A stretch of 64,000 bases of DNA, from assembly GCF_002775205.1 (NCBI RefSeq), contig NC_036453.1:9023594-9087593 (forward strand), given 5' to 3'. Made by a program: the position numbers and the translations under genes. The notes under the pieces are model-generated. The model worked only from the letters and a program-made list of their open reading frames with translations. It ran no database searches and had not been told where the DNA came from. Position 1 is the stretch's first letter, and each line of letters begins with the position of its first letter. Below are positions 1 through 64,000 of this stretch, in pieces. This stretch comes from Xiphophorus maculatus (lineage: Eukaryota > Chordata > Actinopteri > Cyprinodontiformes > Poeciliidae).

Positions 1-715
1 CATCTTAAAAACATCGCCAGACTCCGCTCCTCCCTCTCCCAACCGGATGCTGAGAGGTTGATCCATGCCTTTATCTCCTCCAGGTTGGATTATTGTAATG
101 CCCTCCTCGTCGGGATTCCTGGACAAAACCTAAAAAAGCTACAGCACATCCAGAACTGTGTTGCCCGGGTACTGGGGAGGCATAAATATGACCATATGAC
201 CTGTCCTCAAAGCACTCCATTGGCTACCGATCAAACAAAGAATTCATTACAAACTCTGTTTGCTCACCTATCAATGCATCCACGGCACTGCCCCTGCTTA
301 CCTCAATGAACTCCTCATACCACATGCCACCTCTCGAAGCCTTCGTTGCACCTCCTCTCACCGCCTGCATCAACCAAAGACCAAGCTTGCCACCATGGGA
401 GACAGGGCCTTTCAGGCAGTAGCTCCGCGGCTTTGGAATGTCCTCCCAGAGTCTCTGAGAGCCCCACAAGGTGTGGAGGCCTTCAAAAAAGGTGTTAAGA
501 CACACCTTTTTAAACAGGCTTTTTAGATCTGTTAGTTTTTTTAAATTGTAAGTTTTAATTTGTTACCATTTGGTGTGAGATGTATTATTGTACGTTTTAT
601 TGTAAGTTTTATAATCTATTTTCGTCTCTGTAGCACTTTGAGATTTCTTTGAAATGTAAGGTGCATTACAAATAAAATGTACTATTATTATTATTATTAG
701 TAGTAGTAGTAATAC
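1..715 (+). mobile_element. L2-like LINE, 3' end of ORF2 plus 3' tail (5' cut by window)
   Basis: Frame 1 from base 1 reads the C-terminal reverse-transcriptase region of an L2/CR1-type LINE, including SRLDYCNALL and LKKLQHIQN. After a frame change near position 205-260 it continues in frame 2 with LTYQCIHGTAPAYL, then RLWNVLPESLRA and THLFKQAF before a TAG stop at 524-526. This block order is the usual end of fish L2 ORF2. The stretch after the stop is AT-rich, holds an AATAAA, and ends in an ATT/TAG microsatellite at about 680-713, the normal tail of such elements. The frameshift makes it a dead copy. The strand is certain; the exact family name is inferred. Confidence 0.85.
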
Positions 716-846
716 TTAATTGTAAGCTATTTTATAATGGTAACATCAACAATGTGTCTCCACTAATAAGGTTGAACTAAAGGGGAGATTTTTTTAATGG
801 TTACAGTACAAAAAAAAAAACGTTAGTAATTTGTGCATGTTTTTGT

Positions 847-1161
847 GTGGTCCACTATTGTCTGGAAAACTCTAAGAAGGATTTAACCCCCTCCTCCCAG
901 CCTCCAGGTTGTGCGTTACGGCCCTGCGTTTGGTGTCAGAGAGCGGCGCACAGAGCTCCTCCTGCGGCTCCACAGTTCAGATGGCTGCTGCACAGATTTG
1001 TGGCACTTATCTTAATATTAATAATTATAATCGCGTTTAGTTGCACAACTTTACAGACTCATTCATTTGTGGGGGTTTTCACGTTTATTGCGCTGTTCAT
1101 ATTAGTCTCGATGTTTCCAATGTTCTGGATAGCTCGACGTAAGTCACAGGTAATATATTAA
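847..1161 (+). other. unrecognised 104-codon ORF with two hydrophobic stretches
   Basis: I do not recognise this reading frame. Its second half encodes two hydrophobic segments (around residues 49-68 and 76-94) followed by a basic ARRK, so it could be read as a two-pass membrane peptide. A GTAAGT donor-like hexamer occurs near 1139. The flanks look like dispersed repeat DNA and no splice acceptor or partner exon is obvious. Most likely it is a chance or repeat-derived ORF. Confidence 0.15.
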
Positions 1162-1169
1162 CTTGACAT

Positions 1170-1720
1170 TAACAAAGACACAGCGGGACGGATCATCTGG
1201 GAAATGATGGACAGGGAGAGCCTGACTAAAACTAATTGGAGGTCAGACACACTCTGGGGTTTCTGTCTGCTTATTTCCAAGCCCAAATGAGCAACTTCAC
1301 GTTCAAAAACGAGCCCAAAAAGCTCAACCTGCAACTTATTAAATTTGCTAGCGACTAAACAAAAAGAAAGCCCACAGTCGCTTATAATAATCAGACTTGG
1401 CAACAGAAACTCAAAGTAGTTCCTGTTTTTCTACCAACAAAATGCGCATCTCCCTCTTCCCTCCATTGTTTACATTTCTGATACTGTCGCATAAAAACGG
1501 CGGTCACTCGACAAGACGCGTAGAGGAAATAAAATTTTATTCCAAAAGAAAATAGTAACGCACAGTAACGCAAAATAATTTTGATAAGTAACTGTAGTCT
1601 GACTACTGGATATGAAATAGCAACGCGATAGATTACTTGTTACTGAAAAAAGTGGTAAAAAAAAGTGGTCAGTAACACGTTACTGACATCACTGCATCTC
1701 TGGCAGTGCTGTTTACATTA
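1170..1720. repeat. unclassified dispersed repeat fragment
   Basis: The stretch is base-compositionally distinct, with repeated GTAACGC/GTTACTG-type motifs at 1555-1690 ending in a TACTGACATCACTG-like block of the kind seen at ends of fish DNA repeats. No coding capacity is seen. Assignment as a repeat is from memory of similar fish sequences and cannot be checked here. Confidence 0.3.
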
Positions 1721-1734
1721 TATACATGTATAAT

Positions 1735-2140
1735 ATAGGATACATTTATTGGCCAACTGATTTATCAACCAGTTGATTTCTGGGCGCCAATTTCCTTAAT
1801 TTTGGGGGATCGTGATTGGCCGATACTTACACGTGAATCCCATCTCATCCCCTAATCTTATCTTCGTTAGCAAAGGTTTATAAATCAGTCTCTGTCCTCT
1901 TCTGCTCTACAGTGAGAGGTTTGACTGACAGACCGACCCACCAGGTCAAATCTGCATGTTTGCAATTAAGAATATTTACCCCACTGTTGCCAACTCAGTG
2001 ACTTTCTTGCTATATTAAGTGACATATCAGACAAAAAAAAAATCATATTAGCCAAAATCAGAATCGGCAGGTCAGGCTTTTTAAAGATTGGTAACCAGGG
2101 ATCGGCCAGAATACTGCAATCAGTGCAGCCCTACTTAACA
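1735..2140. repeat. putative hAT-like DNA transposon fragment
   Basis: The interval contains degenerate GATCGTGATTGGCCGATACT and GGATCGGCCAG blocks near its two ends and closes with CAGTGCAGCCCTA. Such GATCGGCC-rich ends are familiar from non-autonomous hAT-like elements in fish. No transposase is present and no target-site duplication could be fixed. Confidence 0.3.
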
Positions 2141-2869
2141 TGGAATACATACACACATATTCATGACATTCTTTGATTAAATACATTTCTCGTAAGAGTC
2201 ACTCCAATAGCTAAAAATTTAATTTATAACAGGTGAATCTTTCTCCCCTGAGAATGTGGATTGGTACTGGACTGATTCTGAGCCTTCAAATTATTTTAAT
2301 TGAAGTTTCACATAACTCAGAAGTTGATGTAAAAATAATGTTTGTTTTAGCCACAAATGGATTATGCTCAGCAGCAAATATGTCCCTAACTACAGCATAG
2401 AGCAGCTCATCAATGTAGCAGCTATGTAGCCTGACGTAAAAACATTTTGCTACACAATGTCAAACATTGAGAAATTTTAATTATTGTTATCAAACATTAT
2501 CAAACACGGCGTTTTGAAGCCAAAAATACCTCAGAAATATACACAGCCAAGCAGGAGAATCAACTCATTTAAAGTTTAAACTCAGTTTCACACAAACACA
2601 AAGACCCTAGCATAAATTTGTTTGACTGTTGGACTGAACTGTTCCAGGTCGCTATCAAGATAATTTTCTATTATCAGCTTTACAAATCTTTTACATTACA
2701 TTACATTACCAAGACACATTAAAACAAACCTTTATCTTGGCTTTTTTTTATTCTTTCTCTTTCTTTTCTCTGTCCCCGAAGGATAAGTCCTTTTTAGAGA
2801 CATTGTTTTGCTTACTTAACTTCTGACCGGAGCTTTGGATATGCACTGCACAATGCATGGCAGCTCGTT

Positions 2870-3131
2870 ACCGACAAAGTGTGCGGTACCTACCGCGGCC
2901 ACCAGGGGGCACTCAAGAGCAATTAATTTTTTTCTTTATGTCAATAAAATATCTACATACATTATCAAATATATATTATTGTATAAACAAATCACTTCAT
3001 AGTGAAATTGTGTGTTTTTGATATTATAATGACAGATTTTTTTACTAAAAAAAATCAGTTCCACTGAGGGGGCCAATTAGTGGCCCTGGGGCCCTAAGTT
3101 TAAGTTTGCTTATGCCTTGGGCCGGCCCTGG
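2870..3131. repeat. terminal fragment of a DNA repeat (GGGCCGGCCC-type end)
   Basis: The right side reads GGGCCCTAAGTTTAAG, then CTTGGGCCGGCCCTGG, which resembles the palindromic end of a common fish DNA element. The opposite end was not located. No coding content. Confidence 0.3.
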
Positions 3132-6100
3132 TTTCCAGACTCTTAAAATCTGTTAACATAGTGTTATTTCCCACAGCTATGAACAATTTCTTTTTTTAGT
3201 TTTTTTAAAAGTTTAAAATCAGTTGATGATATTTTATCAGCTTCCACCTCTTCAAGTATTTACTTTTACTACAATTTCTTGGTGATATGCCAGTCTTCTG
3301 TAGGCATCAGTTGCTCCATTTGCTGTGATGGAAAAACAGCCATCATTTTGACAAATTACAATTCATATTCTTGACCACTTGGTGCAGACGCACAGACATT
3401 TTCAAATTTACACACAGAATACAGGTAAATAAATTAATCAAAAAATATTCCCATCAGAGCATTTGGTTGAGAGTACCAAATAGTCTTTGGTGCAATCATG
3501 TACATTCATTCTTTATACTTAGTTACTGGGGCCTCAGTCAGTTTTTTGTAACTGTGGAGAAAAAGTTCCATGTATACTGCTAGATGTGTGAAAGCACAAT
3601 GTGAGTGCTATGTTTAGCTTGTTTCGACTGAATATTAATTAAAATGAATGAACATTAAATACTACTGAATATGTCATTTTTATCATTTTAAAAAATCAGT
3701 CAAGCAACAAAAAAGTCTTGTGCAACCTCTGACTATGGGTAAGGGAACAATTAATAAAAACAACTCTATAGAAAATCCCTTTAAAATATCTGACCTAGCC
3801 CTTTAATATTTCTTGTATGTGGATATGTATTTTTATTCTACTGTGATTTTCAAGTTAAGGTGCAGGATAGTTGAGTTCTTATAATAGGATTCTGCTGAAA
3901 GAGCCAACCTTTTCTCCATACTGACTTGAAGCCAAAAGGAAGTAATAAGGTGATGAGCTCAATTAGAAATTCCATCAATTATTTAGTAATGTAGATGGTG
4001 TGGTGGTGACCGTAACTGCCTGATGAGATTGAGAACTTCTACTGTCAAACCGCATTTGCAAGCAGTATTCCAAATGTTGTTAAAGTGTCTGAAACTGCAG
4101 TGTCAGTGGATTTATATAAGTATCTACCTGCTGCTACATCAAAACTCACTGTCTTCGCTTGAGAAAAACTCCCATTTCAACTTTGTCTCCAGGCTAATGA
4201 CAAGAATCATTAGCCTAGTCCTCAGGCTAATGTTCTCTGGTTTAAGAAAACAGCAGTATCGATATCAGTTTGGAACAGACTACAACACTACCCTAAGAAA
4301 ACCAAGAGAAAATGCTAGCATTGAGCTTTTGCTTAGGCTGTACTTTTTACTCACAATGTTATACTCTCTGTCTTATGGGGAAAAAAATCTGTTTGCATCT
4401 TAGACTAACTGAGTGTGTCACGATTTCTGGAGTTTTCTTCTCTTGCTCTTTGTTACATCACACACCAGCAGTCACTGGCCCTCACCAAGTAACAGCAGCA
4501 TAGCTCAGTCCCGTTATACCTAGCAACCCAAGCTGAGCTCAAAGTCTTACCGCTGTTTGCCCTATACATTGGCTGCTGGAAAAGACAAGTGTTTTGTTGA
4601 CTTACCATTCAGAAACCACTTGCTGCATTCTTGTTGGTTGTGCAGGAGGCTCCACTTCTGCTTTTTCAAAATGTAGAGTTGTATAATTGCGCAACTATTT
4701 GCAGCCATTTTTGCATGTGAATGTAAACGTTAGATTGGGATGCATTGTCAGCAGCAGCTTATTTGAATTTAAAGTGACAAGAGGCCCTGAAACAACTCAT
4801 TCTGAAAGGACTGACCAGATTGAAATATAATCTAAGAATGATTTTATGCAAAAAGTGTAATGAACATATTTTGTATAGCCCATAGGCCTATCCTAATCTT
4901 TCAAGGAAGCATAACGGGTCACCTTAAAAATATCTATTGTCAGATCAGAAATTCTGCATGAATGTATCACATGAAAACAGCTCCACTTTGCTGTAGTTTT
5001 ACCATATATAAGGGTTTACACAACTTTTAAACAGATGTCAATTAATAAATAAAAACACAGAGAATATGCTGTAGTTTGATATGACTTTAATTCCCAAGTG
5101 TAACATTGCTCATTATGACTTATTCGTTTTAAGTGGGCAGCTGTCAAAAAGTGACAACAATGTCGCAGCTAAAAATACAACAAAGCTTTGCCAAAGAAAA
5201 CATATTTTCAGGTGTGTTTGTGTTTACCATAATGCATCTCTCAACCATTTATGAGCCTGCGCAGTAAACAACTTTTCCGCTACTCCTTAATGTTTGATAG
5301 GTGGGGAGTGGCAGCAGCTGCCTCATGTATTTTTAAAGGAAAAGTTACCCAGGCGTGTTCTCCGTCCTTTGTTCTGCCTTTAAGCTGCCCTACTTTAAAC
5401 TTTCCTACAACAGCAGCAGCACAAAATCACGTCTACTCGACCGGCTGTCAGCAACAATATTTTCACACCTCTGAAGCATCCCTGTTCATCAGGAAAAAAA
5501 ATATATAAGTACAACTGCCACACTAATTAAATATTCTACTAACTTTAATTGGACTGCCATTTTTGAAAAGCAATTTTTGTCTGTTATTTTTCTAATGTCA
5601 GTCACTCTAGCTGCAGTTTACCTTAAATAGATAATGTTTGATTTGTTTCCAAGACTCAATGTGAGTATCAAGGGGTTTGATGTTTGCATAGTCATTTAAA
5701 ACAAATAGTGTCTTGTGTCTCTTTACTGCATTTTAACAAGACATTTTCATGACAAGTGTTTTTCCTTTTGCTTCAGTAAAACTGTTGGATTTCCAGTCTC
5801 TTTTAGATCTGAACAAGCAATAATTTATAGTTTATAGTAATACTGGGCTACTTGTGACAGTCAGGTATTTAGCATTAAATAAATAGAGAGAACATAACAG
5901 AAACAAGACAGCTAAACATTTGGAATGGAACATTTCAGAACAGAACTACAGGGGATTATGCAAATCACAAATGTGAGACAGGGATCTCTTTCTTGAGCAG
6001 AGTTCCCCGTGTTTAATGTGGACACTACAACTAGACAGCAGTTTACTGTTTAAATGATAGACTAACTTCGGAACACCATAGCTGCACTGTGTCAAACAAC

Positions 6101-9100
6101 AGGGTTTTCAATAGATTATTTTTATTATTATAAGCTCTTAATCGTTATTTATTTAATTAATTGGTAAAATGTCTGTATCCCATTTTTGTGGTTCTTTCTT
6201 GTTGAAAGTGATCCTAACCCAGTGGTCCTGCTCACTCTGCTTCTAGGCCTTTCAACTGCCACTTCTATGAGCTGAATAGCTCCTCTCGATCCTGGTTTTT
6301 GTTTTGGCTTAAGTAAATAACTTTTCGCCAACTGACATTTTATAATCTGTTTACTTTGACTATATGCTGAACTGTATGTGGTTGAAACTGTTTCTGACTA
6401 TATTGAATGGACTGTATTTTAATAAACTGGACTTGCATTTATAAAATTGGATGTGAATTGTATTCTGTGTCAAATTAATTTTAATACAGTCTGAGGTGGT
6501 GCAATTATTGGTATCCCTGTTATGCACAGTTCAACCACATAAACTACTTTTATTTTTCTATAATATTTAAAATCTCAGGTGATCCAGAGTACTCAGTCAT
6601 CTTATCTCCCCTCCTTCAGCTCACTCCACAGGCTTTCTAGGATTTAAATCTAGTGGCTATGATGGCAAACAAACTGAAAGAGAAGGTGGTGACCCATTTC
6701 CAGTTAAGTTGTGAGGTAAAATTAATTTCAAGAAGTAACTGGTGCCACATCAGGTATTGGGGTTTCTATTGCCTTTCAAAGAAAAACAAGCACTTGGTAA
6801 AACAGATAATTCACCATACATAACAGAGCATGTGAGGTGTTTTTGCATATATTCATTTGTTGTGTGTTAGCAAACAAAACTTAATATCAAGTATGAAAGC
6901 ATACAATTCAAATTAAATACCCAAAGGTTGACAAACTTAACTAGTTTCATAAGTTAAGTTTGAATAGCACATACCATCACATTTGAGATGGTAGTGTTCT
7001 TCTCTGGTGTGCTTTTCAAACAATGAGTTGGTCTGTAACATCTTATGGTTGCCATTGAGACTTAGAGACTTTAAGATGCCACTTACAGCAGCATTTCTAC
7101 TTTCCTCTCCTTTCTCCTGCTCAGAAGGTACAATTAATTGATTCCATGTCTATGGCAGGCTTATAATCAATATTAGGCAGGTGACTATTTTTTTATTGGC
7201 ATCTACTGGTCTATGTGCACCATTGCACATCAGAAAGTCCTTTTGTGACCCACCAATTTGAAGAGTACCTAAAAATATCACAGGGAAATAGGAATCCATA
7301 GATTACTGAGTAAAAATTCATAGATTCTCAAATCAATCTAGAAATAAATTCGTAGGTCTGCCAGTATGTCTGCCAGGGGAATTTGTTACACACAAACAAA
7401 CACCCATAGTATGAAAGTACCTAAATTATATATCTTGTTTTTAAATTACATTTTGGTGTGATCTTCTACTGTGATAAATTATCCAGACGTGATACATAAC
7501 CAGTCCAAGAACACATTGATTCAAACTCATGACCTGTCATGTGAACCTTTAATCCCTATAGCATATTTTGTTCCTCTAATCCACAATTTCAGAAGCTCCC
7601 TCTCCGTAACGCAGAAGCCCCACTGAGATATGAGCCTGGAGTTGTGATCATGTTTCTCTTGACTCAGGGTGATCAGGAGAACAATAAACCATGCCTGAAT
7701 GAAGCTGCATGCCAGCCTGTGGGGTGATGGAGGAGGAAATGTAAGAATCAGCAGGATTGCAAGCGCAGAGGTTCAGATATAAAAACAAGTGCTGTCAGTC
7801 GTCTATAATGTAGGAAAAATTCGCAAAGCAAACTATGCCGACATAGAGATTGTAGCAAGTGTGTTCATCAATGTGTGAGTCTGTTTCTGAAAACAGTAAC
7901 ACACGTGTAATAATATTAATTTATTTATGTGTTCCCACTTTTTGTGATTAATGTGGATATAAATCATTCAGCTACACAAATGTAAATGCATTAACTTGTA
8001 TCTTTTGTGTATAGTCAGCAAGTTTGTAACTTTACTGTTAATAACTTTGAGCCAGTTTTTGTTCCCAAGCATAAATTATTTAAACATAAAAACACACCTT
8101 TACAGCTTTGGGATTTTGAGTAATTCTCTGTATTTATTAATATTCCCACAGGTTAGCTGTGAATAGAGACTGTTTGATCTATACAGAACAATTATTCTTT
8201 ATAGATCAGGTTATAAATAAAACATATTGCATCCCGGGGTGCCCCATTATGATAACTATTAAACCACAATATGTTTTTTGTTGTTGTTTTGTAAGCATTT
8301 TTAAAGTTCTTTTTTAAATGCAGATATTTCTGCATTAAAAATGATGCACAAATTATTGCATTAATAATTTGCAATAATTATATTTCCCTCATTTATGTTT
8401 CACTTGAATTAAGTAATTGTAATTTTTTTCAGCTTTTTGAACCTTTTACTTTTTTCCATAATGTCAAAGCCCAATGCTACTTGAAGTGAGAAAACTCTGT
8501 TTAGTCACTTAAGTGTTAATTGTGAGAGACAAAATAAAAACAAAAAATAGGAAAGTTTAGATTTTAAAAAACTTTAATGCTCCCTCTCTTTGTTAGTTAG
8601 ACTCTGCCTCGTGAAAAAGTTTGAGCACAATGGAGCATACAATGAAGAGACAGAACAGAAATTTATGTGCAGCAATGAAGATGTCATTCTTGCCTGCCAT
8701 TTTAAAGAGGATCTAAGCTGAATAGCAGATTTAACATCTGCATAACATCCCCTTAATCTATGCCTGAAAGAAATAGATCACATAGATAGATATTCTGTTT
8801 ACAGGAACTTTGTTCTGAAGGTATTTAGATTAAGGTTTCCAGGGAGATACTGTAGCTCACCAAGGAAAACCACAAAGTAGAGTCCCTGTTCCTTAAATCT
8901 AAAGTAAACTAAATTGGTACCGGCGTTTGACTAGGATGTGCCATGTTTTTCACGCTCCAAAAGACTGAGATCTAAATTTGAGCTGAGAACTCAGAGGAAT
9001 AACTTTTACTTGTAAATACTTTTACTTGTAAAAGTATTATCTGTTGGAGATTTTCACTTCTGTACAAATGTCAGTGTATTTTATGGATTTTGGTTATCAG

Positions 9101-10430
9101 ACCATACATACTAGCACAAATATATCATATGGGATAAAAAGATATGTGTTAGTTTTTTTTTTCTTTTTAGAATTGAAATTTGAATATGTGACCCTCTCGC
9201 CCCCAAGGTCAATGATTAGCAAAAAGTATCTGTCACTACCACTATACTGCTACTCTTTTGTTGTTTGTTTCTTCAAGCCTTCAACATCTAAGGAATGCAA
9301 TTTTTATCAACTTCTCTCAACAAAATAATTTAAGCCATGAACACACATTTTCAGGTCTTTCTATGCATTCTCAATTCTCAGCATTATGGTGCCACTACAA
9401 TGGAGTTCAGAATAATGTGTATTATTAGTTTTCCACCACCCAAACTACTGTTATATTATTGCTTTGCACCTCTTCTCTATGTCAGTTCCAAAAAGACTGC
9501 AAACACTTCATTTTAAATTAAACTAAGATAAATTTTTTATTCAGTCAATACAGCTGAATTGTAAGCAAGTAAGCTTTGCAGTTGTTTGACAAACAGGTTT
9601 TGGTAATATAAAAAGCCACTGATGGGTGTGTTAATAAAAGCCTACACAATAGGAGCTCCTGTGAGTCCAATAGTAATGTTCAATTTAAAAACGACCACTA
9701 GAGAGGACAGTTTCTTAATTATAATTTTAAAAAACATTTCTAAACATAAACTGCTTACTAGAGATAATTGTCCCATCTCATTGATTTACAGGTTTAATTA
9801 TGCTCCTATTAAAACTGTCTGAAAGCAGTTGCAATTAGCCATAAAAGCCATCATCACCTCCCCAAAACTGGTTTGGGAGTACAGTTATCATAGTAGATGG
9901 AAAGTAATGAGAAAGAAATGACCAGAATATAATGTACTTTCTTTAAAGAAATTGTGTAAAGTGCCTCAAGATAACTGTTATGCTTTGAAAGCGATAATAT
10001 AGAGACACAAATGGAGGATGGAAATGAATATTTAAATACACAAGTGATGATGAATTTCAGATTACTTTTATCCCGCAGCAGAAAAAAATAATTTTCCAGA
10101 ATAAAATGTCCAACCTGAGGCATGTTTTTTCTGGGAAATGTAATTCTTTATCAGATATCTCCACAGCTTGAGGGAAAAAAGTTAATATCTTTAAAAGTTG
10201 TAAGAGGGGCTGAAAGCAATTAGTCTGGCCTCAACCCCAAACTGTGATCCTTAGCAATTCCTACACCAGAAACCAAAAACACTGACTCATGGGTGCTTTA
10301 GCAGAAATTATAACAGAAGACTCAAAGAACAAGATATTTGTTGCTCTAACCTATTTCAAATCCATGCTCAAAATTTAAAAAACAAAAACTCTGAACCTGG
10401 CAATTTATACAGCATTTATGATGCTGAGTT
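3132..10430. other. AT-rich intergenic DNA, no gene recognised
   Basis: Only short unconvincing ORFs occur. The 4430-5500 portion looks like diverged dispersed repeat DNA. A moderately GC-richer patch at 7560-7800 has no reading frame of note. I see no exon set with matched splice sites and no RNA gene. Confidence 0.5.
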
Positions 10431-10434
10431 TGAC

Positions 10435-10545
10435 TGTTATCAGTCACTGTTAATGTGACTGATAACATCACATTATGTTATCAGTCACATAACATAATGT
10501 GTTATGTGACTGATATAACACATTATGTGTTATATGTGTGTGAAT
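10435..10545. repeat. cluster of inverted repeats (hairpins)
   Basis: A perfect 13-bp inverted repeat pairs 10435-10447 with 10455-10467 around a 7-base loop. The same TTATCAGTCAC word then recurs together with ATAACATAATGTG-type palindromes up to about 10545, so the interval can fold in several alternative ways. It lies 115 bp upstream of the GACA/GATA microsatellite. Confidence 0.7.
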
Positions 10546-10660
10546 TCCAAATACAATGCACTGCTTATCTCTGCTCAGTTCAGTTTGTTTGCATAAGTCT
10601 GAGTCTGTGTGAGGGCATGTGTGTTGGGCACTTTCTTTAAAGAAAAAAAAATGGATGAAA

Positions 10661-10876
<216 letters not shown>

Positions 10877-11029
10877 TATGTTGTCTTCTGTTGAGTGAAC
10901 AAAATCCTGCCTAAGATCAGTAGCTCACTGCTGGCGGATGCTTAATGTAACATGGAGCAAAAAGCTAAAGTTGTTTTTTCTCCCTACATCCAGTGGGTGG
11001 CGCAGGTTGCTACAATCGAGAGTAGCCAC

Positions 11030-11530
11030 ACACGCACACCTTCTAGAATCTAGAAGGAAACAAACGCACCCAGTACAACGTTTTCATTCCATTGGCTGAG
11101 AGGTTGCTTGGCGACTGTGCCAACCTCAAAAGGCAGTTCCATGTTTAGTAAGCAAGCAGAGTCCAAGCAGAAAAACAATAAAAAAGTGTCAGTGCGAGGA
11201 GAAGTTTTGAGTACAAGCGTTACAAGTTTTGAGAAGAAAAATATGAAGTCCTGCTTTCAAAATGTAAATGTAAGTAAAAGTATTAAAAGTTTTGAGAGCA
11301 AAAGACATGAAATCCTGTTTCAGACTGAAAATGTGTGCTCTTTGATTATGGCAGGAAAATTCAATCAAGTGAGCAGAGTGTTTTGCAAGCGAAGATTTGC
11401 TCCGAGCAGAGAATAAGTGTGAGAACGAGGAGAAGTTTTGAGTACAAACATTCCAAGTTTTGAGAAGTCCTGCTTTTAGACTCAACATGTGTGCTCTTGG
11501 ATTATGGCAGAAAAATTCCTCCATACAGTC
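11030..11530. repeat. dispersed repeat with internal direct repeats
   Basis: The words GAGAAGTTTTGAGTACAA, GAAGTCCTGCTTT and TTGGATTATGGCAG recur two to three times inside this block. The same sequence occurs again at 40880-41150. The segment 11085-11110 also matches, in reverse complement, the AACCTCTCAGCCAAT word at 40990. ORFs on both strands here are by-products of the repeat. Confidence 0.6.
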
Positions 11531-11569
11531 CTAGTAATCGTGCTAGGACCCATGGTGCTGAGTCCTAGT

Positions 11570-12459
11570 ATGATTTTTCAATAATTGTCAGTTAAAAAAA
11601 TCCTAAGATAAAATGCTTAGCTTAGAGTTAAAAGTAAAAAAAAAGGTTTCTCCCTACAGGGAAACATTTTTCTTTGTAGGGAGAAATAGAGCAAAGATAA
11701 CTTTGACCTATTTGTTGAAAGAGAGCAAAAATAAAACTTTTGAAATAAGTGGAATGAAAGTCATCCAAATTAGAAATCTGAGTAGAATTTAAATTCTGCG
11801 TGACTAGACCAACAGATTAATTCTTTAGTGTATTGCTTAAAACTCATAATGGATGTTGTGTACCACAGAAACACCTCCCTTAATCTGGTCAGAGTCAAAG
11901 TGCTGTGAATGTACTTAACAAGAAGTGAGACTGAATATTTCATCACCTATGCCCTCCAGTGTATTATTCCAACTCCAAGTGTTTGACTCTGCTGCTCAAC
12001 GAGTCAGCTGACTGTTTAAGCAAGCTCCTCCCATAATCTTGACACTTTTGTTTACCTGTCACCAGAGTATTTGTGGGTCTCAGCAGGTGAGAGGAACCAA
12101 TTAAAGCAGTCAGGCATCCCTCTTAGCTGTTAAAGTAGGAATGTGCAGTGAAAGCAGCCCTAAATGGGAGCAAAACTCTTCTGAGGCAGTTTTTTTTTCT
12201 TCTTTTTGCTGATTGCAGCATATTTGCTGTAAGCACAACAAATTGTGTATTCCCTCTCCTCCAAGTGATTTCCCTGACACACACACTTTCTGAGGGCTTC
12301 ACTGCTGAAAGTGTGTGTTTGTGAAGTGAAGCTATATATTAAGAGGGACTCTGTATTGTGGTTTGGACAAAAGAAGTAAAAAGTGTCAGTGAAATAACTC
12401 CCTCTTTGCACTTGAAGCCATAACTAATGTAGAGGAATTGAGCAACCATCTGGTATCCT
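11570..12459. other. intergenic, nothing recognised
   Basis: No gene, RNA or repeat could be assigned. The part 11940-12170 is GC-richer than its surroundings but has no splice-bounded frame. Confidence 0.4.
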
Positions 12460-12494
12460 GGTATTCAATGTACGGAACCTGTACATTGAATACC
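12460..12494. repeat. 14-bp perfect hairpin
   Basis: Bases 12460-12473 are the exact reverse complement of 12481-12494, with a 7-base loop. It is too short for a microRNA precursor and has no gene beside it. Confidence 0.7.
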
Positions 12495-13052
12495 ATTGAA
12501 TATGTAAAATGCTCAATATTTCTACACAGCTATGAATTTAAACAGCATGTTGTTGTTTGATGTGGGTCTTTAATGTAGGAAAAGAACAAGGCATACATAT
12601 TTCATGCTGCCATTTCTTGACTGGGAATAGTCAACGATTACTCATCTTTAAGTGGGAAAAGTATGTGGACCTTTGGTTTTGATGCAGGAATAAGAGATTC
12701 TACACATTTCAAGAGAATACTGATAATATTTTAGCCTTTTCTTCCACACAGAACAGGTAAACTCCACATTTTCTTACCTGAAATGTATTACAACTTTTTA
12801 AAACTACACATGCAACTGAATATTATGTTTACTACCCTGATGCATCAAACCCATGAGACACCCAAAGAGCTGCGAAAAAGCCTTAAAGACATGTATGAAA
12901 AGTGGACGATTCCAGAGAAGACAAAAGAGCAAATAGGAGATGTCGTAGTGCTATAGCAGTTTCTTAGAGTTCCCACTGTACTGAAGAGACGCATATGCTT
13001 TCTAAGGCAGCTGTGTAGGGGCATGTGACCGCTTCTTACCACTGTGCCACGA

Positions 13053-13093
13053 CCTTCGAACGACCTCAGTTGGTAGAGCGGAGGACTGTAGAG
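13053..13093 (+). pseudogene. tRNA-Tyr 5' half, truncated by hAT insertion
   Basis: The acceptor 5' strand, D-arm with GTTGGTAGAGC and the anticodon arm up to CTGTAGAG are present. They are then cut by a CAGTGGTCCCC hAT-type terminus. The 3' half is not found downstream. Confidence 0.85.
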
Positions 13094-13740
13094 CAGTGGT
13101 CCCCAAACCCCGGGCTGTGGATCGGTACCGGTCCGTGGACCAATTGGTACCGGGAGTGCAAGAAATAATTAGAAATAATTAAATATTTCCGTTTTATGTA
13201 ATATTTGATTCTGGAGGATCTTTTATTTTGAAAATCCTTTGAAAGGATTCTCTCGGTTACATCTTGCACATCAACATTGAGCCCACAAACAGCAAAATGA
13301 GTAAGAAACAGATCAGATTCTTTGGAAAGTTTCTTTGCAAAGGGGAAAAGGCCCAGAGAAGAGACAGGAGAATGGATTTATCCTGGTAGGTGATTCCCAC
13401 ATTCCAAGCTCTGCATGATATAGTGACCGGCTCGTTAATGAGGCAATGAAGCCTTCAAACTGCTTCGCCACGTAGAGACCCAGCACCCTGTGCATAAGCA
13501 ACACTTCGGGTGTCATTGTCTCTCATCACTCCCGGATGCGACCGTCTTGTTGCAGAGAAACAAGCTTAGGGCTCCCGTTAGTCGTTATCGTGAGTTAAAA
13601 TTTTCACAAAAGTAAAATGTTCGTTTTTGTGGCACATCTGTATCTTATTTTGAAGGTATATGTAAACGTTACCATAGCGACCAGAGTCAGAGAGCGTTAG
13701 GGCAGTGGTCGAGACGAGACAGTGGCACTTATGATTTTTA
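13094..13740. mobile_element. hAT-type transposon remnant
   Basis: It begins with CAGTGGTCCCCAAACCCCGG, a terminus of the same type as the hAT MITE at 42033-42270, directly inside a tRNA-Tyr. A partial frame starting at 13299 (MSKKQIRFF) recalls the start of hAT transposase ORFs but is quickly broken. No matching right terminus or repeat of the target octamer was found, so the right side is deleted. Confidence 0.55.
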
Positions 13741-13741
13741 G

Positions 13742-14510
13742 GTCAGGTTCACACGGCATGATTTAAGGATTGTCAGACAATTTTCCAAACTTCTGTGACC
13801 ACACACGACACGAGCTGATAAAAGTACAACAGGTTCGATCGGTTCCTGTGTCCAGCCACACGGCAGGAGCAACACACCACACACCAACTGATTCCACTCA
13901 CGAACATCCCGAATCCAGAAGCAAATCCAGTAAAACTCCCATCATACCATATGTGAATTTAGAATAATCAAGCACAGATGACCATGTGGAAGCAGTAGTG
14001 ATAGTCTGTGGACTCATTTTAAGCGATGAAAAACGTAACAAAAAGAAAAGGAGTTTGATAAAAGACGGCGGGAGCAGCTGCTCTATATGCTGCACTATGA
14101 TTTGGAGGTGAGTTATGTTTTTTCGTAATTAACATTTTAAGCTGAATACTGTAAACATAACCACATATAATAAACATATATAAAATGACCTTTACATATA
14201 GCAATAAACATTCCCACATATCACCTCTGATGTCCACTGGACACTCAGTTGCGCCATGTCAACTGTTTGGGATTCCCCTCCGTGCTTACGTCACCGCTCT
14301 TTCTGATTGGCTACCTGTCACATTCAACAGGTTGCTTTCTCGCTCCCAGTCAGGAAAAACCCAACAGGCTGCGATAAAAGGGCCAAGACAATGTTGAATA
14401 TGCCACATTTTAGATTGGGCATATTCAACACACCACTGCGTAACAGACCACACAATGCAGGACATTGTAAGATTGTCGTAAAGGGAAAATTGGGGCAAAA
14501 AAGGGCTTTA
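13742..14510. mobile_element. segment homologous to the interior of the 20-25 kb hAT pair
   Basis: Shared blocks include GTTCACAC..CATGATTT at the left, GGTTCGATCGGTTC, the CACATATCA..TC..TGTCC..TGGAC block, and GATTGGCTACCTGTCACATT. All occur in the same order in the copy at 23432-25450. It sits in the tRNA array between the broken Tyr and the first His and has no coding capacity. Confidence 0.6.
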
Positions 14511-14599
14511 GCTGGAATGTTAACATGCAGAAGCATTATGTGGCTGCATTATCTGAAAGGTTTGTTAGAAGTAGCTGACGAAAGATATTCTAGTAGGAA

Positions 14600-14671
14600 G
14601 CCGTGATCGTATAGAGGTTAGTACTCTGCGTTGTGGCCGCAGCAACCCCAGTTCGAATCCGGGTCATGGCA
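14600..14671 (+). tRNA. tRNA-His (GTG), array copy 1, possibly defective
   Basis: It has a 72-nt cloverleaf with GTG anticodon in the CTGCGTTGTGGCCGCAG arm, an A-box resembling TCGTATAGAGG and a B-box GTTCGAATCC. The acceptor stem pairs fully with one G-T. The T-stem has one A:C mismatch. Function is uncertain. Confidence 0.7.
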
Positions 14672-14682
14672 TTCGGGGTAAA

Positions 14683-14754
14683 AGCAGAGTGGCACAGCGG
14701 AAGGTTGATGGTCCCATAACCCAGAGGTTGATGGATAGAAACTATCCTCTGCTA
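14683..14754 (+). pseudogene. initiator tRNA-Met pseudogene, array copy 1
   Basis: It starts 12 bp after the His gene. The acceptor ends (AGCAGAGT and CTCTGCTA) survive, but the anticodon stem and T-loop (GATAGAAAC instead of GATCGAAAC) are altered. Confidence 0.8.
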
Positions 14755-15021
14755 TGCTAATCTTTTTTACAATACATTCAATGTGTCTAATTGACCTGCC
14801 CATCTCATTCCTCCTCCTCGTCTCTTGCTCTTCTGTCAAAAAGTTCTGAGCTGCGTCAGAAAATTTATTACAAATTAATCCATCTAACATCTTTCTGAGC
14901 TGTTCCAAAGATCTGAGTCACATAAATGATGACTATTACTGAAACCTCTGCTCCTCCATTGTCTACTGTCTAGGAATAAAGAGGTCCCTCAAGCTGCCCT
15001 CCTCTCAAGGGTTTTGACGGA

Positions 15022-15872
15022 TGTTACGCCCCCCAAGGTCTAGGGGTTCAGGGGCGGCAACATAAAAATGTGTCTAGAGAGAAAGTGGAATGAAAAAATT
15101 ATTTATTACAAAAAGAAGGTTTTCACAGAACCAAAAGACAATACAACTTAACCCAATTAAACACAAGTAAAGGACCAACAAATGCAGAAATCACTGAGTG
15201 CAAATTAAATAAGATGTTCAAACACGTCAGTCTAAAGCAGGGGTCTCAAACTCCAGGCCTCGAGGGCCGCAGTCCTGCAGTTTTTAGATGTGCCACAGGT
15301 ACAAAACACTGGAATGAAATGACTTAATTACCTCCTCTTTGTGTAGATCAGTTTTCCAGAGCCTTGCTAATGACCTAATTATTCTGTTCAGGTGTGGTGC
15401 AGCAGAGGCACATCTAAAAGTTGCAGGACTGCGGCCCTCGAGGACTGGAGTTTGAGACCCCTGGTCTAAAGTAACTCAAAACAACCAAAAAGAAAAGACA
15501 AAAGGGAGCACCAAAACCTCCCAAACACAAGCCTTGTTCAAGATTTATCTAAAGCTGATTCACCACTTAGCAAAAGAAGCAAGAACAAAATTGTTCAAAC
15601 TGTCCGAAAACAGTCACCAAACACAGAAGGTGGGGTTCAGCTTTACACAACCTCTTCCTGCTAGCTGCCCCCTGGAGGAATGAATTCAGATGTCTTTTAT
15701 ATGGTGCAGGTGGGCCTCATCAACATCTGATTGGCATTGCTGATCCAATGGGGTGGCTGCTCTCCTGCAGCCTCTAGGCAGCCAATCAGAAAGGTGTGCC
15801 CGCACAGTTGATCCTGCATAATAGAAAAAAACAAAGAGCCTGCACAGCCTCAAGAGGCCAGGGGCCGTAACA
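15022..15872. mobile_element. solo LTR (Gypsy-like) inside the tRNA array
   Basis: The 851-bp element begins TGTTACGCCCCC and ends GGGGCCGTAACA, the inverted TG...CA ends of an LTR. It is flanked by an exact 5-bp target duplication ACGGA (15017-15021 and 15873-15877). Other array units read through this site uninterrupted (GACGGAGATGAACC), proving insertion. No internal retroelement genes remain. A hAT MITE is nested at 15238-15463. Confidence 0.85.
15238..15463. mobile_element. hAT MITE (CAGGGGTCTC ends), nested in the LTR
   Basis: The terminal inverted repeats CAGGGGTCTCAAACTCCAG and its complement bound 226 bp. The 8-bp duplication GTCTAAAG is exact on both sides (15230-15237 and 15464-15471), diagnostic of hAT transposition. 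Other copies lie at 48157-48382 and 58353-58561. Confidence 0.93.
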
Positions 15873-15937
15873 ACGGAGATGAACCCGAGGACTCTGCACG
15901 GGCAAGCGACGGGTGTGGACGACAGAATAAAAGTTAC

Positions 15938-16003
15938 TCGACCAAGCAAAACTTAAACTCTTCTGATCCGTAGTCAGACGCGTTATCCGTTTGCCACTAA
16001 CCC
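15938..16003 (-). pseudogene. tRNA-Arg (ACG) pseudogene
   Basis: The anticodon arm CTGACTACGGATCAG is kept, but the T-arm has lost about ten bases including the B-box, and the D-arm is altered. Confidence 0.8.
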
Positions 16004-16094
16004 ATCTCGCGGCAAGGATCTCCTTTTCATTGTGTCGGACCACAACTGACTGGTGGGAGCATGTGGAAATATAATTGGATTAATCAAAACACAT

Positions 16095-16166
16095 GCCCCG
16101 TGTGAGAGTTGAACTCACAACCTTCAGATTATGAGACTGACGCGCTGCCTACTGCACCAACAAGAC
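16095..16166 (-). pseudogene. elongator tRNA-Met (CAT), degenerate
   Basis: The anticodon arm CAGTCTCATAATCTG is intact. The acceptor 5' strand reads GTCTTGT, giving a run of G-T pairs, and the B-box is TTCAACTCT instead of TTCGATCCT. Confidence 0.7.
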
Positions 16167-16254
16167 ACTGTAAACACTCAACTGAAGAAATGCATGTGCT
16201 TGCGCACTTAGCTTTGTAACGTCATGTGACCGCTTCTACCACTGTGCCACGTGA

Positions 16255-16342
16255 TCTTCGATAGCCCAGTCGGTAGAGCAGTGGATTGTTGACTACAAAG
16301 TTGGAAATCCTTAGGTTGCTGATTCAACTCTGGCTCGAAGGA
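16255..16342 (+). tRNA. tRNA-Tyr-bodied tRNA with GTT anticodon and intron, copy 1
   Basis: The 88-nt gene aligns throughout with the intron-containing tRNA-Tyr of this array, but the anticodon loop reads TTGTTGA instead of CTGTAGA, so the anticodon is GTT (Asn codons). An intron of about 15 nt follows base 37. The anticodon stem has a T-T mismatch, the first acceptor base is T instead of C, and the B-box has TTCAACTC. This copy is probably a pseudogene, but it shares the altered anticodon with the better copy at 17368. Confidence 0.6.
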
Positions 16343-16419
16343 CTCCTTTTCTCTTTTCTCCAAATATTCAGAGGAAAGGTTTGTTAGGAGTGGCTGACGA
16401 AAGAGACATTCAGTAAGAA

Positions 16420-16491
16420 GCCGTGATCGTATAGTGGTTAGTACTCTGTGTTGTGACAGCAGCAACCCACGTTTGAATCCGGGTCACAGTA
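16420..16491 (+). pseudogene. tRNA-His pseudogene, array copy 2
   Basis: The A-box region is intact. The anticodon stem (CTGTG/AGCAG) and acceptor 3' strand (TCACAGT) no longer pair properly. Confidence 0.75.
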
Positions 16492-16502
16492 TACAGGAGA
16501 AA

Positions 16503-16574
16503 AGCAGAGTGGCGCAGAGGCAGCATGCTGGGCCCACAACCCAGAGGTCGATGGATCGAAAGCATCCTCTGCTA
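16503..16574 (+). pseudogene. initiator tRNA-Met pseudogene with CAC anticodon
   Basis: It is full length with intact ends and a GATCGAAA T-loop, but the anticodon loop reads CCCACAA, turning CAT into CAC. The D-arm is altered (GAGGCAGC) and a T-stem base is changed. Confidence 0.75.
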
Positions 16575-16673
16575 CGCTCCCATTTTTACAATGTGTTTGA
16601 TTTAGCTGTCCCTTTCATTGTTCCTCTTCTTGTGTAAGGGCTTGTGGCTGCTGATTACAGTTTTGGAGTATGA

Positions 16674-16761
16674 ACTTCGATAGCTCAGTTGGTAGAGCGG
16701 AGGACTGTAGAGATAAAATTTAGGCATCTTTAGGTTGCTTGTTCAACTCTGTCTCAAAGAA
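16674..16761 (+). pseudogene. tRNA-Tyr (GTA) pseudogene
   Basis: The D- and anticodon arms are standard (GAGGACTGTAGAG). The acceptor 3' end reads GTCTCAAAGAA and the T-arm is changed. It lies 100 bp after an iMet relic, so the usual Arg/Met spacer is deleted here. Confidence 0.75.
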
Positions 16762-16839
16762 CTACTTTTCTTTTCTCTCAAAATCTTCAGCAGAAAGCTT
16801 TGTGAGGAGTGGCTGATGAGAGAGCTGCACGAGTAAGAA

Positions 16840-16900
16840 GCCCTGTTTGTATGAAGGGTAGTACTCTGTATTGTGGTTGAATCAACCCTCGGTTTTTGAA
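16840..16900 (+). pseudogene. tRNA-His fragment
   Basis: Only GTAGTACTCTG, TTGTGGTTG and AACCCTCGGTTT remain recognisable. The 3' acceptor is replaced by unrelated sequence. Confidence 0.6.
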
Positions 16901-16973
16901 AAGCGTCTTTCGGCAAATGCATTTTCAAGGTCTGCATAACATGTGTGTGACAACTACGTGTTGAAAACGTTCA

Positions 16974-17046
16974 GGCCCAGTGGCCTAATGGATAAGGCAT
17001 TGGCCTCCTAAGCCAGGGATTGTGGGTTCGAGTCCCATCTGGGGTG
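16974..17046 (+). tRNA. tRNA-Arg (CCT)
   Basis: The 73-nt gene has A-box AGTGGCCTAATGG, anticodon arm TTGGCCTCCTAAGCCAG (anticodon CCT) and a perfect B-box GGGTTCGAGTCCC. The only blemish is a mismatch at acceptor position 2 (GGCCCAG against CTGGGGT). It occurs once in the array and sits 3 bp upstream of an iMet relic, where tRNA-His normally stands. No clean T-run follows directly. Confidence 0.85.
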
Positions 17047-17048
17047 CA

Positions 17049-17115
17049 AGCAGAGTGCCATAGAGGAAGCGTGCTGGGCCCATAACCCGGAGCTCGATGG
17101 ATCAAAACTCTGCTA
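17049..17115 (+). pseudogene. initiator tRNA-Met pseudogene, shortened
   Basis: The CTGGGCCCATAACCCGG arm with CAT is kept. The T-arm has lost about five bases and the D-arm reads GCCATAGAGG. Confidence 0.8.
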
Positions 17116-17367
17116 TGCTGACATTTTGACAATGTGTTTGACTTAGCTTCAGATTACGAGACACATAAATGATGACTATTACTCCAACTTCTGCTCCTCC
17201 ATTGTTTACTTGACCCTTGGGGAATAAAGAGGTCGCCTCAAACGGCCCTCCTCTCAAGGGTTTTGACGGAGATGAACCTGAGGACTGCGTGACAAGCTGC
17301 GTGTGTGGACAACAGAATAAAAGTTACTCGAGCTAGCCAGGAGTCGAGCTACCACTGTGCCACGTGA

Positions 17368-17455
17368 CCTTCGATAGCTCAGTCGGTAGAGCAGTGGATT
17401 GTTAACTACAAAGTTGGAAATCCTTAGGTTGCTGGTTCAACTCTGGCTCGAAGGA
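17368..17455 (+). tRNA. tRNA-Tyr-bodied tRNA with GTT anticodon and intron, copy 2
   Basis: The acceptor stem (CCTTCGA/TCGAAGG) is perfect and the D-arm is GCTCAGTCGGTAGAGC. The anticodon loop is TTGTTAA, anticodon GTT. The T-stem pairs with two wobbles. A tRNA-Tyr-like intron with ACAAAGTTGG is retained. Weak points are one T-T mismatch in the anticodon stem and a B-box GGTTCAACTC lacking the usual CGA. An oligo-T run (TTTTC) follows at 17459. The body is unlike canonical tRNA-Asn, so this is a mutated Tyr gene; whether it is transcribed or charged is unknown. Confidence 0.6.
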
Positions 17456-17533
17456 CTCCTTTTCTCTTTTCTCATAATCTTCAGAGGAAAGATTTGTTAG
17501 GAGTGGCTGACGAAAGAGACATTCAAGAAGGAA

Positions 17534-17605
17534 GCCGTGATCGTATAGTGGTTAGTACTCTGCGTTGTGGCCGCAGCAACCCCAGTTTGAATCCAGGTCA
17601 CGGCA
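17534..17605 (+). tRNA. tRNA-His (GTG), array copy 3, possibly defective
   Basis: The acceptor (GCCGTGA/TCACGGC), D- and anticodon arms are perfect for GTG. The T-stem carries two mismatches and the B-box reads GTTTGAATCC, consistent with CpG decay. It may be a recent pseudogene. Confidence 0.65.
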
Positions 17606-17616
17606 TTGGGAATAAA

Positions 17617-17687
17617 TGCAGAGTGGCGCAGCATAAGTGTGCAGGGCCGTTACCCAGATGTTGATGGGTTGAAACCATCCACTGTTA
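17617..17687 (+). pseudogene. initiator tRNA-Met pseudogene, array copy 3
   Basis: The 5' acceptor and D-arm start are kept. The anticodon arm (GGGCCGTTACCC) and the 3' end (CACTGTTA) are altered. Confidence 0.75.
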
Positions 17688-18043
17688 TGCTAACCTTTCG
17701 ACAATACACTCAGTGGCTCTGACTGACCTGCCCATCTCATTCCTCCTCTTCTTGTCTTTGTGCTACTTTGTCAAGAAGCAAATGAGTCTTTTCCAAAATA
17801 TTTGTTCTGAGCTGCTTCAGAACATGTTTTACAAATGAATCCATCTAACAACTTTCTGAGCTGTTCCAAACATCTGAGTCACATAAATGATGACTATTAC
17901 TGAAACCTCTGCTCCTCCATTGTTTATTTGACCCTTGGGGAATAAAGAAGTCCCCTCAAGCGGCCCTCCTCTCAAGGGTTGGGATGGTCCCGAGGACACT
18001 GGATGGGCAAGCGGCGGGTGTGAACAACAGAATAAAAGTTACT

Positions 18044-18116
18044 CGAGCTAGCCAGGAGTCGAACCTAGACTCTTCTGATCCGTAATCAGACGCGTCATCC
18101 ATTGCGCCACTAGCCC
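18044..18116 (-). tRNA. tRNA-Arg (ACG), apparently intact
   Basis: The 73-nt gene has an acceptor stem GGGCTAG/CTAGCTC fully paired with one G-T. The A-box is TGGCGCAATGG, the anticodon arm TCTGATTACGGATCAGA has a perfect stem, and the B-box GGTTCGACTCC is perfect. A TTTT terminator follows within about ten bases on the - strand (18034-18037). This is the best-preserved member of the repeated unit. Confidence 0.88.
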
Positions 18117-18207
18117 ATCTAACGGCAAAAATCTCCTTTTCATCGTGTCGGACCACGACTGAGTGGTGGGAGCATGTGGAAATGTAATTGGATTGATCAA
18201 AACACAT

Positions 18208-18277
18208 GCCCCGTGTGGGGGTTGAATTCAACCTTCAGATTATGAGACTGAAGCGCTGCCTACTGCGCCAACAAGGC
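18208..18277 (-). pseudogene. elongator tRNA-Met (CAT) with shortened T-arm
   Basis: The anticodon arm CAGTCTCATAATCTG is intact. About two to five bases of the T-arm are missing (GTTGAATTCAACC), removing the B-box. Confidence 0.75.
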
Positions 18278-18366
18278 TCAGCAAACACTAGAACGTAGAG
18301 ACGCATGTGCTTGCTAAGTTAGCTTTGTAGCGGCATGTGACCGTTTAGTACCACTGTTTTACATGA

Positions 18367-18454
18367 CCTTCGATACCTCAGTTGGTAGAGCGGAGGACTG
18401 TAGAGTACAAAGGTGGACATCCTTAGGTCGCTGGTTCCTCTCTGGCTCGAAGGA
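18367..18454 (+). tRNA. tRNA-Tyr (GTA) with intron, possibly defective
   Basis: The acceptor stem is perfect (CCTTCGA/TCGAAGG). The anticodon loop CTGTAGA is followed by an intron containing TAC, which can pair with the GTA anticodon as in normal pre-tRNA-Tyr. A TTTTT terminator lies 4 bp downstream. The D-stem has one C:C mismatch and the T-loop reads TTCCTCT instead of TTCGATT, weakening the B-box. Confidence 0.65.
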
Positions 18455-18532
18455 CTCTTTTTCTCTTTTTTCCAAATCTTCAGAGGAAAGGTTTGTTAGG
18501 AGTGACTGATGAAAGAGACATCCAAGTAAGAA

Positions 18533-18604
18533 TCTGTGATTGTATAGAGGTTAGTACTTTTCGCTGTGGCCGCAGCAACCACGGTTCTAATCCGGGTCAC
18601 GGCT
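18533..18604 (+). pseudogene. tRNA-His pseudogene, array copy 4
   Basis: GTG is kept, but the acceptor begins TCTGTGA, the anticodon stem reads TTTTCG and the T-loop is TTCTAAT. Confidence 0.75.
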
Positions 18605-18615
18605 TTGGCAATAAA

Positions 18616-18687
18616 AGCAGAGTGGCTCAGCGGAAGCGTGCTGGGCCCATAACCCAGAGCTTGATGGATCGAAACCATCCTCTGCTA
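18616..18687 (+). tRNA. initiator tRNA-Met (CAT), near-intact
   Basis: The 72-nt gene has correct ends, the initiator-specific GGGCCCATAACCC arm and a GATCGAAAC T-loop. I see about three differences from the vertebrate initiator consensus: GGCTC for GGCGC in the D-arm and GCTTG for GGTCG in the variable region. It is the best iMet of the array. Confidence 0.75.
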
Positions 18688-19038
18688 TGTTAACCTTTTG
18701 ACAATACACTCAATGGCTCTGACTGACCTGCCCATCTCATTCCTCCTCCTCTTGTCTCTGTGCTATTTTGTCAAGAAGCAAATATTTTCCAAAATATTTG
18801 TTCTGAGCTGCTTCAGAACATGTTTTACAAATGAATCCTTCTAACACCTTTCTGAGCTGTTCCAAAGATCTGAGTCACATAAATGATGACTATTACTGAA
18901 ACCTCTGCTCCTCCATTGTTTACTTGACCCTTAGGGAATAAAGAGGTCGCCTCAAGCGGCCCTCCTGTCAAGGGTTTGGGATGAACCCGAGGACTCTGCA
19001 CGGGCCCGCGGCGGGTGTGGAAACAGAAAAAACGTTAC

Positions 19039-19104
19039 TTGAGCAAGCCAGACCTAGACTCTTCTGATCTGTCATCAGACGCGTTATCCATTGGCCACTA
19101 ACCC
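19039..19104 (-). pseudogene. tRNA-Arg pseudogene
   Basis: The anticodon loop reads TGACAGA (normal TTACGGA), so ACG is lost. The T-arm is shortened as in the copy at 15938. Confidence 0.75.
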
Positions 19105-19195
19105 ATCTCACGGCAAGAATCTCCTTTTCATCGTGTCGGACCACGACTGACTGGGCGGAGAGTGTGGAAAAGTAATTGGATTAATCAAAACCCAT

Positions 19196-19267
19196 ACCCC
19201 GTGTGAGGGTTGAATTCACGACCTTCAGATTATGAGACTGACAAGCTGCCTACTGCGCCAACGAGGC
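19196..19267 (-). pseudogene. elongator tRNA-Met (CAT), mildly degenerate
   Basis: The acceptor GCCTCGT/ACGGGGT and the anticodon arm CAGTCTCATAATCTG pair well. The D-stem second strand is GCTT and the T-loop is TTCAACC with one stem mismatch. It closes the array. Confidence 0.65.
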
Positions 19268-19290
19268 TCAGCAAACCCTAGACTGAAAAG

Positions 19291-20099
19291 ACGCACGCAT
19301 TCGTATGTGTCTTTCCTCATGCAGACCTTTTTGTATAAAACAGTGCAAATTAATAAATGCTCACATCCTACATAAAAATCTTATGAAAATATGTATTTAC
19401 TATTTAAAAGTAAAGCACTTTTACTTTTCCTTGTAAAAGGATACTGCATGATTTTTTTTCTACTATGGATTTACATGTTCAAAAATTGCTAGGAAGTGAA
19501 TAGTTATAAATCATTGGAAGGAATGCCTATGGCAACAATACCCATAAAACAGTACCAATAGCTAAATTATAAAAATTTAGAAAATAACATAGTTTATAAT
19601 CTGCTACTTCTAGTCATCTACCATATAATTTTAAACAGTCTATATCTCACTTTAAGCCACTACTTACAGATAACAGAGAGCAGAACATTACAAGAGTGAC
19701 TAGCCAAGATTAGACTGCAGTTAACCTGGGAAAACAGACTCCAACTGCTTTCTGAGTCTGCAGCAGCCAGCGAAAACTCTATTCTTAATGAACTGACTGC
19801 TAGACAAAGTTTTAAGGTATACTTTCTCACATCCAAACATCTTAAAACTACTTTTTGTGACAAATTAATCATTATGAAGGACCAATACATTTCTCTACTC
19901 ACCTTCTCTATTTACTGATATGGTGGGGCAATGCATTGTGGGATAGCTTGCTGTCTCAAGTTTGCAGAAGGATGCAATGGTGCATCTTTGAGAAATCTGA
20001 CAGAGCAAGAACACATCTGAAAACTTTGTACTTGCCTTGAATGGAATTACTTGCAATTGATAAGATCCCCATCAGCTGATGCAGCGGTGGCCTGAGGCG
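19291..20099. other. intergenic, nothing recognised
   Basis: AT-rich sequence with no gene or RNA that I can support. A short GC-richer patch at 19660-19830 may be a repeat. Confidence 0.4.
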
Positions 20100-20252
20100 T
20101 CATCAGCTCTGACACAGAAAAACTCCAGACTAAACACCCGGACGTTGTTATTGTGTCTTGTCTCTTGTCTTGTCTTGTCTCTATGCTGTAACTGCGAAGT
20201 AATTTCCCTGCTGGGATGAATAAAGTACTTCTATTCTATTCTATTCTATTCT
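20100..20252 (+). mobile_element. LINE 3' tail with (ATTCT)n
   Basis: The GTAATTTCCCTGCTGGGATG, AATAAAGTACTT and (ATTCT)n order is the characteristic 3' end of a fish non-LTR element. The coding part is absent, so this is a 5'-truncated insertion. The reverse-orientation equivalent is at 47403-47500. Confidence 0.65.
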
Positions 20253-20272
20253 TGAGAATCAATGGCATTTGC

Positions 20273-22381
20273 TAGGCCTGTCACGATAACAAATTTTGCT
20301 GAATGATTAATTGTCTCCAAAATTATTGCAATAAACCATAATATTGTTTGAATACCTTTTTACACTGATTTAATGGAAATGACGTAATAATGCATGCAAT
20401 TTCTTGCCAAAGATAGATACACTTTATTTTCAAAAGAACACTTAACACTGGAACTGATAAACAAAATAAACAAAACAACCAAATACAAAAATAAAATGGA
20501 TTCTCAGTCTCCACTAACAAAAAATGCACTTGAAAAAAAAACTAAACAACATAAAGCCGAAGTGGAAATAAATACCGCATTCAACCAAGAGTGCAGATTA
20601 TGAAGTCTGTATACTATATTGCCCTTCAGTAATAATTAGATTTAAATAGAGAAGATGGGCACATCGACTACCTGATGCAATAGTTCACACTACATGATTT
20701 TTTTTGCCCCTACTTTTACCTTACGATTTCGTAACCGATCATCCTGTAGTGTTTGGTGTGTTACGGAAGATCAGGGTGCTCAATAGGGTGCGGGAAGGTT
20801 TTGAGTTGATCTCGGCAGTAGGTGACAAACTGAACGCCACCAGGACGATGAGACCAGCACTTCCTCTTCTGACGCGCTTCTCAAAATATTTACTAAGATC
20901 CTAAACGTTTGTAGCTTCATTAAAGAATAATATATATTTTTTAAATCAACAAAACCTGTTAAAATTTATATTCTCAGTAATTATTGTTTCAACAAGGTGT
21001 TGCGCAATTCAGAGCGTTTCAGTTCCATTAACAAAAAAAGGCGACTCAAAGACCGACTGACTAGCAGAGCAGGAGTTTACATTAGTTACTCAACCAATAA
21101 TCGAGAAATAAATATCAAGCCTGGAAACTTGACGTCGTAACGGACTGAATACGTAATCACTGCTCCGCTTGCGGGGCTCAGGCTGTTGCCACAGCAACGG
21201 GTGTGCTTAACAATAAAGAGAGAAAGAGTAAAACGGTAGGAGAATCTGAGGAAGAAATATACTGCATTAGGTTTTCTATCACTTTATTATTTCTGCTATA
21301 ACTGATGTATATTTGCATATAAAATAAGTCAATAGAGTTTAATTTACAATTTTTATGACTTTGTGTCATGAGGTAGATCTCAGCCGGCTGGTGAGAGAAA
21401 AAGTATCTTGGTCTCAAAAAGTTTGAGCACCCCTCCGGTAGATCATCGTGGCCGCTCTGATCTAAATCAGGCTTTCCCACTGGGAGCGTTAACGCAGCCT
21501 GTTGAATGTGACAGGTAGCCAATCAGAAAGCGCGGATTCTCTTCTGTGCTTTCTGAGGGGAAATTACAGAGGGGAATCCCAAACAGCTGATACAGCGCAA
21601 CCCAAAGTCCAGCAGACATTGGAGATGATATGTGGAAACAACATTAATGTTTATTCAACATTTTGTGCAAAGAATACAGAAATGACAAGGGGAGGAGTTG
21701 GAGCAAAATTGCTACCGCAGTTGATAAACCCAGTAACTTTTCAGCTGTTCTTCATTAAAGCGACATTAGGTTCTAATGATTTTCATTCAGGACTTTACAC
21801 TGCACTGTTAGACCTTTTATTGTAATTTTACAGTAACTTACTGGCAACAGTGTTGCAACACTGTTGCCAGTAAGGGTACCTTAGAATGGTAATTACAGTA
21901 ACTTGCTGGCAACAGTGTTGCCAGTAAGTTACTGTAAAATTACAATAAAAGGTCTAACAGTGTAGCCACATGCAAAGCAGGTTGTAGTAAAGCACTGAAT
22001 AATGCCTGGTTTTAAAATTAGTTCACTGGACTTGTAGCCATTATTTTGTTCCCATGTTGGACACCACATGGCAGGACCGAACCGATCGAACCGTTATACC
22101 TAGGATTTCTGCCGGCTAATGTGTGATCTGTCAGGTTTTGAAAATGGGCCGACAATCGGCTGACAGCTCTAAGATCGTGTCGTGTGCGCTGGGCTTTACA
22201 CTAAGGAAACAAGGAAGGGAGGGTCAGTGGAGAGCACCGGAGTTGAGCCTTTTTTCATTCAGTGTCATTAACAGAAAGAGAAAAAGGCCGGAAGAGACGA
22301 TAATGCCGATAATTAAAATTAGGTCAATAGTTTTAATTTATCATAAGATTAATTGATTTATCGTTTATCGCGACAGGCCTA
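20273..22381 (+). mobile_element. non-autonomous hAT-like element, copy 1
   Basis: The ends are TAGGCCTGTCACGATAAC and its imperfect complement ending GCGACAGGCCTA. Flanking octamers GCATTTGC and GTGTTTGC match at 6 of 8, consistent with an old 8-bp hAT duplication. No transposase frame survives. It carries a nested palindromic MITE (21803-21962) and an internal GTTCACACTACATGATTT block shared with 13742-14510. Copy 2 lies inverted 1.05 kb downstream. Confidence 0.75.
21803..21962. mobile_element. palindromic MITE nested in hAT copy 1
   Basis: It begins CACTGTTAGACC and ends GGTCTAACAGTG. About 47 bases of the arms are perfectly complementary, and the centre repeats GGCAACAGTGTTGC. Copy 2 of the host hAT has the continuous sequence across this site near 23835, so the empty site is visible in the same window. 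Confidence 0.85.
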
Positions 22382-23431
22382 GTGTTTGCATAAATATGAG
22401 CACTAGGGGTTGCATCAACTAGTCAACTTTTAGATTTGTCAATCCTTTCCTCTGCAAAAACCTTTTACAATCAATATCGACTAAACTGACTTTTGGAAGA
22501 ACATGGAAGATGAGGAAGTAAGTCTGTTTGTCATAGTTTGATCTGTTTTAAAATATTAAGCAATTTACCAAAGGTGTATGAACTCTTGCAAAAGCTACTG
22601 GAATAATGTGTGGCAGGTTACATGTTGTTGGTTGGACTCCTTTTATCATCCATCCAACTGATCAGTGTCACTATGTATGTTCTATTTTCTGAACTGGCAG
22701 CCTTATGCTTTTATAGAATGTTTTCTGACATCAGTTTTTTTTGTGCTGGAAAAAAAGCAGGCGTATAAAATTAAATTTAAAAAAAAATTAATTTATGGTT
22801 TCAAATTTGAAACAAATTCAGTTCAATTGAAAAATACATTAGTCATTAGTTTTTAGAATAGAATAAAATAGAATTTTTGTTTTGAACAGATGATAGATAT
22901 AATTTCACAGAATGCTATCTTCAACAAATCAGTCAGACCCACTTTGCACCCCTCCACCCCACAGAGCCAGATAAACAGTCAGCCGACAGTCAGCTTGGAT
23001 TTACTGATTAGCCTTCAGCTAACCTCTGGAAGACAGGATGCACTGGCTCATGTCTGTGTGGATTAAGGTTGCCTTTTAATTCAGCCTGTTGCTCCTGGCA
23101 AAATACCAACTGTAGAAGACGGTCAGAAAAAATGAGACAGCAAATGGTGCATCTGTATGTAAAATGAATTCCAGTAATGCTCATATCTATTTATAGAAAA
23201 GTGTTATTTTTGTGTCTCTTTTATTCAACATCATCTTCTCTTTAGGTGTGTTTCAGGGAGGTTAACTCACATGCATACTCAGTCTGTCACAGAGTATTCA
23301 CATAAAAATTAGTTATTGGTTGGATATTTTTAGTAAAACTTCCACTGCAGCATGAGGTCTAGAGATAGGGGAAGTCTTTTGAATCAACACATAGCTACAT
23401 ACAATGTTATATAAAAAATTTTACGTGCCCC
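22382..23431. other. spacer between the inverted hAT copies
   Basis: This is ordinary AT-rich sequence. A GC-richer stretch at 22935-23110 contains no supported gene. Confidence 0.45.
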
Positions 23432-25450
23432 TAGGCCTGTCGCTATAAACGATAAATTAATTAATCTTACGATAAATTAAAACTACCTACGACATTTTTT
23501 GCATTATCGTCTCTTCTGGCCTTTTTCTCTTTCTGTTAATGACACTGAATGAAAAAAAGGCTCAACTCCGGTGCTCTCCACTGACCCCCCCCTTCCTCAT
23601 TTCCCTAGTGTAAAGCCCAGCGCACACGACACGATCCGTTTTCAAAACCTGACTGATCACACATTAGCCGACAGAAATCCTAGGTATAACGGTTCGATCG
23701 GGTTCGGTCCTGTCGTGTGGTGTCCAACAATGGGCACAAAATAATGGCTACAAGTTCAGTTAACTAATTTTAAAACCAGACATTAATCAATGCTTTACTA
23801 CAATCTACCTGCAATGCATGTGGCTAGTGTCAGCGTAATGTCCTGACTGAATGAAAATCATTATAACCTATTTATGTCACGTTAACGAAGAACAGCTGAA
23901 AAGTTACCGGGTTTATCAACTGCGGTAGCAATTTCGCTCCAACTCCTCCTCTTGTCATTTCTATATTCTTTTCATGTTGAATAAACATTAATGTTGTTTC
24001 CACATATCATCTCCAATGTCCGCTGGACTTCGGATTGCGCCGTGTCAGCTAATTTCCCTCAGAAAGCGAGGAAGAGAATCCACGCTTTCTGATTGGCTAC
24101 CTGTCACATTCAACAGGTGTCGTTAAAGCTCCCAGTCGGGAAAACCTCTGGTTTAGATCGAAGCGGCAACGATGATCTGCCGTAACACACCACACAATCT
24201 TAGAAAGACCAACGTTCTAAGATTATCGTAAGGGGGAAAAAAGGAGCAAAAAATCATGTAGTGTGAACTATTGCATCAGGTAGTCGATGTGCCCATTTTC
24301 TCTATTTAAATCTAATTATTACTGAAGGGCAACATAATATACAGACTTCATAATCTGCAGTCTTTTGGTTGAATGCAGTATTTATTTCCACTTTGGCTTT
24401 ATGTTGTTTAGTTTTTTTTTCAAGTGCGTTTTTTGTTAATGGAGACTGAGAATCCATTTTATTTTTGTTTATTTTGTTTATCAGTTCCAGTGTTAAGTTT
24501 TCTTTTGAAAATAAAGTGTATCTATCTTTGGCAAGAAATCGCATGCATTATTACGTCATTTCCAATAAATCATTGTAAAAAGGTCTTCAAACAATATTAT
24601 CGTTTATCGCAATAATTTTTGAGACAATTAATCGTTATTAAAAAAGAGGATAATTTAACGTTAACTTTGGACAAATCGTTTGGCTCTTTCCTCTTTAATC
24701 TTCCCGGGATCCTCGGCGAGTGACGTTCTCCGCTCGTGACGCTCCCAGTGGGCGACGTGACAAAACTGCAGAGGAACAGAGATATGCATTTTTCTCATAA
24801 AAATAAAGACAGACAAGGGGAGACAAACAAACACAAAACAAAGACAAACAAAAAGCAAAGACGTCTTTGGAGAGAGAGCCGATGCAAAAAAGGCAAAATG
24901 GTGGCCGCTCTCTGCATTTTCTCTCCCGATGCGAAATCTTATACTAAAGAGGTGTTTCTCTATTTAATTTATGCACTCAAGGCGTTCCTCTTGTTGACCA
25001 ACTGGAAACTCCCTTAAGCACTCAGAGAAACTTGGAAACTCCCCCTGATCTACGCAAAGATCAAAGGAACATCTGCCTTCTACCGAGACAAAGAAGCGGA
25101 TAGCTGGCCCTGACCCCCGCCCCGTCTCCCACGGTCATTCTGAGTACAGAACGATCCTGAGATAAGACCTCACAGATACCTGAGAAATCTAAAGTCTCTG
25201 TCTCCCAAGGAAAATGCTAATTTTATGGCCTCCTATAGCCCGGCCTCACAGTGGGGAGGCTCCATTGAGTGATCTGCATGTTGGCCCCTGTTTGTCTGAA
25301 TGCCTGCTCATCTGCTCAACAGAAAACTGTTCCAAATAAGAGTGCTGAATATACCTTTAACACATGTCGTAAGATTAACTGTATTAAGCACTAAAAATAA
25401 TCATTTTTCCTTAACATCGTTCAGCAAAATTTGTTATGGTGACAGGCCTA
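23432..25450 (-). mobile_element. non-autonomous hAT-like element, copy 2 (inverted)
   Basis: The left end reads TAGGCCTGTCGC.ATAAACG, matching the right end of copy 1 in reverse. The right end is TTGTTATGGTGACAGGCCTA. The flanking octamers CGTGCCCC and CATGCCCC match at 7 of 8, supporting hAT insertion. An LTR-like element sits inside at 24637-25416. Interior blocks match copy 1 in reverse order. Confidence 0.75.
24637..25416 (-). mobile_element. putative solo LTR inside hAT copy 2
   Basis: The hAT end sequence is split here and the word TCGTT (24632-24636 and 25417-25421) is repeated at both edges. On the - strand the insert starts TGTTAAGG, has a TATA-like GCATAAATTAAATAG, and includes a sequence-complex 5' leader-like stretch. 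The other end does not show a canonical CA, so LTR identity is tentative; the insertion itself is clear from comparison with copy 1. Confidence 0.55.
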
Positions 25451-28400
25451 CATGCCCCTTTTCGGCAGTGTAGCACTCATCATTATTGTCTGAATGCCAA
25501 GGACAATCCCAACAGATTTACTTTCACAAGTGGAGCATTATGGCTTTCACTATAATGTGTCACTTGATATAAAGATAAAAATAAATCTTTGTTATAAATT
25601 GCTTTAAACCTGATTTGAACTTTAACACTGTGAAAGATGTAACAAGTGAATGCTGAAAATTTGATGTCAAACATGCAACTAAGGGGGTAAGAGTTTCCAG
25701 TACGTTTAACTAAATAGGACCATTTCATAATACAATCAAGTAACGATATTACCTTCAGTTATGAAAATGCTGTATATATAAAAAGTAACTTTAAAGACAT
25801 CTGATTTAGCATCATAACTGTATCCGACCCTTACAAATTGACCTCTGTCTCCTAAAGAAGCTACTACCCTTTCTGACACTTTGCCTTCAGTGCCTCATCA
25901 CAACAATGCTGCTTACAGTCATTCAAGCATCGGACTGAGAAGCTCAGAGCAGAGTCTGATGATAGGCTCAGCAGACTTAGTTCCAATTCTACCAGATGTT
26001 TGCTAACTGCTGCTACTGCTAGTCTGAAGAAGCCGTACAGCAGAGGCGGTGGGCAAAGGGAGCTCAGCTGGGCTGAAGATCCAAGGTGGAGCTTTGACTT
26101 CCCCAAATAGCTGCCATGGGATTCATTCAAAGATGCATGAATGAGTCAAAGCAACACTCTGGGTTTGCTTTGGATGAACACTATAGCATAATATAAAGCT
26201 AAAAAAAAATATTTTGACATATTATTCTTCCTTTATTCATGGTACTTGTGAAACAGTGAAGATCTAAGAAAATGGCTATATTTGAAACCATCTTTCAACT
26301 ACTTTCTATCTATTTACAAGGAAAGTTTTAATATTTTATGACTATTTTTTAATCATTAATATCTGCACAGCAGGCAGCTCCATATATTACCCTTAGAAAC
26401 ACAAGTAGCTCTGTTCCAAGTGCTTTCATAATGCAAGAAGAACATGTAGGCATGGAAGATTTGAGCCACAAAGTACAGTTAAAACCGAATACTGAAAATA
26501 ATTTAGTTTTATATTCCAGCTGCATATGAATGATAAACAACAAAAGTATAACTATTGCAGAAATCAGGTAAAAATAGTTAATAATTTCTCAGCAAATTCT
26601 AGTCTATTTAAGTTTGATTTGCTTTGAGTTAAATTGCTGAAAGTTAACCTGTAAAATGGTTGTAACTTGGAACAAAAGGATTGGTTTTTCCTTTATATTT
26701 ATAACATCTAAGCTATTTTGCTCTTTCACTACTACAAACATCTGTAGTTTCAAAACAATAGGGGAAGTTTATAAACTCCAATTATTCCTGTGTAAAATCT
26801 CGGTGTATTTGTCACACGTTTTTTCTATGCTCACAGAATTGCATGATACAGGTCCAGATCTTAACTTTACAGTACAGTCTCTAGTCTCAATGTAGCTTTG
26901 AAAAGGATGAAAAATCCTTCAACAATTTACCTGACAGTCTGTAAATTACAACCGATAAATTCAGGTAATTGTCATTACTTTATATTGAGCTTGTCACCTT
27001 CAACAATGTGGTGGTTAGCACACCGGAAGTGAAACAATTTCAGCAGATGTTCACACTTTAATGATTTTTTTTCTGGAACATAAAAGGAGAATTAACAGAA
27101 CAAACCTAACTGAATGTAAGATTACCCTTCCATGTAACTACACTAAGACCTTTTTTTCTGTGCATGTTCATGACAAACAAATGCGTGTGTGTTGGCATGT
27201 GGCAGCCAGTTATCAGGTCTGTCCAGCTGCTTCATGCACACTAAGCTCTTTACCAGCCAACACAACAGACTTGGAATATCTCGTAAACACACACATCTGT
27301 TAGCCTAAAATCCACATAATAGCAGCTTTCTGTTTCAGCTTTTTTCCTCAGTTCAACAGTTGTTTTTTTAACATGAGTTCAATGTGTTAACAAGTACAAT
27401 CTTATGCTTTAAAAAATAAAAGTCATTAAAATTGTATCTTAGTAAGAGTTTGAATTAAAAAACAAGTGGAAAAAAAATAACCAGCTGGATTTTGATCTTA
27501 GATTCAAGGAGTCTTGTTTCTCTGTTTGAATTAGGAAGTGGCCAGTAAAAAAAGAGGTTAGGAGAAGATGCCATTTGTTGTCCTCTCCTAACCTCTGGTC
27601 ATTGATGTCATTGGAAATGTTCCACAGTTACGTGTTTGTACTTCGGGAGGAAACCAGAGGATGTACATTTACACTTACATCCTTGACTGACCTCAGTTGT
27701 GAACTAATATCTGTCATCTATATTCACTTATACTTGCAGTGTTACAATTTAAAGAAACCAATTAACCCAATAGTCATGTTTTTGGACTGTGAGAAGAACT
27801 CTAAAGAACCCAAGCATGCACAGGCAGAAGAAAGACTGTTGGTTTTGTAATTTGAACCAAGTAAATGTGTAAGAAAACATTTATGAAATATTTTCTTAAA
27901 TGTTGAAAATATTTAAGATACCAGGGTGGGCACTGGTAGTGGATCTTTTAAAATGAGGGGAAATAGAATGAGTAGAAAAAACCTAAAGAGAATTAATGCA
28001 AAGCATTGTGGGATTAATAGTTCTTATACCAGCCTTATGTAGTTCAGTCCCTCATGGCTGGGGGCCGAACATGTGTTATTTGATCATATTTAAATGAAAA
28101 AATAACACTTTTGGCCACTTTCTCTTTGGTTTTGTAGTTTATACTTCCTCATTACAAGCAATAATACAACTGTTGGGCAGCAGAAGCACCCATTGAAAAG
28201 GCAATCTATAACTGAATCTGATATGGACAACATAATCTCTATGATATGGCTATAAAACATCATCAATATTATTGGTCTTTTTTTCTTTACAAACATGTTT
28301 CTACTATTTGCATTGTGTTGAATATAAACAACTTCAGTAGGAGCTGGCAAGAGATGGTTTTGCAACCAAAATATAAAATACATCAAGAAAGGTTTTTTAA

Positions 28401-29740
28401 AAAAGAAGTAAATTGCAAAGTCCTAAAGTGTTAGAGAAGTTTCTTCAGCCTCCATGTTGAAACACATCTCATCATTTCACAACTGCTTTATGTAATGCCT
28501 TTTTCCTCAGGCAAAAAAATAAAAAATAAAAATGTATGTTTAGAAAATTCAATCAAGAAAATAAATAATAAAATATTTAAATTGATTTTATATTTGAATC
28601 AACTATTTAGTTTTTTTTTTTACAGTAATACAGTTTATGTGTGTGAGAGGGTTTGGTTGTGTTTTTGTAAGAGTATATGTAGGCATGTAAACTCTATTAT
28701 AAATTTTGGCTTATGTTGCTTCTCATAGTAAACTGTAGAATAGACAAGGCATGAATCCATTAGAAGAAAGAAATTATGAAAAAGGCAAAATTGTGAAAGT
28801 TCAGAAACAAAAAAGCAAGTTACCACCTATCTACGGCATGTTTAACTTGTTCTATTTTATTCATCTTCAGTCAAAAAAAGATGTTTGACAAAAATAATGA
28901 CTTTTGGGTTCCAATGTTGATGGGTGGGGGATCTAAAAGTTGAAGCTGTGGTGGCAGGAAAATAAGTCAAGGGATAGAAAAGTGTAGAAGGAGAGCAATG
29001 TGATAAATCCTCCTCAGATTTGAGTGACCATGAGGTGTGACATAATCCCAAGGGCTAATGGTTGAAATATTCCCATATGAAATAGGACTCTTGTGGACTC
29101 TTTCCCATAAAATAGAAACTTTATCAGTCATTCTTAACTCCTTATACTTAAGTTTTATGTTTTTGTTACAGAGAAAAAGAATAAATTACATTTACTGTTA
29201 TATAGATATGACATCTTTTTCAGTGTAGGGTTAGGGTTAGAGTTGCAAACTTTTAAACAAAATGTTTCATTGGAGTTTAATGCCATAGAGTCAAAACAAA
29301 CAGCTGATATGATGAGGAGAAAATGAGCTCTTTCCTTTTTTTTAACTCAGGGTCATCTTCTGAACTCAAAGTCCATCTCATCTGGGTGTAAGACACAAAA
29401 TCTCACTGGTTTGAGCATCCCACATCAAAGATCTTGTTTCTTTAGTTTTGTTTTGCCTGCAGTTCAGCTTCAATGATCGCAAAAAGGCCAATGAGCTAAG
29501 ATCACAGCATGAAAAACATCATCCATCTACCCATAACCACAGTAACTAGTAGCCCAGGGACAGAGAAGAACATTTAATGAGCTGTACCTTCAGATGGAAA
29601 ACATGTTTTTTTTGCATGTATTTTTTCCTCTGTGAAATCTTCTGATTGTCTGCTGATACTGACCTCCTGACAAGCCACTCACCACACTGTTGATCAAGAA
29701 ACTCCTGTCATATTATTGTAGATATCAGAGCTGCGGCCTC
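25451..29740. other. intergenic, no gene recognised
   Basis: The stretch is AT-rich, with scattered short ORFs and no splice-bounded exon set. A GC-richer patch at 25860-26110 is unassigned. A 13-bp inverted repeat with an 18-base loop lies at 27553-27596. Two TTAGGG units at about 29228 are isolated. Confidence 0.45.
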
Positions 29741-29744
29741 TGAG

Positions 29745-30240
29745 GCAATCTCATTTCAAAGTGCTTTACGTCATAGAAACACAGAAATACAAAGCCGGGG
29801 CCATGCTGTGGTGGCGTAGGGGATAGCTCAACCCATGTTTGGAGGCCTTGAGTCCTCGACGTGGCCGTCTCGGGTTCGATTCCCAGACCCGGCGATATTT
29901 GCCGCATGTCTTCCCCCCTCTCCTTTCCTGTTAGCCTACTTTCATATAAGGGACACTAGAGCCCACAAAAGACCCCCTGGAGGGGAAGAAAAAAATATAA
30001 AGCCATACAACACACAGTCAACAATGTTACATTTTTAAATCATTACATATCAAATTAATGTTTAATGTTTCATTGATTAAGTTTCAAAAGCAACTCTAAA
30101 CAGCTGGGTTTTAGTATAGATTTAAAGAAACTCAGTGTTTTGACTATTTTGCAATTTTCTTGAAGTTTATTCCAGATTTGTGGTGCATAGAAGCAGAATG
30201 CTTCTTCATACATTACATAGAGCTGTTGTTCTGCTAAACA
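29745..30240 (-). mobile_element. L2-like LINE 3' fragment, split by a SINE
   Basis: The - strand reads a degraded reverse-transcriptase end (around FYAPQIWNKL, then LSFFKSILK) followed by a 3' tail ending GTAAAGCACTTTG at 29755-29770. The tail is interrupted by the SINE at about 29800-30000. Confidence 0.6.
29800..30000 (+). mobile_element. tRNA-derived SINE
   Basis: A tRNA-like head has an A-box-like GTGGCGTAGGGGATAGCTC and a perfect B-box GGTTCGATTCC at 29873-29883. It is followed by the non-tRNA body TTTGCCGCATGTCTTCCCCC and GACCCCCTGGAGGGG, then an A-rich tail. The body type is familiar from teleost tRNA-SINEs. It lies within the L2 fragment. Confidence 0.75.
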
Positions 30241-30316
30241 GAGCATATTAATTGCTTTTTATAATGTTTTCAAATACTGCACTGCAAAAACATCTTACTA
30301 AACATTTTGTCTAGTT

Positions 30317-30423
30317 CATCCATCCATTGATTTTCAAACACCCTTGTCCCTAGTGGTGCCTATCTCCAGCTAACGTTTCGGGCGAGAGGCGGGGTCACCC
30401 TGGACAGGTCGCCAGTCTGTCTC
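30317..30423. mobile_element. short retroposon (CATCCATCC-type) with 15-bp duplication
   Basis: The 107-bp insert starts CATCCATCCATTG and contains CTATCTCCAGCTAACGTT and GGACAGGTCGCCAGTCTGTC. The 15-base word ACATTTTGTCTAGTT flanks it exactly (30302-30316 and 30424-30438), a target-primed retroposition signature. A related copy is at 47938-48066. Confidence 0.85.
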
Positions 30424-30511
30424 ACATTTTGTCTAGTTTCTAGTGCAAATATCTTAGTACTCTTCAAATAAGACAAAAATAACTTACAAGTAGCTTTTAA
30501 ATGAGATATAT

Positions 30512-30898
30512 TGTGAGAAACACCAAATTTATTAGTTTATTTGTTTATTTTACTGTTCATGTATATTATAGTTCACAGGTACCCCACCCAATTTGTTTTG
30601 CTTATTATAATAAGTTAATTCATTCTTAACTGTAGCTTGTTCATTCCTTCAGAACTTGGTTTTGTGTCCGTCTTGTGCCTTGATCTTTGGTACTGATTTT
30701 TCCTATATGTCATTGAATGCGACTGTTTTACGTGTGTTATTTGAACGTGCCGTTTACTAGGCAGTGCACAGTTTCTGTTCTGCTGAGGACCATTAGGCAC
30801 CTGGTGTGACAAGCTGAGTTTTTGTATTAAAGTAAATAAAACCTTTTTTTATTCGGAAAGACAGCTCCGGATGTCATCTGTGCCTGAGCCCAACAACA
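30512..30898 (+). mobile_element. putative short solo LTR
   Basis: The 387-bp insert has TG...CA ends (TGTGAGAAAC, CCCAACAACA), an AATAAA-type signal at about 30833, and a 3-4-bp repeat (TAT/TATA) at the edges. It interrupts the MITE arm. Family unknown. Confidence 0.5.
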
Positions 30899-31063
30899 TA
30901 TACCAGCATGTTTAAAGTAAATAATTCTTTAATATTGATGGAAAAAGTTCTACAATTTAAATGATAACATGGGAAAATGTCTTGCTATAAGTGAAATTAT
31001 CTGCTAGTGGAACTATTACTTTATTAATTTTAAGAAATTATTTATTTAAAACAAGCTTCTAGG

Positions 31064-32058
31064 AAATTTGTGAAAAAGGTTTTAAGATCACCAACAGGTT
31101 GGAATGAATTTGACTGAAAATTAAGAATAAGATTCTTCAAAACACATTTCAGTATTTCAAAATATGACAGAAATGCTATAAATTTGTGCTGGAGGAATTG
31201 TAATCAGATTGAGGATCACGTTCACATTTTCTGGGACTGCCCGGTACTGATTCCATTCTGGCAGGGGGTTCAGGCAGAAATTTAAAAAAATATTTAAGTT
31301 CATGTTACCACTCTACCCACTGCATTATATATTGGGTTTGACCTCAGGAGAAAATATTGGGAAAGGGAAGTCCAGTTACTACAGATTCTGCTACTGGTTG
31401 CAAGGAAAATGATAACTCTGTCCTGGCTCAAGCTTTTGTCTCCCACCCTTCAACAATGACGAGAAAGATTGAAGAATGTGTATATAATGGAAAAGATAAC
31501 AGCAAAACTTCATGTAAAAATTGACGTTTTTCTGAGTGTATGAACCCCAGCTATTTCCCACTTTGGATGGCCACACAGATAAAGATGCTATGGGTTATAA
31601 AAAGCTGTGTTAGTCCCCTTTGTATGTCTCTCTCTTTTAATGGAAGACACCATGGACCCGGTGTCTGAACAACAAGGAGGCAGAGAAACTGAGAGACATT
31701 ATTACACTTAGGGCAGCAAGACTAGTTTATTTTGGTAAATTATTATATTTAGCTAAATATTATTGCTGAGGGGCACAAGCAGGCCTCCTGATCCACAGAT
31801 TAAAAAAATAAAAATAAAATATTGAAAAAACATTTTAAAAAACTCAAAAAGGGCACTAGAGACATCAAGGATAAAAGGGGCAGGGGCTCAAGCCCCTCTT
31901 GTTCCCCCCACCTGCATGTGCCTGGATGTAAAAGTTTGCTAAGCCCTTTTTTTCCCTCTCTTTTCTGTTGTACTATGTAAGTGCATGTATAAATATACAT
32001 ATGCATATACTGTATGTTGGATTCATAATATTCTTAAATAAAGAATGTTAAAAAAAAC
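31064..32058 (+). mobile_element. 5'-truncated L1-type LINE
   Basis: A degraded ORF2 C-terminus is readable: KTHFSISKYD, CWRNC, then DHVHIFWDCPV and FWQGVQAEI, the conserved cysteine/histidine C-terminal motif of L1 ORF2. Later frames give TLSWLKP and MEKITAKLHV. A 3' UTR ends in AATAAAG and a short A-run. The word AAGCTTCTA flanks the insert on both sides (about 31055 and 32061), as expected of a target duplication. Confidence 0.8.
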
Positions 32059-32184
32059 CAAGCTTCTATATCTTGCTGAAATGTTACTTGTAAGTTAGTT
32101 TTGTCTTATTTCAGGTGTACTAAGATATTTGACCTAGAAACTAGACAAACATACTTGGTAAGATTTTTTTATGTTATTGCAGTG

Positions 32185-32928
32185 TAGCAGGTGTTGATGC
32201 TCTCATGACGTGAAAAAAATAGTACAAGTAATACTGTAATCCCCATCAAGCGCTTAATTTTTGCGGCTTGCAAACAGAGCATCAAAATTTGTAATTGATA
32301 GGATAAATAAACAAATTTATTATGGTTTACCAAATAATGATTAGCATTATAACTGCTCACCCTTACTGACAAAATGTCCTGTACCACAATGTACTTATAG
32401 TACAAATTGGAAAACTGTGCAGTGAGCTTAGCCAGAGGTAATAATGGGAGATTACATTCGTTTCACTAGAGAAAAACTGTTGTTAAAGCAAAAAAACTAA
32501 GGCTGACCAGAATAGCATTTCTTGTGCTTTTCTACAGCAGTCATCAAGTGAGAAGCACCCTGACCAGATCAAATCACAGGACAACTCAGAGAAACACAGG
32601 ACAAAACCACTATGCATATCCTCAAATTAACACAGAAAAACGATTCAGAAAGACCAGTTAAAGTGACAGGCATATTTTTGGACTGTGAGAGAAAGCTGGA
32701 GTACTCCTGTCGTAACCATGGAATCAGTCTTTCAATCTCAGGATGGTAGCTCAAAGCACTACAAAATCAAAATAGGCTGAAATTCTTCTGGTTAATGTGT
32801 CTAAAACTGAAATCTTCCTTTAATTCAATAAGTTGAGAATTTCATTGAATACTTTCTACTATTTTTCTAACTTTTTTTTGTTTTTATCTTTCTAAATGCA
32901 GGGTTTTCTCATTTTTCCAAACAGTTTT
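32185..32928. other. intergenic, nothing recognised
   Basis: No gene or repeat could be supported in this AT-rich stretch. Confidence 0.4.
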
Positions 32929-33231
32929 TGTCGTGTTCTGTGTTTTCTGTGTGTTAATTTCGAGTTTTCTGTGTCGTTGAGTCTCTTTGTTGTCCTGTCC
33001 TCCCCTTGATTGTTCCCAGGTGTGTCTCGTTCTGTGATTACCCGCTGTGTATTTAAATCCACCTGTGTTCCTTGTTCGGTCCTCGTCATTGTCTAGTCCG
33101 TTCGTTATCAGTGTGTCCATGTCCCTGCTGCTCGTTGTTTTAGACTGTGAGTTTCTTCATTAAATCATTATTCATCTTACCTGGGTCCGCTGCGTCTGCC
33201 TCACCACCCCTCACCACCGCATTTCATGACA
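32929..33231 (+). mobile_element. solo LTR (Gypsy-like)
   Basis: The 303-bp element has inverted ends TGTCGTG/CATGACA and an exact 5-bp duplication GTTTT (32924-32928 and 33232-33236). A TATTTAAAT box lies at about 33050 and an ATTAAA signal at about 33160. A diverged relative is at 47851-48480. Confidence 0.8.
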
Positions 33232-33732
33232 GTTTTATCATTGAGCTGATCTACATTTGAGAGTTGAACACCAGAACAGCCAAATAATTTTCAAGGAAAA
33301 CACAAAAAAGCCTTAGAAAATCAACAGATCATTCAGTGTTTATGTGAAATTTAGTGCACATTTATCTAATTCTCTATCTAAAAAATATTTTGTTTTGTTT
33401 TGAAAAGTGGTTAAAATGTTTCATGTGAGATTTAAAAAATGGATTAAAACATAGGTGCTTAATAATTAAATCAGTCATTAGTTATTCAAATATGCTGAAA
33501 TCGCATGCTGTACTCTCACCTTGCCTTAATGTCAGCAGATGGTATTTTGACACAATGAGAGTTCCTGCCAGAAAAACTTACCTGGATTTCAGAAACCAGG
33601 CCTGAAGCATTAATGACTAAAACAAACAACTTTATTGAAGAGCTACATTTCATCTACATTCTTCATTGGAGCTGCACAATATGAAGAAAACATTTAATTG
33701 CCAAAGTAATACTGAATAACCCTATGACAATA

Positions 33733-34866
33733 CAGTGAACCCTCGTTTTTCGTGGGGGTTGCGTTCCAAAAAGAACCTGCGATAGGCGAAATCTGTGAAG
33801 TAGTTACCTTTTTTTTTTTTTACAATTATTATACAGCATAATTAAATACTCTACATTAAAACCAAAGAACAAAACCTGTTTTCAGGCCCAAGCATTTTTT
33901 TACAAATATAACGCTTGATAGGTTTATTTTTGTCCTAACCTGCAAAGAATCAGCCAGAGACAGAGGTTACTTTTCTGCAGAACAGGAGAATTGAAAACAG
34001 ACGCGAAGAATCGCTGTCAAACACTGTCTGGAATCAATTCTGCCAGATCTTTCTTTGCATTACTCTTTATTGTATAGAAAAAGGAGGTTGGGCTTCTTCA
34101 CACAGTCACACAGAGAATTGACCAACGATCTTTACGTTCTGGAACCTTCTGTGGACATGCCCTTACAAGGGCATGTGGCTGACCACAACTAATCAGTTAC
34201 ACATGGAGCTAACATGAATTAAAACATGAATTAAAACATGAATGTTTTAACGTTTTTAGCTTCCAGGCAAACTTCCTAAACAAAGTTAATAATGTACTAC
34301 AGAAGATTAATAAAGTACTACAAAAGAGAGAAGTTAAGTAAACATAAAACAGAATAATAATATGAGAATAATAATATAAAAAGAATAATATGAAAACATA
34401 ACTTGTAAAATAAACTCATAAGTAAATGAACAGGAGGATAATTTTTCTAACGCTTTCTTACAAATAACTACAGTAAAATAATCATTTTAATCAATATGAA
34501 GTACAGTAGGACAAATTGTGACTCGCGTATTTCACTATTCCTCTGACTGTGACACTGCGACCTCACTCTGCTCTCAAGTGTCTTTCTTCTGAAGTCTGTG
34601 GTGCAGGTATTTTTTCGAGAGAAGAACATAGTTATTGGTAGTTGTCACTCTTTTTTTCTTCTGGGCAAAAACATTTACCAAAATTTGCTGTATTACGTAT
34701 ATTTAAGTACCGTAACGTTATTGGCACACAGGTAGAGAAGAAGCGCGGAGACTGTTTAGCCAATCAGGACGCAGAATACAATGCACTGTGAAAAAAAACT
34801 GCACAAAAAAATCCGCGAAGCAGCGAGGCCGTGAAAGGTGAGCCGCGTTATAGAGAGGGTTCACTG
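33733..34866. mobile_element. non-autonomous mariner/Tigger-like element
   Basis: The inverted ends CAGTGAACCCTCG...GCGAAATC and GCGAGGCCGTGAAAGGTGAG...GGGTTCACTG are flanked by TA dinucleotides (33731-33732 and 34867-34868). The 1.1-kb interior has no transposase frame. Confidence 0.8.
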
Positions 34867-35740
34867 TATTGATAATCTTTAACTTCACAGAGGTAGACAG
34901 CTTTTTTTGTTCTTATGCAAACAGATTTGCTGAATTTACTCCTATCTAAAGTAAGTAATTGGATTAGTTACTTCTTCTCCTATTGACAGAACATTTTAAT
35001 AGAAATTGCAGGAGCAGGTATTGTTTGGCTTTACTGTTATGTGTTGTCAAAATTTAATCTAATAAACCACCCCTAGCAGAACATAACTGCATTTTACTCC
35101 ACATAAATTAGTAAAATAAAAAGCTACTGTTGTGTTGTACCTTCCAAGTCTCACATGTTTTTGTGTTTTTTCCAAAGGGACAAACAGGATTCAATGCCAC
35201 ACTGCTGCAATATGATTGTTTGAGCCATTGCAGTGATAAGCAGGTGAGTGTGTTCTCTAGTGGAAAAAACAGAGGTGTGATTGACCCAGATTTAACCTGC
35301 AGACATGACATGGCCTCACCTTCATGACAACACACTGCTACATGTGTGTGAGTTACAGTACAAATTGCCACAGCCAAGAATCAGCTCCCTCGGCGGAGGC
35401 ACACTTCAACCCCCCCCCGCCCAAGTGTCTCATCTGCACTGACATATGGACACACACACTCATCACCTCTCCAGCTGCTCTCCCACACACACACAAGCAT
35501 ACATATATACATAATTCCCACTGATTTTCCCCCTGAATCATAATCTGTTCAGAGACTCACAGCGGTGCTGTGACATAATCCGGTGGACCAATGTCTGTCA
35601 CTGCAGCCCATTCATGTTGTTAAAAAGCCTGCAGGCTCCAAAGCATTGTTCTGCTCTATCTTTACCTGCATTTGAAACTCATGGGAATTCAGATTTCAGC
35701 CCTGAGATGTCAAATGAATTTGCAGACAAAATCTTGATGA

Positions 35741-36115
35741 TTACTTCAATACATGAACTACAACCTCTGATCCCACTACTGTTTTAACTTTTTCCTTTAC
35801 CTTTCCTGTAAAGATGGATGTTAGTGTAGCCGCTCTCATCCGACTCATCTGTTGTACATGTACTCTGCGTTGTGTGTATAGGCAAAGGGAACCAGCAGAC
35901 GAGGACACCAGGGTGTATTGCAGCAGTAGGGCAGGTTTATTCTGTTTAAAACAAAAATGTATCAGCACTCCAGTTCTTGGGCTCTGGCTTTCCCACACAC
36001 ACCTCTCCCCAGCGCAGCTTGGCACGAACTGAAGGACTGTGGTAAAACCAACCAAAATTCTCTGACATTCACAAATAATAAAGTAAAATGTCAAGACAAT
36101 TAAAATAAGACCCAA
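35741..36115 (-). pseudogene. spliced-form copy of the sequence at 36222-36518, with 124-codon ORF
   Basis: Positions 35942-36032 match two blocks found apart at 36222-36282 and 36493-36518, joined exactly as if a 210-base GT-AG intron had been removed on the - strand. The next base after block A continues into AATAAACCTGCC where the other copy has a GTATGTGAG donor. An open frame (MGLILIVLTF at its start) crosses the joins, but the product is not recognisable. It could be a processed retrocopy, a spliced retroelement RNA, or a microhomology deletion (ACCT lies at both edges). Confidence 0.5.
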
Positions 36116-36221
36116 ACAAAAATAATCTGCCCACTAGTTACAATATTTTATAATTCAAACTGAAAATACACAAAATACATTAATCTAACATTCAGATAAC
36201 ATTTTGAAGCAACTCACATAC

Positions 36222-36518
36222 CTGTTTAAAACAAAAATGTATCAGCACTCCAGTTCTTGGGCTCTGGCTTTCCCACACACACCTTAACAAATCAAAAGAA
36301 CAAAAATGACCACATTGGCACGTTAAACTCAATAAATGTCCTTAACGTGGGAATCAAGTACCCAGTACAGTGCTGCGCTAAACATAAAACAGTTGGGGAA
36401 CAACATATAGCAACTTGCGAGTTTGGCAAAAATACTTTTAGGACATTTTGAATACTTTAACAGACAAACAGAAGACAGCTTTGTACGCTTACCTCTCCCC
36501 AGCGCAGCTTGGCGCGAA
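36222..36518 (-). pseudogene. intron-containing counterpart: two small exon-like blocks
   Basis: On the - strand, block B (36493-36518) is preceded by TGCCCTCCTCCTCAG and followed by GTAAGC. Block A (36222-36282) is preceded by TTTGATTTGTTAAG and followed by GTATGTGAG. These are good splice sites at all four edges. I cannot identify the gene or element; blocks of 26 and 61 nt are too short. Confidence 0.45.
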
Positions 36519-36599
36519 CTGAGGAGGAGGGCAGCGCGAACATACAGGATATGAGGAGAGACAGGAAACAAGAAAATAAAAGCTTCTCCGCCAAAATAA

Positions 36600-37310
36600 A
36601 ATACAATTCAAAAACTAAGAAAAACAAATATACACAGGTAATGAGGATGGATTTGAGGTGGAATATAAACAGTTTTACACACTTGCTACATTAGTAATTC
36701 TTTAAGTAGTTCAATGTCTCATATCTATGCTTTTATTTTGAAGTGCTTTATTTTATCTTGAAGGAGGTTTGTTCCGTTTACTTTCTTCTTCTTGACATTC
36801 GTCAGCTGATTTGTTTCCGTTTACTGTTGAGACCACAGTCATTGATTATGTGAGTAGTAGTATTAGTCATGTGACTTGAATAGGTAGATGCTAATTATCA
36901 CTACTGAGAAGAGTTGTTTAGCTGCTGGTATAGTTATATATTTTGTTAATGTCTGTTTTATTCTTAATGTATTTGATTTTTATTAAAACTATCTAGCATT
37001 TAACCGTTAGTTTTGAGCTTTGACCAGTTAGAGCTAGATTGATTCTGAGTTTTGCATCATTTAAATTTCAACAGCCCTTATCACAGAGGGAATTAATGCT
37101 GATGTTTTTTTACTTGACCAGCGTGCTTTCTGACCGAAGCCCTGTAGTGGTCAGTTAAAATCCTCAACAATGGAGCTGTTTGTTTTCTCTTCATATTGAG
37201 CATCAGTCATCAAACAGGTGTTCCCTATTAAATATTTGACCAGCTTATCAAGCTCGAATGAAAAACAAAGAGGAGTACTAAGTTAAAAAGTAGCAGTTTC
37301 TATGGTACTT
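36600..37310. other. intergenic, nothing recognised
   Basis: AT-rich DNA without supported features. Confidence 0.4.
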
Positions 37311-37490
37311 TGCTGGTAATGGCTTTGTACTTGTATAGCGCCTTATCAAGTCCAGAGAACCCCACAGGGCTTCACACTACAGTCATTCACCCATTCACTC
37401 ACACACTCAAGCTACTAGATACGCTGATGGTGGCAAGCTACTAGATAGTAGCCACAGCTGCCCTGGGGCAGTCTGACAGAAGCTATGAAT
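37311..37490 (+). repeat. dispersed fish repeat (TTGTATAGCGCCTTATCAAG type)
   Basis: Contains CTTGTATAGCGCCTTATCAA, CATTCACCCATTCAC and AGCCACAGCTGCCCTGGGGC. A second, longer copy lies at 62575-62850. Confidence 0.65.
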
Positions 37491-37600
37491 GTTTTCCTTC
37501 TGAGTACTTTCTAAGAATACACATTATTGCTGTTAATCGATTAAAAACTCATCATATCAATCACACTCTAGTGTTGTGATTAATCACGATTAATTGCTAT

Positions 37601-39008
37601 TGTAACACAGTAGAGAAGGGTAGTATATATATATATTAGATAAATGGGCAAATAGGTTCGGCTATCGGAGCACAGTGGAGTGTTTAAATGACACACAAAG
37701 GCAGTTGGATGTATCTAAAGAACTGACTTTAGTGACATAAAACATACAATTGACAGTTGCACAAAACACACAATTATGAAAATAAAATTACACACAATAA
37801 AATACATAAAATAATGACAATATAACTTGGCCAAGTGCTATCTCTTAGATTCAAATATTTTGGGTGCACCCTAGTAATCTGCACTCTAAATTATATTAGT
37901 CAACAGATTAATTAAATTCATTTTCAAATTGAGTTAACTCGACATCGTTCACAGAGGAGAATTTCCACCACAGCAGTTTATTATAATGTATGAAATAAAA
38001 TTGGTCCAAAATGTATTGTCCAAAATAAAAAAACAATAAGAATGGAGAATGTCAGTCGGTGGTCTCACACATAACCAACTGTGTGTGAAGATGTGTGTTA
38101 CACGCCTACCACACCGCAGGGTGCAGCAGGACTCCAAATGGGACAGATGAAATCTGGTTCTTTCTTTAGGTCCAGGTGGGAAGGCTCGCCATCAAGGTCA
38201 AAGGAGGATCCACTTCAGGAACAATCCAGCATAAATAAAAAAACCTGACCTGTCAACAGACAGGACCAGCAGAAATATAGGATTTTTACTAAGCTGTTCT
38301 AGCTTTAATCCTTTTTTCCAATACAATAATAAAACATTTCTTAATTACTCAAATAAAGGATATTTTTAACAACAATGTGACAAACAACAAAAACCCAAAT
38401 GAAAGGCTCAGAATATGCTCACCGATCTCAATGCGACACGCCTCAGACAACTGTATAGCGTCTCTCAGTCCGGCTGCGTGGGGCACTAGACGGTGTAACA
38501 AGGCATATTTGACCTAAATAATATAAACTTAATAAAGTAAAAATAGGTTATAGCCTAAATTTTACCTTTAACTGAACGGAGAACAAGATGAACCAACTGC
38601 CAGAAAGAGCTAACGGTTCCTAACGGCTCTAACAGCAGAAAACTGAAGTTTAGTCTTTATACTTAATAAATCATTTCCAGCCCAGAAGCTGGACGATCAA
38701 CAGAAAATCTATTTACAAAAGAGTTAGTTTATAATACAGTTTGTAAATAATACAGTTCGTACGAAATACTTTAACTGTCACAATACATACGCTGGCGCTG
38801 CACAGCTCAGCTGTCTCATTACGTCGGAACTCTAGGGCAAACCAACAGTACTGCAGACCCGGGGGAGAAGAGTGGGACCCACAACGGCAGTCTGCATTCT
38901 GATTGGTTCAGACGCTCTGGAAACTAAACTTCCTATTGGCCAGGTAGACCACCCAGCCTCCTTAACCTCTGTCTCTTAAAGAGGCATACCCACTTTATGT
39001 GGGTTACA
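37601..39008. mobile_element. putative solo LTR, 1.4 kb
   Basis: The inverted ends TGTAACACAG and ATGTGGGTTACA are flanked by CTAT on both sides (37597-37600 and 39009-39012). No gag or pol frame is present. The promoter side is probably at the right, giving - orientation. Family not determined. Confidence 0.5.
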
Positions 39009-39009
39009 C

Positions 39010-40880
39010 TATGCTTAACTTGTAAGTTTGGAATGTAAAAATCCATGCTTTCAAAAAATGTTTCAGAAAATGTTTTATTGTCTCAAACCAGACACCTCAG
39101 TTTTTCAGGTTTTCATATACAGGAATGTTGAAAAGGAGTCATTTTGTTTTAGATTTAATTTAGAAATGTTAAGCTGAGTCTGCGTTGATGGATTTGGAAT
39201 AAGTCTAGCTTGGTTTTTATCCAAATGTAATGGAACCAAGGTTTGCAACAATAGTTGCATGTTATTTAGATGGAGTTGCATTCTAAATCATCAAATCAAT
39301 ATAAAGTTACTGACTTGACTTACAATATCAACAAGTTATTGTCTTTCCATTGGGGAGTATCCCATACAACAATGGAAAAACAGATTTTCCTGCCTCCAAA
39401 GAAGAGGGATTTTGTTGTTCCTTTAAGCAATAAATGGATGGACTTGGACAACTGCTAAATGATAGAGTTAAAAAAATAGAACAATCCTGTATTATCCTAC
39501 TGTGAGAAAATTCTGGTGTAACTTCAACAAAGTGACATGTGCAGGTGTAAGTAGCATACAACAATCCAAAGGAATGTGCAATTGAGTGGCATCATTTTAA
39601 AAAATATAGTATGTTCTTTTTTACTGGCTTTTTTGCGGCTGAAAACCTTTTGTTATCACGAAAATTTCTCAAATTCTAGTTTTACCAACTCTGCAAATCA
39701 AAATTTTTTTTAGGATAAATCTTACAAAGAGAACACAAGATTAACCATAGAAAATCTTGCCATATCTAGCAAAATGTTAAGACATTTGGATCGTTGCTTA
39801 ACACTGTCTTGTCAATGGTGTAAAAGATGGGAATTTGGCGCCATCTAGTGGACACTCTGCATCTATTGATATTGACTAAAACAAATGTAATGAGGCTGCA
39901 ACAGAGAACTGCTTTTAAATCATCCTAAAACTAATCCTTCAATCACTTAAACTTCAACCTGGATCATACAGGCTAATTTTGGTATATATAAATCTTAAAT
40001 TTTGCCACTTATTGTCATTTTGGCAAATATTACAATGACAAGTGTAAATATGACAGTTAACCCTACGGGAACTGTCACTATAACATAAGGAGTTGTCACG
40101 AGAAAAGAAACATATCTGGTTGTCTATTTTCTGAAGGAAAAAGTACATATATATACATATATATATATATGCTGTTCCATAGTTACGTATATATAATACT
40201 CTACAAATCTCGGATAAGCCATTACAGTTAAATAAAACTAGTATGTTTGAAGGCTTGACTGTAATCAATCAAACCAATTTGCTGAGGAATAAATTAAATA
40301 CTTTAGTAAACTAAACATTTTACAACTAGATATTACCTGTCTGAATAATATAGGTGTTTAACTTCTACTCATTGGGGAAAGCTAGCAGGAGTTTTTAAAA
40401 CAATGTGCCAGGAGTCAGGCGTTCTCCTCCGGTATATCGAACCTGAAGCGCCTTTGCAGCTGGCGGGGCCCCTGGCTGTTAACGCAGCAGGAGCAGACAT
40501 GTCTGAAAATGTCAGAGCAGGTTATGTTTTGGTGAACCGAGCAGATATTTGAGACTTACACACTTACATTCTCGCTTAAAAAACATTGTACAAAATTACA
40601 TTGTGTCATTTAAAGTATAATATAACAAAATAATTTGCTGCTCTTCACCGCTATTGTGGCTCTGTCTGAACACCCAGTTTGGACCCGCAATGAATTATGG
40701 GATATGGAGGGCCATGAAGGATAAACCGGATCCATCCTTCAAATCTGGGTAAAAGGAGAACGTATTTCGAGGCCGCATCTGAAGGAGTCTTCGAATTCAG
40801 ACAGGCCTTGTCGCCACACTATGATATAATCAGCCTACAAATCCGTCCTTTAAAGGATGCAGACCCTGAATTCAGGCACA
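39010..40880. other. intergenic, nothing recognised
   Basis: Short ORFs only. Short (AT)n tracts lie at 40145-40170. The GC-richer 40425-40510 patch has no splice-bounded frame. Confidence 0.4.
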
Positions 40881-41150
40881 GCTTATGTCTGAGCGCAAGA
40901 AGTCTTGAGTACAAGTTTTGAGAAGAAAAACATGAAGTCCTGCTTTAAAAATAAAAATGTATGCAAAGGCATTGAGAACATTGTTGGCAACCTCTCAGCC
41001 AATAGAATAAAAGTGTTGTACTGCATCTCTTTATTTCCTTCCAATGGGGGTGCCTGTGTATGGGTGTCAAGCACACAAATTTCCTTTCAAAATGTCAACC
41101 AAATGCCATTGCACTCTAGCATTCAAAGTTTTTCAAAATGTAAATAAAAA
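40880..41150. repeat. second copy of the 11.0-11.5 kb repeat
   Basis: Shares GAGTACAAGTTTTGAGAAGA, GAAGTCCTGCTTT and AACCTCTCAGCCAAT with 11030-11530. Confidence 0.6.
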
Positions 41151-41202
41151 TGTGGGGAAAAACTTACAGCCAAGAATACTCTGGACACCAGAGTATTTGA
41201 CT

Positions 41203-41880
41203 GACTGACTTCATCTTCACCAGTTAGTGGCAACCTAGACTCCACCAATAAGTGTAGGTTAATGACAAGTTGTCATGAAGAAGACATTTTGAATAATATC
41301 AACTTTGCATTAAAAGTGTCATTATTTACCGGATGACAGTTTATGACAACATTCATTGTTCTGGCAAACTGCCAGTAGCCACTCCCCTCTGCTTCACCTT
41401 TCTGCGGCTTCTCTGCTGGAGTGATGAGAACCAGGTGGACTCAATCGCCTAGCAATCAGAGTGCAGGTACGTTTGGTGTGGCTGACCTGTCACTCCTTTT
41501 TGAAGAAGTGCCACAGCATGAGAAGCAAACAGTGCTGGTAGCACTTGTAAATTCAGTAGTGTGCAAAAGTTTTCTACAAACTGTAACGGACAGCCGGTTT
41601 TTCACCTATGTGGTTGGAAGGCTAAAAACTATGATGACCATCATATAAAAATAAAGATGGATCAGCTAAAGTGAAGGCTCTTTGAGTGAAATCCAGTTAA
41701 GATTCATAGTAGAGACTATCCCTTTCATGTGGGGAATCGCACAGTAAACCAAACTTGACAAAACATGGCAGTCATACAGTAAATATTCATGAAGACTTAT
41801 TCATGTTCATGACAGGTGTTATGTTTATGACAGTGTTATGTCAGTTTCATGCACATCCCATGAAATAAAGTGTTTCCAAG
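41203..41880. repeat. dispersed TGTCATGA-rich DNA repeat, copy 1
   Basis: The words AATGACAAGTTGTCATGA, AAAAGTGTCATTATTTACCG and TTCATGACAGG...AATAAAGTGTTTCC match 42889-43092. The GTCATGA words are palindromic, suggesting a foldback DNA element. Confidence 0.5.
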
Positions 41881-42032
41881 AAAGGTCGATAACTTACATT
41901 TGAGTCGTCACCTTTCAGAAATGAAAATAAGGAATGCCCACCTCTATGGTGTGCCCGCAGATGTGGTACATTTTATTTAAAAACAAAATAAAGTCAACAG
42001 TGCAATCATTCATACACAGAGGTGGGTTAGAG

Positions 42033-42270
42033 CAGTGGTCCCCAACCACTGGGCCGCGGATCGGTTATGTCTTGCGGGTCAAAATTGAGCCAACTTGCAG
42101 CAGAATGAGTAACAAAACAACATCGGAGTACTGCCCCCCCCCCCCCCCCCCCCTCGAACAACAGCATCAGACTCGATACTTACGACGCACCCCCACCCCC
42201 TCTCTCCGGTCCGCAGCAAAATTGCGAAGGGCTGACCGGTCCACGCGACTAAAAAGGTTGGGGGCCACTG
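42033..42270. mobile_element. hAT MITE with internal C-tract
   Basis: The inverted ends CAGTGGTCCCCAACC and GGTTGGGGGCCACTG bound 238 bp. An exact 8-bp duplication GGTTAGAG flanks it (42025-42032 and 42271-42278). A run of about 21 C lies at 42132-42152. Non-coding. Confidence 0.93.
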
Positions 42271-42279
42271 GGTTAGAGG

Positions 42280-42888
42280 ACCCAAAAATTGTATTCCAGT
42301 GTAACTTCAACATGTCAAGTAAAAGTACATTAAGTTTTAATTTAGCAAGTGTAAGAAGTATTTGTTAAAAGGTCTACTTAAGTACTGAGTAGCTTATCAT
42401 AACATATGATTTAATATTTTAAATGTATGTCATCAGACAGCCAAAAGTAAGTTCTGTGAAAATTGTGTTGTTTTTTTTAAAGATTAATACCATAATACTT
42501 ATACAAATAGTAGGTTCAGAGACTGGTTCTAGACCAAATTTACCATGGGAGCCAGTGGTGTAGTCAGTATTTTTTTCATGGGGGTAACTTAAAAAGAATG
42601 AAACAAAAACAGGCCAATATTTCATCATTTAATGTCTGAGTGAGCCAAAGAGCCACTTGAGTCAGCTCCTGTCTTAGGACAGCCCATGGACTGCAAGTCT
42701 GTGTCTGGTGCTTAATACATTTTTTTTTAAAGTCCAATGTTTTCCAATGTGTAAGAGAAAATATCAATGACACAATGTAATGGCCTCGTGACTGTCACAG
42801 TTATGACTAATAACAAAATAACCATAGGGTAATGTAATAAAACACAAAGATTCATAACTAAGTTTGATAATTAAAGCTTGTAATAACC
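42280..42888. other. intergenic, nothing recognised
   Basis: No supported feature. Confidence 0.4.
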
Positions 42889-43092
42889 TATTTACGACAG
42901 ATGATGATCCTTGGTTAATGACAAGCTATCATAACAAAGATATTTTAAACAATGTCAATTTTACATGAAAAGTGTCATTATTTACCGAATGATGACAACA
43001 GTCTTCTTCATGTTCATGACAGGTCCTATGTCATGTTTATGAGAGTTCCATGTAAGTCTTATGCACACCTCTTCAAATAAAGTATTACCAAA
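42889..43092. repeat. dispersed TGTCATGA-rich DNA repeat, copy 2
   Basis: Matches parts of 41203-41880 in the same orientation, ending TTCAAATAAAGTATTACCAA. Confidence 0.5.
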
Positions 43093-43869
43093 CTTGTGGC
43101 TGTAACAAGAAAAAAGAATTAATGGATCTGTATAAATTTTAGGAAATCCAGTCCAGATTTTAATGTTTGCAGTCTACTGCATATTGTTCCTAAAAGTGCA
43201 AATTTGTTGTGCAAATACAACAAATAAGGAGCTTAATATGAGGTTATTCATACATTGGTAGATTAACATGATCCCAACTGGTTTTAATATATAAAATTCA
43301 CTTTTTTTACTTGTGATGTTGTTGAACATTTGACCTCGCAGCTGAGAAGTAAGAAATGTTAGTCAGAATAGAGTAGCAAAAATACCCCAAACTGTATTTC
43401 TAGCATTGTGGGACAAGAAAGAGATTGTTTCTAAAGATTGTCAGCTGACAATTTCCCCAAAACTGGAGTTTGCAGTATTGTAGTACTCATATTTGTGTTG
43501 TGTGAAAGAGACAATGAAACATGGACACAAAACATGTTCATTTGAACTAGAGTTTAAGAAAAAAGCTAATAAGGCCAAAATAACTTCATACAAATGATTC
43601 ATATTTTCCCATTTTCAGTCAGTCTTTGATCAGATCATCAATGTTTGGTTTTCCTGATGTCTTGAGTCATATTTCTACTGTTTACCATCAAATATTTCTC
43701 CTGATGGTAATGTGATTACAGATGTGTCACAAACCTTGGAGGGAAACTGCAAGTGACGCTATCTATTTTTGATCTAGTAACGCAACTTAATTTTACAGTA
43801 CCGGGCCTTTTTCACATACAGCTATCTAGAGTGCAATTCAGGGTGTAGCATTTATTTTTTATACATACA

Positions 43870-44350
<481 letters not shown>

Positions 44351-45335
44351 TTTATGTTGTGAGGCATTTCTGATTGTTTTTGAGCTTTTTCTTTTTGTTT
44401 GAAGATCTTTAATCTGAAAGGAGTGGTGAGAAGTACCAGTTAGTGAAAATTTTACTTAATTTTGAAAAGATTACATTTGGTTCAGGAGTGGATTAATGTT
44501 ACAAATGTGACAGCTGTAGCCCATTTTCTGTAAAGATCTGTGTTTGCTGAACCTTGTAACATTACTTCAAACGCCAGTCGATGCCTTGAAAACCTCCCTT
44601 TAATTTTTGATAGGCTGTGGCTGTGGCCTTATTCTGACATATTTAGGTGATTCCTTAAGCACATAAATGGTCACTGATTGGGAAAACGAAGAAAAAAGAC
44701 ACGAAGTCTAGACAGCAATGATTAGCCAGGATCATAATCATCCAGGCCCGTAGGAGTTAACTTACTGAATAGACTTAATGTTAGTCATCATGCTAGGTTA
44801 AGTCATCATGATAAAGTTAGCATTTTCATCAGCCTTTTTTTTTTTTACTTGAGAAAGCAAAATGAACTTAGTTGGTAACATTGTTGCCTTACAAGAAAAA
44901 GGTCCTACCTTTAAATCTCAGCCTGGAGTCTTTGTATTGGGTTTGGGTCTTCTGTCTGTGATCTGTATAGATTTTTTAGTTTTATTTTTTGGTACATTCT
45001 CTGGCTGCCTTTTACAGTCCAAAACAACTATTAGTTTGAGATGTTATGCTTAATTTCCCCTAGGAATGTGTCTTGGCCATTTATGCTAAGGTTTTGTAGT
45101 TTATAATTTCCACCAATTTTGTTTTGTTCTTTGGGTAGTTGGAATATATTTAAGTTAATTTAGAATCAAAATTTGTAATTAATTTTTATATTTGGAATTG
45201 TTTAATTTACGTTGTTAATTGTTAGACCCTCCTACCAATTTGAGTAATTAAGAACACACCGGGTGCTGGGTGGATTGTTTGGTAAATGTCTGGTGTGGAC
45301 GGGAGGTTTTGGTAGAATGATTTTTTGACTTAAAT
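44351..45335. other. intergenic, nothing recognised
   Basis: AT-rich DNA with no supported exon or repeat. Confidence 0.4.
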
Positions 45336-45925
45336 GTCGCAGCCTTTCGTTCCAAAAAAGCGAAAAATAAAACTCCAGGAAACGCTGTGGGTGGTAACAG
45401 GTGGCTTGGGATTTGTACGCACTTTGACTTGATTCATTTATTGCAAAAGTAGAAATAAAGGTCTTGTAACTTAGTTGAAATGAAAAATAATCTCAATTTA
45501 ATGTTTGAAGGTGTAAACAAAACAAGTGTAAATAAGTGTAAATAAGTGTTCAAGTGTTCAAAAACTCATTCTACCAAAACTGGCTCTCCAAGTCTCTCTT
45601 GGTTTGGCAGAGTTTGTTTTGGAGTTCCTCCTTCTCCGTCTCTTGGTTCTTTTTCTCCAAAGCAGCAGCACCGACTTCAGACGACAACTCGGCTTTCTCA
45701 TTTGTCAGGTTTCTACCAGAGTCTGGAGCTGCACATTCTTCATCTTAAATTCAATGACTTCACTTTTTCCTGCAGCTCAGAATTTTTAGCGTCAAGAGAC
45801 TTCCGAGCATTTTTGGCAGAATCACGTTCTAATATCAGATCGTCTCTTTCACTGGTGAATTTTGACTCAGTTTCCTTGAGGTCCTCCTCCATCCGGCTCG
45901 CTTTTTTGGAACGAAAGGCTGCGAC
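45336..45925. repeat. 28-bp perfect inverted repeat pair
   Basis: 45336-45363 is the exact reverse complement of 45898-45925. The right arm overlaps the start of the coiled-coil relic; the left arm repeats its VAAFRSKKA codons on the opposite strand. Confidence 0.85.
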
Positions 45926-45946
45926 AGAATGAATGTGTGCATGCAT
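45560..45946 (-). pseudogene. frameshifted coiled-coil coding relic
   Basis: The first - strand frame (45946 to 45740) starts MHAHIHSVAAFRSKKAS and is rich in E, K, R and L with heptad character, e.g. RMEEDLKETESKF. It ends at a stop, but an equally coiled-coil-like frame continues one base out of register (NLTNEKAELSSEV, then KKNQETEKEELQ) to a stop near 45560. This indicates one frameshift. No parent protein can be named. It lies 170 bp upstream of ncf1 on the opposite strand, so it is not part of that gene. Confidence 0.45.
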
Positions 45947-46006
45947 GGTTGCTCTTTAACTAACCAGTAGATGGATTTTTTTTTTTCTGAGGGATATTAA
46001 GTTATG

Positions 46007-46071
46007 CCACGCCCAAACACAGACAAAGAGGAAATGATTTCTTGTGGTGTGTTGACGACACAGATTATTTA
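46007..46071 (+). promoter_or_regulatory. candidate ncf1 promoter motifs
   Basis: Within 115 bp upstream of the ncf1 ATG are CCACGCCC (46007-46014, KLF/Sp1-like), GAGGAA in AAAGAGGAAATG (46028-46033, PU.1/ETS core), TGTGGT (46043-46048, RUNX core) and an AT-rich TTATTTAAG at about 46065. PU.1 is an established activator of the human NCF1 promoter. The motifs are seen; binding is inferred. Confidence 0.5.
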
Positions 46072-46118
46072 AGCAAAGTTCCTGCAACTCTTTTGACTTC
46101 AGTTTTCAGCCCTTCAGC

Positions 46119-49100
46119 ATGGAGGAGATCTACGTCAGGCATGTGGAGCTACTCGGCTTCGAGAAACGCTTCTTTCCAAGTCAGCACTACGTGAGTCAAT
46201 CTAAAACACAAAATGTGCCAAAAAAGACTTTTTTAAATCTTGAAGTCAGGGTTTAAGGAAAAAATGTTTATTGGTCTTTAGCAAACATTTTTCTAAGGGA
46301 TTCCTTGTTCATGTGATTAAAATGTCATGCAGGTATACAGACTGATGGTGAAATGGAGCGATGAGTCAGAGAAGCTGATCTACAGGACGTATCCTGAGAT
46401 CCACACTTTTCATGTTAGTTCCCCTGACGTTTGTTGCTAAAGCTCTGCCAAATTTAAAACATGCACAGCTTCTGAAATGTTCCCTTTGGTTTTCCCTTGC
46501 AGAAATCTCTGAAGGAAATGTTTCCCATTGAAGCTGGACAAATAGACAAGAGGGACAGAGTAATTCCATCACTGCCAGGTAAAAAACAAACAAAACATAG
46601 TTTAAGCATTTAAAGTTGTTAATTATACCCTTATTATAAATTATATATGTCCTGGTGTAGCCACCATTAGAGAATATCAAAATAAGTTCACTGTATGTAA
46701 AACCCCCTTGTATTCTGCAATCCTCCTCCAGGAAGCACCTGTGATTAACAAACATGTGGCTGAATTCACTTCCCTTTTTCTTTCATGTACAACTGAGATG
46801 AACCAGATGAGCTGCAACTAATGTTTAAATTCACCCAGAGTTGAGAGAAAATAATGCAGAATTTAGCTCAAGGGAGTTTTAGTTCCTACATAAGTTGTTC
46901 ATGTATAAAGCTTAACTTTTCTGAGATCAGGGTGTTACGATACATTGAATTCTTCATATATCTTCAATATGTTCTGGACAGTTTGGTTTCAGTCTTGATT
47001 TTGTTTTAGGGGCCAGTAGATGTGGACTTTTTCTTCTGAAGGAATGTGAAATATTTTAGTTTCACCATCTGCAGCTGGCTATATCTAACAACTGAGCAAA
47101 GTCACCATACAAATAAAAAATAATATTTAGTATCATTTAAAGAGCCTGTTTATCTTAGAAATAAACAGCAGGTAATTTTTATTTGTTTTATTCAGAGAAT
47201 TGAAATTTTAGAGTTTTTCTTCCCTTTTTTTTTTGCTACAATAACCGTGTTTGTTAACCTCCTACAGATCAGTCCTTCATGAGTACCTCTGTCTCTCTAA
47301 TCAACAGTCGTTCTATTTAAGATGACTTATAGAGACTCAGATAATCTTCTCAGAACAAGGCCATTGTATTAAAAAATGTCTACTTTGATTAATGACTAAT
47401 TTAGAATAGAATAGAATAGAATAGAATAGAATAGAATAGAATAGAATAGAATAGAATAAACCTTTATATCCTCTGAGGGAAAATTCTTACATACCAGCAA
47501 CAAAGTAATGTAAGTGAGCTGAAGCATGTAAATTTACACAAAACTTACAATATAAAAATGAAAGCAGAACATAATCCATAAAGATGGCAAAAGGACAGCA
47601 TATGAAAAAACTCTGTCAATATTTAAAAAATATCCGACAATATTGTTCATTTTGGGGTTCAAACGTGAATTGGAATTTACCATTGCTTGAGATACGACAT
47701 TTTTCCCGATAATGATAAATGCCTATCCCTCTGTTTTGCTGTAGTTATTCTAATTAATAATCCTCACCTTTGATGAAAATGCTGAACTAAAAGAGTTTCA
47801 AATGTGTTGTTCAAAATGTATTCGGCATTAGAACTAAACTAGAATAGTGTCGTGATGCGTTATGAGGTGGTGAGACAGACTCAGAGGACCCAGGTTAGTG
47901 TGAGGAAAATGATGATTTAATGATGTCTGAAATATTCATCCATCCATTTTCTTACACCCTTGTAACTAGAGAGGTCAGGAAGGGTACAGGTGCCTATCTC
48001 CAGCTAACGTTCCAGGTGAGAGGAGGGGTACATTTTGGACAGGTCGCCAGTCTGTCGCAGGGCAATGTCCGAAATACAAAAATCCAAAATCCAGGCAGCA
48101 TAGATTGAGCAAGAAGACTAAGGCTCAAAAACTGGTAGCAACTGGTCACACTAGACCAGGGGTGTCAAACTCCAGTCCTCAAGGGCCAGTGTCCTGCAAC
48201 TTTTAGATGTGCCTCTGCTGCACCACACCTGAATAGAATAATTAGGTCATTAGCCAGGCTCTGGAGAACTGATCTACACAAGGAGGAGGTAATTAAGCCA
48301 TTTCACTCCAGTGTTTTGTACCTCTGGCACATCTAAAAACTGCAGGACAGCGGCCCTCGAGGACTGGAGTTTGACACCTGTGCACTAGACATCTGACTGC
48401 AGGCAAGACAACAGACTTGACTTAACAACTAGACAGCGAGACAGATTAGACAAGAGCCTGACAGAGAACAAGAAAGAGATAAGAGATAAATCTTTATTGT
48501 CATTGTCACAAGGACAACGAAATTTAAAAGGTGCCATCAGTCAGTGCATATGCTTAAAAACAAAAAATAACTGTCTCACAATTCACACACAATGTAAGAA
48601 TTAACAAATAACTGGTAAAAAAAACAAAAAAAAACAACTAATAAATAAGAACAGCCACATTCTTACATACATCACTTATAATGATTAATGGTTGTTTTTG
48701 ATTGCATTTAGTTTTGTTATTGCTGTCGGGTAAAAACTGTCTCTGAGACAGTTGGTTCTTGTTCTGATTGCTCTGTATCTTCTGCCTGAAGGCAGCAGTG
48801 TGAACAGAGAATGTCCAGGGTGAGAAGTGTCCTTTGTGATGTGTTGTGCTTTTCTTAGACAGCGGTCGCTGTGCAGGTCCTCCAGTGAGGGGAGAGGGCA
48901 GCCAATGATTTTTTGGGCTGTATTCACAACCCTTTGGAGAGCTTTCCTTTGAGCCGTAGTGCTGCTGTTATACCAGACGCAGATACAGTAGGTCAGTATG
49001 CTCTCTATGGAGCACTTGTAGAAGGACACCAGCAGCTTCTCCTTGATGCTGTTCCTCCTGAGAACCCTCAGGAAGTACAGTCTTTGCTGGGCCTTTTTTA

Positions 49101-52100
49101 TCAGCTCCAAGGTGTTCATGTTCCATGTGAGGCCCTGCTCAATGTGGACCCCCAGGAAACGGAAATCAGCTACCCTCTCCACACATTTTCCCCCAATGGT
49201 TAGTGGGGTAATGTCCGTTTTATTCCTCCTGTAATCTATTATGAGTTCTTTTGTCTTTGAGTTGTTGAGGAGCAGATTGTTCTCCCTGCACCACTGCAAC
49301 AGCTGTTCCACCTCACCCCTGTAGGCGGACTCGTCGCCTCCTGAGATGAGCCCCAACGCTGTGGTGTCATCAGCAAACTTGATGATGGTGTTGCTGTGGT
49401 GGGCAGAGGTGCAGTCGTATGTGTACAGACAATCTTGTGAAACCAGACCTCTTTCTTATGATTTCCAAAAAGGATACAAGTTAAATGAACATCTAGGTGT
49501 ATTTTTAGTAATATTTATTATATTTGATTCAGACTGAACATTGATGCCTCTGATGTTTGGTGAATTGATCTATATCATACAGGAAGCTCTTTATGGCTGC
49601 AGGCAACTATAATGGCATAGCTCAGTACTTCTGCTTTCCATTTGCATCTGAACTGTCCTTAAAAATCATTTGGGACATAGTGAAAACAGATTTATGTAAT
49701 TATTTACTCAGAAATGCATATCTTTGGTTCCTTTCTTCCTCCATCTTGTTGTGTTTCTTTCCAATAAAGACAGCAAAGCTGTCATTTTCCTCAAAATATC
49801 AAATTTGCTGTTTATGTATTCCATATTTATCAAGAGCTCTGACCATATTTGCAGTTATGAGCAAAAATGCATGATTGCTGCATCTAATCTTCTTAAATGA
49901 CAAGAAAAGCGAATAGGTTACTCAGTTATATAAGCTATTAAGATTTAGAGTAGGTCAAAATGTCTCGTCAACATGTTTTAATGCATTTTACTGAAGCAGT
50001 TTAACGTCATTCTGAGTCTATTGCAAAGGCTCAGAACCAAAGAGTCAGAATTAGATTGATAATCAATATTAAAGGCAACATTTGTATATATTAGAAAGAA
50101 AATTAGAATTGAAATGTTACATGTACAAAATATATTGCACTGTTAAAATAGGGTAAAAGTAAAGTATAGTGAGTCTTGACAAACATATGGAGAAAACTGC
50201 TCCTGTATTGCTGCTCTCGTTTGAAAACATATTTCTTCTTTGGATACATTTTAATTTAAAGACATAAAAGAAATGAGAAAGAATTAAATGCAGGGATGAT
50301 GCTGGATTTGATAGAAAAGAGATATCATGCTGTCACAGTTAAATTGTAACCTTCCCCCCATCTCCTATCGTTTTTACTGCAGACAGAACAAAAAATAAAT
50401 ATATAAGAGAAGTGAAATTAACTGCTGAGCATAACCGAAAATATGCAGACTGTGTTATTTCTATAGTATTTGTGGGCATTTCCCATGTTTCAGGTGTTGC
50501 AGTTTCAGTGTTTGGCCACTCTAGGAACGTGCAGGTTATCACTGTTGTCTTGGTTTTGAGTTCCTGTTTAAACATTCAGGACGTTTTCTGGTTTAAAAAA
50601 CAGAACTAAAGCTTTACACATTCCCCTTGTGAAATGTTACCAAACTGGTGGTTGCAGAATGGAAAAGAAGAAGCAGAAAGAAAATTTAGTCCTGGTGCAA
50701 ACTGCAGCTTGCTGCTAACCTTTCATCACTCAGAGCCTAAAACAGCTGGAGAGCAATGTTTCAAATAACTCTTTGTTTCTTTTGTTGCAACAGCCCATTT
50801 TTTTAGAATTAAATAGGATTTTTTTGCTAATAGAAAATGCTGTTCAGACTTTTGCAAGGTTCTGGTCATGAAAAGCATAGTTTCAGGTCTTATTTTATCT
50901 CATTTTTCCAGCAAATGTGTGTTCACTTATAGCAATTTCTGAAGTTTCCTCATTAAAGTGGCCATCACAGAAGTGGAAAGGTGCTATGTCACTGAAAAAG
51001 CTCCATACCCTCCTATCCCAACCCAAATCGCTTTGGGACTCTGCTTCAAATTTTTCAAGAAATATCTGCAACATTGATTCATCTGAACACATGCCACATT
51101 TTAACTGTGTAACGTTCTAACTCGGATGCCCCTGAACTTCTTGCAAAGCTTATAAGGAGGCAAATATGACAAATCTTAATGCAGGTCTGTCTTATGAATC
51201 TAGCTTGCCCGAAATTCCCCCAGATTCCTTGTTTGGCTTAAAGTGCAACTCCATTCCAGTATTTCTTTGAGGAATATTGTTAATATGTTCAACTACAACA
51301 TGGACAACTCTGATCATCTTTAAACCTCACCAGAGAGTGGTCTGTCTCCTCAGCCCCACGGTGGGTGGAAAGCCAGAAGTCCAGAGAAATCAGGAAGATC
51401 ACCTTAGCCGAGTACTGTGAGTCTCTCATCAACTTGCCGGCTCACATCTCCCGCTGCAAACATTTGTCCTCCTTCTTCAAGGTCCGACCTGAGGACGAAA
51501 ACCCACCTGCACCAAACACGTTAGTATACATCACTCACAGACACAAATCAGCACCATAGAATGTTTTTTTGTTGTTGTTGTTTTTTAATTTTGGAAAAAA
51601 ACACATAAAAACAGAGTACTCTTCCTACAGAATGAAAAGAAATGACACGTTTGTGGAGTCCAGGGAGCTCACCAGAGCCACTGCTTCAGGTAGGTTTTAA
51701 TTCAACTGCTTTAACAGAAAATCTTTAGAAAGTTCCTGAACTACAACTTTTATTCACTTTTATTACTGACAGAGGAATCTCAGTTATTTTTAAAGGGTGA
51801 ATTTGAGCATCTTTGCACGTATGAAGTCAAAACACATAAAAACAAACTGACTGATTTATGACCAATCTCTTGATGACAACAGTCTTTTGGTTTTATGATA
51901 ATTTAATTTAGTTTGAAAGACAATAAAAAATACATGGGACTAGATGTTTTTTGGTCTCTCAAGTCAGTCAGATTTTGCAAGTGTTAGCTAATAGGAACCA
52001 CAAACTTTCACCCTGCAGAAATTTCTGGACCCATCATCCTGGACACCTACAGAGTCATTGCAGACTTTGAGAAGACGTCGAAACATGAGCTCAACCTCTA

Positions 52101-55100
52101 CACCGGAGACTTTGTGGAAATCGTGGAGAAAAATCAGAATGGTAAGAGAAGCATCAAAGTGTTGGAGTATGAACACGCCTAAAAGTTACAGAATATTAGC
52201 AATTGAGGACTGGAGTATGACATTCCTGACAGAAAATGTGAAAAGGGGAATGGTCAAATATCCTCCTCTTTGTTTGCTCTAGCTCTATTTTGTGGTCAAT
52301 GTTATTTCACTATTATTTTATTAATGTGGGTTGTCAGTTTGGATAACCTGACTTCCCATCAAGCTATAAGAATGGAGGAAAACATGCTAACAAAATGCCT
52401 CAGACCTGCAGCCTATAGGTGGTTCTAGAGGTTGGTGAAAGTGGCTCTTTGGCTCACTTATATATTAAATGATAAAATATTGCCCTATTTTTTGTTTCAT
52501 TCTTTTTTAATTGTTTTATAGGCTGCAATTTATTCACACATCAGGAAGGAATAATAACATTAGGGAGGCAACAAAAACCTAAATGCCATGATGATTTTAA
52601 TTTAATTACTGTATTTTATAAGCGCATGTATGGACATATTAAACCTGGAGGGTCGGGGGGTGGTGGGGGGGGGGCGGGGCGCCGATGACATGTTCGCATA
52701 AACCTCAAAAAGTATGCAGTTGCGCCCCTGGTGCCGCGTAATTGTGGCACAGCTACTTATGTACATGTGATTATATACACACCTTGATCACCTTAAAATA
52801 ATCAAACCTGTTTGGAGTTAATCTGCTTATCCAACCCTGTTTTCTTTATTTTTTATTGAGAATGAAATTACCCCACAGATACATTTCATGCGCTCCGATG
52901 AACAGACCAATGCGTTACATCTTTATGAGACAAAAACTGAAGAAAATAACTATTTATATTCGAGTGAAGTTTTCACGTCTTTTTACTTTTATTTTCTTTA
53001 TTTTGTCTGCGTGTTATGTTATTGTCTGAGGATACATGCGGTTCAGGTTCATCGTTTATGTTTAAACAGTAAAACATTAAAATCATGAAAAAAACATCGG
53101 GTTTGATGCTTCTTGGTCTAATTAACTGAATGTCATCAGATTTCAGTATTTAGGTGAAGTGTATTTATGGGAATTTTGACGCTTTGTAGTTTGATATTGT
53201 CCACAGAAAACGTTTGCGTGGCTGTCGCACATTTTCACGCCAGCGAAAAAGTGTGCGTATATTTACACAAACTTTGACGCAAAGTTGATTTTTGTACATG
53301 CCGACTTGTGCAATATGGCGCCGCACATGTTTTGTGCGCACACATGCTTTATGCATGAGGCCCCTGGTCTTTTCTTGTGTATTATAACAATACAAATATG
53401 TATTGTTATAAATACAATACATATTTTGTATTTATAAAATACAAAATATATTTGTATTTTATAAATACAAAACACTGTATTTATAAAAGATATCAACATT
53501 TTTCCTACACAGAAAGCCCTAACAAATTAATGTAGAAAAAAATAAACAGTTTCTCTTCACAATATTTATTTATTTACCAATAAATCAGTATTATTTGTTC
53601 TTTAAATTGCCATTTATATTTTTCGGTCTCAGGAGATGATTGAGGGATGAAGAGACGCTGATGCCTGGTTCTTCTAGGTTCTCACGGTCCGCAGTGTTCC
53701 TCTCCTGACCCATTCTGTCTGATATCACACAGACAGAATGGGTCTGTCGGTGTGTCGTCACTGAATATCGCCGACACATTTTCTGTTTAAATCGCTCTTA
53801 TTTAACTTCACTGAAATTGTTCAGCCTGGAATGTGTGTCTTCCTACTTACGTCTATATTTTTGACAGAGGTTTTGCTTCTAAGGACAGTGGAGAATCAGT
53901 GGACATTTTAAAAAGACGCGGGTTGATAGCAGCTCACCGCGGCAGCGTAGTGTCCGTTTCTAGGCAACCGTGACAACAGCGTCAGTTCGTGGAGGTTGGG
54001 GGGCGGGGGTCCTATTTAGCTCCCGCTACGACAATTTAGTTGACCTTAATATTTCCTGTGTTATGTTTTGGTAATTATTGTTGAGATCTGTGTGACAGGT
54101 GTGTCTATCAGACATGCATAGAAATACGGAACAAATTGCTCCCGGTATCGGTTCAATACGGGACACAACAATTAAGAGTCAAATACCAGACAAACCCGTA
54201 GTTTATGGGACGGGTGGCAACCCTAACAAAACAACAGCCACCTGTCATTTTATGCTAGCTTAAGCTAACCTGAATATTTACAGCCCTCCTGTTGATACAC
54301 TAACATTACTTACCTATTGTCTTTCAACCACTTTGAAAAGCTTTTCTTCATCCCTCCACCATCTTTATCCCCCCCCCCCCTTCTTCCTTATTCTGTTTTC
54401 TGCCCCGGAGTTTTGTTTTGTTTTTTTCTGCCGTCCCATCTTTAGCTCTATGTTATCGAGTGCACTAGTACCACTCAAATTTAAAAGACAAAAAAAAAAA
54501 AGCGCCTCGGCGCGTTCTCGAAGGGGCGCCTGTCCAAGCTACCTGTATGTGTGTATGGGGGCGACGAGAGGGGTAGTGAAAGAACAGGAGATAGGGGTTT
54601 CCTCTGATCATTTCATGCATGCTCAAACAGTTGTTAAATACAGAAAATGCCTACGAGAAAAATTTTCCCCACAGTTATGGCGCCCCCTCTAGTGCAGCGC
54701 CCCTATGAGTTGCGTGAATACCCACTTTTTGCGCCACTGCGAGGCACAACGTAATTGTGGCACAGCGCTTTGGCTCTGATGGAGAACATCGCCAATGCAG
54801 GATTCAGAGGGATCGATTGATCAGAGATCATATTGATCTGCTGGGAAATGTTGAAGATGGTTTATTAGCATTTAGATTTCCTGGACTAATCATCCTGGAG
54901 CTCCGAGCAGAACTTTTAGAAGGAGCAGTGTGGTACCGGTCCTGCAGTCATCCTTCAACTGAGCCGCCCGCTTAGTGAATGCGCCTTTATGGACAGAAAT
55001 CATCTATATTCTGTAAATGTACAATTTCTGCACATTATTCTATTTAGAATACACGTCCACATTCCCACTCAAAGGGCTCTCTGACACGCTGTCATTCTTT

Positions 55101-55253
55101 AAATCCCTGCTGGAAGCGCTACTGTTCTAACGGGCATTTGCACGATCTCTTTATTTATTTATTTAATTTGGATTTTTTTTCTTTAAAATATATTATTTTT
55201 GTTTTCGTGAAGTGACCTTGTGACCTGAAAGCACGTTATACATAACATATAGG

Positions 55254-55334
<81 letters not shown>

Positions 55335-58300
55335 AATACTTCTACTTCTACAAACAAGGACGTTGTCAGGTGGCAGATTTCCGGGTATTCATACTAATTT
55401 ACATATGTATTTAAGGGTGGCGACAGGGCGGACGAGCAGCTGCGCTCTATTTCCCGCTAATTATGATTTATAAAGGAAAGGTGGGCAGCCACGTGCGTAC
55501 GCTCAGCTTTATGCATCCGGGTTTTTTTTGTGTGTGGCGCATTTTTCTAAATTTTTCCGTATGCCAAGTTTTAGTGTGAAAACTGCGCACTCTTTTAAGC
55601 ATGAGGCCCCGGGTGAGGTAATATTGGCAAGAGACGGTTACACAAAGTATTAACAGCAAGTATACTGTATCAACTACTGCTTGCATTTTTGTGTTTACAG
55701 GATTTCATGGGGGACTTAAAAGTCGTGAAAAGTCTTAAATCTGAGGATTTTAATGTGGGGTTTTTTGTGATAAACCCGTGTATATTTATGAAGTTTTGCC
55801 ATGAAAACAAAGTCAATTTGCCTTTTTCAGCCAAAACAAAAACACCAAGTTATTTTGTTAAATAAGTTATTTAACTTACTCAAATATTAAATAAGGTCAT
55901 TATGGTAACTTAGTTTTTAATAGTTCCTGATCCGTAGATCTTAAATTTAAATTACAGTGGTCTTAAATATGACTTACCTAATCCCCTTTTAAAATACATA
56001 TTTCTTATCAGTGGATTCTTCCCCTAATGAAAATGCTCAAAACATTGGCTTAAAACATACATTGGACATACCTAACATACATACATTGGCTTTAAAAAAA
56101 AAAATCAGTATGAGATTATTCTGCTGAATTAATAGATTACTGATTATTAAATAATGCTCTTTCTAAATGTAAAAGGACAAAATATTTTCTTATAGACTGA
56201 AAAAGATGAGATTGCACATAAACTTTAAGGGCAGTTTCAAAGAAACAGTTCAAGTTGCTTCTCAGAACTTTATTTCAGTTCCACTTTTCTTGAGTCAGTC
56301 ATCTGAATGCTGTTCTCCTACCAACTTATTTTATTTCATTTTAAAAGAGTAGTACATTTTCTTTAGCTCTTCTGCCCTTATTTTCTTCTGTTACAATGTG
56401 CAAACATGACATTCACTGACACATTTTCATCCTCTTCAAAGAACAAAATGTTACAAAATATACTTTTTAACTCCTTAACCTTCACCATCATAATCTAATC
56501 CAAGGAATTTTTAATAATAATAACAGTAGTAAATGTGTTTAGTTTAACATGATGTTGTTGTTCTTTTACCACATTTACAGGTTGCAAAGAATATATTTGC
56601 AACTTTATTTCAATGGGGTGTTACTTGTAAGGTAGTTTCAATGTGTTTTTGGGTTGTTATGAAGTTGCTGCTGTTGGTTTCAGGTTGGTGGTTCTGTCAG
56701 TGTGAATCCAAACGAGGCTGGGTCCCTGCTTCCTACCTGGAACCACTCGATGGACCGGAGGAGGCAGAGGAACCTGAACCGGACTATGAAGGTAAGAGAT
56801 GTGTTACTTACTGCCACGAACAGCATGGTGGACATTCAGAGTACCTGTTTTCTGACAGATGTTCGTCTCTGCAGGAGAACTGCATGTCATCATCCAAGCA
56901 TACCAGGCAGAGCAGGAGGATGAGATTTCTCTGGAGGTGGGAGACACTGTGGAGGTCATTCACAAACTGCTGGATGGGTGGTGGGTCGTCAGGTAAAATC
57001 TGAGCAAACTGTTCTAGTTGTCTCTTTTAGTTTTTCCATTCAGCTTTTATCCAGACCTCACCATTTTCTATATTGGTGTGCTAAGAAACCTTTTGATATA
57101 GTTCTGAAGTTTTCCTTTCAACATTAGGCATGTTTTCTACAATAAACCAGTCAGGATGTCGCTGATTTGTATATCAAACATCTTTTAGCTTCATGTAATC
57201 AGCTGCAGATGCAGAAAAACTTTTTTACAACTGATTAAATACCATACGTCTACTCCTTAGGAACAGACAGTTAATGTATACCAGCATTTGTGTGGAGAGA
57301 GATTCTTGCATAAAATGTTTTTAGTTTGTTTAACCATTTTAAAATGATTTTTTTGTTATTTATTTGCCAGAAAAGGAGAAGAGACTGGTCATTACCCTTC
57401 CATGTTCCTGCAGAAGTCTGACAGTAAAAATGAAACTGACAGGACAAACCTGCGAGGACAGAGACCTCCACCTCGCAGGTATGCAGATGGTCATGTGTTT
57501 TTAAGCTGAACTTCATGGTGTAAGATTAGAATAATTTCTTTGAAATCCTTTCTGAGAAATAAATGAATGAAGCTGCAACTCATTAAAACAGAAAGAGGAA
57601 GGTTTGTTCATAATTCGTCTGTTGTCATCTGTGGCTTTTCTTGTGCCACTTCTGAATAAAGGGAAGTGGCGTTCCTTTTTCACTTCTCCACACACAACTT
57701 TTTCATCAATTGATCTTATAAAGACATTAGACTGGGCTCAGATTTGTACCTATTTGAGGGTATTGTGGTGACCTGTACTATTTGCATATTTTACACTGTA
57801 GTTTAACCGGTATTTTTGGTGTAGCAACCCAAGTACATCACTACCCCCCTTTTAGACCTCTTTAAAAACTTCCTGGATTCACCCCTGCTCAGTAGTTTAA
57901 ACCTTACTTAAAGATTAAACACAGCAGGTTTGACAAACCATAATAAATATCGTTATTAATTTAATCTCTCATAGGAGTCCGTTGCTTTCTGATTTTTCTC
58001 ACTTTTGTTCTGCAAAAATCACTAAATATCTCAAATCCAAGAATCTGCCACTCTGAGCATCACTGTGATGCACAGCATTGATTGTGTTCATGTGATCAGA
58101 ATTTGCTTTTCCCCTCAACGGCACCAGAACCTGCTGCGCAAACTCGGATATGTTTGCTTCTATCTTATTACTTGTGCAACAGCAGCTTGCTTGCTTCACT
58201 CCCACCTTTGCGCCACAATTCTCTGAGCTTGGAAATGGCGCACCGACGTGAAATAATGTAGAAGACAGAAATACAGAGACCTGTTGAGGAAAGCTGTTAT

Positions 58301-59290
58301 AATCAAAACAGATTTTATTCCTAAATGATTCAAATCCATCTATCACCTAAAGCACAGGTGTCAAATTCCAGTACCACTGTCCTGCAACTTTTAGATGTGC
58401 CTCTACTGCACCACACCTGAATAGAATAATTAGGTCATTGGCAAGGATCTGGAGAACTTATCTACACAAGGAGGAGGTAATTAAGCCATTTCATTCCTAG
58501 TGTTTTGTAGCTCTGGCACATCTAAAAACTGCAGGACAGTGACCTATCAGGACTGGAGTTTGCCTAAAGTCTCTCCGCCTCTTGCAGGGCTAGCTTAAAA
58601 TTTGACATCCTGCACAGCACGTTACACTGCTTTTGTCAGCACTTACACTCACTGAAGGCAGCAACATCTCTTTTTCGAGGTTTGAAACGCTGGCCTGTTA
58701 GCATAGGCTTCTTTTGCCTTTGATTACTCATTAAAGACACTTGAAATTCCTTTTTGGATCAAAAACAGCCCGTCGAAAAAGTGGTACAACTGGACTGGGT
58801 CGAAGAGCTGCTTGTGGCTCGAGAGTCACAGGTTCACCACCCCTGATCTAGACTTACCTTCTATCTTCTGTATCTATCTTAGGTCCACCATCAGAAATGC
58901 CAAAAGCATCCACAGCAAATCCAGGCAGAAACTAAGTCAGGACGCCTATCGCAGGAACAGTAGGCGTTACTTGCAGCAGAAAGGTGTCACCCCTCCAAAA
59001 CAGAACTCTGGGAAGGTGCCACTGAAGGAGAGGAAGAATGAGGGTAATAAAGAACAAGCTTTGATATTTGCAGCTGGTACAATCTGAATGGCGCCACATA
59101 ATCTCTCTTCTGTATTCATTCAACAGACAACATTCCCGAAGTGTCTGAATCCAGTTCAGAAAGTGAACTGAAGAAAGAAGCTCCAGTCATCCCACCGCGG
59201 CCCAGCCCGGAGCTCATCCTGGAGCGCTGCACCGACGGCACTCGCAAGAAAATGAGCATTCATAAGTCGCGCTCCAGCTCTTCCAGTTAG
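46119..59290 (+). CDS. ncf1: p47phox, organiser subunit of the phagocyte NADPH oxidase (11 exons)
   Basis: Coding exons: 46119-46190, 46333-46413, 46503-46578, 51354-51519, 51631-51689, 52019-52141, 56684-56791, 56875-56992, 57371-57478, 58883-59043, 59127-59290. All introns are GT-AG and phases join without a break to 411 codons plus TAG; human p47phox has 390 residues, also from 11 exons. The ATG is the first codon of a conserved [18 protein letters not shown] start. PX domain is about residues 4-121, with Arg42 and an IPSLPAP PxxP motif at 72-78. SH3-A is about 158-215 (NGWWFCQC, WW at 194-195) and SH3-B about 230-284 (DGWWVV, WW at 264-265). The autoinhibitory polybasic segment (about 296-332) keeps RRST (S305/T306, matching human S303/S304) and [10 protein letters not shown]. 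The C-terminal [11 protein letters not shown] (377-387) fits the site that binds p67phox. The protein is cytosolic; on phosphorylation it opens, binds membrane phosphoinositides and p22phox, and brings p67phox to NOX2 for superoxide production. Odd: an acidic serine stretch before, and a basic serine-rich tail after, the proline motif. Confidence 0.97.
47403..47500 (-). mobile_element. LINE 3' tail with (AGAAT)n, in ncf1 intron 3
   Basis: About eleven AGAAT units followed by AATAAACC..ATCCTCTGAGGGAAAATT, the reverse of the tail type seen at 20100-20252. Confidence 0.65.
47938..48066. mobile_element. CATCCATCC-type retroposon
   Basis: Related to 30317-30423: shares CTATCTCCAGCTAACGTT and GGACAGGTCGCCAGTCTGTC. 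Confidence 0.75.
48157..48382. mobile_element. hAT MITE, ncf1 intron 3
   Basis: The ends CAGGGGTGTCAAACTCCAG and GGAGTTTGACACCTGTG bound 226 bp. The exact 8-bp duplication CACTAGAC is at 48149-48156 and 48383-48390. Same family and size as 15238-15463. Confidence 0.93.
48483..49435 (-). mobile_element. 5'-truncated Rex1-like LINE, ncf1 intron 3
   Basis: An uninterrupted - strand frame covers the catalytic palm motif FADDTT (codons at about 49360-49377) and continues to [42 protein letters not shown] and [16 protein letters not shown], ending near 48685. This is the reverse-transcriptase to C-terminal part of a Rex1/CR1-group element. A 3' tail with GACAATAAAGATTT follows. The frame is intact but lacks the N-terminal half of ORF2, so it cannot move. 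The family name is inferred. Confidence 0.8.
52600..53362. mobile_element. Harbinger-type element remnant, ncf1 intron 6
   Basis: The right end reads TTTATGCATGAGGCCCC (to 53364), the complement of a Harbinger-type GGGGCCTCATGCATAAA terminus. The interior has GC-rich GCGCACAC words. Block GTAATTGTGGCACAGC at 52738 recurs at 54751. No left terminus was found. Confidence 0.45.
53382..53472. repeat. AT-rich palindromes
   Basis: 53424-53445 and 53451-53472 are perfect 22-bp inverted arms around a 5-base loop. A second, 11-bp pair joins 53382-53392 to 53401-53411. They are cruciform-prone. Confidence 0.85.
53707..53744. repeat. 15-bp perfect hairpin
   Basis: 53707-53721 (GACCCATTCTGTCTG) pairs exactly with 53730-53744 over an 8-base loop. 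Confidence 0.85.
54745..54975 (+). pseudogene. Harbinger transposase N-terminal fragment
   Basis: The frame reads [19 protein letters not shown] followed by [12 protein letters not shown], the helix-rich N-terminal pattern (R-D-x-x-D-x-L ... RF-x-x-x-x-I-x-x-L) of HARBI1-like transposases. The DDE domain is missing. It lies in ncf1 intron 6 between two Harbinger-type ends. Confidence 0.55.
55030..55334 (+). mobile_element. LINE 3' tail with (ATT)n
   Basis: A short degraded coding remnant at about 55060-55130 (TRCHSL) precedes an AT-rich tail ending in about 26 ATT units (55256-55334), as at the L2-like element that opens the window. Confidence 0.5.
55508..55612. mobile_element. Harbinger-type terminal fragment
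   Basis: Ends TTTTAAGCATGAGGCCCC; same terminus type as 53348-53364 and same orientation. Confidence 0.45.
58353..58561. mobile_element. hAT MITE, ncf1 intron 9, right end clipped
   Basis: The left end CACAGGTGTCAAATTCCAG and body match 48157-48382. The last bases of the right end are missing. The flanking octamers ACCTAAAG and GCCTAAAG match at 7 of 8. Confidence 0.85.
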
Positions 59291-59744
59291 CACCAGGATT
59301 ATCAGGGAGACGTTTCTTTTCAGCGCTTAAAGTCAAGATGTGGTGATCTGTTTGCTTCTCATCACAGCATTTCTGATGTATTAGACTTTTAATTTTGTAG
59401 CTTCTAGCAAACACATTTTCAGAGGCAAACTTTTAGAGAAACTATAGCTTCACGCTGACTGCACTGTGCTGTTTTATTTTTTTTTCTCACCCAAAACTTG
59501 TATAGTATTTAGTTCTGCATCCCACAGACCTCATTCTAATTTTAAGTGGCCTAAATATATTTTTAGATTGCATGAGTTAATTCGGCCTACTCTCATTTTG
59601 ACACAGAAACAAACTCAGCTTTTAACTCCATTTTTCTTTATTTGCCTTTATTCAAGACTAAACAAATATGCTAAGAAAATACATGGGCCATTAAATGTTA
59701 CTTCATCTTGTGTTTTTGTAATCTCTGCTTTTATTTATTTGCTC

Positions 59745-59750
59745 AATAAA
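59745..59750 (+). terminator. ncf1 polyadenylation signal
   Basis: AATAAA 455 bp after the ncf1 stop. It is the first clear signal downstream, so the 3' UTR probably ends near 59770. Confidence 0.75.
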
Positions 59751-59774
59751 TTTCTAAAACAATGAAACAAATTA

Positions 59775-60820
59775 ACACTGTAGAGTGTAAAACAGGGGGG
59801 AAATTTTGTGTTCAGTTACTTCAGTTTTCTTTATTTTCCAAATGCCAAATGAATTTAGTCATTAAGAATGAGATAATTTATTGCAGAAACTTTATTATAA
59901 ACAGAACAAAGGCATTTAAACTTTTGCTTAAAAACGTAAAAGAGCTTGTGGTTTTGGTTTCTTTTTTGTGGTTTATAACCTAAATTGGCAAAAGGATAGG
60001 GAAAATAATTCTAGAATTGCTGCTGCTCAAAAAAACACATGTCGGAGTAGCTCTGTTATGTTAGTTATTTTTTCCTGTGTCTAGACTTTTGTTCATTTGT
60101 CAATTTTTTGTCTATGGAATTTCATGCTTGGACCATTAGTCCCTCAGGTATTGAATGCTATCCAGCAGGAAGAATATTTGCTCTTACTGTTTTACTTTTG
60201 GATAGCTATGATAGTTAAACATGGCTGCAAGTGATTGTTTTTGGTACTAGGAGCAGCCGAGTTGCCATTCACATTCTCAAATAATACCTGAACTACGACC
60301 AGAAAACCCAGATGAAGTCAAAATAAGTCATCATGGATGTGAGGCATCTAAACATAGAGCCAGACAAAGATTTAAAGAGGACCAGCAAAAGCAAATGAAG
60401 TGGATTGGAAGTGCTTTCCAACAACTCGTGGTGTCAACCAGAACATGTTATTGAAGAATGTTGTCTCTGCAGTTTGGAAAGTGAGCTGTTAGCATGTCTT
60501 AAGACTCAAGACTGGACCCTCTGTTAGAGCAGAAACTCAAGATTCATTGCATTTACTAGAGCTCCAGAGCTCCTACCTGCTCAGAACATTATCATCAAAT
60601 CTTTAACATACTTGAATGATATAAGTAACGGCAACATTTAATTTCCCTTGGAGATAAGGTATTTTTTAATTTAATGGAATTGCTAAGAAAGTTATAAGGT
60701 GTCTTATTCCTAATCTGTTGTGCTTGGTTTTCCAACATTTATCATAAAGTATACTAATGTAATATTTATCATTGTATTATAAATTTCTTAGTGTTTTTCA
60801 AAATATTAAAGGGACAAAAA
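59775..60820. other. intergenic, nothing recognised
   Basis: No supported feature between the ncf1 3' end and tRNA-Trp. Confidence 0.4.
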
Positions 60821-60825
60821 AACAA

Positions 60826-60897
60826 TGACCCCGACGTGATTTGAACACGCAACCTTCTGATCTGGAGTCAGACGCGCTACCGTTGCGCCACGAGGTC
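60826..60897 (-). tRNA. tRNA-Trp (CCA)
   Basis: The 72-nt gene matches the vertebrate tRNA-Trp form: acceptor GACCTCG/CGGGGTC, A-box TGGCGCAACGG, anticodon arm TCTGACTCCAGATCAGA and B-box GTTCAAATCAC. A run of seven T follows on the - strand within about ten bases. No mismatches seen; likely functional. Confidence 0.96.
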
Positions 60898-61326
60898 CTG
60901 TCCAAATGGTCTTCGTAAATCTATATATGAAGAAAGGGAGATCTTGTGATTCTCTGAGGTGTTAATATGATTGTAAACATTGCTCTGTGTCTATTTGAAA
61001 TGCTGGAAGATAACATTCGACTTAACCGTGCGCTGGTTTTTGGCAGCTTAAAACTATCGGCATTGGCAAGTCAAAGAAACTAGTTATTTAAAAAAAAAAA
61101 AAGCTGAATTCTGTCTGACTATTATTGAATAAAGGTTTACAGACAAGTGACAACAAATGTCTACTAGCGTTACTTTTTCTTAAACGGAAAAAATACCAGG
61201 TACTTTCTGTCGTGAATACATGCACAGCCAATGAATGGTTAGCTTAACACGTAACCGTCCTACAGTGTACATTTTAGGACATCCTCGGATCTCAGAAAAA
61301 CATCCTTACTCAGCAGAACAGACGGC

Positions 61327-61440
61327 CTCAGATAGCAGATCAATCGACAGAAACCCTTCAGATCTATACATCCAAAAGAACATATTCTCAGATAACAGGA
61401 AAAGCGACAGACACCCTTCACATCTATACATCCAGACGGT
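61327..61440. repeat. 60-bp tandem duplication upstream of tRNA-Glu
   Basis: Two diverged copies start CTCAGATA at 61327 and 61387 and share GCGACAGA/ATCGACAGA, ACCCTTCA and ATCTATACATCCA. They end 14 bp before the tRNA. Confidence 0.8.
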
Positions 61441-61453
61441 GAACGTCGTAAAG

Positions 61454-61525
61454 TCCCTGGTGGTCTAGTGGTTAGGATTCGGCGCTCTCACCGCCGCGGC
61501 CCGGGTTCGATTCCCGGTCAGGGAA
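61454..61525 (+). tRNA. tRNA-Glu (CTC)
   Basis: The 72-nt gene has acceptor TCCCTGG/TCAGGGA, A-box TGGTCTAGTGG, anticodon arm CGGCGCTCTCACCGCCG (CTC) and B-box GGTTCGATTCC. A TTTT terminator is at 61530-61533. Looks fully intact. Confidence 0.97.
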
Positions 61526-61539
61526 TTTCTTTTCACAAC

Positions 61540-62045
61540 TCGATTGACCTGAAAAATGTTGACTAGAATGTAATCTACAGATATAACGTTTCGAACTCCA
61601 TATCTGTATATTTGCATCAATTACTTTTTTGTATAACCGCATTATATGCTTAATTTCACTGACCGTCAAACAAAAGCTATGTAACTCCTGATGAATGGTC
61701 CACAGCTACATCAGAATCTGCTATGTAAATCTCGTTTTACGAATCCCAAAATATTAAAAGTTTTGAGGGAATTTATTCAAGCACCGATAACAGACATGCC
61801 AAATGTGAGAAGACCGATGTTTCTCGTGTGTATCTCCATCCTCACCCCTGTTCTGCAGATTGCTTGTCTTGATTTACAGCAATGGAAGACTGACAAGCCT
61901 AGGGATTTAGAATAAGCCGGACGTAAAGCTGGATGCCTTCAAAATAAAATAAAATAAAGTATATTGGTAAAAATGTATTTATGGTATAAATTTGCAAGAC
62001 TGTCACCTCTAATTTCAGTCCAGTTTTTCCATTCATGTGCAGAAG
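61540..62045. other. intergenic, nothing recognised
   Basis: AT-rich. A short A-rich AAAATAAAATAAA run at 61941 is the only notable pattern. Confidence 0.4.
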
Positions 62046-62049
62046 CATA

Positions 62050-62140
62050 AATATTTTGTAACTTAACTCGAGTCAAGCAAATCTCAATCTCGTTGTAATC
62101 TGTTGATGACAATGACAATAAATCTTATCTTATCTTAAAT
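62050..62140 (+). mobile_element. Rex1-like LINE 3' tail
   Basis: GATGACAATGACAATAAATC followed by (TTATC)n matches, in opposite orientation, the tail of the LINE at 48483. Confidence 0.55.
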
Positions 62141-62574
62141 TTAATTGGCTGAAACTAAGCTAAGCTACAAAAACATAGCCGATACATGACTTGAATTTAT
62201 CCTTAATTAAACGCATTTCCCCTCACAGTGTGGTGTTCAGAATCAGAATCCTTAGTATTTCAAAGAAAATGATGTGGATAGTGGGAGAGACAAACTTCAC
62301 AAAGACTCCAGCAGATGTTCAAAACCAGGTGCTTCCTGCTGCAAACATCTGCATCACTCCACTGCCAAGGACAAGATTAAGTTAGCTGAGTTTGATTTAT
62401 AGAGTTGCTGGACTCAATCTTAAAAATCCTTTAATCTGGATGTCACCACTTATTGGAAGTCTACTGGGGACTTCTGTCATGTTGTCATGGATCTTCCTGA
62501 TCCACATACAGAATCAGTGCAGGACACAGAAAGAAAGATTTAAAGGAGCTTATTTACAATAAAATAAGAAAACA

Positions 62575-62850
62575 TGCACAGTGAAGGAAGGCTTCACAGT
62601 ACATTCAGATATTCACCCATTCATGCAAACATTTATACGCTGTTCATGGCAAGCTACTGGAAAGATACTGGACAGCGAGGCACAGCTGCCTTGGGGTGGT
62701 CTGACGGAATCAATGCCATGCACCAGCAGCACTTGGCCTTCTGGCCACCACCAGCAAGAGAGGTGAGTGAAGTTTCTTGCCCAAAGACACAACGATGGAG
62801 GCAGATGGAGCAGGCGCTCTGTGATAACTGTCCCTGCTGTTACACAAAGA
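62575..62850 (+). repeat. dispersed fish repeat, second copy
   Basis: Shares CATTCACCCATTCA, GGCAAGCTACT and CACAGCTGCC with 37311-37490, and extends it to TTTCTTGCCCAAAGACACAA. ORFs on both strands arise from this repeat. Confidence 0.6.
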
Positions 62851-63039
62851 TGTTGAATGGTAACTGTTTTTCTGTTCATCCTTAAAATTAATGAATAGTT
62901 TAGATTTTCATTTTTTATTAAAATTATTTTCATTAGCCTGACTCTTTAGGGGTGACGACTGAGAGTAATTCCGCAAAAATAATTTTATTCTGAAAATCCT
63001 CTGGGAAACACATTTACTCCTTGCTCCTGCTTGCCACTC

Positions 63040-63320
63040 TGTCCTGCAGTAGCAGCAGGCAGTGCGGTAATACAGAAGGCTTGGAGGATAAGGACCCGAA
63101 GTTCTCTCGGCCTCGTTCCTCCAAATGCCAACACCGGACTCCGAGGGAGAACTCGGATAGCACACCAGGACAGCGGGGCGGCAGGTCGGGACACTCAGCG
63201 AGAACATGGCGGCGGCGACAACAACAACGACCTGCTCTGTCCCGTGGCGTCAATAAATCAAAGAGACCGCGCGACATAACGGACGAGCATCTCTTAACCC
63301 GGGTCAGCGAAAAATAACAC
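63040..63320. promoter_or_regulatory. GC/CpG-rich patch, possible promoter or first exon
   Basis: CpG density is clearly higher than in the surroundings. A GAACATGGCGGCGGCGACA start-like context lies at 63202 (ATG at 63206), with 16 codons to a stop (TAA) and no convincing donor. Overlapping frames are open on both strands for 60-100 codons, none with a recognisable domain. Strand and function are undecided. Confidence 0.3.
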
Positions 63321-64000
63321 AACCTCTAATAGAATGATAGATTTAGTATTCATTATTTGTCTGTCTCCCTGTGCATTAGATTTAATATCTAAAGCTTATT
63401 TTACTGTATGGAAAAATTGTCCTAATTATTACCGTATCACTGTTACTGTCTAGAAATATATAATTTCTTATCCATCCTACTACATCAGTAAATCCTTTAC
63501 TGTGTGTGTCCTCATCCGCAATTTAATTCACATCCTTGTGGATGAAATTGCGCGCAAGAACTCTTCAACCTTGAAGTATGTCGTATTTTGCATAGAAAAA
63601 AATAGATGAAAGGAAAGGACCTACTCCGTATTATTATTATGGGATTATGAATCCCAATAATAATCTGTCTTTTCCTTTACCTCCAGGTTTGTGAAACATA
63701 AACTGAACAGTGAGCAGTTATCTGATTTGCTCACTTTTCTAATTTAATCTGAATGTTGGTGAACCTTCCTTTTTTATGCATTAGCTGCATCATCAGTATT
63801 GTTGACAACTTATAATTATACATTGATGCCCAGTTTTCACTCTGGAGAAAATGGGCATTAAGACTTCACATGCATTCTTGTAGATACGTCAGCAATCATT
63901 CACATATTAAACTGAAATATTTTAGAGTAATCTTTATTGCATCATAGACGAGTGCTGGGTGTCAGGAATTTACTGTATATCTCCTACAGTATTTTGCATA
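63321..64000. other. intergenic, nothing recognised
   Basis: AT-rich, with short inverted words around 63510-63550 (GGATGAAATTG). No gene supported. Confidence 0.4.

Follow-up and report, generated by a model that had tools for sequence, protein, structure and literature searches.

A decayed tandem array of five-tRNA units in Xiphophorus maculatus, very probably a dead relative of a living array elsewhere in the genome

In Xiphophorus maculatus, a cluster of damaged tRNA-like sequences on contig C11 raises the question whether these copies still work as tRNA genes or are the remains of an array, and from where such an array could have come. The window, the whole stretch of 64,000 nucleotides that we analysed, contains the cluster at 12974-19300 (C11:9036567-9042893), which by unit alignment consists of five head-to-tail units (U1 to U5) with the gene order Tyr, His and initiator Met (iMet) on the plus strand and Arg-ACG and elongator Met (eMet) on the minus strand (Table 1). 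The initial annotation had described about four copies, which was correct as to tandem repetition and one unit short as to number. That each unit carries all five genes holds for U1, U4 and U5 and fails for U2 and U3, where eMet is absent and Arg-ACG is lacking as well, except for a 3' stub in U3; the proposed five tRNA types are found in general, with a sixth, Arg-CCT, present in U3. The expected periodicity of about 1 kb was recovered by self-BLAST, which aligned units with one another at offsets of 999 and 2105 bp (E-value 0.0), and a repeat search returned families of 2-4 copies with spacings that include 988-1000. As in heterogeneous tDNA clusters, adjacent tRNA genes of different type lie less than 1000 nt apart, gaps above 1000 nt occurring only in U1 at its inserts.

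Several elements were inserted into the array. Arg-CCT in U3 agrees at 72 of 73 bases with the human gene, and the sole mismatch to that sequence, at base 2, disrupts an acceptor-stem pair; this almost intact gene counts against a fully dead array. The composite insert in Tyr of U1 presumably starts with a hAT-like terminus; no target duplication was found at this insert, and its part 14211-14350 is repeated in the window at 21479-21638 and 23997-24144. The MITE nested in the solo-LTR-like insert has relatives in the window at 48152-48390 and 58379-58562. Outside the array, two isolated tRNA genes, Trp (60826-60897) and Glu (61454-61525), are intact, each agreeing at 72 of 72 bases with the human sequence, in line with the remark that isolated tRNAs stay foldable.

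Table 1. Positions in the window of the relic units, their tRNA members and the inserted elements
Feature	Position	Strand	Remarks	Basis
U1	12974..16174	+	Tyr 5' half only (to 13093); split by two insertions	unit alignment, Rfam, live-unit comparison
U1 His	14600-14671	+		
U1 iMet	14683-14754	+		
U1 Arg-ACG	about 15945-16016	-		
U1 eMet	16094-16166	-		
U2	16175..16630	+	Arg-ACG and eMet gone	ARAGORN, Rfam, unit alignment, human references
U2 Tyr	16255-16342	+	anticodon now GTT	
U2 His	16420-16491	+		
U2 iMet	16503-16574	+	anticodon CAC	
U3	16631..17347	+	most diverged unit; eMet gone	Rfam, unit alignment, live-unit comparison
U3 Tyr	16674-16761	+		
U3 His	from 16839	+	3' end replaced	
U3 iMet	17049-17116	+		
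U3 Arg-ACG 3' stub	17330-17347			
U4	17348..18285	+		Rfam, unit alignment, live-unit comparison
U4 Tyr	17368-17455	+	anticodon GTT	
U4 His	17534-17605	+		
U4 iMet	17617-17687	+	1-nt deletion	
U4 Arg-ACG	18044-18116	-	2 substitutions vs live	
U4 eMet	18207-18277	-	2-nt deletion	
U5	18286..19300	+		Rfam, unit alignment, live-unit comparison
U5 Tyr	18367-18454	+		
U5 His	18533-18604	+		
U5 iMet	18616-18687	+		
U5 Arg-ACG	about 19040-19110	-	8 nt deleted	
U5 eMet	19195-19267	-		
Arg-CCT gene inserted in U3	16974..17046	+	Rfam 56 bits, top tRNA score in array	
Composite insert in U1 Tyr	13094 to about 14545	.	right edge approximate	
Solo-LTR-like insert in U1 (TGTTACG...CGTAACA)	15022..15872	.	5-bp target duplication ACGGA	
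MITE nested in U1 solo-LTR-like insert	15238..15463	.	8-bp target duplication GTCTAAAG	

A search of the window's own genome (704 Mb) uncovered the larger homologous array that had been proposed as worth looking for. On contig C2 (27857783-27897413) the same type of five-tRNA unit, with intact tRNAs in the same order, is repeated in tandem as 37 full units of exactly 1009 bp, 35 of which equal the consensus while one has one mismatch and one has two; beyond them lie an edge unit at 97.9% identity and partial copies. The 194 tRNA genes called comprise 39 each of Arg-ACG, eMet, Tyr and His, 37 iMet and one further iMet with CAC. An exact 38-mer of the initiator has at least 37 matches in the genome, and all 37 among the matches listed lie on C2, with a spacing of 1009 in 34 of 36 intervals (2018 and 1024 in the remaining two). 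Live tRNAs score 57.5-63 Rfam bits; of the 21 relic members, 15 receive a score, in the range 23.8-53.6. Both arrays repeat several tRNAs with their spacers head to tail; the C2 copies are near-identical including the spacers, whereas spacer divergence from one relic unit to another is 9.5-29.3%. Unequal exchange or conversion would keep the C2 units uniform. Their perfect identity may be inflated by assembly.

The window array is very probably a dead relative of this living array, a reading that draws on four observations, namely the unit structure, the live counterpart, the lack of a significant excess of tRNA conservation between relic units and the conflicting shared damage. Window and C2 units would be of common ancestry, the former lying on C11 and hence beyond the reach of C2 homogenisation; selection on them would have been lost, leading to decay through substitutions at CpG and elsewhere, deletions and insertions of transposons; recombination among the dead units would meanwhile have spread some of the damage. 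Dispersed relics of tandem gene families are known as orphons, and the window array on C11 has both the homology to a tandem family at another chromosomal site, the live array on C2, and the loss of constraint, with a weak residual signal in its 5' flanks. The suggested snapshot of birth and death of a tRNA cluster therefore stands as far as decay in place is concerned, the living side being found elsewhere, in the 37 full copies on C2. We somewhat favour a movement of units from C2 to C11. That C11 was the ancestral site, left to decay after a younger array had been transplanted to C2, is rather unlikely: the C2 units are almost identical, as if recently amplified, and the relic units are much more varied, but ongoing homogenisation also yields tandem identity, which consequently gives no date of arrival.

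Less probable by far is that the relic array is a working tRNA cluster with variable members, some copies of which serve translation or give rise to tRNA fragments. Between 12001 and 20400, Rfam returned 16 tRNA matches at E<=10, of which 12 reach the gathering score (Arg-CCT itself and 11 of the 21 members other than Arg-CCT), and ARAGORN called 10 genes within the array, far beyond one or two tRNA-like matches. Moreover, T4 lies within 60 nt after 14 of 15 Tyr, iMet, Arg and eMet relic members, and Arg-ACG of U4 has a strict B-box match. Against a working cluster, such a match occurs in only 7 of the 19 members tested, none of the 21 scorable members matches the live sequence exactly and about 37 intact units are available on C2. 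Six members (Tyr U1, His U3, iMet U3, iMet U4, Arg U1 and Arg U5) have no Rfam match.

For the damage counts, the live C2 unit superseded human tRNA sequences as the reference, and by this comparison several departures common to all relic copies, e.g. in the eMet T loop, proved to be the genome's own sequence; the count against the human sequences also omitted, at least partly, Tyr U1, the 3' end of His U3 and, in Arg of U1 and U5, the T arm. Excision of the LTR-like insert from U1 (kept to 15020 and from 15875) left a 2-nt artefact in the alignments that contain this unit, affecting insertion columns only. Nearly every member had been said to bear CpG-type or indel damage, and 20 of 21 indeed do, 19 with a changed CpG base and 7 with an indel, truncation or replaced end, Arg U4 being the only exception. 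CpG bases were altered three times as often as others (63/242 versus 112/1295) and make up 63 of 175 substitutions, a count inflated by Tyr U1 and the 3' end of His U3, which align poorly to the live unit; most damage thus lies elsewhere, which rules out mainly CpG decay. The least changed members, Arg-ACG of U4 (2 substitutions) and His of U1 and U4 (3 each), could, judged by their sequence, still be transcribed.

Divergence of tRNAs compared to spacers bears on the same alternative. Relative to the live unit, tRNAs of U1, U2, U4 and U5 diverged by 0.073-0.117 versus 0.150-0.236 for spacers (Fisher p 0.0001-0.0009); U3 displays no such gap (0.216 versus 0.234, p 0.62). Between relic units, the ratio of spacer to tRNA divergence is 0.68-1.42 over 10 pairs: spacers are more diverged in 6 pairs, tRNAs are significantly more conserved in none, and the U4/U5 ratio is below 1 (p 0.044). 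Spacers are thus about as alike as tRNAs, as the initial annotation had stated, confirming that whole units were duplicated, and the lack of a significant excess of tRNA conservation indicates near-neutral decay and argues against a working cluster. In the 5' flank comparison the overall relic ratio is 1.4 (body versus flank: Tyr 0.154 versus 0.252, eMet 0.098 versus 0.250, His 0.142 versus 0.130, Arg 0.115 versus 0.103), suggesting that some constraint persisted through part of the history; elsewhere in the genome, three tRNA arrays with 80 sampled pairs each have bodies at 0.031, 0.029 and 0.058 versus flanks at 0.114, 0.143 and 0.188 (ratios 3.2-5.0).

Some damage is common to subsets of the relic units, U1 and U5 sharing a 7-nt and a 1-nt deletion in Arg, and U2 and U4 five changes in Tyr, which points to copying or conversion of genes after their death. 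Over 130 sites, with CpG columns excluded, the odd one out among U1, U4 and U5 changes from segment to segment (permutation p 0.0008), and this conflicting sharing indicates that recombination continued among the dead units. Trees of two short blocks set U3 apart with weak support, so that a single origin of all five units is not established. Sixteen loci representing further tRNA regions of the genome (L001-L016) gave 92 BLAST matches to the window array, 90 of them chiefly in tRNA portions and the other 2 within the MITE, hence no spacer match; neither a His-iMet pattern scan of viral contigs and genome contigs nor a plasmid scan with U4 gave a match. Finally, although vertebrates commonly carry tRNA-derived repeats, an origin as SINE or retroposed copies, not segmental duplications, is extremely improbable, as the spacers between genes on both strands keep their order in units repeated head to tail, which already contradicts it, and the 1009-bp C2 unit has that same order.

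The live array also bears on how the initiator tRNA is supplied. His and iMet are 11 nt apart in 38 of 38 live pairs, with T4 absent from the His start to the iMet end, and all four relic spacers tested are likewise 11 nt without T4 (in U5, a single T4 lies within His itself). Such a short, terminator-free spacer is that of a dicistronic tRNA gene, and the live His and iMet would share one transcript. Within 40 nt, T4 follows 39/39 Tyr, 39/39 eMet and 38/38 iMet live genes and 0/39 Arg-ACG genes, which weakens its absence as a His-specific mark and makes it an imperfect sign of joint transcription. The genome appears to have a one-locus initiator supply, as suggested by a single exact 38-mer pattern whose counts are lower bounds. 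Tentatively, initiator tRNA might come essentially from one rDNA-like C2 array, in which about 37 near-identical units of 1009 bp evolve in concert, and be made as the second tRNA of a transcript shared with His, pieces outside the array dying as pseudogene clusters.

With one multi-tRNA unit present both dead and alive, a single genome offers a direct experiment on tRNA-gene turnover, in which the effects of homogenisation and selection on C2 can be read against the loss without them on C11. The finding may also point to a vertebrate with its initiator tRNA genes possibly in one tandem block. The relic by itself is ordinary, decayed tRNA clusters being expected in teleosts. Among the matches listed in a literature search, which is no proof of absence, no title or abstract concerned this array or a His-iMet pair. 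The Xenopus 3.18-kb tDNA repeat is likewise a tandem unit with several different tRNA genes, set apart by its unit length and gene content. In the fission yeast dimeric tRNA-Ser/initiator-Met gene, the initiator lies a few nt behind another tRNA gene with no terminator between; here the partner would be His, as read from the genes.

According to passages of Bermudez-Santana et al. 2010 (PMC2888827), 87% of stickleback and 65% of zebrafish tDNAs are clustered, teleost clusters reach fifty and more members, and local duplication is named the prime suspect. Their heterogeneous clusters, with differing tRNA genes or pseudogenes at most 1 kb apart, resemble the window array; nearly all Danio pairs are parallel, whereas the window and C2 unit has three genes on one strand and two on the other, and those passages describe no case of a dead array alongside a homogeneous living one. 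A count of tRNAs for another fish appears in part of PMC4833346. Tandem arrays in Entamoeba, as described in portions of PMC2652664, likewise have up to 5 tRNA genes per unit, and within an E. histolytica isolate the copies of a given unit are mostly uniform; unlike here, they belong to a protist with almost all its tRNA genes arrayed, and in E. histolytica and E. dispar short tandem repeats separate the genes. The human 1q23.3 tRNA VNTR, as excerpted from PMC4041453, is also a vertebrate tandem unit carrying tRNA genes, of 7.3 kb in 9-43 copies with CTCF binding, compared to 1.0 kb here. The kind of array is therefore already known, and it is the homogeneity of the C2 array, together with the apparent one-locus supply of the initiator, that is noteworthy.

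Gene order, strands and spacers of the degraded five-tRNA array in the window all correspond to those of an intact unit repeated in tandem on contig C2 of the same genome (704.3 Mb, 101 contigs). A 38-mer of the intact initiator Met tRNA (iMet) has at least 37 exact matches genome-wide, and all matches listed lie on C2, 1009 bp apart in 34 of 36 intervals. The 46-kb region examined there comprises partial units and 37 full ones, each exactly 1009 bp long; as assembled, 35 of the 37 equal the consensus, one carries one base change and one carries two. The unit at the right edge (97.9%, with an insertion) adjoins a partial unit (98.9%), past which fragments of 91.5% and 94.3% follow, and N runs of 323 and 74 lie near both edges. 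ARAGORN called 194 tRNAs in this region: 39 each of Arg-ACG, elongator Met (eMet), intron-bearing Tyr and His, 37 iMet, plus a single iMet body whose anticodon is CAC. This body also carries another change close to where its T stem ends. The same CAT to CAC change is present in one relic iMet, and the two probably arose independently.

The window itself (64 kb, 38% GC, CpG observed/expected 0.44) contains tRNA-like genes from approximately 14.6 to 19.3 kb according to Rfam and ARAGORN, to which repeat alignment added a truncated Tyr near 13.06 kb. This alignment resolved five units (U1-U5) that share one layout, plus-strand Tyr, His and iMet and then minus-strand Arg-ACG and eMet. In the sequence itself, the solo-LTR-like element of U1 and its nested MITE show target duplications of 5 and 8 bp, respectively. 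Approximately 70 nt of the 5' flank of the Arg-CCT gene in U3 does not align to other units, and no second copy of this gene was seen in the window. The isolated Trp and Glu genes of the window are identical to the human genes.

Features of the window, the live array and other tRNA arrays of the genome
Feature	Location	Observation
Window	G000:C11:9023594-9087593	
U1		All five genes, order kept; Tyr interrupted by composite insert; iMet-Arg spacer with solo-LTR-like element and MITE nested inside
U2		Last gene is iMet
U2 iMet	window 16503-16574	Anticodon CAT to CAC
U3		eMet gone, Arg-ACG reduced to stub; 3' end of His replaced by Arg-CCT gene plus the 5' flank of that gene
U3 Arg-CCT	window 16974-17046	Nearly intact, within dead His-iMet pair
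U4, U5		All five genes present, each unit ~1 kb
Microsatellite	window 10661-10875	(AGAC), 53.8 copies, 99%
Microsatellite	window 43871-43972	(TA), 51 copies, 100%
ORF	window 48685-49356 (-)	Sole Pfam match ALKBH8_N; looks like tail of LINE reverse transcriptase
ORF	window 56641-57003	Peptide match to neutrophil cytosol factor 1 (E 7e-19), suggesting a vertebrate
iMet 38-mer matches	C2, 27859132 to 27896517	
Live unit with CAC iMet	G000:C2:27866864-27867872	
Arg array (L009, L010)	G000:C11:27638000-27656000	39 Arg-TCG-bodied genes in tandem
Thr array (L003, L007, L008)	G000:C3:28776146-28782287	Dense; bodies much alike, with anticodon AGT, TGT or CGT
Cys array (L011, L012)	G000:C24:4908000-4927900	52 tRNA-Cys genes in tandem

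Compared with the live unit, the tRNA parts of U1, U2, U4 and U5 differ by 7.3-11.7% and their spacers by 15.0-23.6% (p 0.0001-0.0009); for U3 the values are 21.6% and 23.4% (p 0.62). A two-fold gap is the expectation if live tRNAs stayed unchanged while spacers diverged on both sides. When relic units are compared with each other, little or no gap is left: spacer/tRNA ratios range from 0.68 (U4/U5, p 0.044, tRNAs more diverged) to 1.42 (U2/U4, p 0.155), and none of the 10 pairs shows significantly greater conservation of tRNAs than of spacers. Three other tRNA arrays of the genome were sampled at 80 random pairs each (39 Arg-bodied genes; 51 of 52 Cys genes; 31 calls, mostly Thr, from overlapping loci and partly double-counted), and their 100-nt 5' flanks are 3.2 to 5.0 times as diverged as the bodies. 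For the relic, a comparable though not equivalent calculation (60-80 nt of flank, the four gene types other than iMet) gives a flank/body ratio of 1.4 overall. Since relic flanks are more diverged than bodies in Tyr and eMet, and not in His and Arg, older constraint may still be partly visible.

Within the Arg array, 12 of the 39 genes have a body that is Arg-type except for its anticodon, TTG (Gln), and the change from TCG to TTG is a CpG transition. Six of the 12 differ from the most frequent Arg sequence by this base only; the anticodon-shifted tRNAs look intact and are numerous. In the Thr array, a single Thr-like body bearing the CCT anticodon of Arg is covered by the overlapping loci L007 and L008.

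Relative to human tRNA sequences, and with badly aligned stretches excluded, 86 departures are private to a single relic unit, 26 are common to some and 11 to all; at least part of these 11 belongs to the intact genes of this genome as well. Arg-ACG deletions of 7 nt and 1 nt are common to U1 and U5, and five Tyr changes, including anticodon GTA to GTT, to U2 and U4. U4/U5 are the closest pair in the spacer just after iMet (5/73), and U1/U5 are slightly closer (16/175) than U4/U5 (18/179) in the right spacer. The 130 odd-one-out sites among U1, U4 and U5 are not spread evenly over the unit (permutation p 0.0008, with gene and spacer boundaries chosen by us as segments). Dead units therefore continued to exchange or duplicate segments. 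In unrooted trees built from two short blocks, U2 groups with U4 on the left (support 98) and U1, U4 and U5 group together on the right (76); U3 stands apart, and the remaining nodes reach 57-58.

A run of four T (T4), taken as a sign of Pol III termination, begins at most 9 nt past every live Tyr, eMet and iMet gene. Live His has no T4 behind it and iMet starts 11 nt further on, with a single spacer sequence in 38 of 38 pairs, which suggests that His and iMet would be transcribed as one joint precursor. The 11-nt gap also occurs in all four relic pairs tested, with variable spacer sequence. Against a joint precursor, iMet tRNA genes have an internal promoter of their own, and Pol III may stop here at other signals, since live Arg-ACG lacks a T4 within 40 nt as well (39/39).

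This kind of system is already known, because extensive tDNA clustering with very large clusters is described for teleosts (Bermudez-Santana et al., PMC2888827), and the Entamoeba arrays (PMC2652664) and the human 1q23.3 repeat (PMC4041453) consist of tandem tRNA-bearing units. What the present case adds is a near-perfectly uniform live array, as assembled, paired with a dead relative, and an initiator tRNA supply apparently coming from a single site, judged by the listed matches of one 38-mer.
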